From positions 1 to 52,880 of the forward strand of contig CALVHR010000014.1 of assembly GCA_944328495.1 (NCBI GenBank): a stretch of DNA of 52,880 bases, in the 5' to 3' direction. Under the pieces are notes generated by a model. The model did not search any database and was not told the origin of the DNA. It saw only the letters and a program-made list of their open reading frames with translations. The translations under genes and the position numbers were made by a program. Positions 1 through 52,880 of this stretch are shown here, piece by piece (within the stretch, counting starts at the first letter, position 1; every line of letters begins with the position of its first letter). The stretch is from an uncultured Clostridia bacterium. Lineage in GTDB: Bacteria > Bacillota > Clostridia > Christensenellales > Borkfalkiaceae.

Positions 1-29
1 ACAGTCGGTACAACGAATTTGCTGTTTAT

Positions 30-159
30 TTACCTATTTTTAATAAATCCCCAAGGATATTTACCTTGTGCTAAACTTCTTATGTCATCCATTTGGATGT
101 CCTCCTTTTGATTCTTAGTTTGCAACTGCCAGGTCGCAACTCTATTATATCAAAAGGAG
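30..159 (-). mobile_element. Probable remnant of an IS200/IS605-type element (truncated tnpA with 5' hairpin)
   Basis: On the minus strand a GGAGG site (101-105) precedes an ATG at 92 that opens a 20-codon frame ending at 30, beginning MDDIRSLAQGKY. From memory this resembles the first residues of IS200-type TnpA (MDD-x-SL-[AS]-x-x-K), but the frame stops before the YHIVF and HUH motifs. The ribosome binding site lies in the 3' arm of a hairpin (102-111 pairs with 150-159), as in IS200, where tnpA translation is blocked by such a stem. No target duplication can be seen. It could instead be an unrelated leader peptide. Confidence 0.4.
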
Positions 160-195
160 TTTTTATTTCAAGTTCCATCGCTTAAGCTCTTTCTT

Positions 196-219
196 ACCCG
201 CGGACTATCCGCGGGTTTT
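196..219 (+). terminator. Rho-independent terminator
   Basis: A 9-bp perfect stem (196-204 with 208-216, three-base loop) is followed by a short T run on the plus strand. No plus-strand gene is seen upstream within the window, so it may belong to the element remnant or to a gene outside. Confidence 0.55.
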
Positions 220-230
220 ACTATACAATA

Positions 231-261
231 AAAGGCTCCCGTGCTGCACGGCACGGGAGCC
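231..261 (-). terminator. Terminator of the 312-1412 lipoprotein gene
   Basis: An 11-bp perfect stem (234-244 with 251-261, six-base loop) is followed on the minus strand by TTTTATTG. It lies about 50 bases past the stop codon of the lipoprotein gene. Confidence 0.8.
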
Positions 262-311
262 TCCGCTCGATATAATTTTTTGTTCGGTAAATAAATCCGA
301 TACATCTTCGG

Positions 312-1412
312 TCAGGCGGCAGTTACGACCAGTTCCAAAACCTGATCCGCCAGAGTGAAGGTCAGCCTGCCCGTCCCCGGCAACGTTGTATCGCCTGTAT
401 ATTTTGCGCCTTCCGTTTCCTTCGCGCCGATCGAGAGCGGCGTATTGTAGTCGTCGGCTTCACCCGCCGAGACACGGATCCAATATTCATGCCCCACCGT
501 ATAATCAAAGGAAATGCGCAGTTTGCCGTCCTCAGCCGTCAGCGTATAATCCTTGGCCGCCGGTACGGAAGACCCATCCACATAATCCCCGTCGCACACG
601 CGCACGGTGTACAAAGAATCCGAAAGTCCTGCCCCGCTCACGTCAAGAACGATGGTCTCCTGCATGGAAGCAAGCTCGATCTGTCCGTACTCGCACACCG
701 TCACTTTTACGACCAGTGTGCCCTCTTCTTTCGGGGAAACATTTCCGTTTTCAAAATGCATCGTAAGCCATGTCGTCCCGACGCCGATCTGCGTCGTGTC
801 GATCAATACTTTTGCCTTGACAATTTCAAAACCGTTGACCGACCCCATCTTCAAATCATCTTTGGAATAGGACTTTACACTGATCGCACTCTGCGGGATC
901 ACTGCCGCATCGGATGATATGACTTCGCTTTTCAGACTCGCCATGTACGCAGAATCCAATGCGACGTCCAGCCCCCACTCATCTTTTAAAATGTCCGAAT
1001 AATTGTAAGACGCATTCTTAGCGATCGTCGTGACATTCGTTTCTGCAAATTTTGCGATGCCGTTCTCCTTTACTTCTGCATATGCCTGCATGCTCGCACT
1101 GAGCGTAACATCGCAATCGGGCATCGTGAACGAATATCCCGTATCCGTCTTTGTACACTCCGAATCGTTGTAAAGAACCGCCTTCGCCCATTGATCCGCG
1201 TTTTTGACTTCCAGTGTTACATCCACCTTCGTGCCCGCTTTCGCCTTCGTGACGCTCGGTGTCAATGCATAATCTTCCGACTCTGTTACCGTTATCGTAT
1301 ATTCCTGATCCCGGTCATCCGTTTGATCTTTGCCGTTTTCCGAACAACCGACCGCCGCCAAAACAAACAGCACGCTCAGCAATACGGATATTAAAAAATA
1401 AAACCTTTTCAT
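312..1412 (-). CDS. Lipoprotein of unknown function, Ig-like
   Basis: A 366-residue protein with a lipoprotein signal peptide: charged start, hydrophobic stretch and lipobox LAAVGC with the modified Cys at residue 23. It should be anchored on the outer face of the membrane. The mature part is Thr/Val/Ser-rich and looks like beta-sandwich domains; residues about 40-110 resemble an Ig-like repeat. I recognise no catalytic motif and no named family. It stands alone: a consensus promoter lies upstream, an AGGAGG site precedes the ATG, and a terminator follows, so it is probably not part of the neighbouring polysaccharide operon, although a surface or substrate-binding role would fit that setting. 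Confidence 0.8.
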   Translation of the reverse strand: MKRFYFLISVLLSVLFVLAAVGCSENGKDQTDDRDQEYTITVTESEDYALTPSVTKAKAGTKVDVTLEVKNADQWAKAVLYNDSECTKTDTGYSFTMPDCDVTLSASMQAYAEVKENGIAKFAETNVTTIAKNASYNYSDILKDEWGLDVALDSAYMASLKSEVISSDAAVIPQSAISVKSYSKDDLKMGSVNGFEIVKAKVLIDTTQIGVGTTWLTMHFENGNVSPKEEGTLVVKVTVCEYGQIELASMQETIVLDVSGAGLSDSLYTVRVCDGDYVDGSSVPAAKDYTLTAEDGKLRISFDYTVGHEYWIRVSAGEADDYNTPLSIGAKETEGAKYTGDTTLPGTGRLTFTLADQVLELVVTAA

Positions 1413-1448
1413 AAAAAGCCTCCTGTTTTTTAAGTTTTATTTTTTTGT

Positions 1449-1477
1449 ATTATATCACTCAGATATAGCAATGTCAA
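1449..1477 (-). promoter_or_regulatory. Sigma-A promoter of the 312-1412 lipoprotein gene
   Basis: On the minus strand TTGACA (1472-1477), a 17-base spacer and TATAAT (1449-1454): a perfect consensus, about 37 bases before the start codon. The rest of the 1413-1737 gap holds an imperfect hairpin (about 1541-1571) and the terminator at 1695; I see no gene in it. Confidence 0.85.
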
Positions 1478-1694
1478 CGATATCAAGGGAACGTATTTCT
1501 CTTTTTGCGGCCACGCATTCAATGAACGAAGAAATAAAACACCAAGGAGGTACTGATGTGCCTCCCCGGTGTACATATAATCATCTGCTCTTTCGAACCT
1601 TGACAGAGTTCACCTCTTCGTTGACGATCTTATCTGCCCTTTCACCGCCCCGCCCGTTCCCTCTGTATTTTCGGCCTTCTCGTCTATCCATGAA

Positions 1695-1729
1695 AAACGC
1701 CCGAAGATCTCGCGTTCTTCGGGCGTTTT
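1695..1729 (-). terminator. Terminator of the polysaccharide operon
   Basis: A 14-bp stem (1695-1708 with 1716-1729) has A runs before it and T runs after it, so it could work on either strand. It lies just past the stop of the esterase gene at 1738 and closes the minus-strand operon. Confidence 0.85.
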
Positions 1730-1737
1730 CTGTTTTT

Positions 1738-3327
1738 TTACTTCTTCTTTTTGCCGATCAGTATTGCCGCAACGATCCCGACCGTGCTGAACAATGAAAC
1801 GCCCGCCGTCGGCAGAATCGCACCTGCGCAGCCGCCTTCTTCCTGCGGTTCAACCGCAGCATCCGCTTCTTTGAACGTGACCGTCACCGTACCGCTCTGA
1901 TAGACCCCTTCCGAATGCCAATACTGTGTCGTACTGTTATACGTCAGAGGCGTACCTTCGAACGTTACGCTGTCCACCGCATAACCTTCGTTCGGTTCCA
2001 CTGCAACTTTTATGGTATCGCCTTCATATACCGCAGTCGTCGATTTCTCTAAATCGCAAGTCCCTTTCGTCTCGTCAAAGCTGTATGAGATCTCATAACT
2101 GGTTTTCAGGCCAAATACCGCTTGCACAACATAATTGTCGTCCGGCGCCTCGATCACGTACAGATTATCCTGCACATCCGCCGTCTTGTCTTCTCCGTTG
2201 ATGATCAAAGACGTCAGCTTATGGTGTTTGTCGTACGGCTTGAACTTCAGCGTGATCTGCGTACTTTCTTCATTGTACTCGGAAACGTCCATCGTGCCGT
2301 TTCCGGATACTTCCGAAACAATATAATGCCTGTTGATCGCTTCGATCGCCTTCGCGGCAAAACGGTTGCCCAGCGTCCGCATATCATTGGCGTTGAAATG
2401 GTACGCATCCGAACCGATTATTACGTTTTCGCCGTTTTCTCCCTGCGTATTCGTGAGCAGATCTTCGGTGTTGACCGTATACACCTGCGTAACCGCCGGA
2501 TCGGCGGCGACCTCTCGCAACGCTTTATTGAATGTTTCATTCACGCTGCGGTATGTATAGGCATAAAAAGTAGGAGAAATTTCACCCATGATGAACGGCA
2601 TCGCCGAAAGATCGGTCCCCGTAATTGCGCCGAGATCGGCACGCATGTCGGCAATAAACGTCTTGATCAGCGTCTTGTACAATTCGGGATAGTCGCGGTC
2701 GTCCTCCCCCTGCATCCAGATCATCGCTTTGACGACGGGCGTGTATCCCATTTCCACGAGTTTTCCGTACACGGTGCGGAAATTTTCTACAAAGTTTTCG
2801 TACTGAATGCCCGTCGCCCCGCTGCGCTCTGCCGGCCAAAGCGAACGCGGATACCAGTTTCCGTACAAAACACTGCCGTTCCCGGTTTGATTGTCCCGAA
2901 GCGACGTGCCGCCCGCTGCCGATTTGAATATAAACGCGGGATTTTCTGCAGTATAGTATGTGCTGAGATATTCTGCCATACCGTATTCGGGACCTATGTA
3001 TGTCGATCCCATGCCGAGCCCGTCTCGCACCGCTGTATAATCGTCGGCCTCCAGCATATTCTGCCGCGTCGTCCCCGTCGCCCGCTGTTTATCCACTTGC
3101 CCGCCATACAAAACGGCATCAAAGGTCTGCTTTTCTACTCCCGTACCCGATTCCGTCTTCGTGTATCCAGCAGCATTGGACTGCCCGCCGATCAGATACA
3201 TATCGATTCTTTTTTCTTCCGCCGCAATCGTGTCCAGCGGCTGTAAAAATATCGGCAACAACATGACTATACAAATCAAAATTGCAAACAACGCCGCAAA
3301 AAATGATATTTTTTGTGTACGATTCAT
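1738..3327 (-). CDS. Secreted SGNH-type carbohydrate acetylesterase (CE6/SASA-like) with C-terminal anchor
   Basis: A 529-residue protein with an N-terminal signal/anchor segment (residues about 8-30). The GGQSNAAG motif supplies the catalytic Ser50. KSAAGGTSL, WMQGEDD and SDAYHF (Asp about 307, His about 310) follow as in the sialate-O-acetylesterase/acetylxylan-esterase (DUF303, CE6) family. Residues about 345-490 look like two beta-rich repeats. The C-terminus (ILPTAG, a hydrophobic stretch, then KKKK) is shaped like a wall- or membrane-sorting signal. The likely role is removing acetyl groups from a plant or host glycan so that the GH43 enzymes of the operon can act. The substrate is inferred. 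It is the last gene of the operon, 12 bases after its neighbour, with AAAGGGGG as ribosome binding site. Confidence 0.8.
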   Translation of the reverse strand: MNRTQKISFFAALFAILICIVMLLPIFLQPLDTIAAEEKRIDMYLIGGQSNAAGYTKTESGTGVEKQTFDAVLYGGQVDKQRATGTTRQNMLEADDYTAVRDGLGMGSTYIGPEYGMAEYLSTYYTAENPAFIFKSAAGGTSLRDNQTGNGSVLYGNWYPRSLWPAERSGATGIQYENFVENFRTVYGKLVEMGYTPVVKAMIWMQGEDDRDYPELYKTLIKTFIADMRADLGAITGTDLSAMPFIMGEISPTFYAYTYRSVNETFNKALREVAADPAVTQVYTVNTEDLLTNTQGENGENVIIGSDAYHFNANDMRTLGNRFAAKAIEAINRHYIVSEVSGNGTMDVSEYNEESTQITLKFKPYDKHHKLTSLIINGEDKTADVQDNLYVIEAPDDNYVVQAVFGLKTSYEISYSFDETKGTCDLEKSTTAVYEGDTIKVAVEPNEGYAVDSVTFEGTPLTYNSTTQYWHSEGVYQSGTVTVTFKEADAAVEPQEEGGCAGAILPTAGVSLFSTVGIVAAILIGKKKK

Positions 3328-3339
3328 GCAAAGCCCCCT

Positions 3340-5070
3340 TTATTTTTTTTCAACCGTGTAGTTTCCCTTTCCGTAATCCACCGTGATCACCGTTCCGTCC
3401 GAATAGGTCACGCGGTAAAGACCTTCTCCCAGCTTTTCATGATTTTCCATAAACTCATATTGCAGGTATTTGAGCTTTTCGTATTCGTCATATGCCACCT
3501 TGATCGCATCTACTGCCGCGTCGATCTCCTCGTCGCTTCCGCAATGCAGATCGAGATCCCCCATCCAGTTATGGTTGTCGCCGAACTTGCTGTAAAAATA
3601 CATCAGCGGACGCCCGCCGTATTCGATGAATTTCAAATGCTGATAGGTATCCTTGACGGGATAATTGACCGTCTGCGAAGTCGGATTGGACATCACGATC
3701 CCGTGATACACCAACTGCCAGAAAGGAATGCCTTCGTCGAACAAAGGATTCTGTTCGTGCGTCAATTTGGACTGCACCCCTATATAAAGGATCGCATCCA
3801 CGTCCGAATTCATATAATCCATATACCCTTCGGACTGATACCCGCCGAACAGATCTTTCGCAAGCCGCGCAAGTTTGCGGTGATATTCCCACGCCTGTTT
3901 GCGCGTGACGGGATGATTCTTGTCGTAGCACTTTTCGGGGATGATCGCCGTCAGCTCGTCAATATAATGCAGTCCGTAAAAACCGTATCCGCGCACCTTG
4001 GGAAGATCCTTCACCGCATAATGTTCGTATGCCGTCTTTGCACACAAATGGTACGGTTCTCCGCCGTTCAGCCCGCCCTTGATATAATGTTCGCGCACAT
4101 ACGGCTCGGGATCCCCGTTCGCATTGATCTTTTTTGTCAAAAGATCACGATCAAAATTATTTGCGATCTCATACGCGCCGCAGGATACCGTATGACAAAC
4201 CATCAGATATCCCAAACGCTGCGCCTTTGCGATGCACTCGCGCAACGCTTCATCGCCGCCAAACCGCTCATCGCTCGGATATTGCTGCGGGAAACGCCCG
4301 TCATGCCCGCCGGGTCCCCAGCCCACAAGGCAGATCTCCGCATGTTTGATCCCCTTTTTGTGCATTTTGTCAATGATCTTGTTCAAAGTCGCAATGTCGC
4401 AGGCTACTTTCATGGGCGGTTCATTTTTGAGATTCTGGTGCCGCACGGGCGTGGGGATGGGCTTCCAGCCCATCCGCACGCGCAGCTCCATGCCTTCCGC
4501 GGCCCGCCGCAAAGCTTCGCGCTTGCGAGCACGTTCTTTCAAAGGAACGCAGCCTTTATAATCCATTTGGTATTGCCTGTAAAAGCGCGCCATATCCGAA
4601 TACGTCGCGTTCGGCATTTTTGTGTAGACGACTGAAACATCTTCTTCCGGCTCGTCTCCGTCGAATCGGAACTGCGGAGAGATCGTGTACTCTCCGTCTT
4701 TGCTCTCCACATAAAACCTGGCATCACACGCCTGCCCCTGTATGCGCACAAACACGGCGTTTTCATTTTCGCAGATCCCGCAGACAGTCGTTGCCGTCGG
4801 CCAAGTACGGAACAGTGTATTCGGTTTCTCGTCAAAGCGGCAAAGCGCAAATCCGTAATAAAAGTTCGTCGGGAAAAACATATAACCGCGATCGCCCGCA
4901 TGCGCTGTCGTGAGCGAAGAATGTATGATCAGTGTTTCAAAGCGCGGATTGCAAAGGCGTTCTCTCGGGATCGTAACGGTGACGGTGTTCCCGTTTTCAC
5001 AAACGGAAGGCTGCAATGTAAGCGTGTGTCCCTCGTGCGTTACACCCGTGACGGTAAAAGTTGTTTTCAT
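3340..5070 (-). CDS. Putative glycoside hydrolase, DUF5696/GH101-like TIM barrel
   Basis: A 576-residue protein with no signal peptide, so apparently cytosolic. Residues about 1-170 look like a beta-sandwich; the rest looks like an alpha/beta barrel with acidic and aromatic motifs (LVGWGPGGHDGRFP about 245-258, HYIDELTA, GGYQSEGYMDYMNSDVD, FYSKFGDNHNWMGDLD). The layout, including a helical linker before the barrel, reminds me of DUF5696 proteins and of the GH101 endo-alpha-N-acetylgalactosaminidase fold. The family call is from memory and the catalytic pair cannot be named. It sits between secreted lipoproteins of the same operon, so it probably works on imported oligosaccharides. Confidence 0.5.
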   Translation of the reverse strand: MKTTFTVTGVTHEGHTLTLQPSVCENGNTVTVTIPRERLCNPRFETLIIHSSLTTAHAGDRGYMFFPTNFYYGFALCRFDEKPNTLFRTWPTATTVCGICENENAVFVRIQGQACDARFYVESKDGEYTISPQFRFDGDEPEEDVSVVYTKMPNATYSDMARFYRQYQMDYKGCVPLKERARKREALRRAAEGMELRVRMGWKPIPTPVRHQNLKNEPPMKVACDIATLNKIIDKMHKKGIKHAEICLVGWGPGGHDGRFPQQYPSDERFGGDEALRECIAKAQRLGYLMVCHTVSCGAYEIANNFDRDLLTKKINANGDPEPYVREHYIKGGLNGGEPYHLCAKTAYEHYAVKDLPKVRGYGFYGLHYIDELTAIIPEKCYDKNHPVTRKQAWEYHRKLARLAKDLFGGYQSEGYMDYMNSDVDAILYIGVQSKLTHEQNPLFDEGIPFWQLVYHGIVMSNPTSQTVNYPVKDTYQHLKFIEYGGRPLMYFYSKFGDNHNWMGDLDLHCGSDEEIDAAVDAIKVAYDEYEKLKYLQYEFMENHEKLGEGLYRVTYSDGTVITVDYGKGNYTVEKK

Positions 5071-5110
5071 GATTGATATTCTCTCCTGTCGTTATTTAAT
5101 GAATGTTTGG

Positions 5111-7560
5111 TCAATTTTCCGGATCTGCAGTTATATAATCCGCCCTTGCCGAGAACGCGGCATGCGCTTTATATGCTTCCACAGCGTCGGCAGGCACATA
5201 GATCGCAACATCGGCGGGCGTTGTGCCGTTCATCAATACGTTGACGTTTGCCCCACTGTCGTTACCGGGCACCGTCGGCGGCACAGCGGAACAGAACGTC
5301 ACCTTTTCCAGCGAAGAACAATTCCCCAGCGTAATATCGCCGATCGTCATCGCCTCTTCCGAAAGGAAAGTGACTTCTTTCAGTCCCGTATTCGCGTAGA
5401 GTGCAGCACGCCCGATCGTTTTCACGCTCGCGGGGAACACGATCCTCTGCAAACCGCTGTCTGCGGGCCCGCCTTCGCTCGTCGCGCGGAATGCGTACGG
5501 TCCGATTTCCTCGATCCCCTCTTCGATCACGATCTCCGCAAGGGCCGTGCGTTTTAAGAACACATATTGCCCGATCGAGCGGAGCGTCGACGGAAGCGTA
5601 ATGCTCGTCAGATAGTTCTTCGCACCGTTCGTCGTCAGGTTGAAGGCGTTGTTTTCAATGGTCACGACACTGCCGAGATCGACACTGCGAAGATTCGTGC
5701 AGTTGCTGAACGCCCCGCTGCCGATCGTCACAACGCTGTCCGGGATGATCAGCGTGCGTATGGTCGTGCATCCGGCAAAGCCGTTTGCCGCGATTGCCGT
5801 GACAGGTTTTCCGTTATACGTCGCAGGGATTTCAAGAACATTCGGCATCGCATTCGTCCCTTCCGCCTTGGCAACGGAGTACCCTGTGACCTCGCCGCCT
5901 TCATCGGTTATCTCGGTGAACGCAAACAGCTCGATGTTTGCATCGTAGATGTAATCTGCCCGCGCCGAGAACTCGGAATCTGCACGGTATGCCTCCGCCG
6001 CGCCGTCCGGAACCTTGATCAGAACGTCTGCAGGCGTCGCTTTCGCCGAATTGTTGCCCGAGAATATTGTAATGCTTGCCGATTCGCCCGTATTGCGCAC
6101 AACTTCAGGAACGCTGGCGACGGCGAATGTGATCGAACGCAGTGCGGGACAGTCGCCGAATGCCTTCGCACCGATGCTGATCGGCGTCTGGGACAATATC
6201 TCGATCTCTTCGAGCGCCGTGTTCCCGAGAAGCACCGCGCGGCCGATCGTCTTCACGCTCGCGGGGAAAGTAAACTTCTTCACGCCGCACGCTTCGTCGC
6301 TGCCCAGGCTCATATCCATAAACGCGCTCGCGCCGATCTCCTCGATGCCCTCTTTAATTATGATCTCTTCCAGTGCGGTACGGCGCTGGAATACATAACT
6401 TCCGATCGAACGCAGAGACGCGGGAAGAGTAATGCTCTTTAATTCATTGGGGGTGCCGTTCGATGTCAGTGAGAATGCGTTTGCCCCGATCGTTTCGACT
6501 GCGCCGAGATCGATGCTCGTAATACCGCTGCAATTGCGGAATGCATTTTCTCTGATCGTTACAACACTTCCGGGAAGAATGACCGACACGATCTCCGAAC
6601 AACCGTCAAAGCCGCCAGCAGCGATCTCCGTGACCGGTTTCCCGTTGTACATGTCAGGTATCTGCAAAGTTTCCGGCATCGTGCCTGCTCCCTTTGCGAT
6701 CGCGTATCCGCTCCCGTCCGAAGTTTCCGTATAAATAAACGAATCCATGAACGAATCATATATGTAATTCGACCGCGATGCAAACGCCGGATGCGCACGA
6801 TACGTTTCAACAGCGCCGTCGGGAACTTTGATCCCCGCATTCGCCGGAGTGCTTCCCGTAAACAGCACGTTCGCATTTGTACCCGTATCGGGATTTGCGG
6901 GAACAGTCGGCGGCGTGGCAGAATGGAATGTTACCGTCTGCAATGCCGAACAATTGCCCAGCGTGGAATCGCCGATCGTCATCGCGCTTTCGGAAAGGAA
7001 CGTCACTTCTTTCAGACCTGTGTTTCCATAGAGTGCCGCACGCCCGATCGTTTTCACGCTCGCGGGGAACACAATACTCTGCAAACCGCTGTTCACTTCG
7101 CCGCCTTCGCTGGTCGCACGGAATGCGTACGCTCCGATCTCCTCGATCCCTTCTTGGATGACGATCTCCGCAAGCGCAGTACGTTTCAGGAATACATATT
7201 GCCCGATCGAACGCAACGTCGACGGAAGCGTGATGCTCGTCAAATAGTTTTCCGCACCGTTTTTCGTCAGGTTGAAAGCATTGTTTTCAATGGTCACGAC
7301 ATTGCCGAGATCGACGCTGCGAAGTCCCGTGCAATCGGTGAATGCACCGTTGCCGATCGTTTTAATATTTTCGCCGATGATAAGCGTTTCCACCTGCGTA
7401 CAGCCTTTAAAGCCGTCTGCCAAAATGGTTGTGACAGGTTTTCCGTTAAACGTTGCGGGAATTTCGAGTGTCTGCGGCATCACGGCATCGTTTGCCTTTG
7501 CGATCGAATATCCCGTGACAGACCCTGAACCGTCCAATATCGCCCTGTAACTGAAATTGC
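5111..7560 (-). repeat. Three tandem coding repeats of about 815 bp (leucine-rich modules)
   Basis: The 3' half of the giant lipoprotein gene consists of three direct copies, with boundaries near 7556, 6735 and 5920 read on the minus strand. The first and third copies share long identical peptide runs (for instance NYLTSITLPSTLRSIGQYVF). The middle copy is more diverged, which suggests duplication followed by gene conversion between the outer copies. Confidence 0.85.
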
Positions 7561-9631
7561 CTTCCGTAACTTCGGGGATAAATCCGTTTTCGGTCACTTC
7601 GCGCTTTTCGGTAGGATGTGCATAGAACGTCACGCCCTTGCTGTTGGTGCCCGTACGGTTCACGCCTGCCGTATAACCGTCAAACCCGGGCGTATATGTC
7701 TTGACGTCGATGTACGTCGGCGTGGTTTTTGTGTTGTCAAATCCGAGATACAGTTCGTACACGATCTCGTATCGTCCGCTTACACCTTCGCCTCGGTCGT
7801 TGACCGTCACCCGATATGCCGTACGCGTGAGATTTTTATTGTTCGCACAATACAGGTCAGTGTTCGGATAGAGAATGAAATATGTATTGCTCCCTGCCGC
7901 GTTGGCGCCGTGTCCGAAATTATTATTCCAGATATTTACATCGACGTGCGTAAGATAGTCACGGCTCTCTGCCGCGGCATTCGCCGCTTCCTCGCCCGTC
8001 AGCGCCAGTTTGACCGTATCCACCGTCTGCACCGCTTTCACCCAGATCCCTTCGTCCGTCGCATAGGCCTGGTAGTTGTAATAATCCGGATCGGGCGACT
8101 GCGCATATTGCTCGATATCGCTCCATTCCCGCCATGCAGGCTCCAGCCCGTAGAAAGGATCGGCGTCGATCAGCCCCGCTTCGTTCACATGGAAGAAGGT
8201 GTCGGGCGTCATCAGATAATGGTTGCGCAGCCACAACCAGCTGTCCGCCTCCATTACAGCCGTATAATTAAGATGCCTGTCGGCAACAAATGCCATTTCG
8301 TTTGGTGTTTTGACCGCATAATCCATCCCCACTTCGGCAGGCTTTTCGCTCAGTCCGATCGTTTCGTAAGGAATGAAAACTTCGTATGTCGTGAGCGACG
8401 TGTATCCGTACGGCCCCGTTTCGGACGGGAGCGTTTCCGTCTTCACCGCCGTCTTGACCGCCGCATATACGGGAAGCATGTTCACAAAGCCCGTGATCCC
8501 TTTTTCTGCCTGGTATTTTCCGTCCACGTCCACGGCGAAACGATAGAATCCGTTTCTTTTTACGCCTTCTTCATACGTGCCGCCCTGGTTGTTCGCATCG
8601 ATATAAAATTCAATGCCGTCGTTGTTCCAGATAACAAAGTTGTAACGGGTAATGACCTTGTCATATACCTGCGCCAGCACGTATACGCCGTCTTCGCCCA
8701 GATAGGATTTGAACGAAGCGCGCTCCGTCCTGTTCAGATTTGCTTCGTCCGCTTCGTACATCTTCACCGCGTCTTGCGCCTGCCAGACCGCTTTCTCCGC
8801 ATCGGCATCCAGCACATTCGCACACTCGACATTGTTCGCATCCACCGTAAACCCTTGATCGGTCAGACGGGCATACGTCGCGGGACTGTCAATGTTCATG
8901 CCCGTGATCGCATACCATGTGCGCGTCGAATGCATAAAGCTGTGCGCATACACGCTCGCGGGCATCAGTCCGATCTCGGAAGGTTTTTCATCCAGCAAAA
9001 GCACCGAATACGGTACAAATACCTCCACCGAAAAACCCTGCGCCGCGTCCGGCGTGTTCAATTCGCCGTTTACCTTTGCCGCCGTCAGGCAGGGCAACCA
9101 GAAAAATGCCCACTGATAATCGGAATCGCCGATCCTGCGGCCGATCCACGTCGTGTAGTCTCCGTTCGCCGCCACGCGGATCTGGACCATGTCCGGACGT
9201 ACGCGCGCGCCCACCTTGTTCAGCTCTTCCAGACTCTCCGACAGCGCGGGGCGCGGATCGATCATGAACTCCATCGAATCGTTTTCAAAAAATTGCTTTT
9301 CGTCCGAATAATACACGCTGGTATCGTCGCGCTCTGCGTAAATGTACACGCCGCTCTCGCCCAGATATGCGCGAACTTTTACGCCGATATTGTATTGCGG
9401 CTCGGTAAATTCGAGCAAGCCCGCATCCGCCCAAAAACTTTCGTTTGCAACGCCGTCGATCGTAACCCCTTCGTCGGCAACGACCGGCTCCACAAGCGAA
9501 TCGGGCTTGCGCGCATTTTCAAAAGAATATTCGTCCCCGCCCTTGGAACATGCCGCAACAAGAAACCCTGTCAGCATGATCACAAAAATGACGGCGAGAC
9601 ATACGAGCAGTCTTTTTCTGTTTTTCCCCAT
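5111..9631 (-). CDS. Giant surface lipoprotein: three CBM9-like domains plus three BspA-type leucine-rich modules
   Basis: A 1506-residue protein with lipobox LVAAC (Cys28). Residues about 40-250, 260-460 and 480-690 each look like a CBM9/DOMON-type carbohydrate-binding beta-sandwich (VTIDGVANESFW, GVYIYAERDD, NDSMEFMIDPRP and similar). Residues 692-964, 965-1236 and 1237-1506 are three copies of a module of about 272 residues made of LRR_5 (BspA/TpLRR) repeats such as YNGKPVT-I, GAF-NC and LRSIG-YVF. Each copy ends in a VPDGA/VPADA-VEAY segment. Modules 1 and 3 are almost identical over long runs. There is no catalytic motif. It probably binds polysaccharide or host surface and feeds the CUT1 transporter and GH43 enzymes of the same operon. 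The start ATG follows AAGGGGGGAAGCAGAT. Confidence 0.85.
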   Translation of the reverse strand: MGKNRKRLLVCLAVIFVIMLTGFLVAACSKGGDEYSFENARKPDSLVEPVVADEGVTIDGVANESFWADAGLLEFTEPQYNIGVKVRAYLGESGVYIYAERDDTSVYYSDEKQFFENDSMEFMIDPRPALSESLEELNKVGARVRPDMVQIRVAANGDYTTWIGRRIGDSDYQWAFFWLPCLTAAKVNGELNTPDAAQGFSVEVFVPYSVLLLDEKPSEIGLMPASVYAHSFMHSTRTWYAITGMNIDSPATYARLTDQGFTVDANNVECANVLDADAEKAVWQAQDAVKMYEADEANLNRTERASFKSYLGEDGVYVLAQVYDKVITRYNFVIWNNDGIEFYIDANNQGGTYEEGVKRNGFYRFAVDVDGKYQAEKGITGFVNMLPVYAAVKTAVKTETLPSETGPYGYTSLTTYEVFIPYETIGLSEKPAEVGMDYAVKTPNEMAFVADRHLNYTAVMEADSWLWLRNHYLMTPDTFFHVNEAGLIDADPFYGLEPAWREWSDIEQYAQSPDPDYYNYQAYATDEGIWVKAVQTVDTVKLALTGEEAANAAAESRDYLTHVDVNIWNNNFGHGANAAGSNTYFILYPNTDLYCANNKNLTRTAYRVTVNDRGEGVSGRYEIVYELYLGFDNTKTTPTYIDVKTYTPGFDGYTAGVNRTGTNSKGVTFYAHPTEKREVTENGFIPEVTEGNFSYRAILDGSGSVTGYSIAKANDAVMPQTLEIPATFNGKPVTTILADGFKGCTQVETLIIGENIKTIGNGAFTDCTGLRSVDLGNVVTIENNAFNLTKNGAENYLTSITLPSTLRSIGQYVFLKRTALAEIVIQEGIEEIGAYAFRATSEGGEVNSGLQSIVFPASVKTIGRAALYGNTGLKEVTFLSESAMTIGDSTLGNCSALQTVTFHSATPPTVPANPDTGTNANVLFTGSTPANAGIKVPDGAVETYRAHPAFASRSNYIYDSFMDSFIYTETSDGSGYAIAKGAGTMPETLQIPDMYNGKPVTEIAAGGFDGCSEIVSVILPGSVVTIRENAFRNCSGITSIDLGAVETIGANAFSLTSNGTPNELKSITLPASLRSIGSYVFQRRTALEEIIIKEGIEEIGASAFMDMSLGSDEACGVKKFTFPASVKTIGRAVLLGNTALEEIEILSQTPISIGAKAFGDCPALRSITFAVASVPEVVRNTGESASITIFSGNNSAKATPADVLIKVPDGAAEAYRADSEFSARADYIYDANIELFAFTEITDEGGEVTGYSVAKAEGTNAMPNVLEIPATYNGKPVTAIAANGFAGCTTIRTLIIPDSVVTIGSGAFSNCTNLRSVDLGSVVTIENNAFNLTTNGAKNYLTSITLPSTLRSIGQYVFLKRTALAEIVIEEGIEEIGPYAFRATSEGGPADSGLQRIVFPASVKTIGRAALYANTGLKEVTFLSEEAMTIGDITLGNCSSLEKVTFCSAVPPTVPGNDSGANVNVLMNGTTPADVAIYVPADAVEAYKAHAAFSARADYITADPEN

Positions 9632-9645
9632 ATCTGCTTCCCCCC

Positions 9646-11154
9646 TTATTTGCCCAGGATCACGATCTCATTGAGCGCAAATTCGCCCTCTTCGCTGATC
9701 GTGATCGTGATCTTAGACGTGCGCACCGGCGAAAATTCCGCAATGAACGCACTGCCCGGGATCTTGACTTCATAATCATATTCGTCGACATAGCGCATCG
9801 ACGGCGACATTTTTAAATCGGTGATCGTACGATCGCCCAAATCGATCTTTTCCACGTCGTCGACGCAGAGCGCATAGTCCGCACTGTCGCAGATCATGAC
9901 CGCCGCCACGTCTACTTCTTTTTCAAACGTGAGCACGATCTTTGCCTTTTTGTTCAAAACAAGTTCGCTGTCCTTGCTTTCACTCCACAGGAAATTGACA
10001 ATATTGTCCGAAAGCTGCGCCGTTTCCTGCCCGTTGACCGTGATCGTTGCCTGCGGCGCAAGATTGGTGTACTCGCTCGCCCCCGAAGGCAGCGGCTGCG
10101 GCGACGTCGTCGGCCCGTTGATCACCAGCTTCTCCCCGTCAAACAGTGCGCGGTCAAAGTTGATCACGCGCGCGGTGCCGCCGTCCACCGTATCCGCATG
10201 CGAATGGTATGCCACGAACAATTCTTTCCCGTCCATGCTCCAAAACCAGCAGTTGTGCCCCGTGCCGGACGTGAACTCCCATTCGCTGTCCACCGCAAGG
10301 ATGGGATTGTACGCGACCTTTTCAAACCCCTCTACCGGCGAATCGGATACCGCCACGCCCACCGAATAATAACGGCTCTGGTAGTAGTTCGCCGAATACA
10401 TCAGGTAATACTTTCCGTTGTGCTTCATCATCTCCGGCGCTTCGTTCCAGCGCGGCAGAGAATCGGGGTTCTCCCACTGCTGGTCCGGCTCGATGATATC
10501 CTCGCGAAGCGTTCCCTCTTTTACCGTGACCATGTCCTCTTCCAGTTCCGCAACGCAGATCTTACTGACCTGATCGACCTGGTCCTTGGAAAAATACATG
10601 TAAATTTTTCCGTCTTCGTCGATGAATACGTTCGGATCGATCATCGTGAACCCAAAATCGAAGGGCATCACAGTCCTGTCGATCGAACCGCCTGCCGCCG
10701 TCGTATCGATCTCCGAAAACGGCCCCGCAGGATTATCGGCAACCGCAACACCGATCCCCATTTTTCCCGTGTACGCGTTCCTGCCCGAATAGTACATGTA
10801 ATACTTTCCGTCTTTGGCGACAACTTCGGGCGCCCACAGGTTGTGTACCGACCATGCGTCGCGCGCCGGCGTAAATACAGGCCCGAGCTCTTGCCAATCG
10901 GTCAGGTTCGTACTCCTGTACGCCGGTATATACGTGTTGCCGGTAATATACAGGTAGTAATATCCGTCCGCAACCAATATGTACGGATCCGCCCCGCTCA
11001 GCGAACGGTCGTTTTGGTAAAATAACTTTGAATTGAATCCCTTTTCCGGATCGGTATAATCATAATACCACGACGAGCCGCCGCATCCGGCAAAAGCGAT
11101 CAGCATGATCGCCGTTAACAGCATTGCCGACAATGTCATTAATCTTTTCTTCAT
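9646..11154 (-). CDS. GH43-family lipoprotein (arabinofuranosidase/xylosidase-like)
   Basis: A 502-residue protein from the ATG at 11154, chosen because AGGGGGA lies five bases before it; a frame open to 11184 lacks this. The lipobox FAGC gives Cys24. The five-bladed propeller of GH43 is shown by SGADPYIL (catalytic base Asp56), IDPNVFIDEDG (Asp about 173) and WNEAPEMM (acid Glu about 237), with repeated GKYYLMYSA-type strands. Residues about 385-502 form a C-terminal beta-sandwich likely to bind carbohydrate. It probably trims arabinose or xylose side chains at the cell surface. The exact specificity cannot be read from sequence, since GH43 covers several activities. Confidence 0.88.
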   Translation of the reverse strand: MKKRLMTLSAMLLTAIMLIAFAGCGGSSWYYDYTDPEKGFNSKLFYQNDRSLSGADPYILVADGYYYLYITGNTYIPAYRSTNLTDWQELGPVFTPARDAWSVHNLWAPEVVAKDGKYYMYYSGRNAYTGKMGIGVAVADNPAGPFSEIDTTAAGGSIDRTVMPFDFGFTMIDPNVFIDEDGKIYMYFSKDQVDQVSKICVAELEEDMVTVKEGTLREDIIEPDQQWENPDSLPRWNEAPEMMKHNGKYYLMYSANYYQSRYYSVGVAVSDSPVEGFEKVAYNPILAVDSEWEFTSGTGHNCWFWSMDGKELFVAYHSHADTVDGGTARVINFDRALFDGEKLVINGPTTSPQPLPSGASEYTNLAPQATITVNGQETAQLSDNIVNFLWSESKDSELVLNKKAKIVLTFEKEVDVAAVMICDSADYALCVDDVEKIDLGDRTITDLKMSPSMRYVDEYDYEVKIPGSAFIAEFSPVRTSKITITISEEGEFALNEIVILGK

Positions 11155-11216
11155 AGATCCCCCTATGCTTTTTTCAAAACACACAAAATAAATTTTCCCA
11201 CCATCTCTTCATCTCC

Positions 11217-12065
11217 TCAGGCTTTCAGACCGGACATGGCGATGCCTTCCACAAAATATTTCTGCATCGTCACATAGAAGATGAGCATCGGCACGATCAT
11301 AATGATCGTCGCCGCCATGACTTTCGGCCAGTTGTTGTCAAACCCGCTGCTCATCAGGTTGACGACCAGCTGCAGCGTAAAACGATTTTCGCTGTTCAAA
11401 TACAGCATCGGCCCGAAATAGTTGTTATATCCTCCCACAAACCATAAAATGAGCTGCGCCACGCAGGCAGGTTTTGCAAGCGGCAAAAATATCCAGATAA
11501 ACGTGCCGAAATAACTCAGCCCGTCCAACCGCGCCGCCTCGCCCAGTTCGTCGGGAAGTCCGTTGAAATACTGCCGCAGATAAAATACACAGCTGATACC
11601 GCCGAATACTTCCGGAAGCATCAAAGGCCAGTATGTATCGATCCAACCCAGCAGATCGTAAATGACGTACGCGGGAACCATCGTGACGACGCCCGGAAGC
11701 ATCATCGTCATCAAAAGGATGGTAAACATCACCTTGGAGGCGGGAAATTGGATCTTCGAAAACGCATACGCCGAAAGTGATGACGTAAAGATCCCCACAA
11801 ACATCGGCGGACATACGACGATCAGCGTGTTCAGAAGGCCCCGCCAGATCGCCGCCGTTTTCAGGACCTGCACGTACGCATCCACCGTAAATTCCCACGG
11901 GATAAAATGGAAAGGGATGCGCGTCGATTCCATCAGCGTCTTGAACGATGTGCTGACAACGATCAGGTACGGAAGCAGAACGAACAGACAGAACAGCGCC
12001 AGTATGAAATAATTGACGGCCAGAACAATGTATCTGCGCACTTTATGTTTTTCATTATACTTCAT
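11217..12065 (-). CDS. Carbohydrate ABC transporter permease (CUT1, MalG type)
   Basis: A 282-residue inner-membrane protein with about six hydrophobic segments and the permease coupling motif EAARLDGLSYFGTFIWIFLPLAKP (EAA loop) near residues 185-208. This loop contacts the ATPase. It forms a heterodimer with the product of the overlapping upstream gene (11-base overlap). No ATPase gene is nearby; CUT1 importers of Bacillota commonly borrow a shared MsmX/MsmK-type ATPase encoded elsewhere. The substrate is presumably an oligosaccharide released by the GH43 and esterase products. Confidence 0.93.
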   Translation of the reverse strand: MKYNEKHKVRRYIVLAVNYFILALFCLFVLLPYLIVVSTSFKTLMESTRIPFHFIPWEFTVDAYVQVLKTAAIWRGLLNTLIVVCPPMFVGIFTSSLSAYAFSKIQFPASKVMFTILLMTMMLPGVVTMVPAYVIYDLLGWIDTYWPLMLPEVFGGISCVFYLRQYFNGLPDELGEAARLDGLSYFGTFIWIFLPLAKPACVAQLILWFVGGYNNYFGPMLYLNSENRFTLQLVVNLMSSGFDNNWPKVMAATIIMIVPMLIFYVTMQKYFVEGIAMSGLKA

Positions 12066-13005
12066 AATTCACCCACTTCTTTTCCAGCCAGAAATTTGCC
12101 GCAGTGAACAAGATCACGATGATCCCGACGATCCACGACAACGCCGAAGCATACCCCATGCCGTAATCGAAGTTCAGATAGCCGAACGCCGAATTGTACA
12201 CATGGAATACCATCGTCAGCGTCGAATAATCGGGTCCGCCGTTGGGCGTCATGACCAAAAAGTTCGCAAACGACTGCAACGCATTGATGAAACCCATGAC
12301 AATCAAATAAAAGGTCGTCGGGCTGACCATCGGAAATTCAATGCGGAAAAAGATGCAAAGCCGACTTGCTCCGTCGATGCTCGCCGCTTCGATATACGAA
12401 CGGTTGACCGCCGCAAACGCCGCCGTGTACAAAATAATGCCGAACCCGAGATTCCCCCACACCGTCTGCAAAATGATCACACCCATCGCTGTGCTCGTTT
12501 CATGCAGCCAATCCACGCGCGGAAGGCCCAGCATGTCCATTACGTCGTTTAATACGCCGTAATTATAATCGAACACCCATTTCCACATCACCGACGTCGC
12601 AATGACCGAACAAACAAACGGAATGAACAGGATCGCGCTGATCAGTTTGTGACCGTGCGTAATGCCCCGCAGCAGCATCGCGATCAGAAGCGCCAGCACG
12701 GTGCGCAGCAGCACCGTCGTGATCGCATACACGAACGAATTCAAAATACTCTTGAAAAACAGAGAATCTTCCGTAAAAATGTGTATGTAATTCGCAAATC
12801 CGACCATCTCGATATCGAAAATGTCGAACGTCTTCATCTCGCCGAAACTCATATACAGCGACAGGCACATCGGCACGAAACTGAACAGGAAAAACCCGAT
12901 CAGCGGCGACATCGCAAATACCGTGCCCGCTATGTTCCTGCGCCTGTTCATTCCCAGTTTGAACAGCTTCGACTCTTTGACAGTATTTTCTCCCGCTCTA
13001 TTCAT
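12055..13005 (-). CDS. Carbohydrate ABC transporter permease (CUT1, MalF type)
   Basis: A 316-residue protein with six predicted membrane segments and an EAA loop (EAASIDGASRLCIFFRIEFP, about 210-230). The N-terminus RRRNIAGTVFAMSPLIGFFLFSFVP is typical of the MalF/UgpA half of CUT1 importers. It overlaps the solute-binding-protein gene by eight bases at its start and the second permease gene by eleven at its end, so the three are translated as a unit. Confidence 0.93.
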   Translation of the reverse strand: MNRAGENTVKESKLFKLGMNRRRNIAGTVFAMSPLIGFFLFSFVPMCLSLYMSFGEMKTFDIFDIEMVGFANYIHIFTEDSLFFKSILNSFVYAITTVLLRTVLALLIAMLLRGITHGHKLISAILFIPFVCSVIATSVMWKWVFDYNYGVLNDVMDMLGLPRVDWLHETSTAMGVIILQTVWGNLGFGIILYTAAFAAVNRSYIEAASIDGASRLCIFFRIEFPMVSPTTFYLIVMGFINALQSFANFLVMTPNGGPDYSTLTMVFHVYNSAFGYLNFDYGMGYASALSWIVGIIVILFTAANFWLEKKWVNYEV

Positions 13006-14590
13006 CGTAATATCCGTCGATAATCGCCTGCGTCGACGCCTCGCGCGCCTGGCAGAGCTCTGCCAGCGTCATTGTCCCGCCCAGCACTTTTGTGTTGAGA
13101 TCGTTTGCCCATTCGTTGATCCACGCTTTGCTCGGCAGATACCCCCAGTCGCCAACGCGCTGATATTCCGCCGCATCCAAGAAGATGCCCATGTTCGCAG
13201 GCTTTTGATCAGGCTGGACAAATACAGCTTCCGCAAGCGCTTTCGTGTTCGGATAAGAAAATCCTGCGCCCGCAAGTTTGGTCTCGCCCTCCACGCCCGC
13301 GGCATATTCGATAAATTCCCACGCAGCTTCTTTCTTTGTGCTCTTTTCGGTGATGCAGTACGCCGTGCTTCCGCTGTGCCCCGAAGCTATGCCGTGCTCC
13401 GCTTTCGGCCAAGGCGCCACATCCCAGTCAAATCCCGCCGGATGATCTTCCGGATAGATCGTGCTGCGCAGAATACCCATGCTGTTTACACCCGCAGCAA
13501 ACATCGCCGCCTGTCCCGACGAGAAAATCCCGTGGCTGGAGTTGGACGACGTGACGTCGGGACGGGGAGATACGCCGTGCGTCGCAGACAATGCCACAAA
13601 ATATTCCATGGCATCCAGCTGACTGGGCAGTTCCCAGCACTTTGCCTTGTCCGCGTCCGTAAGCGCGCCCTTGTCATTATAATCCACGATCTCGCCTTCC
13701 GCATATTCCGTGCCGTTGACCGTGACCGTCTCCCCTTCTTTCACACTATAATTGGGAGTATCGTCGAACAGCGTAAACACATATTTTCCGCCGCGCGGCA
13801 GGCTCGGGTCTTCCACCCATTCCAGGCAGTCGCCGCCTACGCTCCAGCCGAACCCGAACCAGTTCGTCACGTAGATCCCGTATTTGGTGATGCTCCTGTC
13901 GTTGCGCACCGGCGCATCCTCGTTGCTCGTCAGATACTGCGACAGCGAAAGCAGCTCGTCCCAGTTCAACGCAATCTGATTGCTGAAATACTTTTGCCCT
14001 TCATGCTCAAAATACGCCGCATCCGTGCCGTACTGCGCCATCTGCTCTTCCGCACTCAGCGTCAAAATTTCAATGTCCACAGCCGCAAATGCTTTTTTGT
14101 TATAAAAAAGAGCCGTCGGCGACAGGTCACGCAGGATACCGTACAGTTTGCCTTCCCCTCCTTTACGTTGGTCAATGTCGTAGCGGTAACGCGATACCCC
14201 TTCCTGATACATTTCTTCGATATTGATCGCGTCGCTGTTTGCCGCAAACTCATCCAGTTCCGCAAGCCCCCCGCGCTCGATCCATGGTTTGACCTCGCCG
14301 TCGCCCGCAATGATTACATCCGGCACCGAACGACCCGCCAGCGCGTTTTGGATCTTTTGCTCGTAATCGCCCGTCTTGACAGGCGTGTAATTGACGGTGA
14401 TGCCCGACGTGTTCGTCTTATTGAATTCATCGACAAGTTCGCGCGTAAGCTGAATCTCTACTTCGTTGCCATACCCCCAAAATGCGATCGTCGTCGAAGA
14501 TCCGTCTCCGCCCCCTCCGCACGCCGCAAGCCCGAAAAGCAGTGCCGCACCGCATGCAATGCTTACCAATTTTCGAATGATCTTTTTCAT
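12998..14590 (-). CDS. Extracellular sugar-binding lipoprotein (family 1 SBP)
   Basis: A 530-residue protein with lipobox FGLAAC (Cys24) followed by a Gly-rich linker. It shows the CUT1 binding-protein pattern: TTIAFWGYGNE at the mature N-terminus, an ALAGRSVPDVI segment, a hinge, and GSTAYCI...KEAAWEFIEYAAG near the C-terminus. It captures a sugar outside the cell for the two permeases encoded directly downstream. The ribosome binding site GAGGAGG lies just before the ATG. At 530 residues it is longer than typical 420-450 residue members, with an insertion around residues 240-310. Confidence 0.92.
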   Translation of the reverse strand: MKKIIRKLVSIACGAALLFGLAACGGGGDGSSTTIAFWGYGNEVEIQLTRELVDEFNKTNTSGITVNYTPVKTGDYEQKIQNALAGRSVPDVIIAGDGEVKPWIERGGLAELDEFAANSDAINIEEMYQEGVSRYRYDIDQRKGGEGKLYGILRDLSPTALFYNKKAFAAVDIEILTLSAEEQMAQYGTDAAYFEHEGQKYFSNQIALNWDELLSLSQYLTSNEDAPVRNDRSITKYGIYVTNWFGFGWSVGGDCLEWVEDPSLPRGGKYVFTLFDDTPNYSVKEGETVTVNGTEYAEGEIVDYNDKGALTDADKAKCWELPSQLDAMEYFVALSATHGVSPRPDVTSSNSSHGIFSSGQAAMFAAGVNSMGILRSTIYPEDHPAGFDWDVAPWPKAEHGIASGHSGSTAYCITEKSTKKEAAWEFIEYAAGVEGETKLAGAGFSYPNTKALAEAVFVQPDQKPANMGIFLDAAEYQRVGDWGYLPSKAWINEWANDLNTKVLGGTMTLAELCQAREASTQAIIDGYYDE

Positions 14591-14646
14591 TTTTTCCTCC
14601 TCTTTATTTCCAAATTTGTTTTTACGATCCGTCCGTCACTTCGTTT

Positions 14647-15549
14647 TTATTTGTGGTCGATAAACAGATTCCCGTCTTGATCGAAGCCCGCATCCGCGAT
14701 GCACACCACACGGCTGCCCTTCGGTTCGTTATAGTCCGCATGAATATGAAACGCACATTTAAGCTTCCCGTCTTTTGCCGTAAAAAAGGAATTGTGCCCC
14801 GGACCCGACATCTCGTTTTCCACATAGGCAAGAATGGGATTTTTTTCACTCTTGCGGTACGGCCCGTCCGCCCGCTCCGCTACCGCAAACCCGACCGCAT
14901 ATTTCAGGCTCGCATAATAGTTTGCCGAATAGGTCAGATAATACTTTCCGTTGTGCTTTAAAACGAACGGTCCTTCGTTCCACTGCCATTCCTTGTTCTG
15001 CGACGTTTCCCACTCGCAATCCGGCGTTGAGATCAACTTATATTCGCCGATCGTCTTCGTAAGATCGTCGTCCAAACGAATGCACATCGTCTGGCTGGTG
15101 TGCACACCGTTCACAATGTTGGTAGGACAATCCATCGAAAAAAACAGATAATTTTTTCCGTCGTCGTCCCGGAAACAGTGCGCATCGATGGTCGATTTGC
15201 CGTCTACCGCCAAAAGCGGCTGCGAAAACGCGTCTCGAAACGGACCTTCGGGAGTATCGGATATCGCCACACCGATTCGCAAAAGTTCCGAACTTTGCTC
15301 GCGCGCCGAATAATGCATGATGTATTTCCCGCGATGCTTTACCACTTCGGGCGCCCAAAAATTTTTATATCCGAAACTTTGCTCGCTCGTCAGACAATAG
15401 CCCGCGTCTCGCCAGCTTTGCAGATCGTCGGATACGTGACACTTGAAACCGGGCACCTGCCCCGGCGTCGTCGCATACATGTAATACTTATCTCCGTCCC
15501 TGAGTATGTACGGATCGGCTCCCGGAATCCCCGTGTTCAAATAATGCAA
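14647..15549 (-). CDS. Cytosolic GH43 glycosidase
   Basis: A 300-residue protein without a signal peptide, close to a bare GH43 propeller. GADPYIL gives catalytic base Asp12, STIDAHCF gives the pKa-modulating Asp near 121, and WNEGPF gives the acid Glu near 192. The start is TTG, supported by GGAGG seven bases upstream; no ATG fits. It is first in the polysaccharide operon, immediately ahead of the binding protein, so it probably cleaves imported arabino- or xylo-oligosaccharides. It is clearly related to the GH43 lipoprotein at 9646 but lacks its C-terminal domain. Confidence 0.88.
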   Translation of the reverse strand: MHYLNTGIPGADPYILRDGDKYYMYATTPGQVPGFKCHVSDDLQSWRDAGYCLTSEQSFGYKNFWAPEVVKHRGKYIMHYSAREQSSELLRIGVAISDTPEGPFRDAFSQPLLAVDGKSTIDAHCFRDDDGKNYLFFSMDCPTNIVNGVHTSQTMCIRLDDDLTKTIGEYKLISTPDCEWETSQNKEWQWNEGPFVLKHNGKYYLTYSANYYASLKYAVGFAVAERADGPYRKSEKNPILAYVENEMSGPGHNSFFTAKDGKLKCAFHIHADYNEPKGSRVVCIADAGFDQDGNLFIDHK

Positions 15550-15671
15550 TCTCTTGCCTCCTTATTGCGTTTTTCCTTCCCACGCGGGAACTTCCTGCGC
15601 CCGCGCGGATACCTATATATACTCTATACCCATAAACGCATTTTTTCAATAGTAAAAATCCCTGAAAAATA

Positions 15672-15700
15672 TTGCAAAAAGCAAAATTTTTTGCTATAAT
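15672..15700 (+). promoter_or_regulatory. Promoter of the AraC-family gene, with a palindrome in its spacer
   Basis: TTGCAA (15672-15677), a 17-base spacer and TATAAT (15695-15700). The spacer contains the palindrome gcaaaa-tt-ttttgc (15681-15694), a classic position for a repressor or autoregulator. The -10 box ends seven bases before the ATG, so the transcript would start at or next to the start codon. Confidence 0.8.
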
Positions 15701-15707
15701 AAAAAAT

Positions 15708-16505
15708 ATGGAAAATTCTGCCGAAAAATTGAACTTTAACGTACTGCCTCACTTCCTGACCGCAGGCATCCGACAATTTCTGCCGGGCGAAAGTCATATC
15801 TCCCGAATGGTCGAAAATCGCTCTATCCTCATCATATTGCGAAAAGGAATACTCCGCTTTTCCGAAAACGGCGTAAAATGCGAAGTGCGGCCCGGCGAAT
15901 ATTACATCCAGCGGCCGCACAATTTTCAGGACGGTCCCGTCCCGAGCGATTCTCCCAATTACTTTTACATCAGCTTTACGGGCGCAGCATACGGAACGGA
16001 CGGAACTCTGCCCATTCGCGGAAATTATGACCCCGCCCGCATCAATCCGCTCATCGACGCCATCGGCGAACTCAGCCTCACGGCCTCCGCCCTCGAATAC
16101 GAATCCCTGCTGTATTCCCTGCTCACCGAGCTGTACAAATGCCAGCACACAGACACAGCCGCGCAGAAAATCCATTCCTATATCATAGCGCACTATACGG
16201 AGCCCATAACCATCGCAGATATCGAAAATACCGTATATCTGTCCAAAAATCAAATCATCAATCTCTTCCGCGAGGCATACGGCCTCCCGCCGCATAAATA
16301 CCTGACCGAATACCGCATGGTCAAGGCGGGCGATCTGATCGCTTTTACCGATCTTCCGTTTACGCGTATCTGCAATATGGTCGGCATCGAGGATTATTCC
16401 GTCTTTTATCGCGCTTTTTTGAACAAATTTAAAATGTCCCCTAAGGAATACCGCGACTCCTTCATCGCGGACGTCCCGCTCATACAGAGTTTTCCCCGTC
16501 CGTAA
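15708..16505 (+). CDS. AraC-family transcriptional regulator
   Basis: A 265-residue regulator. Residues about 10-130 look like the cupin sugar-sensing domain (VRPGEYYIQRPH). Residues about 165-260 are the double helix-turn-helix (ITIADIENTVYLSKNQIINLFREAYG and FTRICNMVGIEDYSVFYRAFLNKFKMSPKEYR). It is divergent from the polysaccharide operon and probably activates it in response to a sugar; control of the sugar-acid operon is also possible. The frame can be read from a TTG at 15672, but that TTG lies in the -35 box, so the ATG at 15708 is the start. No ribosome binding site is possible on a transcript from the visible promoter. Confidence 0.9.
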   Translation: MENSAEKLNFNVLPHFLTAGIRQFLPGESHISRMVENRSILIILRKGILRFSENGVKCEVRPGEYYIQRPHNFQDGPVPSDSPNYFYISFTGAAYGTDGTLPIRGNYDPARINPLIDAIGELSLTASALEYESLLYSLLTELYKCQHTDTAAQKIHSYIIAHYTEPITIADIENTVYLSKNQIINLFREAYGLPPHKYLTEYRMVKAGDLIAFTDLPFTRICNMVGIEDYSVFYRAFLNKFKMSPKEYRDSFIADVPLIQSFPRP

Positions 16506-16530
16506 AAGACTCGTTTTCGCAAAGAAGCAA

Positions 16531-17562
16531 TCAGCGGCACACCCTTCCGCCGTCTCCGCCCCGCAAGAGCGCCTGCACCGAATCGAGATCTGCCTGCATG
16601 AAATCACCGTAATGCGTATATTTGAGTGCCGACGCTGCGGCGGCAAAATCCACGCTCTCCTGCGCCCCCATATTGTGCCGCAGCGCATAAATAAGGGCAC
16701 CCGCAAAGCAATCGCCGACACCGATCCTGTCCACGATATCGCTTATTTCATACATCTTGCTCATGTACGGTTTTGCATCTCCGCGCACGCAAAGGATTCC
16801 GCCCCACGCATTGCGGTCCGCATTTTCGCTGCGGCGCAATCCCGAAGCAATATACGAAATCCCCGGATACGCATCAAACATCTTATCGCACATCTCAACA
16901 AACTGCTCCGCATAGGGCAGTTTGTTTTTCTTTTCGTCCTGCGCATACCCCAAGCAGCGGCGATGATCGTCCACACCTGCAAAAACTACGTCGGCGCGCG
17001 ACAAAAACATCGGAATGACTTCTTCCGCCGTCCTGCCCCAACGCCAGAGTTTGCTGCGATAATTGACATCGAACGAAACGCGTACACCCGCCGCGCGGCA
17101 ATGATCCGCGGCACACAGGCTTTGCGCGCATAGCGCCTCCGTAAGAGCGGGCGTGATGCCGGTCACATGAAACCAGTCGCAATCCGTAAGCGCCTTTTTC
17201 CAATCGATCGAATCTTTTTTCAAACAGGCAAACGCACTGCCGTCGCGATCGTACAAAACTTTGGAAGGGCGCATGTTTGAACCCGTTTCGGTAAAATATA
17301 CGCCCATCCTCCCTTCCGTAAACAGGATTTTGCCCGTACCGACCCCGCAAGCGGCCAGTTCGGCAGCCGCGGTTCGGCCCCAATCATTTTCGGGAAGCGC
17401 AGTGACAAACTCCACGTCATCCCCGAAAAGCGCATTGAGCACCGCCACGTTGGCTTCGGCTCCGCCGAAGGTAACTCGCAATGAAGGCGCCCTGTATAAC
17501 AACTCTTTCCCGGGCGGCGACAGACGCATCATCAATTCACCGAATGCTGTCAGCTTTTTCAT
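16531..17562 (-). CDS. kdgK: PfkB-family sugar kinase, 2-dehydro-3-deoxygluconokinase-like
   Basis: A 343-residue ribokinase-fold kinase. The start ATG at 17562 is chosen over an upstream in-frame codon because AGGGAGG lies six bases before it. FGGAEANVAV (32-41) is the substrate region, and the C-terminal signature DRIGVGDCFAG holds the catalytic base Asp284 (family consensus GAGD, here GVGD). Similarity is best to 2-keto-3-deoxygluconate kinases. With the KDPG-type aldolase and the IlvD dehydratase of the same operon it would complete an Entner-Doudoroff-like lower branch: 2-keto-3-deoxy acid to its phosphate, then pyruvate and a triose phosphate. It is the last gene of the eleven-gene operon. 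The sugar stereochemistry is unknown. Confidence 0.8.
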   Translation of the reverse strand: MKKLTAFGELMMRLSPPGKELLYRAPSLRVTFGGAEANVAVLNALFGDDVEFVTALPENDWGRTAAAELAACGVGTGKILFTEGRMGVYFTETGSNMRPSKVLYDRDGSAFACLKKDSIDWKKALTDCDWFHVTGITPALTEALCAQSLCAADHCRAAGVRVSFDVNYRSKLWRWGRTAEEVIPMFLSRADVVFAGVDDHRRCLGYAQDEKKNKLPYAEQFVEMCDKMFDAYPGISYIASGLRRSENADRNAWGGILCVRGDAKPYMSKMYEISDIVDRIGVGDCFAGALIYALRHNMGAQESVDFAAAASALKYTHYGDFMQADLDSVQALLRGGDGGRVCR

Positions 17563-17588
17563 ACGCTTCCTCCCTTGATCCGTGAGCG

Positions 17589-18845
17589 TCACGACATATA
17601 TTTGTCGCGGAACGCAATCAATGCCTTTTTAAAGCATTCCATCGGCACGCGCGCACTTCCCGCGCCGATCAGCCCGCCGTTGTGATTGAACATCCCGCCG
17701 TGAATTTCGGGCGCGATCCCCGTCTTTAAAACCTTGCGGATATCGATGCCCACGGGCGTAAAATCAAAATCCAGATTGGGCACGGGGTAATTCGGGTTTT
17801 TCGCAATGCTGATCTGCTCCATTTCCCGCGTCAGGTTGATCGCGTCGCGCAGTTTCATGCCGCGCAAGGCGCAGACGATCGGGCTCGCCGCCGCCGCCAT
17901 ACCTCCCAACCCCGCACATTCCACGACACAGCTGTCGCCGATCCACGGAAGCTGATCTTTTTCGGTGTATTTGGATGATGTGTAGCGCCCCTTCATCATC
18001 GGCGCGGGCGCCGTAAACCATTGCCCGGGAAGTCCCGCGACTTTAATGCCGAATTCTTTTGCGTTGCCGCCGAATGCGGTCACCATCGTCGAATATTCGA
18101 TCCCCTCTGCCGAAAGCATTGCCGCCTTGCTCGCGCCCTGACCGTAGCAATGGAAAAACCGCGGCGTCTGCACGACATAATCGACAACTTTCATGATCTG
18201 TTCTTTCGGATAATCGGCACGGAACAGATCGGGAAGAATCTGTTTATCAAACAAAAGATCCGCCGCGGTCTGCCTCGTATGATGCTCGTCGCCCATCTGC
18301 AACGCCTCGGCAAGAATGGGCTTGATCGCAAGCCCCCCGCGCTTTTTCAAAACATCGCGCAGAATCGGGAACAGCTCTTCGCGCATATACCGCAGATTTT
18401 CCGCAATCTCGGGCGAATACAGTCCCCAGCCGCAGAAGCCTCCCTGAAACGGTCCCTCCGCAGGGAATGTCGCCGCTCGCTTGCCCGTACGTCTGTCCTC
18501 GATCACGATCATGGCGACCGATTTCGTGATAATGCCCGTACCGGCGCCGACCGTATTGTGATTGTGCGCGCTGTCCATCTCGATCGCGCCCGATTCCAAA
18601 AGTTTCAACGCCTCTTCTTCGGTCTTTGCCCAACCCTCAAACAACACGCCGCTGACCATGCCGCGCCGGTGCAGCATGCACATATCCCGAAACTCCACCG
18701 GGGGCCCCGAATGCAGGATCATATGATCTTTCAAGCCTTCCACGCACTCCCCCGCAGGCAGTATATCTACCCATACCGGGTCTGCATCGATCACGCAATG
18801 CACCGCCGCATCGTTCGCTCTCTCGATACGTTCTTTGATATCCAT
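17589..18845 (-). CDS. DUF1116 protein (YlbE/AllG-like), subunit partner of FdrA
   Basis: A 418-residue protein of the DUF1116 family, to which E. coli YlbE/AllG belongs. That family works with FdrA/AllF and AllH in oxamate carbamoyltransferase. Visible family features are the N-terminal IKERIERANDAAVHCVIDADPVWVDILPA, HNHNTVGAGTGIIT, EGPFQGGFCGWG, GDEHHTR and the C-terminal HGGMFNHNGGLIGAGSAR. There is no signal peptide or membrane segment. AGGAGG lies ten bases before the ATG, at the end of the 58-residue gene just upstream. Its presence in a sugar-acid operon rather than an allantoin operon suggests a substrate other than oxalurate. Confidence 0.85.
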   Translation of the reverse strand: MDIKERIERANDAAVHCVIDADPVWVDILPAGECVEGLKDHMILHSGPPVEFRDMCMLHRRGMVSGVLFEGWAKTEEEALKLLESGAIEMDSAHNHNTVGAGTGIITKSVAMIVIEDRRTGKRAATFPAEGPFQGGFCGWGLYSPEIAENLRYMREELFPILRDVLKKRGGLAIKPILAEALQMGDEHHTRQTAADLLFDKQILPDLFRADYPKEQIMKVVDYVVQTPRFFHCYGQGASKAAMLSAEGIEYSTMVTAFGGNAKEFGIKVAGLPGQWFTAPAPMMKGRYTSSKYTEKDQLPWIGDSCVVECAGLGGMAAAASPIVCALRGMKLRDAINLTREMEQISIAKNPNYPVPNLDFDFTPVGIDIRKVLKTGIAPEIHGGMFNHNGGLIGAGSARVPMECFKKALIAFRDKYMS

Positions 18846-18859
18846 ATAAGGTCTTCCTC

Positions 18860-19036
18860 CTACATTAAATCATCCAAAATATCCGCAACGTCCTTGTCCG
18901 GTTCCACAGGCGGACGCCAGTCCAACTGCACAGCTTTGGCGCCCTGCGTCGCCACCGCATCGTAAAACGCCGCAAGTCCGATGTTGATCACTCGCAGTTT
19001 TTCTTCTTTGCAAGTCTTTTCGTTTTGCGCATTCAT
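18860..19036 (-). CDS. Small FdrA-associated protein (58 aa), free-standing segment
   Basis: A 58-residue frame. It starts with an ATG that overlaps the fdrA stop codon as ATGA, has AGGAGG eight bases upstream inside the fdrA end, and stops 14 bases before the DUF1116 start. The core reads VINIGLAAFYDAVATQGAKA followed by VQLDWRPP. From memory, a segment of this kind (NVGL-x-F-x-x-L-x-x-QG-x-x-VVQVDWRPPAGG) occurs at the C-terminus of longer FdrA proteins. The FdrA here is 503 residues, shorter than the roughly 555 of E. coli, so a domain usually fused seems to be a separate subunit. The ending EPDKDVADILDDLM matches the usual leucine-rich tail. Function is inferred from position only. Confidence 0.75.
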   Translation of the reverse strand: MNAQNEKTCKEEKLRVINIGLAAFYDAVATQGAKAVQLDWRPPVEPDKDVADILDDLM

Positions 19037-20544
19037 GCACTCAACCTCCTTAAAATCGCCGCGGCAAGACAGGCGCTCTCTTTATTGCTCCCCGTCACAA
19101 TCACACCCGCCGCGCGAAGCTCTTCGGCGATGCGCTTGACATTTTGCGGATCGCCTTCCGCCCCGCAGATATTTGCAATCACCGTAAGCTTTCCGCCCCG
19201 CCTCGAAATTGCCTCACGGCAAAGTTTTGCCGCTTCGTCCGCAGGATGAGCGTGTACCCCCGGGCCCGTGATCACGTCAAACACCGCTACCGCCGTGCGC
19301 TCGTCTTCCAATACTTTTTGCAGTTTGGCATTGCGGAGCGCAGGTTCAAATACGGGATGCGGCGCGCACTGCGTATATTCCTCCGCCCCGAGATCCAGCA
19401 CTGCATGCCCCGCAGTATCCGCATTTCCCTTTTCCGTTCCGGGTACGTTGCCGCAAAACTTCACGAAAGGCAGCTCCTGCTTCCAGTACAGCACGCTCTC
19501 TTCCGCAAACGTTCCGCCGCAATACAGCGCTCGCAGATATTTCTGCTCCTTCCCATACTTTTTACACTCGGTTTCCGCAAGGGCGTCGATCTCGCCTTGT
19601 GTCATGATACTCGCAGCTTTACCGCCCGCAAGGCGCACCGCGATCAGCGCAGCGTCCGCCAAAAATTCCGCATAATGCACGCGGTGCGCAGCAAACATTT
19701 CCTTGTCCGCGCCCAAAAATACGGCTACAACGGGCTTTTTGCACCCGTCCGCACGGGTAAGTACCTTTTCCATGACCTGCCTGTCCGCAACCTTGGAAAC
19801 AAGGACGATCACGTCTGTCTCCTCGTCGTTTTCCAGCTTTTCCAAAGCATGCAACATGGTCAGACCGCCCACTTCGCGGCTCAGATCACGCCCGCCCGTG
19901 CCGATCAGAGAAGACACGCCCGCACCGCAGCGCTCGATGACGCAGGACACTTCCTGTGCGCCGCTCCCCGACGCCCCTATAATTCCGATCCTGCCTTTGC
20001 GCACGACACTCCCCGCGGCGAGCGCCACACCCTTCAATATCCCGACTCCGCAATCAGGTCCCATGACAAGGCGTCCGCATTCGATGCCGAGTTTTTTGAT
20101 CCGCACTTCCTCCTCGATCGGTACGTTATCCGAAAAAATAAATACGTCCAGCCCCTTTCGAATGGCCTTTTCCGCTTCCGCCGCCGCATATTTTCCGGGC
20201 AGCGAGATCTGTACGAGATCGTACGGATCTTCCTGCAGATCGATCTCATCAAGGCTGTGGTAAACGCGATTGTCATCCGCTTTATGGTTCAGACAGTCTT
20301 CCAGGAGCTGCAATGCCCGCTCGGCCGTGTCGCCGTCCTTTGCGGTAACGGCAAGCACCAGATCGTTCGGTCCCGCCGACGACGGCACGGAATAACCGAG
20401 CATATTCAGCACTTCTAAATTGGCGGGCGTCGCCATCTGCGCTTCCGCGTTTTCTGCTCCCGCTTCCGCGACAACCCGTTCTCCGACCGACATCAGGGTC
20501 ACGGAATCAACATAACGGTTGTGCAATATCTTGATTTTTTTCAT
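19033..20544 (-). CDS. fdrA: FdrA-family protein (AllF-like, acyl-CoA-synthetase fold)
   Basis: A 503-residue protein of the FdrA family, related to the alpha subunit of succinyl-CoA synthetase. Visible are KIKILHNRYVDSVTLM at the start, IFSDNVPIEEEVRIK (136-150), LVMGPDCGVGIL (159-170), the Rossmann loop RIGIIGASGSGAQEV (185-199) and a second domain with DVITGPGVHAHPADEAA. In E. coli the homologue AllF, with AllG and AllH, moves a carbamoyl group to phosphate. Here it sits between a flavoprotein gene and the DUF1116 gene with four-base overlaps. By analogy it may phosphorolyse an acyl or carbamoyl compound made from a sugar acid, giving an acyl phosphate for the acetate-kinase-like enzyme at the head of the operon. 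Confidence 0.85.
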   Translation of the reverse strand: MKKIKILHNRYVDSVTLMSVGERVVAEAGAENAEAQMATPANLEVLNMLGYSVPSSAGPNDLVLAVTAKDGDTAERALQLLEDCLNHKADDNRVYHSLDEIDLQEDPYDLVQISLPGKYAAAEAEKAIRKGLDVFIFSDNVPIEEEVRIKKLGIECGRLVMGPDCGVGILKGVALAAGSVVRKGRIGIIGASGSGAQEVSCVIERCGAGVSSLIGTGGRDLSREVGGLTMLHALEKLENDEETDVIVLVSKVADRQVMEKVLTRADGCKKPVVAVFLGADKEMFAAHRVHYAEFLADAALIAVRLAGGKAASIMTQGEIDALAETECKKYGKEQKYLRALYCGGTFAEESVLYWKQELPFVKFCGNVPGTEKGNADTAGHAVLDLGAEEYTQCAPHPVFEPALRNAKLQKVLEDERTAVAVFDVITGPGVHAHPADEAAKLCREAISRRGGKLTVIANICGAEGDPQNVKRIAEELRAAGVIVTGSNKESACLAAAILRRLSA

Positions 20545-22082
20545 ATTCCCTCCGTAAACTCGCGCCGCACCGCTTTGCCCTGCGCGATCACTCTGTATCT
20601 TTTTTCTGCGCGGTTTTCAAAATCACTGCGCCGATGACAGCCGACACTCTCTTCGCGCGCAAGCGCACTCAGTGCCGCAAGGCGCGCAGTCGTCAGTTCA
20701 CCCCGATAACGCAACAAATCTTCTTCGTTTTCTCCGACTTGCAACAACGTCTCTTCGGCATAATCGGCAAGGTCTTTCAACCCTTTTGCATTGCGCACGA
20801 CGCCGAGCGCATCGCCCGCTTTCTCTCGTAAAAGCACCCGATCCGCACCGACACCGCCTGCCGCATTTGTCAAATGCTCGCTCAAAGGCTGTCTGCGTGG
20901 ATTCTGCAAAGCATATTTCGCCGCGCTCTCTCCCGCTGCGGCACCGAACACCAATGTTTCCAGTCCCGCATTCCCGCCGATACGGTTTGCGCCGTGAATG
21001 CCGCCCGCCGCCTCTCCGCAGGCGAACAAGCCCAAAACATTGGTCGCGCAAGAGACATCGATCTTTGCGCCGCCGAGTGTCGTGTGCGGCGCAGGAGCGA
21101 CCTCAAACGGCTCCGACGCAATGTCAATGCCGACATCTTTGTATCGGCGCACATATGATCCGTACACTTCTTCCAGGCGCTTTCTGCCCACGCCGCTCGC
21201 GTCGAACCATACGCCTCCGTGCGGCGTTTGGCGGTGCGCGGCGATCTCTGCATGGATCGCCGCCGCAAGCACGTCTTTTTCCGATCGCTCGTCGCAGAAT
21301 CGTTCCCCGAGACCGTTGCGCAGTACCGCGCCTTCATGAAAAAGAGTCGTGATCATGCCCTTGCCGCGCACGGGCGGCGGCCATACCGCGGCGCATGGCT
21401 CGAATTGAATGAATTCCAGATCGACAAGCTCCGCACCTGCTTCGCTCAACAGTCCGATGCTCTCCCCGTTTTCATGCGGGTTGGTCGTGAACGGAAACAG
21501 TCCTGCAAACCCGCCCCAGGCGCACACAACCGCCGACGCACCGATCAAAACAGTTTTATCCTCCGCTTTTGCAATCGCACCGCAAATTTTACCGTCCTTT
21601 GTGCATAGCCGCAAAGCGCGGCCGCGCAAAATGAGAGTATTCCCGCGGCGATACAGGCGCTCTTCAAGCTTTGCCATAACGGCAACGCCCGCCTCGTTTC
21701 CGACGCTGACCACGCGCGGATAACTGCATCCCACCGCGCGGATGAGCTGAATGCTTCCGTCTGCGTTACGGTTGGGCGCGATCCCCAATTCGGCGAGAAA
21801 ATCAAACGCGGACTGCGCCCCGTTGCAGAGCATGCGCACCAGCGCTTTATCGTTTTGCAGGCATCCGCTCCTGCGCGTATCCTGATAGAAGCATTCCGCA
21901 CTGTCGCCTGCCGCAAGCGGCACGTTGAAACCGTGAATGAACGGCGAATTGCCTTTATCTGCGCCCAAGACGACCGTATGAAGGCCGCGCGCCGAACATT
22001 CCTCCGCCGCGCGCAGCCCCGCAACGCCCCTGCCTATCACAAGAACATCGCAGCCGATCGTTTCCGCAACAGAAATGCTCAT
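20541..22082 (-). CDS. FAD-binding oxidoreductase, fumarate reductase/L-aspartate oxidase family
   Basis: A 513-residue soluble flavoprotein. Residues 12-26 hold the dinucleotide motif VLVIGRGVAGLRAAE. The capping domain includes VWFDASGVG and EPFEVAPAPHTTLGGAKID, which corresponds to the HxTxGG substrate segment. NVLGLFACGEAAGGIHGANRIGGNAGLETLVFG is the C-terminal FAD motif. The tail SVGCHRRSDFEN matches the helical-domain motif SRGAHYRxDFP with changes, so the substrate probably differs from fumarate or aspartate. No heme- or iron-sulfur-subunit gene is next to it. It overlaps both neighbours by four bases. A role in oxidising a sugar-acid intermediate before the FdrA step is inferred from context. 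Confidence 0.85.
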   Translation of the reverse strand: MSISVAETIGCDVLVIGRGVAGLRAAEECSARGLHTVVLGADKGNSPFIHGFNVPLAAGDSAECFYQDTRRSGCLQNDKALVRMLCNGAQSAFDFLAELGIAPNRNADGSIQLIRAVGCSYPRVVSVGNEAGVAVMAKLEERLYRRGNTLILRGRALRLCTKDGKICGAIAKAEDKTVLIGASAVVCAWGGFAGLFPFTTNPHENGESIGLLSEAGAELVDLEFIQFEPCAAVWPPPVRGKGMITTLFHEGAVLRNGLGERFCDERSEKDVLAAAIHAEIAAHRQTPHGGVWFDASGVGRKRLEEVYGSYVRRYKDVGIDIASEPFEVAPAPHTTLGGAKIDVSCATNVLGLFACGEAAGGIHGANRIGGNAGLETLVFGAAAGESAAKYALQNPRRQPLSEHLTNAAGGVGADRVLLREKAGDALGVVRNAKGLKDLADYAEETLLQVGENEEDLLRYRGELTTARLAALSALAREESVGCHRRSDFENRAEKRYRVIAQGKAVRREFTEGI

Positions 22083-23743
22083 TCCCAGATCCCGCCCTTC
22101 GCCATCGAACCGACGTTTTTGACAAACAGACGCAAAAACCGCGGATATTCATCTTCTTTGAATTTCCAGCTGAATTCTTTTCTGCGCTTTTCCATTTCCG
22201 CTTCCGAAATATTCACGGAAATTTTGCGTGCGAGAATATCGATTTCGATCTCATCTCCGTTTTTGATCAGACCGAGCGGACCTTTGAGCGCCGCTTCGGG
22301 CGAAACATAGCCGACGGAAAGTCCCGACGTGCCGCCCGAAAAACGGCCGTCCGTGATGATCGCACAGGAATTGTATAATTCATGTCTGCCTTTGAGCTCT
22401 TCCTGGAACGTAAATGCCGTTGTACCGAATCTGCCTTTCAACCCCATGAACCGCAAAATGAGCGCATCCCCTTCGTGTACCTTTCCGCCGCGAAGAGCCT
22501 GCAAGCCCTCTTCCAGCGAATCGAACACTTTCGCCTTCCCCTTGAACCGCATCAGCTGTTCGGGAACCGCCGCAATTTTAATGATCGATCCCTCGGGCGC
22601 CAGATTACCGTACAACACGCCGATGCCCGCCTCACGCATGACAGGATTTTCCAGCGTGTGAATCACATCCGCATTGTAACACTTCGCATTTTCCACATTT
22701 TCGCGCAACGTTTTGCCTGTAACGGTAAGCACATTTCCGTCCAGCTTCGGCATCAGGTTTTTCAAAAGCAAAGGCATTCCGCCCGCAAGATCGAAATCTT
22801 TCAATGAATAAGGACCGCTCGGCGCCAAGTGAGACAAAAGCGGGATCTCATTGGAATATTCGTCAAAATATTTCCACCAGGGAAGATCGTATCCTGCCTC
22901 GTGCGCGATCGCGGGAATGTGCAGGATCAGATTGGACGATGCGGCAACTGCCATATCTACCTTGATCGCGTTCTTGATCGCTTCTACCGTCATGACTTTG
23001 CGCGCCGTGATATCTTCTTCCACCAACCGCACGATCTGCTTGCCCGCTTCGTACGAAAGATGACGGATCTGCGAACTCACCGCCGACATGGATGAGTTGC
23101 CGGGAAGAGTCATGCCCAGCGCCTCCGCGATCATGCACATGCTGTTGGCCGTCGTCATCGACGTGCATGCCCCGCAGATACCCCATGAACAGGCGATCAA
23201 ATCGTCGTATTCCTGCGGATCCATTTTTCCGGCCTTCATCGTGCCCACTTTGTCTTGCGCGTGGATATGTACGACTTCTTTGCCACGGCACTGTCCCAAA
23301 GGCATATATCCGCCCGTGACCAAAATCGTCGGGATGTCCAGACGCGCTGCCGCCATCAGGTGACCGGGAACAATGGAATCGCAAGTCGAGAGCATGACCA
23401 TGCCGTCAAAAAAGTTGCCCTCCACCGTTATTTCCACCTGGTCCGCAATGGAATTGCGGCTGGGTATCTCTATGTACCTGGGATCTTTCAATACCATCCC
23501 GTCGCAAATGCCTGTCGTCATGACTTCGACGGGAAGCCCGCCCGCTTCGCGTACGCCCTGCTTAACGCGTTCCGCCAGCTGATTCAGATGAATGTGCCCC
23601 GGGTTATATTCGTTCCAGGAATTCACGATCCCGATCAGAGGACGCTTCAGCTCCTCTTCCGTGTATCCCATACCGCGCATCAAGCCGCGGCGGCATTCCG
23701 ACGCTTCGCCGAATTCCCATTGACTCCGAAGTTGCTTTTTCAT
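22079..23743 (-). CDS. IlvD/Edd-family sugar-acid dehydratase
   Basis: A 554-residue dehydratase of the dihydroxy-acid/sugar-acid type that removes water from an aldonate to give a 2-keto-3-deoxy acid. Family motifs are GICDGM (78-83), LSTCDSIVPG (119-127), SWGICGACTSMTTANSM (186-202) and the C-terminal ITDGRFSGGTSG. Two expected residues differ: the first cluster cysteine (NPCN-type motif) is Gly49 in YNPGHIHL, and the lysine after CD, carbamylated in structures of the family, is Ser123. The remaining Cys121 and Cys193 are present. Its place beside kdgK- and eda-like genes argues for a sugar acid rather than branched-chain amino-acid synthesis. GGAGAGAT precedes the ATG. Confidence 0.85.
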   Translation of the reverse strand: MKKQLRSQWEFGEASECRRGLMRGMGYTEEELKRPLIGIVNSWNEYNPGHIHLNQLAERVKQGVREAGGLPVEVMTTGICDGMVLKDPRYIEIPSRNSIADQVEITVEGNFFDGMVMLSTCDSIVPGHLMAAARLDIPTILVTGGYMPLGQCRGKEVVHIHAQDKVGTMKAGKMDPQEYDDLIACSWGICGACTSMTTANSMCMIAEALGMTLPGNSSMSAVSSQIRHLSYEAGKQIVRLVEEDITARKVMTVEAIKNAIKVDMAVAASSNLILHIPAIAHEAGYDLPWWKYFDEYSNEIPLLSHLAPSGPYSLKDFDLAGGMPLLLKNLMPKLDGNVLTVTGKTLRENVENAKCYNADVIHTLENPVMREAGIGVLYGNLAPEGSIIKIAAVPEQLMRFKGKAKVFDSLEEGLQALRGGKVHEGDALILRFMGLKGRFGTTAFTFQEELKGRHELYNSCAIITDGRFSGGTSGLSVGYVSPEAALKGPLGLIKNGDEIEIDILARKISVNISEAEMEKRRKEFSWKFKEDEYPRFLRLFVKNVGSMAKGGIWE

Positions 23744-23763
23744 TTTTATCTCTCCATACTTTT

Positions 23764-24555
23764 TTATATTTCAAAGTCGAGCATGTAATCGATTGCGCCG
23801 TCGATGGATTGACCGCCGTCGACGGTGAACGTCTGCCCTACGATAAAGGAAGATTTTTCATCGTCTGCCAAAAACAGCATGAGCGGCACGATATCTTCGA
23901 CCTTGCCAAGCCTTCCCGCAGGGATTTTGCGCAAAAATGCATTCATTTCTTTTTGATCGTAACGTGTCGTCGCCTTCGTCATGATAAACCCGGGCGCAAT
24001 GCAATTGACATTGATGCCGTACTTGATCGCTTCCACACCGAGAGCCTTTGTAAACATGATCAGTCCCGCTTTTGCGGCGCAATACGGCAACGTTTTCCTG
24101 CGTACGTATGTGACTAAACCGTGCACGGAACTCACATTGATGATTTTACCGCCTTCTCCGCGCGCGATCATATCTTGCATTGCGATGCGCGAGCAATATG
24201 CCGCCGCGCTCAGATTCAAGCGGATCTGACTGTCCCAATATTCAACCGGCATTTTATCAAAACCGCCCTGCGGCATCTTCAACGCTCCGCCCGCATTATT
24301 GACAAGCACGTCGATCCTGCCGAAATCAGCGATAAAATCGCGGACCATACGCTCACAATCCACACTCTCCGATACATCAGCACGATATACCTGTGCTCGT
24401 GCACCAAGCGCTCGCACTTGCTTTGCGGTCTCTTCCGCGCCGTCCGGCGTTTTGCAATAATTGATGCCTACATCGTACCCCGCTTTTGCAAATCCGATCG
24501 CCGCCGCCGCACCAATCCCGTGCGAAGCTCCTGTGATCAAAACCGTCTTTTTCAT
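23764..24555 (-). CDS. Short-chain dehydrogenase/reductase
   Basis: A 263-residue classical SDR. TGASHGIG (8-15) binds the nucleotide, NNAGG (86-90) is the structural motif, and Ser143, Tyr158 and Lys162 form the catalytic set (VSS, YCAAK). NYCK at the end of the second strand suggests some NADP preference, which is uncertain. It probably oxidises or reduces a hydroxyl/keto group of a sugar acid or a 2-keto-3-deoxy acid, as SDRs do in non-phosphorylating rhamnose and fucose pathways. It lies 20 bases before the dehydratase gene and 12 after the MBL gene. An AAGGAG site fixes the start. Confidence 0.9.
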   Translation of the reverse strand: MKKTVLITGASHGIGAAAAIGFAKAGYDVGINYCKTPDGAEETAKQVRALGARAQVYRADVSESVDCERMVRDFIADFGRIDVLVNNAGGALKMPQGGFDKMPVEYWDSQIRLNLSAAAYCSRIAMQDMIARGEGGKIINVSSVHGLVTYVRRKTLPYCAAKAGLIMFTKALGVEAIKYGINVNCIAPGFIMTKATTRYDQKEMNAFLRKIPAGRLGKVEDIVPLMLFLADDEKSSFIVGQTFTVDGGQSIDGAIDYMLDFEI

Positions 24556-24567
24556 TTTTCTATCTCC

Positions 24568-25437
24568 TTATTTCTCGCTGTCCGCATACTGAAAATGCGC
24601 GTCCACCGTGTACAATGCCAAAAATAAATACTGCGGCATCTTCCCGCCCGTACGACGAATCAACTCTTTCGCCGCCGAAACATTGTCCGTTTCCCCCAAG
24701 CTTCTGAGTATATGGTCATATTCCTCCGTGACAGCATAACAGCGTTCGACCAGTTCCGCACACGCCGCGCGTCCCTGTGCAAATTCGCCCGACACCCGAA
24801 AGTCGTGTCCCGCTACAATACGCTCTGCCCCGACCGAAACTACCCGCTCCAACGTTTCACGATACACACGAAGATCAGTGTACAGCGCGATGCCCTGTGT
24901 GTTTGTGCCGCTTCCCTGCAACGAATCGCCCGTAATCAGTGTGCCGCTCGCCTCGTCCAACCAGCAAACACAATCACTGTCATGTCCCGCCGCAGGCACA
25001 ACTTTCAGTCCGGCAAAACGATCGCCGTCCTGCAAGAGGATGTCCGCCGCAACGCCCTGCAAACCATATGAAGGCGGTGCACTGTACTTAGGATACACGC
25101 TTCGGATACGAATGTTGTATGCGAGCGGATCGGCAAGTTTTACAGCCTGCTTCTGCGTCGCGACGATCCGCATTTTCGGATACAGCTGCCGAAGAAGGTG
25201 ATGTCCTCCGACATGATCGCCGTGCGTATGCGTACACAAAAGATATCGGATGCCCGTTTTCTTTGCACCGAGTTCGTCAAGGGCGGGAAGAATTTCCTCC
25301 CGAACGGTCTTATCATCGGCTCCGCTGTCGATCAAAACAAGTCCTTCTTTTGTCTGCAACAAAGTCACGGCGCTCGTTACCTCGCCAAAAGGCGTTTTCA
25401 AAACATAAATATCGTCGGTTATGGGATTAAATTTCAT
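24568..25437 (-). CDS. Metallo-beta-lactamase-fold hydrolase
   Basis: A 289-residue protein with the zinc motif THTHGDHVGGHH (69-80), VPAAGHDSDC and ITGDSLQG: a dinuclear-metal hydrolase of the MBL superfamily. The start ATG at 25437 is chosen because it overlaps the aldolase stop codon as ATGA; a frame open to 25596 lies inside the aldolase gene. The residues fit a soluble enzyme acting on a lactone, thioester or similar ester. Opening a sugar-acid lactone is a reasonable guess in this operon, but no specific family was recognised. Confidence 0.85.
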   Translation of the reverse strand: MKFNPITDDIYVLKTPFGEVTSAVTLLQTKEGLVLIDSGADDKTVREEILPALDELGAKKTGIRYLLCTHTHGDHVGGHHLLRQLYPKMRIVATQKQAVKLADPLAYNIRIRSVYPKYSAPPSYGLQGVAADILLQDGDRFAGLKVVPAAGHDSDCVCWLDEASGTLITGDSLQGSGTNTQGIALYTDLRVYRETLERVVSVGAERIVAGHDFRVSGEFAQGRAACAELVERCYAVTEEYDHILRSLGETDNVSAAKELIRRTGGKMPQYLFLALYTVDAHFQYADSEK

Positions 25438-26048
25438 TTTGACCTCTGCAATAATCCTTTCAATCGACGCGCCGACGCGTATATGTCTTCCCCGTCCTTC
25501 GCAAGAGAAGCGCCGATCCCGACACCCGCAGCGCCTGCTTCCAGCCAGCTGAGCGCATTTTCCGTATTGACACCCCCGACCGCAATGATCTTGCAATCCG
25601 GAAGCGGCGAATGCACGGCGCGCACAAACCCGACCCCGTACGCGGACGCAGGGAATAATTTGACCGCCTTCGCACCCGCAGCCCGGGCGCGCACGATCTC
25701 CGAAACCGTAGCAACGCCAGGAAGTACGGGAATGCCCCGCGCCGTCAGATAGCGCACAACTTCTTCATCAAGATTGGGCATGACGGCAAATTGCGCCCCC
25801 GCTTCCGCCGCCAAAACAGCGCGTTCCATATCGACGACCGTACCTGCCCCGATCAGCGCATTCGGATACATTCCCTGTAATTTCCGCATTACGCCAAGAG
25901 CCTCGGGCGTGGTCATGGATATTTCCAAAAGACGTACCCCGCCTTCCAGAACAGCCGCCGCAAATTTTTCCGCTTTTTCCGCGCTCGTTTCGCGCACGAT
26001 CGCGATCAGCCGTTCATTGTCCAATAACTCATAAAATTCTTTGTTCAT
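25434..26048 (-). CDS. eda: KDPG/KHG aldolase family protein
   Basis: A 204-residue class I aldolase. VKLFPAS places the Schiff-base Lys at 130; Glu42 (LEIS) is the acid/base; GAGTV (68-72) and IAVGGVN form the substrate loops. It cleaves 2-keto-3-deoxy-6-phosphogluconate or a relative to pyruvate and glyceraldehyde 3-phosphate. The phosphate-loop VGGVN differs slightly from the TGG of E. coli Eda, and the R of LR/T after the Glu is Thr, so the exact substrate is open. The second ATG (26048) is taken as start because GGGG lies at a proper distance from it; the first, two codons upstream, is too close. The gene overlaps the DUF2877 gene by 20 bases. Confidence 0.85.
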   Translation of the reverse strand: MNKEFYELLDNERLIAIVRETSAEKAEKFAAAVLEGGVRLLEISMTTPEALGVMRKLQGMYPNALIGAGTVVDMERAVLAAEAGAQFAVMPNLDEEVVRYLTARGIPVLPGVATVSEIVRARAAGAKAVKLFPASAYGVGFVRAVHSPLPDCKIIAVGGVNTENALSWLEAGAAGVGIGASLAKDGEDIYASARRLKGLLQRSK

Positions 26049-26757
26049 ATTCATCCCCGTTTTCCTTTAAATATATAAAAAAAGCCGCCATCCCGGCCAA
26101 AACCGCCTGTCCCGATTCCGAACCGTATCCGCTCAGTTTTTGCGCCGCCGAAAAGGGGTCTGCACCAAAGACTTCTTCGATCGCCGAAAATGTTTCGCCC
26201 GTCGCCGCCGCCTCTAAAAACGCCGCCGAAACTGCGCTCGTTTTATGCAGTCGGGCAAGTACTTCATGCGCGAGAGGGAATTCTTTTCCCGTTTTGCGCG
26301 CGGCATACATTACGCCTACCAACGCATCATCCCCCGACGGCGTTAGCCCTCGTCCCCGACCGATCAGCGCATCGGCAAGTGCCTGTGCACCTTCTTTCAG
26401 ACGCACGCCAATGGTTTCGGAAAATATTTCTGCTTCGCTATGCAACGCCGAACACACCGCGGTTACAGTCTTTTCCTCATCAAGCAGCTCATATTCGGCA
26501 ATTTGCTCTTTTTCCAACTTCCAGTCTGCTTTGCCGTTTTTCCAAACAATTTCTCTTGCACACATCGATACACTGCCCTGCGGCCGCACATTTGCACAAA
26601 TCCCGAACGGAAGGCTCGGCCCTCGCTCATAAATTGCAATGACCTGCCCGCCTTCGCAAACGATGTATGTACAATTTTTTACCGGAAATGCCGTACCGCA
26701 CACTTCTCCGCCTTGCAGACGTTTGTATGCGAGTTTTCCCGCTTTTGCAACGATCAT
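26029..26757 (-). CDS. DUF2877 protein (AllH-like)
   Basis: A 242-residue protein whose motif GRGRGLTPSGDDAL (133-146) is the hallmark of DUF2877, the family of E. coli YlbF/AllH. AllH is the third component of oxamate carbamoyltransferase, with FdrA/AllF and DUF1116/AllG. Here it is separated from those two by five genes but belongs to the same transcript. The ATG overlaps the stop of the acetate-kinase-like gene as ATGA, so the two are likely made together. There is no signal peptide. The biochemical job of the family is poorly defined; the association is the main evidence. Confidence 0.85.
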   Translation of the reverse strand: MIVAKAGKLAYKRLQGGEVCGTAFPVKNCTYIVCEGGQVIAIYERGPSLPFGICANVRPQGSVSMCAREIVWKNGKADWKLEKEQIAEYELLDEEKTVTAVCSALHSEAEIFSETIGVRLKEGAQALADALIGRGRGLTPSGDDALVGVMYAARKTGKEFPLAHEVLARLHKTSAVSAAFLEAAATGETFSAIEEVFGADPFSAAQKLSGYGSESGQAVLAGMAAFFIYLKENGDEYEQRIL

Positions 26758-27899
26758 AATTTTAAAAACGATACCACCTTCTGTGCCACGATCCGCTCTT
26801 CGTCGGCAGGCACGACTAATACCTTGACAGGCGAACAGTCCGTCGAAATCACTTCGGAATTTTCCGCATTTTTCTTTTCATCCAAATTTGCGCCGATATG
26901 CGCGACGGCGTGCACGATCTTTTCGCGAATCGAAGGAGAATTTTCGCCGATTCCGCCGGAAAAAGTGATCGCATCCAGTCCGCCCAATTCCGCGTAAAAA
27001 GCTCCGATATAACGGACAACGGAAGCGACAAACGCATCTACCGCAAGCCTGGCGCGCGGCGTTTCATCCGCCAAAATATCGCGCATGTCTCCGTTTATGC
27101 CCGCAATGCCGCGAAGCCCTCCGTTTACGGAGAATCCTTTTTCGATTTCCGATTGCGTCAGCCCGCATTGTTGAAGCCATGGCACGATCGCACAGTCGGT
27201 ATCGCCCGCGCGGTATAGTTGCATCACCCCGGACTGCGGACTGAATCCGAAACTTATATCCAGGCTCTTGCCGTCTGAAACGGCGCAGACCGAACTGCTT
27301 CCGCCCAAATGACAGCAGATGACCTTTTGATACCCGCGCGATACGGCGTACGAGGATGCATATTCGTGCGAAGCGCCGTGAAAGCCGTTTTTTCGTACCC
27401 CATATTTTTCGTACCATTCATACGGAAGCCCGTAAATGCGGTTATGCAGCGGTATCGTGCGATGAAACCCCGTTTCAAAACTTCCAACCATCGGAACTTG
27501 CGGCATCGCCGCCCTGCACTGTTCGATCGCATCCGCATACGGCGGATTATGCGCAGGACAGACCCCGGAAAGTGCACGCATATCCGCAATGACCTCGTCG
27601 GTGAGTTCCGCAACCCCCTCTTCTCGCAAAGACAGCACCGTCTTGAACCCCACCGCCGCAACGTCTCGCACGTTTGCCCTTTCCAAAAAGAATCGTATCG
27701 CGTCCCCGTACGTGCGGACGGAAGCTTCCTGCCCGCTTTGCGATTTTCCGTTCTCTTTCACGACATACTCGCACGGCTTTTCGCCTCCGATTCCCGCAAA
27801 CCGCATCGATATGCACTCACGGAGACCGGGCAACAAATATTGCTTGATCTTGCAGGACGTACTGCCTACGTTCATGATTAAAATGCTGCATTCTTGCAT
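26754..27899 (-). CDS. Divergent acetate-kinase-family acyl-phosphate kinase
   Basis: A 381-residue ASKHA-fold kinase clearly related to acetate/butyrate/propionate kinases: NVGSTSCKIK (10-19), AHNPPY (116-121), FETGFHRTIP (141-150), NGFHGASHEY (171-180), CHLGG (196-200), SPQSGV, YRAGDTD (229-235) and FSGGIGEN. The nucleotide-side and His motifs are kept. The carboxylate-binding motif GHRxVHGG is replaced by GFKTVLSL (Phe85, Lys86 for His and the key Arg), the catalytic Asp of FDTAFH is Glu142, and the Asn of CHLGNG is Gly. It probably transfers phosphate between ADP and an acyl phosphate other than acetyl. In allantoin operons carbamate kinase holds this place. It is the first gene of the operon; GGAGGAAG precedes the ATG. 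Confidence 0.85.
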   Translation of the reverse strand: MQECSILIMNVGSTSCKIKQYLLPGLRECISMRFAGIGGEKPCEYVVKENGKSQSGQEASVRTYGDAIRFFLERANVRDVAAVGFKTVLSLREEGVAELTDEVIADMRALSGVCPAHNPPYADAIEQCRAAMPQVPMVGSFETGFHRTIPLHNRIYGLPYEWYEKYGVRKNGFHGASHEYASSYAVSRGYQKVICCHLGGSSSVCAVSDGKSLDISFGFSPQSGVMQLYRAGDTDCAIVPWLQQCGLTQSEIEKGFSVNGGLRGIAGINGDMRDILADETPRARLAVDAFVASVVRYIGAFYAELGGLDAITFSGGIGENSPSIREKIVHAVAHIGANLDEKKNAENSEVISTDCSPVKVLVVPADEERIVAQKVVSFLKL

Positions 27900-27918
27900 C
27901 TCGCTTCCTCCGCAGTAA

Positions 27919-27948
27919 ATTATATCGGCGCAATGCTCAAAAAGTCAA
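27919..27948 (-). promoter_or_regulatory. Promoter of the eleven-gene sugar-acid/FdrA operon
   Basis: On the minus strand TTGACT (27943-27948), an 18-base spacer and TATAAT (27919-27924), 19 bases before the ATG of the acetate-kinase-like gene, with GGAGG between them. Confidence 0.85.
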
Positions 27949-27986
27949 TATTCAATTGATTCGCTGTACAGAATTGTTTTTTTTCA

Positions 27987-28038
27987 ACGAAAATTTTCGT
28001 AAATAAAACCTGCTTTTGAACCCCCTGAAAAATTTTTC
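27987..28038. promoter_or_regulatory. Two AT-rich palindromes in the divergent promoter region
   Basis: A perfect 14-base palindrome acgaaaattttcgt (27987-28000) and a perfect 12-base palindrome gaaaaatttttc (28027-28038) lie between the two divergent promoters; the second abuts the -35 box of the mutarotase gene. They could be operators of a regulator controlling both directions. The evidence is symmetry and position only. Confidence 0.4.
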
Positions 28039-28067
28039 TTGCACTCCTGTCCTTACACGTTTATAAT
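28039..28067 (+). promoter_or_regulatory. Promoter of the mutarotase gene
   Basis: TTGCAC (28039-28044), a 17-base spacer and TATAAT (28062-28067). The start codon lies six bases after the -10 box, so the expected transcript begins at the A of the ATG and has no leader. Confidence 0.8.
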
Positions 28068-28073
28068 GATGAC

Positions 28074-28898
28074 ATGGATTACGTACTCAACAACAAAGAT
28101 CTTCTTATCCGCGCATCGTCGTACGGGGCGGAGCTTAAAAGCATTGCTTTCCGCGGCCGCGAATACCTGTGGCAGGGCGAAAAACCTTGGGCTTCCAGTT
28201 CGCCCGTACTGTTTCCGTTCGCGGGCAGAAGGAAAAATTTTTGCTACGACTATTGCGGAAAGACTTATCCCATGCCCCTCAACGGCTTTGCCAAAGACAT
28301 GCCCTTTCGGTGCATTGGCGGGGAAAGCGAGCTCGTGTTCGAACTTTGCGACGACAAAAAAACGCAAACGATGTATCCGTTTGCGTTTTGCCTGCGCATT
28401 GCTTATTCCATCGGCACCGATACCGTTTTTGCCGCATTTTCTCTCGAAAACAAAGACGAAAAGCCGATGCCTTATATGTGGGGACTGCACCCGGGCTTTA
28501 TCATCGAAGAGCCGTCCGATTGGCAACTGCGATTTGACAAAACGCCCGCCGAATGTTTCCTCGGCCCCGATATGCTGCTCACGGGCGAAGAGCGCCCGTT
28601 TGCGCGCTTATACCGCTTCGATGAAACGCTCGAACATACGCGCATCGTCAAAGATTACGGAAAGAGCGCCTTCCTTTACAATGGCGGTACCGGTCGCTCC
28701 GTAACCATACAAAGCACCGATCCCGACGTTTTGGCAATCTGGCGCCCGCCCATCGATCATTTCCCGCTCGTATCTCTCGAACCCTGGTGCGGCATATCCG
28801 ATCGAAAAGAATGTATGCCGATCATGCAAAATCCGTACGTCCGCATCCTCACGCCGCATACAACCGCAAAGACGGTTTGGACTTTTAAACTCACATGA
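28074..28898 (+). CDS. Aldose 1-epimerase family protein (LacX-like)
   Basis: A 274-residue galactose-mutarotase-fold protein. It shows the LacX-type start MDYVLNNKDLLIRASSYGAELKS, PVLFPFAGR (44-52), NGFAKDMPF, the HPGF segment (about 139-142) and EPWCGISDR near the end, which carries the catalytic Glu. It interconverts alpha and beta anomers of a free sugar, easing its entry into catabolism. It is divergent from the sugar-acid operon and shares its upstream region, so the two are probably co-regulated. The start codon is fixed by homology with the family N-terminus. No ribosome binding site precedes it, in line with a leaderless mRNA. Confidence 0.88.
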   Translation: MDYVLNNKDLLIRASSYGAELKSIAFRGREYLWQGEKPWASSSPVLFPFAGRRKNFCYDYCGKTYPMPLNGFAKDMPFRCIGGESELVFELCDDKKTQTMYPFAFCLRIAYSIGTDTVFAAFSLENKDEKPMPYMWGLHPGFIIEEPSDWQLRFDKTPAECFLGPDMLLTGEERPFARLYRFDETLEHTRIVKDYGKSAFLYNGGTGRSVTIQSTDPDVLAIWRPPIDHFPLVSLEPWCGISDRKECMPIMQNPYVRILTPHTTAKTVWTFKLT

Positions 28899-28900
28899 TT

Positions 28901-28936
28901 GCAAAAAGAGGAGGGCCAACGCCCTCCTCTTTTTGC
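28901..28936. terminator. Bidirectional terminator between the mutarotase gene and pnp
   Basis: A 16-bp perfect stem (28901-28916 with 28921-28936, loop caac) begins with an A run and ends with a T run, so it can stop transcription from both directions. It directly follows the mutarotase stop codon. Confidence 0.9.
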
Positions 28937-29003
28937 AAGACATTGCGTGCAGTCCGCACCGCAATTCATCCTTTTCCGTTTATGAAATGCTCCAATGACC
29001 GAA

Positions 29004-29045
29004 GCGGCGGAACGCAGTTGCTCTGCGTTCCGCCGCCATTTTTAG
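29004..29045. terminator. Second hairpin downstream of pnp
   Basis: A 14-bp GC-rich stem (29004-29017 with 29023-29036) followed on the plus strand by a short T run. On the minus strand it comes some 30 bases after the pnp stop without a good T run, so it may protect the pnp 3' end rather than terminate. Confidence 0.6.
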
Positions 29046-29067
29046 TTTCGCCGTTCAAAAAATCCGA

Positions 29068-31167
29068 TCAGCCTTCCATCTTTTCGAGAAGTTTCAGATC
29101 GATTCCTTTCTCGCCGATCTTGATAATTTCTACCTTGACCGTATCGCCGATATTCAGCACGTCTTCTACCTGATTGATGCGTTTGTCGCTCATCTTGGAA
29201 ATGTGGATCATGCCGTCCTTGCCGGGAGCAAGCTCTACAAACGCGCCGACCTTAGACAGAATGCGTACAACCGAGCCGATGAACATATCGCCCACTTCGG
29301 GATCGCGCGCGATCGAAAGAATGATTGCTTTTGCACGTTCCGCATTTTCCGTATTTTCTCCGTACGTCGCAATGCAGACCTTTCCGTCGTCATCGATATC
29401 GATCTTGACGCCCGTTTCTTCGATGATCTTGTTGATAACCTTGCCGCCGCTGCCGATGACTTCGCGGATCTTTTCGGGATCGATCGAGAAGGAAATGATC
29501 TTCGGAGCGAACTTGGAAAGTTCTGCGCGGGGCGCGGGCAATGTTTCCAACATCTTATTCAAAATAAACTTGCGGCCGTCATTTGCCTGCGCGATCGCAC
29601 GGCGCAAAATATTTTCGTCGATGCCCTTGATCTTGATGTCCATCTGGATCGCGGTGATACCCTTCTCCGTTCCGGCAACTTTGAAGTCCATGTCGCCCAG
29701 GAAGTCTTCCAGTCCCTGAATATCCGTCAAGATCGCTACGCGGTCACTTGCCGAATCCTTGATCAGCCCCATCGCACAACCTGCGACAGGCGCCTTGATC
29801 GGAACGCCCGCATCCATCAGCGCCAGCGTGGAGCCGCAGACGCTCGCCTGCGACGTGGAACCGTTCGAACTGAGAACGTCCGACACCATACGGATCGCAT
29901 AAGGGAATTCCGTTTCACTCGGGATCACAGGTTCAAGAGCACGTTCCGCCAACGCACCGTGGCCGATTTCGCGGCGACCCGGGCTGCGAAGCGCCTTCGC
30001 TTCACCCGTTGAATACCCGGGGAAGTTATATTGATGCATGTAACGGTTGGCGACTTCTTCGTCCAAACCGTCCAGCTTCTGCACTTCGGACAGCGTGCCC
30101 AACGTACAAGTTGTAAGCACCTGCGTCTGGCCGCGCGTAAATACACCCGAACCGTGCACGCGGGGAAGCACACCCACTTCGCACCAGATCGGACGGATCT
30201 CCGTCAGCTTTCTGCCGTCGGGACGCACACCCTTGTCCAAAATCTTGGCGCGAACCTTCTCTTTCGTCAAATAATACAGGCTGTCCTTGATCTCGCGCGC
30301 CTTGTCGGGATACGCATCCGCAAAATGTTCGAGCGTGTCCTTTTCGACTTCCGCCTGCTTCTCTTCGCGCAGAGTACGGTCAAATTCTTCCAGCGCTTTG
30401 TCCAGTTTTTCGGAAGCATACGCGCGCACTGCCGCATCGATGTCTTCGGGAACATGATACAAATCCATCTGGCGCTTGGGTTTGCCGATCTCTTTTTGAA
30501 TCTGCTCGATAAACGCACACTGCTTTTTGATCTCTTCGTGCCCGAACAGAATCGCGCCGACCATATCTTCGTCCGATACTTCTTTCGCACCCGCTTCGAC
30601 CATCATGATCGCATCTTTCGTGCCCGAAAGGCTCAAAGCGATCGTGCTCTTTTCGCGCTGTGCACTGTCGGGATTGATCACATACTGCCCGTCTACCATA
30701 CCGATCTGCACCGAACCCGTAGGACCTGCCCAGGGAATATCCGATATGCTCAGCGCAATCGAACTCCCCATCATTGCGAACGGTTCGGGAGGAATATTCA
30801 CATCCACGGAAAGTGCGGTCGCAATAACCACAACGTCATTGTACAAACCCTTCGGGAACAGCGGACGGATCGGACGATCGATCAGACGAGAGGTCAGGAT
30901 CCCCTTATCGCTCGCTCTGCCTTCACGCTTTTTAAAGCCCCCCGGAATTTTGCCGACCGCATACATTTTCTCCTCAAAATCAACCTGCAACGGGAAGAAA
31001 TCCATCCCGTCACGCGGCGTTTCGGACATCGTCACATTGACCATGACGACAGTGTCTCCGCAACGGACTACGCACGAGCCGTTTGCCTGCTCTGCATATT
31101 TGCCCGTCTCGACGATCACTTTCCTGCCGCCGACTTCCGTTTCAAACTGTCTGAAATTTTTTATCAT
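29068..31167 (-). CDS. pnp: Polynucleotide phosphorylase
   Basis: A 699-residue exoribonuclease of full length. It holds two RNase PH domains (residues about 10-220 and 310-540), a helical linker, a KH domain (about 553-610, IREVIGSGGKVINKIIEETG) and an S1 domain (about 620-690, GDMFIGSVVRILSKVGAFVELAPGKDGMIHISKMS). It degrades RNA from the 3' end using phosphate and takes part in mRNA turnover. It follows rpsO, the common bacterial order. A hairpin in its 5' leader (31193-31208) may be a processing site as in E. coli, where PNPase controls its own mRNA. AAGGAG precedes the ATG. Confidence 0.97.
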   Translation of the reverse strand: MIKNFRQFETEVGGRKVIVETGKYAEQANGSCVVRCGDTVVMVNVTMSETPRDGMDFFPLQVDFEEKMYAVGKIPGGFKKREGRASDKGILTSRLIDRPIRPLFPKGLYNDVVVIATALSVDVNIPPEPFAMMGSSIALSISDIPWAGPTGSVQIGMVDGQYVINPDSAQREKSTIALSLSGTKDAIMMVEAGAKEVSDEDMVGAILFGHEEIKKQCAFIEQIQKEIGKPKRQMDLYHVPEDIDAAVRAYASEKLDKALEEFDRTLREEKQAEVEKDTLEHFADAYPDKAREIKDSLYYLTKEKVRAKILDKGVRPDGRKLTEIRPIWCEVGVLPRVHGSGVFTRGQTQVLTTCTLGTLSEVQKLDGLDEEVANRYMHQYNFPGYSTGEAKALRSPGRREIGHGALAERALEPVIPSETEFPYAIRMVSDVLSSNGSTSQASVCGSTLALMDAGVPIKAPVAGCAMGLIKDSASDRVAILTDIQGLEDFLGDMDFKVAGTEKGITAIQMDIKIKGIDENILRRAIAQANDGRKFILNKMLETLPAPRAELSKFAPKIISFSIDPEKIREVIGSGGKVINKIIEETGVKIDIDDDGKVCIATYGENTENAERAKAIILSIARDPEVGDMFIGSVVRILSKVGAFVELAPGKDGMIHISKMSDKRINQVEDVLNIGDTVKVEIIKIGEKGIDLKLLEKMEG

Positions 31168-31192
31168 CTTACACTCCTTGCTTTGTTCTTGC

Positions 31193-31208
31193 GGGAACCC
31201 CTGTTCCC
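31193..31208 (-). promoter_or_regulatory. Hairpin in the pnp leader
   Basis: gggaac (31193-31198) and gttccc (31203-31208) form a 6-bp hairpin between the rpsO terminator and the pnp ribosome binding site. A processing or autoregulatory site is plausible by analogy with the E. coli rpsO-pnp region. Confidence 0.45.
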
Positions 31209-31215
31209 TTATAAT

Positions 31216-31247
31216 TGATAAAAGGGCCGAACAGCCGTTCCGCCCTT
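31216..31247 (-). terminator. Terminator/attenuator between rpsO and pnp
   Basis: On the minus strand a 6-bp stem (31242-31247 with 31222-31227), one mismatch, then a 4-bp stem, is followed by TTTTATC. It lies nine bases past the rpsO stop and probably lets part of the transcription continue into pnp. Confidence 0.7.
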
Positions 31248-31255
31248 ATATACTC

Positions 31256-31519
31256 TTACTTTCTCAGATCCAGACGGGAAATAATGTCCCTGTACTTCTC
31301 GATGTCCTTCGATTTGATGTAATCGAGCAGGCCGCGGCGCTGTCCGACCATTTTCAAAAGTCCGCGGCGGCTGTGATTGTCGTGCGGATGCTGCTGCAAA
31401 TGCTCGTTCAGATGATTGATGCGCTCGGTCAAAAGCGCGATCTGCACTTCGGACGAGCCCGTGTCTCCGTCGTGACGCTTGAATTCGTCGATGATCTGGT
31501 TCTTCTTTTCCTTTTCCAT
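31256..31519 (-). CDS. rpsO: 30S ribosomal protein S15
   Basis: An 87-residue S15, normal length for the family. Its signature is [51 protein letters not shown]. It binds 16S rRNA early in assembly of the small subunit. The ATG at 31519 is chosen over a codon ten residues upstream because AAGGAG lies at the right distance and the family begins with a short Lys/Glu-rich helix. A structured leader lies just upstream. Confidence 0.97.
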
Positions 31520-31547
31520 TGTTTTTATTCTCCTTGGAAATTTATTC

Positions 31548-31593
31548 ACGCAATCAAAGTCCGGCGAGGAGAACCGCTCGGCTTTGATTGCGT
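31548..31593 (-). ncRNA. Candidate S15 autoregulatory leader hairpin
   Basis: A 12-bp perfect outer stem (31548-31559 with 31582-31593) encloses an inner 4-bp stem and an eight-base loop. It sits between the promoter and the rpsO ribosome binding site and takes up almost the whole leader. S15 is known to repress its own mRNA through leader structures in several bacteria. No match to a named class is claimed. Confidence 0.5.
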
Positions 31594-31601
31594 ACAGCTA
31601 T

Positions 31602-31630
31602 ATTTTAACATAAAACATTCCGCTTGTAAA
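31602..31630 (-). promoter_or_regulatory. Promoter of rpsO-pnp
   Basis: On the minus strand TTTACA (31625-31630), a 17-base spacer and TAAAAT (31602-31607). The transcript would start at about the first base of the leader hairpin. Confidence 0.7.
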
Positions 31631-31706
31631 CTGTTTCTTGCCCGCAACCGAAAATCTATTTAAAAAGATATTGTGCAACCTCTTGCCCGAATACATTTCC
31701 CCTGTC

Positions 31707-31735
31707 TTGACAAAAAAACTGTTTGGGTGTATAGT
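31707..31735 (+). promoter_or_regulatory. Promoter of the HNH gene
   Basis: TTGACA (31707-31712), a 17-base spacer and TATAGT (31730-31735), with an overlapping TATAAT at 31735-31740. It precedes the plus-strand HNH gene by about 40 bases. Confidence 0.75.
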
Positions 31736-31774
31736 ATAATCACATTACAAAACAGAGGACAAAAATAAAGTTAA

Positions 31775-32602
31775 ATGATAATTTTTATAATTATGTTAGC
31801 AATAGTGATTGCTATTGGAACTGTTTTAGCAGTAATACTCTTTCTACAAGCACGACAAAGAAAATATACGGACTTTATACTTAAAAACAGCCTTTGTTTA
31901 AAACAACTGACCGAAATAAACAATCGATATGCATTCTATTCGGGTATAAACCTCAACCAAAATCATACATACGATAATGAAAATTTTTTTACTGATATCT
32001 CTTGTCAAGATTATTTGATTTATCAATTACAATTCATTAAAAAGGATGTCATTGACCAAATTAAAAAAATCAGAATCAATGGACGTTTATACGATAAATA
32101 TCTTGAAGAAACAGCTACTATAAAACAATCCGGTCAATTTCAGACTAATCCAGAAAAGTTAAACGTTGAAAAATTACTAATACTCGAAAAAAAATTGATA
32201 GAGAAGCAAATATATCATCCGATTATCCGATTTGTTTTGACAGTAACATTATACTGCTCAAAAATCAATGGGCAAATATACAATTCGAAAAGCGAAGATT
32301 TTTATGATAGCGATATATTGCCTCTCATTGCAAGACTAAACAAAAAAAGAGGCACCTATTTTACAGACCGCGAAATTTGGAATGCTATCTGCCGTGTAGA
32401 GAGAGGGAAAGTTTCAAATAAAATGAGATTTTCTATTTATGCCCGAGATGGATACAGATGTTGCAGATGCGGTGCGGCGGGAAGATTCGTCCAATTAGAG
32501 ATTGACCATATCATCCCAATCGCAAAAGGGGGCAAATCTACCTATGATAATTTACAGACCTTGTGTCATAATTGCAATGTCGAAAAAGGTGATAAATACT
32601 GA
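31775..32602 (+). CDS. Membrane-anchored HNH endonuclease protein
   Basis: A 275-residue protein. Residues 1-26 are a single hydrophobic segment, probably a membrane anchor. Residues about 30-210 are charged and largely helical with no known motif. Residues about 222-275 are an HNH/His-Me nuclease domain with two zinc pairs: RDGYRCCRCG, then LEIDHIIPIAKGGKSTYDNLQTLCHNCN. It would cut or nick DNA. The gene is visibly AT-rich and uses other codons than its neighbours, points the other way from hemZ and rpsO, and has its own promoter and terminator, so it looks acquired. AGAGGA lies 16 bases before the ATG, farther than usual. A defence or mobile-element role is possible but not shown. Confidence 0.8.
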   Translation: MIIFIIMLAIVIAIGTVLAVILFLQARQRKYTDFILKNSLCLKQLTEINNRYAFYSGINLNQNHTYDNENFFTDISCQDYLIYQLQFIKKDVIDQIKKIRINGRLYDKYLEETATIKQSGQFQTNPEKLNVEKLLILEKKLIEKQIYHPIIRFVLTVTLYCSKINGQIYNSKSEDFYDSDILPLIARLNKKRGTYFTDREIWNAICRVERGKVSNKMRFSIYARDGYRCCRCGAAGRFVQLEIDHIIPIAKGGKSTYDNLQTLCHNCNVEKGDKY

Positions 32603-32613
32603 TACATATATTT

Positions 32614-32645
32614 AAGCGGTTGACACAAAATGTGCGCCGCTTTTT
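32614..32645 (+). terminator. Terminator of the HNH gene
   Basis: aagcgg (32614-32619) pairs with ccgctt (32637-32642) around an inner caca/tgtg stem, followed by a T run. Confidence 0.7.
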
Positions 32646-32652
32646 CTTCCGC

Positions 32653-34023
32653 TCATTTCCCGCCGAACAATGCGCGCTTGCCCGCGATGATTCCGTCGAT
32701 TTTTTTGATATACGTCGGTATGTCTTTGGGCGAACCCAACCTCTCGATCCTGTTTTCGCCCGCATATATTTTTTTCCCCACCGCGTTCGCTCCGCACGCA
32801 ATGTTGTCCGTGATCTCTTCCATCACATCGACATTGTACACGCATGCCTTGCCCGGCTTGGTCCAGCCCGTATTCTCAAAATTCCCCGCCATATATTTTT
32901 GACGATACAAGTAATACGGCTCATATCCCGCCGCATGCAATTTTTCCCGCGAATATGCGATCATGTCTGCGATCCCGTCCGATGAAAGATAGCTTTCCTC
33001 TTCTTTGAGCTTTGCTCCCTTTTTCAGACACAGCGTATGCACCGTGATATTCTCGGGCGAAAGCGCGATCGCCCGATCCACACTGTCGCAAAACTGCGCA
33101 ACGCTCTCTCCCGTAAGCCCCGCAATCAGATCGCAGTTGATATCAAAATTAAACGCTTTTGCCATCGAAAATGCCGTATAGATATCCGCCGACGTATGTT
33201 TCCTTCCGATGCGCTCCAACGTCTCGTCGCAAAAACTCTGCGGATTGACACACACGCGCGTCACTCCGTATTCTTTCAACAGCGCAAGCTTTTCCTCCGT
33301 AAATACGTCAGGCCGTCCCGCTTCGACCGTGTATTCTACCCCCTCGGCAAACGGCGCCGCCGCTTCGAGCACGCGGCGAAGCTGATCGGGGTCAAGCACA
33401 AGCGGCGTTCCGCCCCCGATGTACACGCTCCGCAATCGCCTGTACATGCCGCGGCATGCCCCGACTTCTCTTTCCAGCGCACTGAGATATTCCCCGATCC
33501 AGTGACCCGTACGGGCAATATCCGCCGTAATAAAAGAACAATAATTGCATTTGGAAGGACAAAACGGGATACCTATGTATAGATCTGCGTCCCCTTCCCG
33601 TTTTTCGTATATCCCTTTCTGTGCACGCAGAATCTCGCCGATCAGAACAATATTTTCTTCGCTTACCCCGAACTTTTTAAAGAGCGGCTCAAACGGCCTG
33701 CCCGCTTCCAGTTCCGCATACGCAAGTTTTGTCGGACGTATCCCCGTCAATGCGCCCCACGGCATGCTCCTTCCCGTAATCTCGCGCAGAACATTGTACA
33801 CCGCCAGTTTGGCGAAACGCTTGGCATACCGTCTGAATTCGAGTTCCGTACCGCACTTTTGCTCGTCACGACAGGTATATTCCTTTCCCGCAACGATCAC
33901 TGAATTAATAAAATTTCCGTCGGCATACAGAAAACTGTGCGACAGATCGGGCACCTTTTCCCCGAACAGCCGCACGACGTCCATCAGTTCCGGATATAAA
34001 AATTCTGTGTTTGTCGTAAGCAT
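32653..34023 (-). CDS. hemZ: Radical-SAM coproporphyrinogen dehydrogenase-like protein HemZ
   Basis: A 456-residue HemN-superfamily enzyme. GIPFCPSKCNYCSF supplies the CxxxCxxC cluster ligands at about residues 171-178. The barrel motifs YIGGGTPLVL, EAGRPDVFTEEKL, VNPQSFCDETLERIGRKH and CDLIAGLTGES follow. The N-terminal part of about 150 residues is typical of HemZ rather than HemN/HemW. It is thought to act in oxygen-independent heme synthesis or a related step; the substrate of HemZ proteins is not settled. The ATG at 34023 has GGAAAAGG in front and is preferred to a TTG two codons earlier. Confidence 0.88.
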   Translation of the reverse strand: MLTTNTEFLYPELMDVVRLFGEKVPDLSHSFLYADGNFINSVIVAGKEYTCRDEQKCGTELEFRRYAKRFAKLAVYNVLREITGRSMPWGALTGIRPTKLAYAELEAGRPFEPLFKKFGVSEENIVLIGEILRAQKGIYEKREGDADLYIGIPFCPSKCNYCSFITADIARTGHWIGEYLSALEREVGACRGMYRRLRSVYIGGGTPLVLDPDQLRRVLEAAAPFAEGVEYTVEAGRPDVFTEEKLALLKEYGVTRVCVNPQSFCDETLERIGRKHTSADIYTAFSMAKAFNFDINCDLIAGLTGESVAQFCDSVDRAIALSPENITVHTLCLKKGAKLKEEESYLSSDGIADMIAYSREKLHAAGYEPYYLYRQKYMAGNFENTGWTKPGKACVYNVDVMEEITDNIACGANAVGKKIYAGENRIERLGSPKDIPTYIKKIDGIIAGKRALFGGK

Positions 34024-34047
34024 ATCCAACCTTTTCCGAAAAATAAT

Positions 34048-35055
34048 TCAGCGCAGACAGCGCACAAGTCGGCGCGTGATGCGAAATTCCGCTGCGTAAA
34101 GAGCCAGTCCTCCAGCCACCCCGAGCAGCGCGCAAATCATTATTTGCAAAAGCGGTTCCGAAACGGCAGCGTAAATACCCTCCGCAAAACTATAATACAC
34201 CAGCATCTGCGCCAACATAATATCGAAAGACGCTTTTCCCAGCACCTCCAACGGCCTGCACCCCAAACGCACCGAAGGAATTGCGTACATCATCAGTGCC
34301 ATGACCGGAAAACTCGCCGCATAAGAAGTGCTCGTCCAATATTCCAACGACCACAAAACGATCCCCGCATAGCCCGTCAGCCATGTGTATGCAAATCCGA
34401 TGACCGCCGCCGCCAAGCAGAGAAAAGGAGACGGACGGAAGCCCTTCTGCGCAATCAGACTGCCGCATGCGATCACGGCAATGTAACGGAAGGCAAGCAG
34501 ACGATAAGTTTCCGCATCCATCCCCGCAAGCGTTTTCAGCATTTCCAATGCTGCGGTGATCAAAATGCACGCCGCAAATCCGCTCTGCCCGTACTTGCGC
34601 ACCAAAAAATACACAAACGGAAACAGTACCAGAAATTGAAGCATGACCGGAAAATAAAAACTTCCCGGTCCAAACCCGCCCTCAAAATATCCCGCGACCG
34701 CCGATAATACCCCGACGCCGCCCGGATCGAGCACACAGATGACAATAAGATGCACCGCGTAATACATCGTAAACGGAACGATAAACCGAAGGGCGCGTTT
34801 GAGAAGGAATACCAGTTCGAACGCGTCGGACAAACGGCAGATCCCGCGCCTTTCAAACATCTTTGAATAGACATATCCCGATACGATCATAAACACGGGA
34901 ACAGCCATATCGAACCAGAATGCAAACAAAAAATATTTCTTGATCGTCTCGCTCCATTGATAATGAAACAAAACTACAAGCAGAATACAAACGCCTTTCA
35001 CGACGTCGATATATCTCTCCCGCCCCATATTTTTCGGATGCAACAGCTCTCGCAT
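34048..35055 (-). CDS. Acyltransferase 3 family membrane protein
   Basis: A 335-residue integral membrane protein with about ten hydrophobic helices and the acyltransferase-3 start RYIDVVKGVCILLVVLFHYQW, where the conserved His lies at the end of the first helix. Proteins of this family O-acetylate sugars of surface polysaccharides, peptidoglycan or lipids. It sits between the MBL hydrolase and hemZ, which are adjacent in many Clostridia as I recall, so it may be an insertion into a conserved block. The substrate is unknown. Confidence 0.85.
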   Translation of the reverse strand: MRELLHPKNMGRERYIDVVKGVCILLVVLFHYQWSETIKKYFLFAFWFDMAVPVFMIVSGYVYSKMFERRGICRLSDAFELVFLLKRALRFIVPFTMYYAVHLIVICVLDPGGVGVLSAVAGYFEGGFGPGSFYFPVMLQFLVLFPFVYFLVRKYGQSGFAACILITAALEMLKTLAGMDAETYRLLAFRYIAVIACGSLIAQKGFRPSPFLCLAAAVIGFAYTWLTGYAGIVLWSLEYWTSTSYAASFPVMALMMYAIPSVRLGCRPLEVLGKASFDIMLAQMLVYYSFAEGIYAAVSEPLLQIMICALLGVAGGLALYAAEFRITRRLVRCLR

Positions 35056-35067
35056 ATCTCTGCCTTT

Positions 35068-35670
35068 TCAGCGGAACGGATTGTATTTGCGTTCATGCGC
35101 AAGCGTCGTCGGATCGTCATGTCCAGGATATACCGTCGCGTCGCCGCTCAAAGCAAATAACTTATGCACACTGTCCCGAAGCTGCGCCGCGCTGCCTCCC
35201 GGGAAATCCGTCCTTCCCACGCTTTCCAAAAAAAGCGTGTCCCCCGTAAACAAAGCGTCTCCCGCACGAAAACATACGCCGCCCGGCGTATGCCCCGGAG
35301 TTGCGATCACTTCGAAAGATATATCGCAAAGATCAAGAACGTCGCCGCCGCGAAATTCAAAATCCAACGAAAACGGCTGTACGCGAAGCCCCATTTCCTC
35401 CGCAAGATTGCCCTCCGAACCGATGAGCGAACGCTCCGCCGCACTGCAACCGATCTTCGCCCCTGCCGCCTGTAACGCCGCACAGCCCATGATATGATCG
35501 AAATGCCCGTGCGTCAAAAGCACATATTCTATCTTCAATCCTTTTTTTCCCGCATATGCGAGCGGTTCTGTGCCGCCGCAGTCAATGAGAACGGCGCGTT
35601 TGCCGTCTTTGCTTACAACATAAGAATTTGCGCGCAAAACTCCGCACGGTATCGTTTCAATCGTCAGCAT
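35068..35670 (-). CDS. MBL-fold hydrolase (glyoxalase II-like)
   Basis: A 200-residue metallo-beta-lactamase-fold protein with LLTHGHFDHIMG (about 72-83), ATPGHTPGGVCF, FTGDTLF and YPGHDDPT. All metal ligands are present. It is close to the YcbL/hydroxyacylglutathione-hydrolase-like group. The start is the ATG at 35670, preceded by GGAGGGG; the open frame upstream runs through a long palindrome and is not coding. It follows relA, the usual place for this family in Clostridia. Confidence 0.88.
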   Translation of the reverse strand: MLTIETIPCGVLRANSYVVSKDGKRAVLIDCGGTEPLAYAGKKGLKIEYVLLTHGHFDHIMGCAALQAAGAKIGCSAAERSLIGSEGNLAEEMGLRVQPFSLDFEFRGGDVLDLCDISFEVIATPGHTPGGVCFRAGDALFTGDTLFLESVGRTDFPGGSAAQLRDSVHKLFALSGDATVYPGHDDPTTLAHERKYNPFR

Positions 35671-35715
35671 AACCCCTCCGCGGCATGCGCCGCCAATTTT
35701 GTTCAGAAATTGTGC

Positions 35716-35749
35716 GCGGTTTTGACGCATACGTATGCGTCAAAACCGC
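35716..35749. repeat. Perfect 34-base palindrome downstream of relA
   Basis: gcggttttgacgcatac (35716-35732) is followed directly by its reverse complement (35733-35749). It starts eight bases past the relA stop. There is no T run on either side, so it is not a typical terminator. It may protect the mRNA 3' end, bind a dimeric protein or be a small mobile-element relic. Confidence 0.85.
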
Positions 35750-35756
35750 TACAATA

Positions 35757-37889
35757 TCATTTTGTTGCCGTGCGGAACACTTCATCGATGCGGTCGTTCG
35801 CCGCGATCTTTTTAATGAGAAGATCGATGTCCTCTTTGCCGTTGAGACGAATATTCGCTTCAATGATCGCATCTTTGTTTTTATCGAAGCGCGAATTGAC
35901 GCCCGTGATCACGAGCCGCATATCGCTGACGACAGAAGTAAGCACGGACAATGCCACCCCTTGATCTTTCGCTTTGATCACAATGCCGGCAACGAATCTG
36001 CCGCCTTCGGTGTCCGCCCACTGCGCCGGCAAAATTCTTCCCTCGTCCGATTCCAGGCTCTTGATGTTCGGACAGTCTGCCCTGTGTATGACGACTCCCC
36101 TGCCGCGCGATACAAATCCGACGATCTCGTCGCCGGGAACGGGATTGCAACACCCCGCAAACCGCGTCAAAAGCCCCGTCATGCCCTTGACGATGACTCC
36201 GCCCGTATCGGACGTCGCACCGCCATGATATACCGGCTGTTTGGGGATCTCCTTTTTATAAAAATCGATGAGTTTGAACAGGACCTGATTGACGCTGATC
36301 GCTCCGTAGCCGACAGACGCGAACATCTCATCCTGCGAAAAGAAAGAAAATTTTTCGGATACTTTGGCGAAGCTTTCGTCCGTTAATATGTCGGAAAGAT
36401 TGTAACCGCGATGCTTTGCTTCCTGTTCGAGCATGCTCTTGCCGATCTTGACGTTTTCTTCCTTCATCTCGCGCTTGAAGAACTGCTTGATCTTCGCGCG
36501 CGCACTGGACGATTTACAGATTTTCAGCCAGTCCCATGACGGGCCTTTGGAATTGGAGGAAGTCAAAATTTCCACGACATCGCCCGTCTGCAATGTCGAA
36601 TTGAGCGGCACCATCTTGGAATTGACACGCGCCCCCACGCAGCGGTTTCCGATCTCGCTGTGGATAGCATATGCGAAGTCGATAGGCGTCGCGTCTTTCG
36701 GAAGAGAAATCACTTTACCCTTCGGCGTAAATACCAAAAGCTCATTGGAATACAGCTCCGTTTTCAGTGACTGCATGAAATCTTTGGAGTCTTTCAGCCC
36801 GCCTTCCCAGTCCAGCACCTCGCGGATCCATGAAAGACGCTCGGTAAACGTGGAATCCTCCGATTTCTTTTCTTTGTATTTCCAGTGCGCAGCAATACCG
36901 AATTCCGCCGTGCGATGCATCTCAAACGTGCGGATCTGAATCTCAAAAGGCTGCCCGAAATTGGTGACAACTGTCGTATGCAAAGACTGATACATGTTTG
37001 CTTTCGGCGTCGCAATATAGTCTTTAATGCGCCCCGGGATCGGCTTCCAGCGTTTATGGATCTTTCCGAAGACTTCGTAACACTCGTCCACCGTCCCGAC
37101 AATGACGCGCACCGCCGTCAGATCATAGATCTGGTCCAGCGTTTTGTTCTGCGTCTTCATCTTTTTATAGATGGAGTAAAAATGCTTGGGCCTGCCGAAT
37201 ACTTCCCCTTCGATCTTGCTTTCGTCAAGAATACTCTTGATCTCCTTAACCACAAAATCTACAAAATTGTGCCGTTCGTATAGTTTCTGGTGAATGTTCT
37301 CGACCAAATACTCGTACGCTTCGGGTTCAAGATATTTTAAGCAAAGGTCTTCCAATTCACATTTGATCTGCGAAATACCGAGCCTGCCCGCAAGAGGCGT
37401 GTAAATATCCAACGTTTCTTGCGCCATCTTGATCTGCCGCTCTTTGGAAAGGAAATTCAACGAGCGCATGTTATGCAGACGATCGGCAAGTTTGATGATG
37501 ATGACGCGAATATCCTTCGCCATCGCCACAAAGATCTTACGGAAATTTTCCGCTTCTTCCTCTTCCTGCGATTTGAATACGATCTTATCGAGTTTTGTCA
37601 CGCCCAAAACAAGCCCCAAGATTTCGTTCCCGAAATCCTTTCGGATATCCTCTTCGGTCACGGGCGTGTCTTCGATCACGTCATGCAAAAACGCCGCCGC
37701 TACCGTGGCGCTGTCCAGTCCCAGCTCGATGAGGATCTGCGCGACGGCACAAGGATGTATGAAATACTCCTCCCCCGACGCTCGCTTCTGCCCTTCGTGC
37801 GCTTTCTCTGCATAATGATAGGCACGCACGAGCATCTCCCGATCTTCCCCTGTGTAGTTGTCGAATACCATCTGCAATACGGTGTTCAT
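35757..37889 (-). CDS. relA: Bifunctional (p)ppGpp synthetase/hydrolase RelA/SpoT
   Basis: A 710-residue Rel protein. The hydrolase domain carries the HDVIEDT metal motif (about 71-77), so hydrolase activity is expected. The synthetase domain follows (LTAVRVIVGTVDECYEVFGKIH, RIKDYIATPKANMYQSLHT). Then come the TGS domain (VFTPKGKVISLPKDATPIDFAYAIHSEIG), a helical/zinc-finger region with CCNPVPGDEIVGF, and a C-terminal ACT domain. It makes and removes the alarmone of the stringent response at the ribosome. The ATG at 37889 overlaps the recJ stop as ATGA and has AAGGAAG in front; a codon seven residues upstream is less likely. Confidence 0.96.
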   Translation of the reverse strand: MNTVLQMVFDNYTGEDREMLVRAYHYAEKAHEGQKRASGEEYFIHPCAVAQILIELGLDSATVAAAFLHDVIEDTPVTEEDIRKDFGNEILGLVLGVTKLDKIVFKSQEEEEAENFRKIFVAMAKDIRVIIIKLADRLHNMRSLNFLSKERQIKMAQETLDIYTPLAGRLGISQIKCELEDLCLKYLEPEAYEYLVENIHQKLYERHNFVDFVVKEIKSILDESKIEGEVFGRPKHFYSIYKKMKTQNKTLDQIYDLTAVRVIVGTVDECYEVFGKIHKRWKPIPGRIKDYIATPKANMYQSLHTTVVTNFGQPFEIQIRTFEMHRTAEFGIAAHWKYKEKKSEDSTFTERLSWIREVLDWEGGLKDSKDFMQSLKTELYSNELLVFTPKGKVISLPKDATPIDFAYAIHSEIGNRCVGARVNSKMVPLNSTLQTGDVVEILTSSNSKGPSWDWLKICKSSSARAKIKQFFKREMKEENVKIGKSMLEQEAKHRGYNLSDILTDESFAKVSEKFSFFSQDEMFASVGYGAISVNQVLFKLIDFYKKEIPKQPVYHGGATSDTGGVIVKGMTGLLTRFAGCCNPVPGDEIVGFVSRGRGVVIHRADCPNIKSLESDEGRILPAQWADTEGGRFVAGIVIKAKDQGVALSVLTSVVSDMRLVITGVNSRFDKNKDAIIEANIRLNGKEDIDLLIKKIAANDRIDEVFRTATK

Positions 37890-40198
37890 TTTTCTTCCTT
37901 TATTGCGCATACCGCGCGGTACAATGCGGATGCCTGCAATTCCGTCTTTTTGCCGTGCGCTGCATATACTCCGCCGCGTTCAAACCGCATCAGACCCAGC
38001 TCTGCAAACACTTCGAGAGCAAAGACAATCTGCCGTTTTGAATACGGAAGAGTGTTTTTAAGCGCAGCAGCTACGCTATCCGTACCCGCAAGACCGCCGC
38101 GCACAGCGCGATAAATTTCACCCATATATTCGCGCGAAGTTTCCAGCTCCGCAATAGTATTATAGCCGCATTTTTCACAATTGACAACAATTTTTTTGCC
38201 TTCCAGGCTTTTTATATTGAAGTCTGCGGGCGTATCGAGAAAAAGAATGTCCCGATACATCGATATTTCCGCATCCGCCGCAGGCGATATCAGCACCGCA
38301 TTCCCCACATTCTGTGAATCGGGACGGAACAACGAAGCCGTCAGCCCCGCAGTGCACTCCGCAAATTCCGCAGGAACTCTTTCCGAACACACAAGAAGCA
38401 GCCCGTAATTGCTCTGCGAGCGAGCCGCGCGTATCCGTGCGGCAATTTCCCCTTCCTTCTCGCGCAAAACCGTCACGGACGGAGCTGCACAGCGCAGCCG
38501 CAACAGATTGTTGCGGAAAAGATACAGTTCGGTGTGCTCGCCCGTCCCTTCGCCGCATATCATCTCTCGCACGATCCCTCGCACACTTTCCGTACCGCGG
38601 AAGCGCGATACGCCGCATTCAAAGATCACCGTCTTCTTCACGTCCGCACCGAGAAGAGGCAACGACCGCTCCCCGCCGAACCAGACAAGATCGATGCCGC
38701 CTTCACGAAAAGATATATGCGGCGATCCGTCTTTGAGCCTGCGCGCTTCCACACTTTCCAACGTCTGCGCAAACAGAGGCCTGCGATTCCCGACCCCGCA
38801 CGGTTCCAACCGCTCCAGTTCTCGCGCAAAGGCAAGATCAATGGGTATATCTTTGCCGCACACACTGACAACGGGTATAAACGCCTCACGGCCGTACATC
38901 TCGCCGATATATTTGTTCAGCGCCGCTTTCAGTATGGGGAAGTTCTCTTTCGTAACGCTCACCCCTGCCGCCTGCGCATGCCCTCCGAAAGCCGCCACAT
39001 ATTCGGAACATGCCTTGATCGCTTCGTAAATATTGATCCCGTCGATGGTGCGAGCCGAGCCTTTCAAATTTTCGCCGCTGCGCGCAAATAATATCGTGGG
39101 GCGATTGAATTCTTCGGCGATCTTTGCCGCAACGATTCCGATCAACCCCGCACCCCAGCTTTCGTCCGCAAGCAATATGGCATTGTCATAAGCGCCTTCT
39201 TGCGCGATCTTTGCCTTTGCGCTCCGATATACTTCGTCACATACCTGCTGGCGGTCTATGTTATATTCGTTCAGCCGGCATGCAAGACTGTTGATCTCCG
39301 AAACCTTGTCCGTCGTAAACAATTTTAACGCGCTGCCCGCATCCCCCATCCTGCCCGCCGCATTGATGCGCGGCGCGATCGTGAATGCAAGCGTCTGCGC
39401 TGTAATATCCTCTTTTTTCGTTCCGAGCAGCTGCCGAACAGCTTCACGCGGACGGGAATTGATCCGCCGCAACCCTTCATATACAATGTCTCGGTTTTCT
39501 CCGGTGAGCGGAACGCTGTCCGCTACCGTCGAAATCGCCGCAATATCCAAATAATCGTATGCCTTTTCGCCCAGCAACGCACAAGCGATCTTGAACGCTA
39601 CCCCCGCCCCGCACAGATTATCATAGGGATATTCGTCTTCCAGTTTGGGATTGACTACAATGCAATCCGGCAATGCGTCGGGTATCTCATGGTGATCGGT
39701 AACGATTACCTGCACTCCGCGGGATTTGATGAACTCCACTTCCTCACGATTGGATATCCCGCAGTCGACCGTCACAATGAGATCGGGAGCGTGCTCGCCG
39801 ATGATCGATTCCAATGCCGCTACCGACATGCCGTATCCCTCGCTTCGTTCGGGAATGTGTGCGATGCATTTTGCACCGTACGCACGCAGCGCCAAGACAA
39901 GTATGGACGCCGCCCCGATCCCGTCCGCATCATAATCTCCGAATACGGCAATCGTGCCGCCGCTCTCCTTACACGCATCGATCGCATCGACCAGCTCGCG
40001 CATTCCGCGCATCCGAAAGGGCGAAAGAAAATTTTTGCGCGACGGATGCAAAAAACGGGCCGCCTTTTCCGCCGTATCGATGCCTCGCGAGTATAAGATC
40101 TGCGCCATGCGCTCCGATACCCCTGCCGACTGCGCCAGCTCACGGACTTGATTCAATTGTTCTTCCGAAAGCACGATCTCATCGGCTATCCTTTTCAT
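37886..40198 (-). CDS. recJ: Single-stranded-DNA exonuclease RecJ
   Basis: A 770-residue DHH-family nuclease. GDYDADGIGAASIL, TVDCGISN, VTDHHEIPD and GHAQAAGVSV mark the DHH and DHHA1 domains; an OB-like domain (HISFREGGIDLVWFGG) and a C-terminal extension of about 200 residues follow. It degrades 5' ends of single-stranded DNA in recombination and repair. The ATG at 40198 has GGAGGATATT before it; the frame upstream is not supported. It is translationally coupled to relA. Confidence 0.95.
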   Translation of the reverse strand: MKRIADEIVLSEEQLNQVRELAQSAGVSERMAQILYSRGIDTAEKAARFLHPSRKNFLSPFRMRGMRELVDAIDACKESGGTIAVFGDYDADGIGAASILVLALRAYGAKCIAHIPERSEGYGMSVAALESIIGEHAPDLIVTVDCGISNREEVEFIKSRGVQVIVTDHHEIPDALPDCIVVNPKLEDEYPYDNLCGAGVAFKIACALLGEKAYDYLDIAAISTVADSVPLTGENRDIVYEGLRRINSRPREAVRQLLGTKKEDITAQTLAFTIAPRINAAGRMGDAGSALKLFTTDKVSEINSLACRLNEYNIDRQQVCDEVYRSAKAKIAQEGAYDNAILLADESWGAGLIGIVAAKIAEEFNRPTILFARSGENLKGSARTIDGINIYEAIKACSEYVAAFGGHAQAAGVSVTKENFPILKAALNKYIGEMYGREAFIPVVSVCGKDIPIDLAFARELERLEPCGVGNRRPLFAQTLESVEARRLKDGSPHISFREGGIDLVWFGGERSLPLLGADVKKTVIFECGVSRFRGTESVRGIVREMICGEGTGEHTELYLFRNNLLRLRCAAPSVTVLREKEGEIAARIRAARSQSNYGLLLVCSERVPAEFAECTAGLTASLFRPDSQNVGNAVLISPAADAEISMYRDILFLDTPADFNIKSLEGKKIVVNCEKCGYNTIAELETSREYMGEIYRAVRGGLAGTDSVAAALKNTLPYSKRQIVFALEVFAELGLMRFERGGVYAAHGKKTELQASALYRAVCAIKEEK

Positions 40199-40245
40199 AA
40201 TATCCTCCGCGCAACCGACCGCACCCTGCGCCTGCAATACGCAAA

Positions 40246-40269
40246 GAGGCGGGAGCAAACCCCCGCCTC
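40246..40269 (-). terminator. Hairpin between secF and recJ
   Basis: On the minus strand an 8-bp GC-rich stem (40262-40269 with 40246-40253) is followed by only TTT. It is a weak terminator or attenuator. Confidence 0.6.
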
Positions 40270-40285
40270 GCCGATTTTGTTCTGA

Positions 40286-41320
40286 TCACTTGGTTTCCGA
40301 CACAACCTCTTGCGCGGGAACCCCTTTCGCTTCCTTGCTCTTCTGTTTATCGGAAGCATAATTATATTTCGCTTTCTCCGCACGCTTCGCATCCGATTTC
40401 TCTTTGATGCAGGCGTAAATTGCGGGAGCAAAACACAGCGAGGAATAGGTAGATGCAATGACAGCCATAAGCCCCGTAAGCATGAACCAAAGAAGTTCGA
40501 TGCCTACCACGGCTCCTGCCACACCCAATACGACAAATGCCGCCGCAAGAAGGATAGCTGTCACAAATACGGTCTTGCGACTGTCCGCAACCGCAAGCGC
40601 AATGCCTTCGCGCGCAGGCAGGTTCTTCCGCTCATCCGAACGAAAATCTCTGCGCATCTTTCCGAATACCATCAGATTCATAAACGCGGAGATCAACAGC
40701 GAATACGCCGCGACACCGATAAATGCAACTCCGACAGGCACCCGCAAAAGCGCTACGACCGCAAGCGTTATCACGACGTCATGCACTGCCGCGATCAGCG
40801 CCGTAAAGCCCATGCCGACCTTGAAACGGATCGCCGCATAAATAAACAGCACCACCGCCGCAACGGCCGCCGCAACCGCCGTACGCCAGATAAAATCATA
40901 ATACGCTTCGTTCTGAACGTTATGATATGTTACGGAAACTACCGCAAGTTCTGCGTTTTCTACGCCTGAATCGATCGCTATGCTCAACGCATCCACGAAT
41001 TCGTCCAGACCTTCTCCGCTATCGGACAAACGGAAAGAAATGGAACTCCCCGCACCCGAAGCCGATTGATTATACTTCACCGCCGCGACATCGTATCCGC
41101 CCTTTTCGATCTCCGCCGAGCAGAAATCCTGCAAAGACGCGCGGAAGTTGTCATCGAATGCCATGTATCCCGAGTCGGATACTTCGATCGACGTATAGTC
41201 GTCCATCGTCGCGTTCCCGTTAAAGCCCAAAAAACCAAACACGAACGCGCCCGCAATAATCAGCACAAGGCTGATAATCAGGCAAACAAACAAACTCTTT
41301 TTGGAAACAGTCTTACTCAT
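40286..41320 (-). CDS. secF: Protein translocase subunit SecF
   Basis: A 344-residue membrane protein with six segments: one near residues 13-32, then a loop of about 110 residues outside, then five near the C-terminus (WRTAVAAAVAAVVLFIYAAIRFK, DVVITLAVVALLRV and others). The C-terminal tail is rich in Lys and Glu. With SecD it uses the proton gradient to help pull exported proteins through SecYEG. The ATG at 41320 overlaps the secD end by eight bases and follows GGAGG. Confidence 0.93.
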   Translation of the reverse strand: MSKTVSKKSLFVCLIISLVLIIAGAFVFGFLGFNGNATMDDYTSIEVSDSGYMAFDDNFRASLQDFCSAEIEKGGYDVAAVKYNQSASGAGSSISFRLSDSGEGLDEFVDALSIAIDSGVENAELAVVSVTYHNVQNEAYYDFIWRTAVAAAVAAVVLFIYAAIRFKVGMGFTALIAAVHDVVITLAVVALLRVPVGVAFIGVAAYSLLISAFMNLMVFGKMRRDFRSDERKNLPAREGIALAVADSRKTVFVTAILLAAAFVVLGVAGAVVGIELLWFMLTGLMAVIASTYSSLCFAPAIYACIKEKSDAKRAEKAKYNYASDKQKSKEAKGVPAQEVVSETK

Positions 41321-42818
41321 CTTCCGTTTCCTCCCTCTTGAAATTGCAGAAAGCGATTTTGTTCTTGGGCTGAGCGAGGAACATATACAGGTAGAAACGC
41401 GTGATCGCAAGCGTGCACGCCGCGGAAATTACCGATCCCAAAAGGAATATAAGCGACATGTATTGCACCGTGCCGAGCGATATAAAATACAGGATCGCCG
41501 ACAGCACGACCAAAACGATATGCACGTCGATCGTGAGCGCAAGGCTCTTTTTATAACCCGCTTTGATCGATGCCGTAAGCGTCTTACCGCCCGCAAACTC
41601 GCTGCGGATGTTCGCAAATGCATACCAATTGAACGATGTCATGATCGCCGCGGAAAGAATAATCGCCAGCAGTCCGCCCGCATTCACCACAATCCCGTCG
41701 ATCAGCGAAATGCAAAGGATCAATACCAGCGCATACGTCAAAAAGCCGTACACATGCGCAAGCCCCATGCCCTTGTAGCGCACCAGCGAGAATATGAGCA
41801 TCGCAAGCACCAAAACCCCGATCGCGATCGCAGCCGCAAGCGCCGCATGCTCCCCCATCGTAGGTGCAAATTCATAAATATCCGATGTGTCCAGCTGAAT
41901 GTTGAACACATTGTTTTCATCCAGTGTCGAATTGATCACGCACGCGATCGTCTCTGCCGATTCACGCGTGGAATAACTGCCGCTGATATAAACGGTATCC
42001 TGATCAAGCGCATTCGAAAGGCTGGCCTGCATCAGAAGTTCCGTCCCCACATACATGTAAATTGTAGCACTGGAGGAACTCGAGGAACTGCTGCTCGAAT
42101 CACTGCTCGCAGCTTCAACAAGATCCGCCGTGATCTCCGCAAATTTTGCCCTGCCTGCCTTCGTAAAATTGATCGCAACGGCATATCCGTCCTCGCCCGC
42201 GTTCGCAACGCTCGCGTCTTTGATGTATTCCGCATTCCCGCTCATCAGCACGTTCTTTTTGGTCGTGCTCGTATCGGTATCGCTGAATATCAGATTCCCG
42301 GAATATGCAAACGATTCAAACAGCGTGCTCGCCGATTCGTCCGTATACGGCACCTCTGCGCGGATCGTATAATCATCCTGCTTTTTGATCGAGTAATCGG
42401 CAAAATTTTTGTCCTCAAACCGTACTTTCAAAGCATTGAACGCACTGTCGAATTCCGCCTGAAAAGTCTCGGTCACGTTGCCCTCGGCATCGCAAACGGT
42501 CTCCGAAAGATAGACCCCGCCCTTGCGGAAATAATGCTCCGCAGGGTTGTCCACATCATCGCTCGTTTCAGGCGTCGCCTTCGTCTCTTCGTATTCTTCG
42601 ACGAGCATGTCGTACTCCGAACGCGAAATCACCCCTTCCGGATAATACACGGTGTAGTACCCGCCGCCCAAATCGGTACCGAAATCCACGATACTGAGAA
42701 GCGAGTTGAACTTTTGTGCGGTGGATACGTAAAACGACGGCGTAACGCTCAAAAATAAGAGCCCTACAAGCACGACGGTCACGAGAATAATCAGTGCCAC
42801 CGATTTCTTCTTGCCCAT
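41313..42818 (-). CDS. secD: Protein translocase subunit SecD
   Basis: A 501-residue membrane protein: one N-terminal segment, a large external region with a poly-Ser stretch (SSDSSSSSSSSSSA, about 245-258), then five membrane segments containing AIAIGVLVLAMLIFSLVRYKGMG and INTIRxE-like FANIRSEFAGGKTLTASIKAGYKKSLALTIDVH. The D1 motif of SecD is degenerate (DFGTDLGGGYYTVYYPEG). It forms SecDF with the next gene product. GGAGGAGG precedes the ATG at 42818. Confidence 0.92.
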   Translation of the reverse strand: MGKKKSVALIILVTVVLVGLLFLSVTPSFYVSTAQKFNSLLSIVDFGTDLGGGYYTVYYPEGVISRSEYDMLVEEYEETKATPETSDDVDNPAEHYFRKGGVYLSETVCDAEGNVTETFQAEFDSAFNALKVRFEDKNFADYSIKKQDDYTIRAEVPYTDESASTLFESFAYSGNLIFSDTDTSTTKKNVLMSGNAEYIKDASVANAGEDGYAVAINFTKAGRAKFAEITADLVEAASSDSSSSSSSSSSATIYMYVGTELLMQASLSNALDQDTVYISGSYSTRESAETIACVINSTLDENNVFNIQLDTSDIYEFAPTMGEHAALAAAIAIGVLVLAMLIFSLVRYKGMGLAHVYGFLTYALVLILCISLIDGIVVNAGGLLAIILSAAIMTSFNWYAFANIRSEFAGGKTLTASIKAGYKKSLALTIDVHIVLVVLSAILYFISLGTVQYMSLIFLLGSVISAACTLAITRFYLYMFLAQPKNKIAFCNFKREETEDE

Positions 42819-42888
42819 TGCCTCCTCCTGCAACTTTTGAGATTTATCCTAGAAAACTTTCAAAGAATAAAAAGAACTATACCCGATT

Positions 42889-42917
42889 ATTATAATAAAG
42901 TTCGGGAATTTAGTCAA
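42889..42917 (-). promoter_or_regulatory. Promoter of secD-secF
   Basis: On the minus strand TTGACT (42912-42917), a 17-base spacer and TATAAT (42889-42894), about 70 bases before secD. Confidence 0.85.
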
Positions 42918-43047
42918 GTGTAAATTGTTCTTTTTTCCGCTTTTTTACCCGATTATCATAAAAGAAAATATCCGCGCGCCCTTTTTGGAGCCCGCGGAAG
43001 GCAAATCGGGTTACATCAGCCTGTCCCTCTGCACAAGTCAAGCTTCT

Positions 43048-43551
43048 TTATTGTTTTTCTTCCTCTTCCGCATAATCTTTTGCAAGGCACAGATATGCCT
43101 GCGCATTTTGCCTGATCCCGTCCTTTTCCGCTTCCGTGAGCGTCCGCACGATCCTGTACGGATTCCCGAAAACAAGACTCCCTGCCGGGATCTGCTTCCT
43201 TTGCGGGATCAGCGTCCCCGCGCCGATTATACAGTCCCTGCCGATCGTCGCGCCGTCCATTACCGTCGCGCTCATCCCGATCAGCACATTGTCCCCCACC
43301 GTGCAGCCGTGCACGACCGCATTGTGGCCCACCGTCACGCCTTCACCGAGGATCGCGGGCGCACCGTATCCCACATGCACCGTAACATTATCCTGAATGT
43401 TCGTGTCTTTTCCGATGACCACGGGCGCTATGTCGCCGCGTATGCACGCGCCGCACCAGACATTGGCACCGTCGCACAGCGTCACGTCTCCGGCAACATA
43501 AGCGCGCGCGTGCACAAAGACTCTTTGTCCCTTTTTTATGTCGTTCTTCAT
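43048..43551 (-). CDS. Gamma-carbonic-anhydrase-like hexapeptide-repeat protein
   Basis: A 167-residue left-handed beta-helix protein of the YrdA/PaaY/CaiE group. Hexapeptide repeats run from residue about 20 to 130, with putative metal-binding histidines in DNVTVHVG, VTVGHNAVVHGC. Related proteins are carbonic anhydrases or thioesterases of unknown substrate. It follows the SCIFF maturase gene by 15 bases and is likely co-transcribed with it. Confidence 0.88.
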   Translation of the reverse strand: MKNDIKKGQRVFVHARAYVAGDVTLCDGANVWCGACIRGDIAPVVIGKDTNIQDNVTVHVGYGAPAILGEGVTVGHNAVVHGCTVGDNVLIGMSATVMDGATIGRDCIIGAGTLIPQRKQIPAGSLVFGNPYRIVRTLTEAEKDGIRQNAQAYLCLAKDYAEEEEKQ

Positions 43552-43566
43552 TCTTCCGTACGCCCG

Positions 43567-44895
43567 TCAGGTATGGGAGCGGGATTTGCGCTCCGCCAAA
43601 ATGTGCATAGCATCTTCCACACGCTTTTTCATCATCTCGCAGGTGATTTCGTACGGATCGTTGATATCGCCGTTAAAATGATAATTGTTGGCACTGCAAC
43701 CGCCGCTGCAAATGAATTTCGCAAAACATCCGTCACACTTTTTGCGCTTGAACAGACAGGAGTTTTTGAATTTTGCGCGGATGGTTTCGTCCAGTTTCCC
43801 TTCATAGACATTGCCCATCCGGAAATCTTGATCGCCCGCAAACTGATGGCACGGATAAATATCGCCGTTCGGTACCACCGAAAAATATTCGTTTCCCGCG
43901 CCGCACGCGCTCACACGCTTGGACAGGCAAGGCCCGCCTTCCAGATCGATGTTGAAATGAAAGAAATTAAACCCCTTCCCCTGCGCTTCCCGTTCAAGAT
44001 ATTTGTCGCAAAGGCGGTCGTATTCCGCACAGACAGCCGAAAGATCTTTCTTCGTGATCGCAAGATCGGGTATGTCCGTGACCACCGGCTCCATCGAAAT
44101 GCTGTCAAACCCGTTGTCTGCAAGAAAAAGCACGTCTTTTGAAAAATCAAGATTCTTCGCCGTGAACGTTCCGCGCACATAATAACTTTTATTGCCGCGA
44201 ATCTTGACAAAGTTTTTCAAATTCTCGATGACAAGATCAAAACTGCCCTTCCCGTTTGCCGTCTTTCGTACAGCGTCGTGCACCTCCTTCCTGCCGTCCA
44301 GGCTCAGCACGACGTTCTCCATTTCCGCATTGAGAAACTCCGCGATGTCGTCTTTGAGCAAAAGGCCGTTCGTCGTCAGCGTGAACAAAAATTTTTTGCC
44401 GCGCTTTGCCGCCTCCGCCTTCGCGTAATATACCGTTTCTTTGACAACATCAAAATTCATCAAAGGCTCGCCGCCGAAAAAATCCGTTTCCAGGATCCTG
44501 CGATTGCCCGAATTTTCAATCAGGAAATCGATCGCTTTCTTCGCCGTTTCAAGGCTCATGAATTCGCGCTTCGCATGATACGCACCTTCATCGGCAAAAC
44601 AATATTTACAGCGAAGATTGCAGTCATGACAAATGTGCAGGCACAATGCCTTCACCTCGTCCGATTTCGGCGGCGCCGCCTTCACTTCTTCTTTGAACAG
44701 AAGCCCCGCCTTTTTCAGCTCTTCAAAATCTTCCTCATACGCTCTGCGCTCTTCGGGCGTCACCTCGGCCGTGTCTACGTCCTCACCCAGCTTTTCACGC
44801 AATAAAAGCGCTGCCTTTTCGTCACATTCATGCAGCGCCGAACTGCCCGTATCAAATATGTAATAATGCTCTTTATACCGAAAAACGTGTACCAT
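43567..44895 (-). CDS. scfB: Radical-SAM maturase of the SCIFF peptide
   Basis: A 442-residue radical SAM/SPASM enzyme. The N-terminal part (about 1-85) is a RiPP-recognition-like domain. CHDCNLRCKYCF gives the CxxxCxxC site at about residues 94-101. The C-terminal SPASM cysteines lie in CLSKRVSACGAGNEYF, PNGDIYPCHQF and CLFKRKKCDGCFAKFICSGGC. It forms thioether cross-links between Cys and other residues of the SCIFF peptide encoded just upstream, a pair found in nearly all Clostridia. The physiological role of the product is not established. GAGGAG precedes the ATG. Confidence 0.95.
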   Translation of the reverse strand: MVHVFRYKEHYYIFDTGSSALHECDEKAALLLREKLGEDVDTAEVTPEERRAYEEDFEELKKAGLLFKEEVKAAPPKSDEVKALCLHICHDCNLRCKYCFADEGAYHAKREFMSLETAKKAIDFLIENSGNRRILETDFFGGEPLMNFDVVKETVYYAKAEAAKRGKKFLFTLTTNGLLLKDDIAEFLNAEMENVVLSLDGRKEVHDAVRKTANGKGSFDLVIENLKNFVKIRGNKSYYVRGTFTAKNLDFSKDVLFLADNGFDSISMEPVVTDIPDLAITKKDLSAVCAEYDRLCDKYLEREAQGKGFNFFHFNIDLEGGPCLSKRVSACGAGNEYFSVVPNGDIYPCHQFAGDQDFRMGNVYEGKLDETIRAKFKNSCLFKRKKCDGCFAKFICSGGCSANNYHFNGDINDPYEITCEMMKKRVEDAMHILAERKSRSHT

Positions 44896-44958
44896 CGACT
44901 CTCCTCATTCGAATTACCCTTCCCGTCCGGAAAAAAAACTGCGCCGTTACAAAGATTA

Positions 44959-44979
44959 AGGAGCAGATACCCTGCTCCT
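44959..44979 (-). terminator. Hairpin between the SCIFF peptide gene and its maturase gene
   Basis: An 8-bp stem (44972-44979 with 44959-44966) with a poor T run. It probably allows only partial read-through, giving more peptide than maturase. Confidence 0.6.
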
Positions 44980-44985
44980 CATCCA

Positions 44986-45147
44986 TTACTTATTCTTTTC
45001 GGGATCGCTCTCTCTGGTAATCCTTTCGCAGGATTGGTTTCCGACCGTGCAGCTGGTTTTGCAAGCAGACTGACAAGTACTTCTGCATTCGCCGCATCCC
45101 GTTACTTTCCTCTCCGCGGGGCGGGCGATCGTTTTGATCTTATTCAT
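44986..45147 (-). CDS. scfA: SCIFF ribosomal peptide precursor (six cysteines)
   Basis: A 53-residue precursor. The leader MNKIKTIARPAERKVTG is followed by a core with six cysteines spaced CxxC-x3-C-x3-C-x3-C-x6-C (GCGECRSTCQSACKTSC, then TVGNQSC): the 'six cysteines in forty-five' family. The ATG at 45147 has AAGGAG eight bases upstream; the longer open frame to 45240 runs through the promoter and is not real. It is modified by the maturase encoded immediately downstream. Confidence 0.96.
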   Translation of the reverse strand: MNKIKTIARPAERKVTGCGECRSTCQSACKTSCTVGNQSCERITRESDPEKNK

Positions 45148-45178
45148 GGGCAATCTCCTTTTTGCATCTTTTTCCATT

Positions 45179-45207
45179 ATTATAATATAACGCAAACAAA
45201 ATTGCAA
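45179..45207 (-). promoter_or_regulatory. Promoter of the SCIFF operon
   Basis: On the minus strand TTGCAA (45202-45207), a 17-base spacer and TATAAT (45179-45184), about 30 bases before the peptide start. Confidence 0.85.
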
Positions 45208-45249
45208 GCGTTTTTTGAAACCCGCCGCCGAAAAGCACAATTGTTTCGG

Positions 45250-45630
45250 TTATTTCCCGCTCTTGATCAGCGACGATATGATCCCGCTGATCAGCCCCGC
45301 GATCGCCCCGAACACAAGATCAAGCACGTTGCCCCAACCGAACGTGATTTCTCCTGCGATGATCGCAAACAGAAAATATGTCAGTATTACGACCGCCGCT
45401 CCGCATATCGCTCCTTTGAGCGCCGTCTTTCCGGGTTTGAGGCCAAGCAATACCCCCGGAAATATCGCCAGCATCTTGATGACCTGGTTCACCGGCATGA
45501 TCACTGCCGACCCGATCGAAAACAATTTGATCAGCAGTGCAAAAATAAGCACCGCCGCAAGTGTAAATACGACCGATATACATATGCTCTTTCCCATTTC
45601 CGCCGCTACGCGGCCGCTTTCGCCGTGCAT
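45250..45630 (-). CDS. TIGR04086-like small membrane protein
   Basis: A 126-residue protein with four hydrophobic segments, the last rich in Gly and Ile (FGAIAGLISGIISSLI). Position and shape match the TIGR04086 family that accompanies the SCIFF genes and yajC in Clostridia. Function unknown. Its ribosome binding site GGAGG is in the 3' arm of the hairpin that follows yajC. Confidence 0.78.
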   Translation of the reverse strand: MHGESGRVAAEMGKSICISVVFTLAAVLIFALLIKLFSIGSAVIMPVNQVIKMLAIFPGVLLGLKPGKTALKGAICGAAVVILTYFLFAIIAGEITFGWGNVLDLVFGAIAGLISGIISSLIKSGK

Positions 45631-45671
45631 AAAAATACCTCCGCATAGGTTTGTACTACTCTATGCGGAGG
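45631..45671 (-). promoter_or_regulatory. Hairpin that is both terminator-like and covers a ribosome binding site
   Basis: On the minus strand an 11-bp stem (45661-45671 with 45638-45648, twelve-base loop) is followed by TATTTTT and, directly, the ATG of the TIGR04086-like gene. The 3' arm contains that gene's GGAGG. The hairpin could end yajC transcripts and also hide the ribosome binding site of any read-through. Confidence 0.75.
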
Positions 45672-45699
45672 CCGTCCTCTTTATTCGTTTGTTTTAAAA

Positions 45700-46158
45700 T
45701 TACTTGGTCTCTTCGTCTTTCTTTTCTTCCGCAGGCTTCTCTTCCGCCTGCGCCGCATCTTTGTTTTCTTCAAACGGTTCTTCGGGAGCAGTCTCCTCTT
45801 TCGGCTGTTCGGGCGCCGCCTCTTGCACAGGTTTCGCCTCTTCCGCTTTCGCATCCGTCTGATAGATCGCCTGCTTGTCAAATTTCATGTAGCTGTAATT
45901 CCCTTCGCTGTCGCCCGTTTTCAGAACAAACGTGCCTTCCGCATCGTTTACTTCCACTACTTCACCGACTATCCCGCCGATCGTCTTGACCTTATTGCCG
46001 GGCTTCACCGCACTGATCGTCGCCGCAAAATCTTTCTGCTTCTTTTTCTGCGATACGAACGACCAAACAAAGAACGCCACCAGCAATACTACGATGATGA
46101 TGATCGGAATATACGATTTCCACGAAGACGTCTCGCCTTCCAAGAGATTCAAAAACAT
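45700..46158 (-). CDS. yajC: Preprotein translocase subunit YajC
   Basis: A 152-residue protein with one membrane segment (residues about 17-36), the YajC core KKKQKDFAATISAVKPGNKVKTIGGIVGEVVEVND, and an acidic, Ala/Glu/Pro-rich tail of about 50 residues that makes it longer than the usual 85-110. It joins SecDF in the Sec holotranslocon. It has its own promoter and AAGGAG site. Confidence 0.93.
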   Translation of the reverse strand: MFLNLLEGETSSWKSYIPIIIIVVLLVAFFVWSFVSQKKKQKDFAATISAVKPGNKVKTIGGIVGEVVEVNDAEGTFVLKTGDSEGNYSYMKFDKQAIYQTDAKAEEAKPVQEAAPEQPKEETAPEEPFEENKDAAQAEEKPAEEKKDEETK

Positions 46159-46204
46159 AAACGATTCTCCTTTTCATTGTTCGGCTGTCCTGCCGATTGA
46201 TAAT

Positions 46205-46233
46205 ATAATACCTGTTTTACAAGTTTTTGGCAA
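46205..46233 (-). promoter_or_regulatory. Promoter of yajC
   Basis: On the minus strand TTGCCA (46228-46233), a 17-base spacer and TATTAT (46205-46210). Confidence 0.7.
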
Positions 46234-46302
46234 CTGTTTTCTATCCTCTGCCGCCAAAAAAATTGCAAAAGAATGCAGTTTTTTCAATTCTGACACATTT
46301 CG

Positions 46303-47571
<1,269 letters not shown>

Positions 47572-47584
<13 letters not shown>

Positions 47585-48600
47585 ATCGCATCGCCGAAAC
47601 TGAAAAAACGATACCCCCTCTCCACCGCTTCTTTATAAACGGATAAGCACTCTTCCCTGCCCATCAGAGCCGACACAAGCATAATGAGCGTGCTCTCCGG
47701 AAGATGAAAATTGGTGATCAGCGCATCCACGCATTTAAATTTGTAAGGCGGATAAATAAAAATGGAAGTATCGCCGCTGCAAGCATGCAAAAACCCGCTT
47801 TCGTCCGCGACCGTTTCCAGCGTCCGTACCGACGTGGTCCCCACGGCGATCACCCGCCGACCTTCCCGCTTTGCCGCATTGACGATATCCGCCGCCTCCT
47901 GCGAAACGCAGTAGTACTCGGAATGCATGACATGATGCGTCAGATCCTCTTCTTTGACGGGACGGAACGTTCCCAGTCCCACGTGCAAAAGAACTTCCGC
48001 GATCTGCACGCCCATATCCTTTATCTCCCGCAACAGCTCCTGCGTGAAATGCAGGCCCGCCGTCGGCGCTGCCGCAGAGCCGTCCGTTTTACAATATACC
48101 GTCTGATAACGGTTTTGATCTTTGAGCTTTTCATGGATATACGGCGGGAGAGGCATGCTCCCTACGCGCGAAAGGATGTCCTCGAATACGCCGTCAAAGT
48201 GAAAATCTACGATGCGCTCTCCCGTCGGAGTGCGCGACTTTACCGTGAGCGAAAGCTCTTCGGAAACGACCAGTTCCGTGCCTTCCCTCGCCTTTTTGCC
48301 CGGCTTGACAAGCACCTCCCATTCGGTCAAATTGTGCCTCTTTAACAGCAAAACTTCCACCCGTCCGCCGTTTTTTGTGTACGCAAACATGCGCGCAGGC
48401 AAAACTTTGGTATTGTTGACGACCAAAACATCGCCCGGTTTCAAATATTCTTTGATATCGCGGAAAATTCGATGTTCCCGCTTGCCCGTCTTGCGGTCGT
48501 ACACCAGTAAACGCGAAGAATCGCGCGGCTCCGCGGGAGTCTGCGCGATCCGCTCTTCAGGTAAATCGTAATAATAATCGGATTTCAATAACATGCTCAT
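47572..48600 (-). CDS. queA: S-adenosylmethionine:tRNA ribosyltransferase-isomerase
   Basis: A 342-residue QueA of normal length, beginning [32 protein letters not shown] and holding [30 protein letters not shown] and [15 protein letters not shown]. It adds the ribosyl part of SAM to preQ1-tRNA to make epoxyqueuosine. GGAAGAAG precedes the ATG at 48600; the open frame further upstream is not supported. It stands ahead of tgt, the next enzyme of the same modification. Confidence 0.95.
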
Positions 48601-48646
48601 TCTTCTTCCATTGCCCGCATTCCTCGCATAGACTGTGCGGAACCGT

Positions 48647-49696
48647 TTATTCGTCGTCAAACATGGACGTCTGCAATCTTTGCTTTTCGCTCATTTTTAC
48701 GCCCATGTGCTCGTACCCCCCTTTCAGGCATACCCTGCCGCGCGGAGTGCGCGCAATAAATCCCAACTGCATCAGATACGGCTCATATACGTCTTCGATC
48801 GTATTCGCGTCCTCGTTGACCGTCGCCGCCAGCGTTTCCAATCCTGCGGGACCGCCGTTGAATTTTTCGATCAGTGCACGCAGCAAACTGCGGTCCGTAT
48901 CATCCAAGCCGAGCTCATCGATGTCCATGCGTTTCAACGCATAGCGCGCGTCGTCAATGTTTACGATGCCGTTGCCCTTCACCGCCGAAAAATCGCGCAC
49001 CCGCTTCAAAAGCCTGTTTGCAATACGCGGTGTACCGCGCGAGCGGCGCGCAATCTCGTTTGCCGCATCCGCTTCGATCCCGATCCCCAGCATCTTCGCC
49101 GAACGCGTCACGATCTGCGCAAGCTCGGCGGGCGTATACATCTCCAATCTGCACATCACCCCGAAACGGTCGCGCAAAGGAGAAGCCAGCATCCCAGCCT
49201 TGGTCGTCGCGCCGATCAGCGTAAATTTTTTCAAAGTAAAACGAATGTTCCGCGCCGCAGGCCCCTTGCCTACGATGATATCCAGCGCATAATCTTCCAT
49301 CGCCGAATACAAAATTTCTTCCACCGAACGGTTCAGACGATGTATTTCGTCAATAAAAAGCACGTCGCCGTCGTTGAGATTGGTCAAAATCGCCGCAAGA
49401 TCGCCGCTACGTTCGATTGCAGGCCCGCTCGTAAGCTTGATTTGCACCCCCAGCTCTGCCGCAATAATATACGCAAGCGTCGTCTTGCCTAAGCCCGGAG
49501 GCCCGTATAAAAGGACATGATCGAGCGCCTCGCCGCGCATTTTCGCCGAGGAAATATAGACGGACAAATTTTCTTTGACCTTGCTTTGCCCGACATAATC
49601 CGCCATCGTCTTCGGACGGAGAACATTCTCTTCCTGATCAAATTCCCCTTTCGTACTCATGACGAGGCGTTCGCTGTCAAAATCTTCTTCAAACAT
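48647..49696 (-). CDS. ruvB: Holliday junction branch-migration ATPase RuvB
   Basis: A 349-residue AAA+ motor. Walker [10 protein letters not shown] (about 67-75), Walker [11 protein letters not shown], sensor 1 IGATTKAG and the C-terminal winged helix with [16 protein letters not shown]. It drives branch migration together with RuvA; both are encoded in the ruvC-ruvA-ruvB block. Confidence 0.97.
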
Positions 49697-49751
49697 ATCT
49701 TTTCATCCTGCCGCGCACCGATCGGTACGCAGTTCGTTTCGTATTTTTGTC

Positions 49752-50348
49752 TCACATCGAGCGCAATGCGGACATGATGATCTCTTCCACACTCGACGCG
49801 CCGCGCTCCACCGCCGCTTTCACCGCGCGTACGCTTTCGCCGCGCGTGTACCCCAGCGACATAAGCCCCACCACGGCGTCTTCTTCCTTTGCGGACACCG
49901 ATTCCGCGGGCGCGGCAGGCATCTGCCCCGATGCCGCGGGCGCCGATACCGCAGAAACTTTTTCGCGCAGTTCCAATACGATCCGTTCCGCCGTCTTTTT
50001 CCCCAGCCCTTTCACCGTACTGAGAAGCTTTACGTCCGAAGAGGCGATCGCCACCGCCAGTTCATTTACGTTCATGCCCGAAAGCACCGCGATCCCCATT
50101 TTCGGCCCGACCCCCGACACGGAGATCAGCTGCAAAAACATGTTCTTTTCTTCGGGCGACACAAAGCCGAAAAGCGATATCCCGTCCTCACGCACCTGCA
50201 AATATGTGTACGCCTCGCCCTGCCTGTCCGTCACAAGCTTTGCAAACAACGCTCCCGAACAGGTAAGCTCGTATCCGATGCCATTGTTTTCCAATAGGAC
50301 AACGCCGCCTTCCGCCTGCAATACTTTCCCCTTCAGATATCCGATCAT
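49752..50348 (-). CDS. ruvA: Holliday junction DNA-binding protein RuvA
   Basis: A 198-residue RuvA: an N-terminal OB fold (MIGYLKGKV), two helix-hairpin-helix motifs (LISVSGVGPKMGIAVLSG and LSTVKGLGKKTAERIVLEL), a Pro/Ala linker and a C-terminal domain (AVVGLMSLGYTRGESVRAVKAA) that contacts RuvB. GAGGG precedes the ATG. Confidence 0.97.
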   Translation of the reverse strand: MIGYLKGKVLQAEGGVVLLENNGIGYELTCSGALFAKLVTDRQGEAYTYLQVREDGISLFGFVSPEEKNMFLQLISVSGVGPKMGIAVLSGMNVNELAVAIASSDVKLLSTVKGLGKKTAERIVLELREKVSAVSAPAASGQMPAAPAESVSAKEEDAVVGLMSLGYTRGESVRAVKAAVERGASSVEEIIMSALRSM

Positions 50349-50388
50349 ATTTTACCCTCGCTTTAATGAAATCACGCCGACGTATAAG

Positions 50389-50883
50389 TCAAATCGTATA
50401 CAGGCCCGACAGACGGGACGTAAACGAATGACACAGGGCAACAGCCAGCGCATCCGCCGCATCATCAGGGCGTGGAACGCTTTTCAAACGCAAAAGATTT
50501 GCCGTCACGAGCTGGATCTGCCGCTTTTCCGCTTTGCCGTAGCCCGTCAACGCCTGCTTGATCTGCATGGGGGTGTATTCGAACAAACGGCCGCAGCGCT
50601 TCACGCATGCCAAAAGCGCAACCCCGCGCGCATGCGCAACCGCAATGCCCGTCGTCACGTTTTTGGAAAAAAACAGCTCTTCCACCGCAACCTCGTCGGG
50701 CGAATATCGGTCCAAAAGTGCGTTCAGGCCCTCTTCCAGCATGGCGAGCCTTACAGGCAGCCGCTCTTCCTTGGGCGTTGTAACAACGCCGTAATCTTCC
50801 GCCGCGACATTGCCGCGCGCATCTTTTCGCAAAACCCCGTATCCGCAAGTCGCCAGCCCGGGGTCGATTCCCAAAATAATCAA
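50389..50883 (-). CDS. ruvC: Holliday junction resolvase RuvC
   Basis: A 164-residue RNase-H-fold nuclease. The acidic site is Asp7 (LGIDPGL), the Glu of VEELFF (about 69) and the two Asp of DDAADALAVALCH (near 140-143). It cuts Holliday junctions after RuvAB migration. The start codon is TTG; only a weak purine-rich site lies before it. First gene of the ruvCAB-queA-tgt run. Confidence 0.96.
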   Translation of the reverse strand: MIILGIDPGLATCGYGVLRKDARGNVAAEDYGVVTTPKEERLPVRLAMLEEGLNALLDRYSPDEVAVEELFFSKNVTTGIAVAHARGVALLACVKRCGRLFEYTPMQIKQALTGYGKAEKRQIQLVTANLLRLKSVPRPDDAADALAVALCHSFTSRLSGLYTI

Positions 50884-50919
50884 TTTTGTCGCTCTTTTTG
50901 ATAATTTTTATAAAATAAC

Positions 50920-50948
50920 TTGAATTTTTTCACGAAATATATTAGAAT
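50920..50948 (+). promoter_or_regulatory. Promoter of argH
   Basis: TTGAAT (50920-50925), a 17-base spacer and TAGAAT (50943-50948). The expected start near 50955 gives a leader of about 135 bases. Confidence 0.7.
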
Positions 50949-50956
50949 AGAAATAT

Positions 50957-51007
50957 ACAGGTTGCGGAAGACTCGCGTCTTCAATTCCAAATGACGCGCT
51001 TACCTGT
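50957..51007 (+). ncRNA. Structured leader RNA upstream of argH
   Basis: acaggt (50957-50962) pairs with acctgt (51002-51007) and gcg with cgc just inside; within them gaagac-tcgc-gtcttc (50967-50982) is a perfect hairpin next to the outer stem. It begins at about the transcription start. The rest, aattccaaatgacg, is single-stranded. The compact shape recalls a small riboswitch, but no known class is recognised; there is no T-box motif. Confidence 0.45.
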
Positions 51008-51089
51008 TCTCTTTACTCTATTATTTTAAAGATTTCCGCGCAATAAGTCAATTAAATTCAGCTTAAAATAAGATTCGGAGAACCAAATT

Positions 51090-52472
51090 ATGAAATTGTG
51101 GGAAGGTCGTTTCACGCAACCGAGCGCACAGAGCGCAGACGAATTCAATCAGTCGCTTTCGTTCGACTATAAATTGTATTGGCATGACATCCTCGCCAGC
51201 ATTGCTCACGCAAAAATGCTCGGCGAAACGGCGATCATACCCAAAGAAGAAGCCGAAAAACTCAGCGATACCCTCATCGATATCCTCGCCGATATCGAAA
51301 AAGGCAATCTCACCATCGAAGGCGCCGAAGATATCCATACCTTCGTCGAACAGGAACTTACCAAACGCCTCGGCGAAATGGGTAAAAAAATCCATACCGC
51401 TCGCTCCCGCAACGACCAGGTCGCAACCGATCTGCGCCTGTATGTCAAAGACAGCATCGTCAATGTCTGCGGCCATATCCGTTCCCTGATCGAGACCCTT
51501 TTGGAAATCGCAAACAACAACGTGCAGTTCATCATGCCAGGCTATACGCACATGCGCAGGGCTCAGCCTGTTTCGGTCGCTCAGTATATCAACGCTTACA
51601 GCGAGATGTTTTTGCGCGATCTGGAACGCTTCACGGACAGCTATAAACGCACGGACGTCATGCCGCTCGGCAGCTGCGCGCTCGCCGGCACAGACTTCCC
51701 CATCGACCGCAGAATGACCGCAAGCCTGCTGTCTTTTTCCGAGATCTCACAGAACTCGATCGACGCCGTTTCCGACCGCGATTTCGTCGCAGAATATATC
51801 TTCTGCTGTTCCACGGTCATGGCACACCTTTCCCGCTTCTGCGAAGACCTCATCCTCTATTCCAGCGAAGAATTCGGTTTCATCGATATAGCGGATAATT
51901 ATTCCACCGGCTCTTCCATCATGCCGCAAAAGAAAAATCCCGATATCCCCGAACTCATCCGCGGAAAAACAGGCAGAGTGTATGGCAGTCTGACCGCCAT
52001 TCTCACGGTCATCAAAGGCATTCCCACCGCCTATAACAAAGACTTGCAGGAAGACAAAGAAGCGCTCTTCAACGCCGAAGAAACCGTCCTTGCCTGCCTG
52101 TCCATTTTCAATGAATTATTACAGAATATTTCCTTTGATACGCGCAAGATGCGCAACGCCGCCGCGGGCGGGTTCTCCACCGCGACCGACGTAGCCGATT
52201 ATCTCGTGCAGAAAGGCATGGCGTTCCGCGACGCGCACGCCGTAACGGGTCAGATCGTGCGCTATTGCATCGAAAACAACAAGACCCTTGATAAGCTCGA
52301 TCTTTTCGTGTACCAATCCTTCTCTTCTCTCTTCGATGAGGAAATCCTGCAACGCGTACGCGTGAACAAATCGGTGGAAGCCCGCAAAGTGATCGGCGGA
52401 AGCGCCCGCAGTGCCGTGCGCGAGAATATTCGCTCGATCAGCCGTCGGCTCAACCGCATGTTCAAAGAATAA
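51090..52472 (+). CDS. argH: Argininosuccinate lyase
   Basis: A 460-residue ArgH of full length. Motifs are WEGRFTQPSAQSADEFNQS at the start, HTARSRNDQVATDLRL, PGYTHMRRAQPVS and the fumarase/lyase signature GSSIMPQKKNPDIPELIRGK. It cleaves argininosuccinate to arginine and fumarate, the last step of arginine synthesis. No argG or other arginine gene is within the window. CGGAG precedes the ATG. Confidence 0.97.
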   Translation: MKLWEGRFTQPSAQSADEFNQSLSFDYKLYWHDILASIAHAKMLGETAIIPKEEAEKLSDTLIDILADIEKGNLTIEGAEDIHTFVEQELTKRLGEMGKKIHTARSRNDQVATDLRLYVKDSIVNVCGHIRSLIETLLEIANNNVQFIMPGYTHMRRAQPVSVAQYINAYSEMFLRDLERFTDSYKRTDVMPLGSCALAGTDFPIDRRMTASLLSFSEISQNSIDAVSDRDFVAEYIFCCSTVMAHLSRFCEDLILYSSEEFGFIDIADNYSTGSSIMPQKKNPDIPELIRGKTGRVYGSLTAILTVIKGIPTAYNKDLQEDKEALFNAEETVLACLSIFNELLQNISFDTRKMRNAAAGGFSTATDVADYLVQKGMAFRDAHAVTGQIVRYCIENNKTLDKLDLFVYQSFSSLFDEEILQRVRVNKSVEARKVIGGSARSAVRENIRSISRRLNRMFKE

Positions 52473-52485
52473 TTCATACATCTTT

Positions 52486-52515
52486 ATCGGCGCGCAAAAC
52501 GCGCCGATTTTTTTT
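52486..52515 (+). terminator. Terminator of argH
   Basis: A 9-bp perfect stem (52486-52494 with 52500-52508) with a five-base loop and a run of eight Ts. The 250 bases after it, up to the tRNA promoter, hold no gene that I can support. Confidence 0.92.
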
Positions 52516-52762
52516 ATGCAAGCTCCCTGCCCCCCTGTTTCGGCAACACGCGTTTATATCCCGTTTCCGATCTCTTTTCCCGATCGGATGCATGCCGCCT
52601 TCCCCCCTGCCTTTCACGATCCGCCTGTCTACGTTCCCATGAATGACGGCCCTTTTTGACATCTGCCAACAGTATCTTTTTGATCAATTTTTTGCTGTTC
52701 GGAATGCCGCATCGATATTGTCGAAAAATTCTTTTTTATGCGAAAATATCGGCAAAAAACAA

Positions 52763-52791
52763 TTGACAAAAAAATCCGTTTTTGATATAAT
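52763..52791 (+). promoter_or_regulatory. Promoter of the tRNA-Gly gene
   Basis: TTGACA (52763-52768), a 17-base spacer and TATAAT (52786-52791): perfect consensus, 19 bases before the tRNA. Confidence 0.9.
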
Positions 52792-52810
52792 CTTTTAGCG
52801 TCATGTGAAT

Positions 52811-52880
<70 letters not shown>

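Follow-up and report, generated by a model that had tools for sequence, protein, structure and literature searches.

A three-protein enzyme in a widespread sugar-degrading gene set that probably splits an oxidized sugar acid with phosphate

Introduction

What would the three subunit families of oxamate carbamoyltransferase (OXTCase), a bacterial enzyme of nitrogen-compound degradation, do among genes for sugar-acid breakdown? AllF (FdrA), AllG (DUF1116) and AllH (DUF2877) are all encoded in one such operon, as indicated by Pfam and structure-database matches, in the window analyzed here, a stretch of 52,880 nucleotides from an uncultured Clostridia bacterium. An earlier note on this DNA had proposed that the complex cleaves an oxidized sugar-acid derivative, perhaps a diketo acid, with phosphate and that an acetate-kinase relative, here called AckL, recovers ATP. 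Judged by titles and the opening of abstracts, the open-access papers that our searches listed describe neither a sugar-acid role of DUF1116 or FdrA nor acylpyruvate phosphorolysis. From comparison of related loci, we predict that the three-protein enzyme, part of a widespread sugar-degrading gene set, probably splits an oxidized sugar acid with phosphate, with AckL making ATP.

Results

Layout of the locus

ORF coordinates and Pfam searches place eleven tightly packed ORFs at positions 16531-27899, all on the minus strand (Table 1). Overlaps between adjacent genes measure 4-26 bases and gaps 12-20 bases. The earlier note had listed eleven minus-strand genes, mostly overlapping or nearly touching, and Pfam matched the families it named, FdrA, DUF1116 and DUF2877 included. 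For the MBL gene, ATG 25437 is more likely the start than TTG 25596, while the kinase gene may use an alternative start at ATG 17562. As to the "one good promoter" noted earlier, a site matching 11 of 12 consensus positions does lie just upstream of the operon's first ATG; by itself it is no evidence of function, and the region's count of such sites (11) does not stand out against shuffles (7.9, sd 3.1).

Table 1. Predicted features of the operon and its flanks.
Feature	Position	Strand	Basis
AckL, member of a separate clade in the acetate-kinase family, putative acyl-phosphate kinase	26754..27899	-	PF00871 Acetate_kinase, 274 bits
AllH/DUF2877 subunit	26029..26757	-	PF11392, 58 bits
KDPG/KHG aldolase homologue (Eda), optional branch	25434..26054	-	PF01081, 139 bits
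Metallo-beta-lactamase-fold (MBL) hydrolase, putative sugar lactonase	24568..25437	-	PF00753 Lactamase_B
SDR dehydrogenase, putative aldose 1-dehydrogenase	23764..24555	-	PF00106 (adh_short)/PF13561
IlvD/Edd-type dehydratase	22079..23743	-	PF00920 ILVD_EDD, 365 bits
FrdA/NadB-like flavoprotein, putative 2-keto-3-deoxyaldonate dehydrogenase	20541..22082	-	PF00890 FAD_binding_2, 182 bits
AllF/FdrA subunit	19033..20544	-	PF00549 + PF02629 (CoA-ligase/CoA-binding); PDB 3dmy, 207 bits
Connector ORF, 58 aa	18860..19036	-	Matches AllF C-terminal/YahG N-terminal stretch
AllG/DUF1116 subunit, proposed cleaving subunit	17589..18845	-	PF06545, 243 bits; PDB 3clq; clade and fixed residues
PfkB/KDG-kinase-like sugar-acid kinase, optional branch	16531..17592	-	PF00294, 115 bits
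Promoter-like site TTGACT-18-TATAAT	27919..27948	-	11/12 consensus positions; by itself no evidence of function
Aldose 1-epimerase (mutarotase) homologue, divergent, probably linked	28074..28898	+	PF01263
AraC-family regulator, convergent with operon	15672..16505	+	PF12833

The AraC-family regulator has a 77% identical relative in genome G022. Glycosidases beside the operon differ by locus (GH43 in the window, GH29 in L164, GH35 in L021, an alpha-L-arabinofuranosidase in L085); with an ABC transporter, the mutarotase and the lactonase-like protein, they make the surroundings look catabolic.

AllG and AllF stand apart from the E. coli proteins

The window AllG shares 34% identity with E. coli AllG and 36% with YahG. 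In the AllG tree, from which one short AllG (L178) was left out, it belongs to a clade of 42 of the 90 rows (support 100/98) with both E. coli proteins outside. A quick tree likewise did not group the window AllF with E. coli AllF, and the sets holding the window drew 20/20 and 25/28 rows from AllG-clade loci. Grouping with the E. coli proteins, one part of the outcome named beforehand as speaking against the proposal, was thus seen for neither subunit.

Nine conserved AllG positions differ jointly between the clade and the remaining 48 rows. In the two groups of clade rows, G62, G102, G136, G139, Q192, H232, G260 and W301 are present in 30/30 and 12/12, and G383 is found in 29/30 and 12/12. 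At these positions the 48 rows outside the clade carry mostly A, M, K, R, N, L, R, D and T, respectively. The group of 30 includes L158 and L159 (genome G844, AllF not found) as well as L033 and L086, which lack a linked AllF. Thirty-six AllG positions are at least 90% conserved in each of the three groups. In a fold search with the AllG model, 3clq was the sole match above noise. AllF matches succinyl-CoA-synthetase alpha chains, and a stretch of ~45 residues in the connector corresponds to the C-terminus of E. coli AllF and the N-terminus of YahG. The connector was matched in every labelled AllF-bearing locus and in 0/12 AllG-only loci.

Sugar-acid genes accompany the AllG clade across phyla

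Related clusters were found in Clostridia, Verrucomicrobiota and Lentisphaerota, mostly in MAGs but also in the named strain Oligosphaera ethanolica DSM 24202, and loci were compared after removal of the duplicates L015, L032 and L083. Linkage to the SDR (31/42), flavoprotein (29/42), IlvD (28/42), MBL (27/42) and mutarotase (11/42) genes occurred in clade loci and in 0/46 other loci, and 26/42 clade loci link the SDR, IlvD, flavoprotein and lactonase-like genes together. AckL was linked in 20/42 clade loci versus 2/46 others, carbamate kinase in 0/42 versus 13/46. The co-occurrence that the earlier note had proposed to look for is found. The other part of its counter-outcome, a neighborhood conserved in no further genome, did not occur, and because the neighborhood recurs across phyla we rejected a single-genome oddity.

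These counts also bear on a carbamoyl-transfer enzyme acting on some ureido or N-carbamoyl compound, with AckL as a diverged carbamoyl-phosphate kinase. Such an enzyme would fit the presence of all three OXTCase families, the 36 shared AllG positions, and the AllB- and AllC-like neighbors in L020 and weak AllB-like one in L160. However, no other clade locus has an AllB-, AllC-, AllD-, AllE- or YahJ-like gene, carbamate kinase is linked to none of the 42 and no gene for it scored above the model cut-off in the window's ~91% complete genome assembly, and nine conserved AllG positions are altered together. We therefore consider carbamoyl transfer quite unlikely. The earlier observation of an acetate-kinase-like enzyme in place of carbamate kinase holds.

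The KDG-kinase-like and KDPG-aldolase-like enzymes of the earlier note are indeed in the window, but they are non-core parts, the sugar kinase being linked in 11/42 and Eda in 16/42 clade loci. Aldolases of three families (Eda, DHDPS, HpcH) occur in some clusters, which may therefore rely mainly on aldol cleavage. Extended to the whole gene set, main flow would run through aldol cleavage or kinase and KDPG aldolase. AllFGH and AckL would then handle a side product, such as an acid derived from an aldehyde, by way of an acyl-CoA or acyl phosphate made by AllF. The Eda and kinase counts, the DHDPS and HpcH aldolases of L172 and L018 and the resemblance of AllF to succinyl-CoA-synthetase alpha chains point this way. 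Against it, L160, L163 and L165 have neither kinase nor Eda and yet retain SDR, IlvD, flavoprotein, MBL protein and AllG, and the known routes 1 and 3 have their upstream genes in common. This division of flow is unlikely in our judgment.

Residues of the sugar-acid enzymes

Candidates for the 1-dehydrogenase, lactonase and dehydratase, assigned by family only, lie together in one cluster. The window SDR lacks an Arg three residues before the catalytic Tyr, as do 27/33 cluster SDRs in all (33 of 34 matches were used, one being too short); the six that carry it are all in L012 and L087-L089. In the SDR-type 4-dehydrogenase L-KDFDH, excerpts of the source place the first carboxylate-binding residue, Arg148, three before the catalytic Tyr151 (PMC11199699). 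Because this Arg of known 4-dehydrogenases is present, the SDR of L012 and L087-L089 may perform the 4-dehydrogenase step and the flavoprotein something else, which makes the flavoprotein's role less sure; the two roles could be swapped, at least in one branch. Solved-structure matches for the SDR and MBL protein did not decide either substrate, and three related clusters have an Amidohydro_2-type protein instead of such an MBL protein.

The IlvD-type dehydratase has an NPGH motif and two Cys in 28/28 rows, and Gly in 28/28 at the position of a further Cys in 6ovt; the conserved Cys positions of IlvD/Edd dehydratases we take to be Fe-S ligands. The flavoprotein active-site pattern was kept in 28/28 rows (28 of 29 matches, one too short). 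We assigned NadB numbering and the presumed roles of substrate-carboxylate sites and catalytic Arg to its positions. The flavoprotein shares the FrdA/NadB fold family and the His351 and Arg386 equivalents, but in 28/28 the equivalent of His244 is Glu and that of Arg290 is Phe or Leu. With two sites changed, it lacks the full site set of FrdA/NadB dicarboxylate enzymes. Enzymes of the FrdA fold carry out dehydrogenation adjacent to a carbonyl group.

The AckL clade of the acetate-kinase family

AckL forms a separate clade within the acetate kinases (support 100/100). It retains the N7, H123, H180, R241 and E384 equivalents of AckA/TdcD but carries R91K, D148E and N211G in 23/23 sequences and L122A in 20/23. 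Because R91 and D148, presumably catalytic in acetate kinase, are altered, AckL may be no working kinase. A housekeeping acetate kinase was rejected as its identity, since the window's genome also encodes an ordinary AckA (487 bits) and AckL is in its own clade. All 20 clade loci bearing AckL also carry AllF. Six clade loci have AllF without linked AckL (L021, L022, L024, L030, L031 and L172), and in the two of these that were searched, L021 (G579) and L172 (G578), AckL is encoded elsewhere in the genome.

AllG without AllF

Clade AllG was found without detectable AllF in 12 genomes (AllF 0/12). AckL-clade kinases were present in 13/13 AllF genomes searched versus 0/11 AllG-only genomes, the 13 being mostly chosen from AckL-bearing clusters and thus no unbiased sample; AllH was present in 12/13 versus 0/11. 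Four AllG-only clusters hold SDR, lactonase-like, dehydratase and flavoprotein genes with AllG, candidates for five Route III steps. No sugar-acid genes lie near AllG-only L161 and L169, and L170 and L171 have one or two partial matches. A few non-clade loci (L077, L173, L178, L192 and L195) likewise lack a linked AllF. Because the AllG-only clusters point that way, we propose AllG as the cleaving subunit.

If the AllG-only loci were decaying remnants, they would be uninformative on AllG's own function. Both G844 loci lack the AllF stretch present in Oligosphaera, and AllG dN/dS is 0.22 and 0.26 in G844, compared with 0.05 between L028 and L029. However, these values are far below 1, reading frames are open, 12/12 keep the clade-specific AllG residues, and the distribution of AllF takes at least four changes on the tree. 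We regard decay as very unlikely and retain AllG as the proposed cleaving subunit.

A predicted pathway ending in a phosphate-dependent step

Gene content, clades, conserved substitutions and co-absence form the observed basis of our pathway; the catalytic assignments, the reaction direction and the sugar we infer. We give close to an even chance to an anaerobic pathway of the Route III type whose last step uses phosphate. A neutral aldose would be oxidized at C1 by the SDR, the MBL protein would open the lactone, and IlvD would dehydrate the aldonate to a 2-keto-3-deoxyaldonate, which the flavoprotein would dehydrogenate at C3-C4 to the enol form of the 2,4-diketo acid. AllG would split this acylpyruvate (2,4-diketo-3-deoxyaldonate) into pyruvate and an acyl group, which AllF, the connector and AllH would, with AllG, transfer to phosphate. 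Depending on the sugar, this acyl phosphate would be glycoloyl-, lactoyl- or glyceroyl-phosphate, and it would then react with ADP on AckL to yield the acid and ATP. Where AllF, AllH and AckL are missing, AllG would be a plain hydrolase.

As oxamate is an isostere of pyruvate, oxalurate resembles acylpyruvates in shape. It is possible, with somewhat less than an even chance, that AllG is the subunit that cleaves oxo-acids in general, N-acyl as well as C-acyl ones; the clade reaction would be a new one, phosphorolysis of a beta-diketo acid (2,4-diketo-3-deoxyaldonate + phosphate to pyruvate + acyl phosphate), gaining one ATP through substrate-level phosphorylation in a non-phosphorylative sugar pathway, and AllG-only lineages would have a new type of diketo-acid hydrolase. 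A search of the window's genome for an FAH-family diketo hydrolase, such as Route III uses, found none, so we rejected it as a hidden cleaving enzyme there; it is absent from 20/24 genomes in all and present in two AllG-only genomes, G748 and G607. The earlier prediction of phosphorolysis, perhaps of a diketo acid, with ATP recovery is thus partly supported: it agrees with the gene context, the separate AckL clade and the lack of carbamate kinase and FAH hydrolase, while the reaction is a prediction.

The operon could instead run in reverse for biosynthesis, AckL spending ATP on an acyl phosphate and AllFGH joining the acyl group to pyruvate or another acceptor. OXTCase is described in excerpts of the source as easily reversible and was assayed in the backward direction (PMC11326118), but with glycosidases, ABC transporter, mutarotase and lactonase-like protein the surroundings look catabolic, and we judge this direction highly improbable.

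Discussion

Should our reading of the operon as a phosphate-using sugar-acid pathway hold, sugar-acid fermentation in anaerobes would gain a new C-C phosphorolysis reaction and a step that yields ATP, and proteins otherwise annotated as OXTCase subunits or acetate kinase would have a function. Such a pathway would also caution against equating FdrA/DUF1116/DUF2877 with nitrogen metabolism. How labor is divided within the OXTCase complex, a question that the 2024 gene-discovery paper did not settle, becomes directly testable with the AllG-only genomes.

The E. coli enzyme AllFGH acts, in the excerpted text, on oxalurate, oxamate and carbamoyl phosphate, and shares with the window the three subunit families and an operon with an acyl-phosphate-using kinase, there the carbamate kinase AllK (PMC11326118). 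In contrast to that system, the AllG and AllF groups of the window are separate on trees, nine conserved AllG positions are changed, AckL replaces AllK, and the operon has sugar-acid genes in place of allantoin genes. The Route III diketo-acid pathway, whose enzymes and products are described in excerpts of two papers (PMC6336799, PMC11199699), has gene-family counterparts at this locus for its mutarotase, 1-dehydrogenase, lactonase and dehydratase, and for the second dehydrogenation that precedes C-C cleavage. The operon differs from it in having a flavoprotein besides the SDR, and the AllG complex and AckL for the proposed cleavage.

Gene content of the operon

The earlier note had described eleven minus-strand genes that join FdrA (AllF), DUF1116 (AllG) and DUF2877 (AllH), the subunit families of oxamate carbamoyltransferase (OXTCase), to sugar-acid enzymes, and we found the same set. 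A promoter-like site lies 5' of the first gene and agrees with the consensus at 11 of 12 positions; the operon region holds 11 promoter-like sites, within the shuffled-sequence level of 7.9 (sd 3.1). An aldose epimerase homologue is divergent to the operon and an AraC-type gene stands at its opposite end. The window's own genome (~91% complete) encodes the housekeeping acetate kinase AckA at a separate site, and neither a carbamate kinase above cut-off nor an FAH-family hydrolase was found in it.

Features of the window and of two related loci
Feature	Location	Strand	Remarks
Operon, eleven genes	window 16531-27899	minus	overlaps of 4-26 bases or gaps of 12-20 bases
Gene 1 in transcription order: AckL		minus	acetate kinase family
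Gene 2: AllH		minus
Gene 3: KDPG-aldolase homologue		minus
Gene 4: metallo-beta-lactamase-fold (MBL) protein		minus
Gene 5: SDR		minus
Gene 6: IlvD/Edd dehydratase	window 22079-23743	minus
Gene 7: FrdA/NadB-like flavoprotein		minus
Gene 8: AllF/FdrA		minus
Gene 9: 58-aa ORF (connector)		minus
Gene 10: AllG/DUF1116		minus
Gene 11: PfkB kinase		minus
Two GH43 genes and ABC sugar transporter	window 9646-15549		past AraC gene; kept in congener G022 (L010:3-5812), 76-91% identity
DUF5696 protein (Pfam)	window 3340-5070		near operon; also at L160; 34-39% identical relatives in four AllG-only loci (L160, L164, L165, L166)
1506-aa protein	window 5111-9631		six BspA-type leucine-rich repeat stretches, CBM9 domain
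275-aa HNH endonuclease ORF	window 31775-32602		weak IscB model match, 45.5 bits (cut-off 175)
Third AllG type	L013:8965-13279		carbamate-kinase side of tree; AckL linked
Third AllG type	L085:8781-13539		carbamate-kinase side of tree; AckL linked

A distinct AllG clade with a recurring neighborhood

With the window AllG as query, the species-genome collection yielded 20 loci at 61-92% identity in Clostridia, Verrucomicrobiota and Lentisphaerota, including Oligosphaera ethanolica DSM 24202, a named strain. AllG family matches occur in 6 of 201 relatives. At the level of the class 24 of 391 genomes matched, and at that of the phylum 60 of 398; in the phylum to which G579 (the source of locus L021) belongs, 29 of 387 did. 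Neighborhoods were retrieved for part of these matches, and 92 loci, counting the two of E. coli, were labeled by profile searches after three duplicates had been dropped.

Of 91 AllG rows, 90 entered the tree, one being too short, and 42 of these split off as a clade at support 100/98. The window AllG, whose placement on the family tree had been called for, falls inside this clade, while E. coli AllG and YahG lie outside. The row left out of the tree is a short diverged AllG at L178 (genome G1283; 240 bits, 314 aa), which has YahJ- and AllB-like proteins as neighbors. Paired adjacent AllG genes adjoin a YahJ-like gene at L184 and L194.

Linked genes were counted by locus, and as many contigs are short the counts are lower bounds. 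IlvD (28 of 42), the flavoprotein (29), the SDR (31) and the MBL protein (27) are linked to clade loci and to none of the 46 others; the full combination of SDR, IlvD, flavoprotein and lactonase-like gene is present in 26 of 42. AckL, the acetate-kinase-like protein, is linked at 20 of 42 clade loci versus 2 of 46, carbamate kinase at 0 of 42 versus 13 of 46, AllF at 26 of 42 versus 42 of 46, and AllH at 17 of 42 versus 32 of 46. The operon's gene set recurs beyond the window's genome. We are highly confident that a conserved variant system exists. Glycosidase genes in the neighborhoods include GH43, GH29, GH35 and arabinofuranosidase.

L013 and L085 are the two AckL loci outside the clade; their AllG has intermediate diagnostic residues, and neither IlvD nor flavoprotein is linked within the fetched stretch. 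In the clade loci L012, L087 and L088, an Amidohydro_2-type protein is present and the MBL protein absent. This swap suits both being lactonases, because PF04909 has known lactonases among its members.

Nine AllG positions separate the clade from the rest. G62, G102, G136, G139, Q192, H232, G260 and W301 (window numbering) occur in 30/30 first-group rows and 12/12 AllG-only rows (clade AllG without AllF detected), and G383 in 29/30 and 12/12; the other 48 rows mostly carry A, M, K, R, N, L, R, D and T, respectively. A further 36 positions are at least 90% identical across all three groups. These residues suggest an altered substrate site upon a retained frame. The sole structure match of the AllG model (mean pLDDT 82.5) is 3clq.

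Residues of AckL, SDR, flavoprotein and dehydratase

All 23 AckL rows, including one on a long branch that is unlinked to its cluster (L227 of G579), form one clade apart from 27 AckA/TdcD rows (support 100/100). In Methanosarcina acetate kinase numbering, AckL keeps the equivalents of N7, H123, H180, R241 and E384. R91 is Lys, D148 Glu and N211 Gly in 23/23, and L122 is Ala in 20/23, a smaller residue that would fit an acyl group larger than acetyl.

Of 33 cluster SDRs, 27, the window SDR among them, lack the first carboxylate-binding Arg, which would stand three residues before the catalytic Tyr. Because known SDR 4-dehydrogenases have this Arg (PMC11199699), the window SDR is more likely a 1-dehydrogenase. 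The Arg is present in 6 of 33, all from L012 and L087-L089, and for this reason the SDR of that branch may be a 4-dehydrogenase; SDRs of these four loci belong to a different subfamily. Compared with the FrdA/NadB family, the flavoprotein retains one of the two carboxylate sites but neither the second nor the catalytic Arg (28/28), which would suit a monocarboxylic acid substrate. The window IlvD has an NPGH motif, as in 28/28 clusters, versus TPCN in the dihydroxy-acid dehydratase 6ovt; thus, a possible Fe-S ligand is replaced.

Natural deletions in AllG-only genomes

AllF was not found by the NF004760 model in 12 genomes with clade AllG; the same search found it in G578, G579 and G580. AllH and acetate kinases were searched in 11 of the 12. 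AllH is present in 0/11 versus 12/13 AllF genomes and AckL-clade kinase in 0/11 versus 13/13, the latter a biased figure since the AllF genomes were mostly picked from AckL-bearing clusters. Six clade loci have AllF without linked AckL (L021, L022, L024, L030, L031 and L172), and an unlinked AckL elsewhere was shown for only two, in G579 and G578; every clade locus with AckL has AllF too. G748 and G913 have an additional weak, unplaced PF00871 match (54-56 bits), and G748 and G607 an FAH-family protein. The connector, encoded on its own or as part of AllF or AllG, occurs at every labeled AllF locus and 0/12 AllG-only loci; its presence therefore follows that of AllF, and it may tie the AllF and AllG subunits together.

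Four AllG-only loci (L160, L163, L165 and L167) hold flavoprotein, IlvD, SDR, MBL protein and AllG. No sugar-acid genes were found near L161 and L169, and L170 and L171 have one or two partial matches. In G844, ~87% identical to O. ethanolica in locus DNA, the AllF stretch is missing at both loci (L158 and L159) compared with L029 and L172 (G578). Both AllG frames are open, with dN/dS of 0.22 and 0.26; that between L028 and L029 is lower (0.05).

Mapped on the tree, AllF presence requires a minimum of four changes (85 rows scored; 15 absences, three by linkage, two of these without a genome search). Outside the clade, five loci lack AllF, by linkage only. Most genomes are MAGs, and any single absence could be an assembly gap; such gaps would hardly produce the pattern seen across 12 genomes.

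Proposed pathway and known systems

Dehydrogenation of a 2-keto-3-deoxyaldonate at C3-C4 by the flavoprotein would, on chemical grounds, directly give the enol of a 2,4-diketo acid. Pyruvate is an isostere of oxamate. With pyruvate replacing the leaving oxamate, the OXTCase step would become acylpyruvate + phosphate -> pyruvate + acyl phosphate, and AckL would act in place of carbamate kinase. We propose this full mechanism, in the catabolic direction, tentatively, at just short of an even chance.

In E. coli, AllFGH interconverts oxalurate + phosphate and oxamate + carbamoyl phosphate (PMC11326118). According to PMC11199699, the aldolase route and non-phosphorylative Route III have upstream genes in common, and because of this the optional kinase and aldolases of clade loci can be accounted for. 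Route III, as outlined in PMC6336799 and PMC11199699, starts with a 1-dehydrogenase and a lactonase, continues with a dehydratase, a 4-dehydrogenase and a diketo hydrolase, and ends in pyruvate and glycolate or lactate; its five steps are matched by the five genes named above for L160, L163, L165 and L167.
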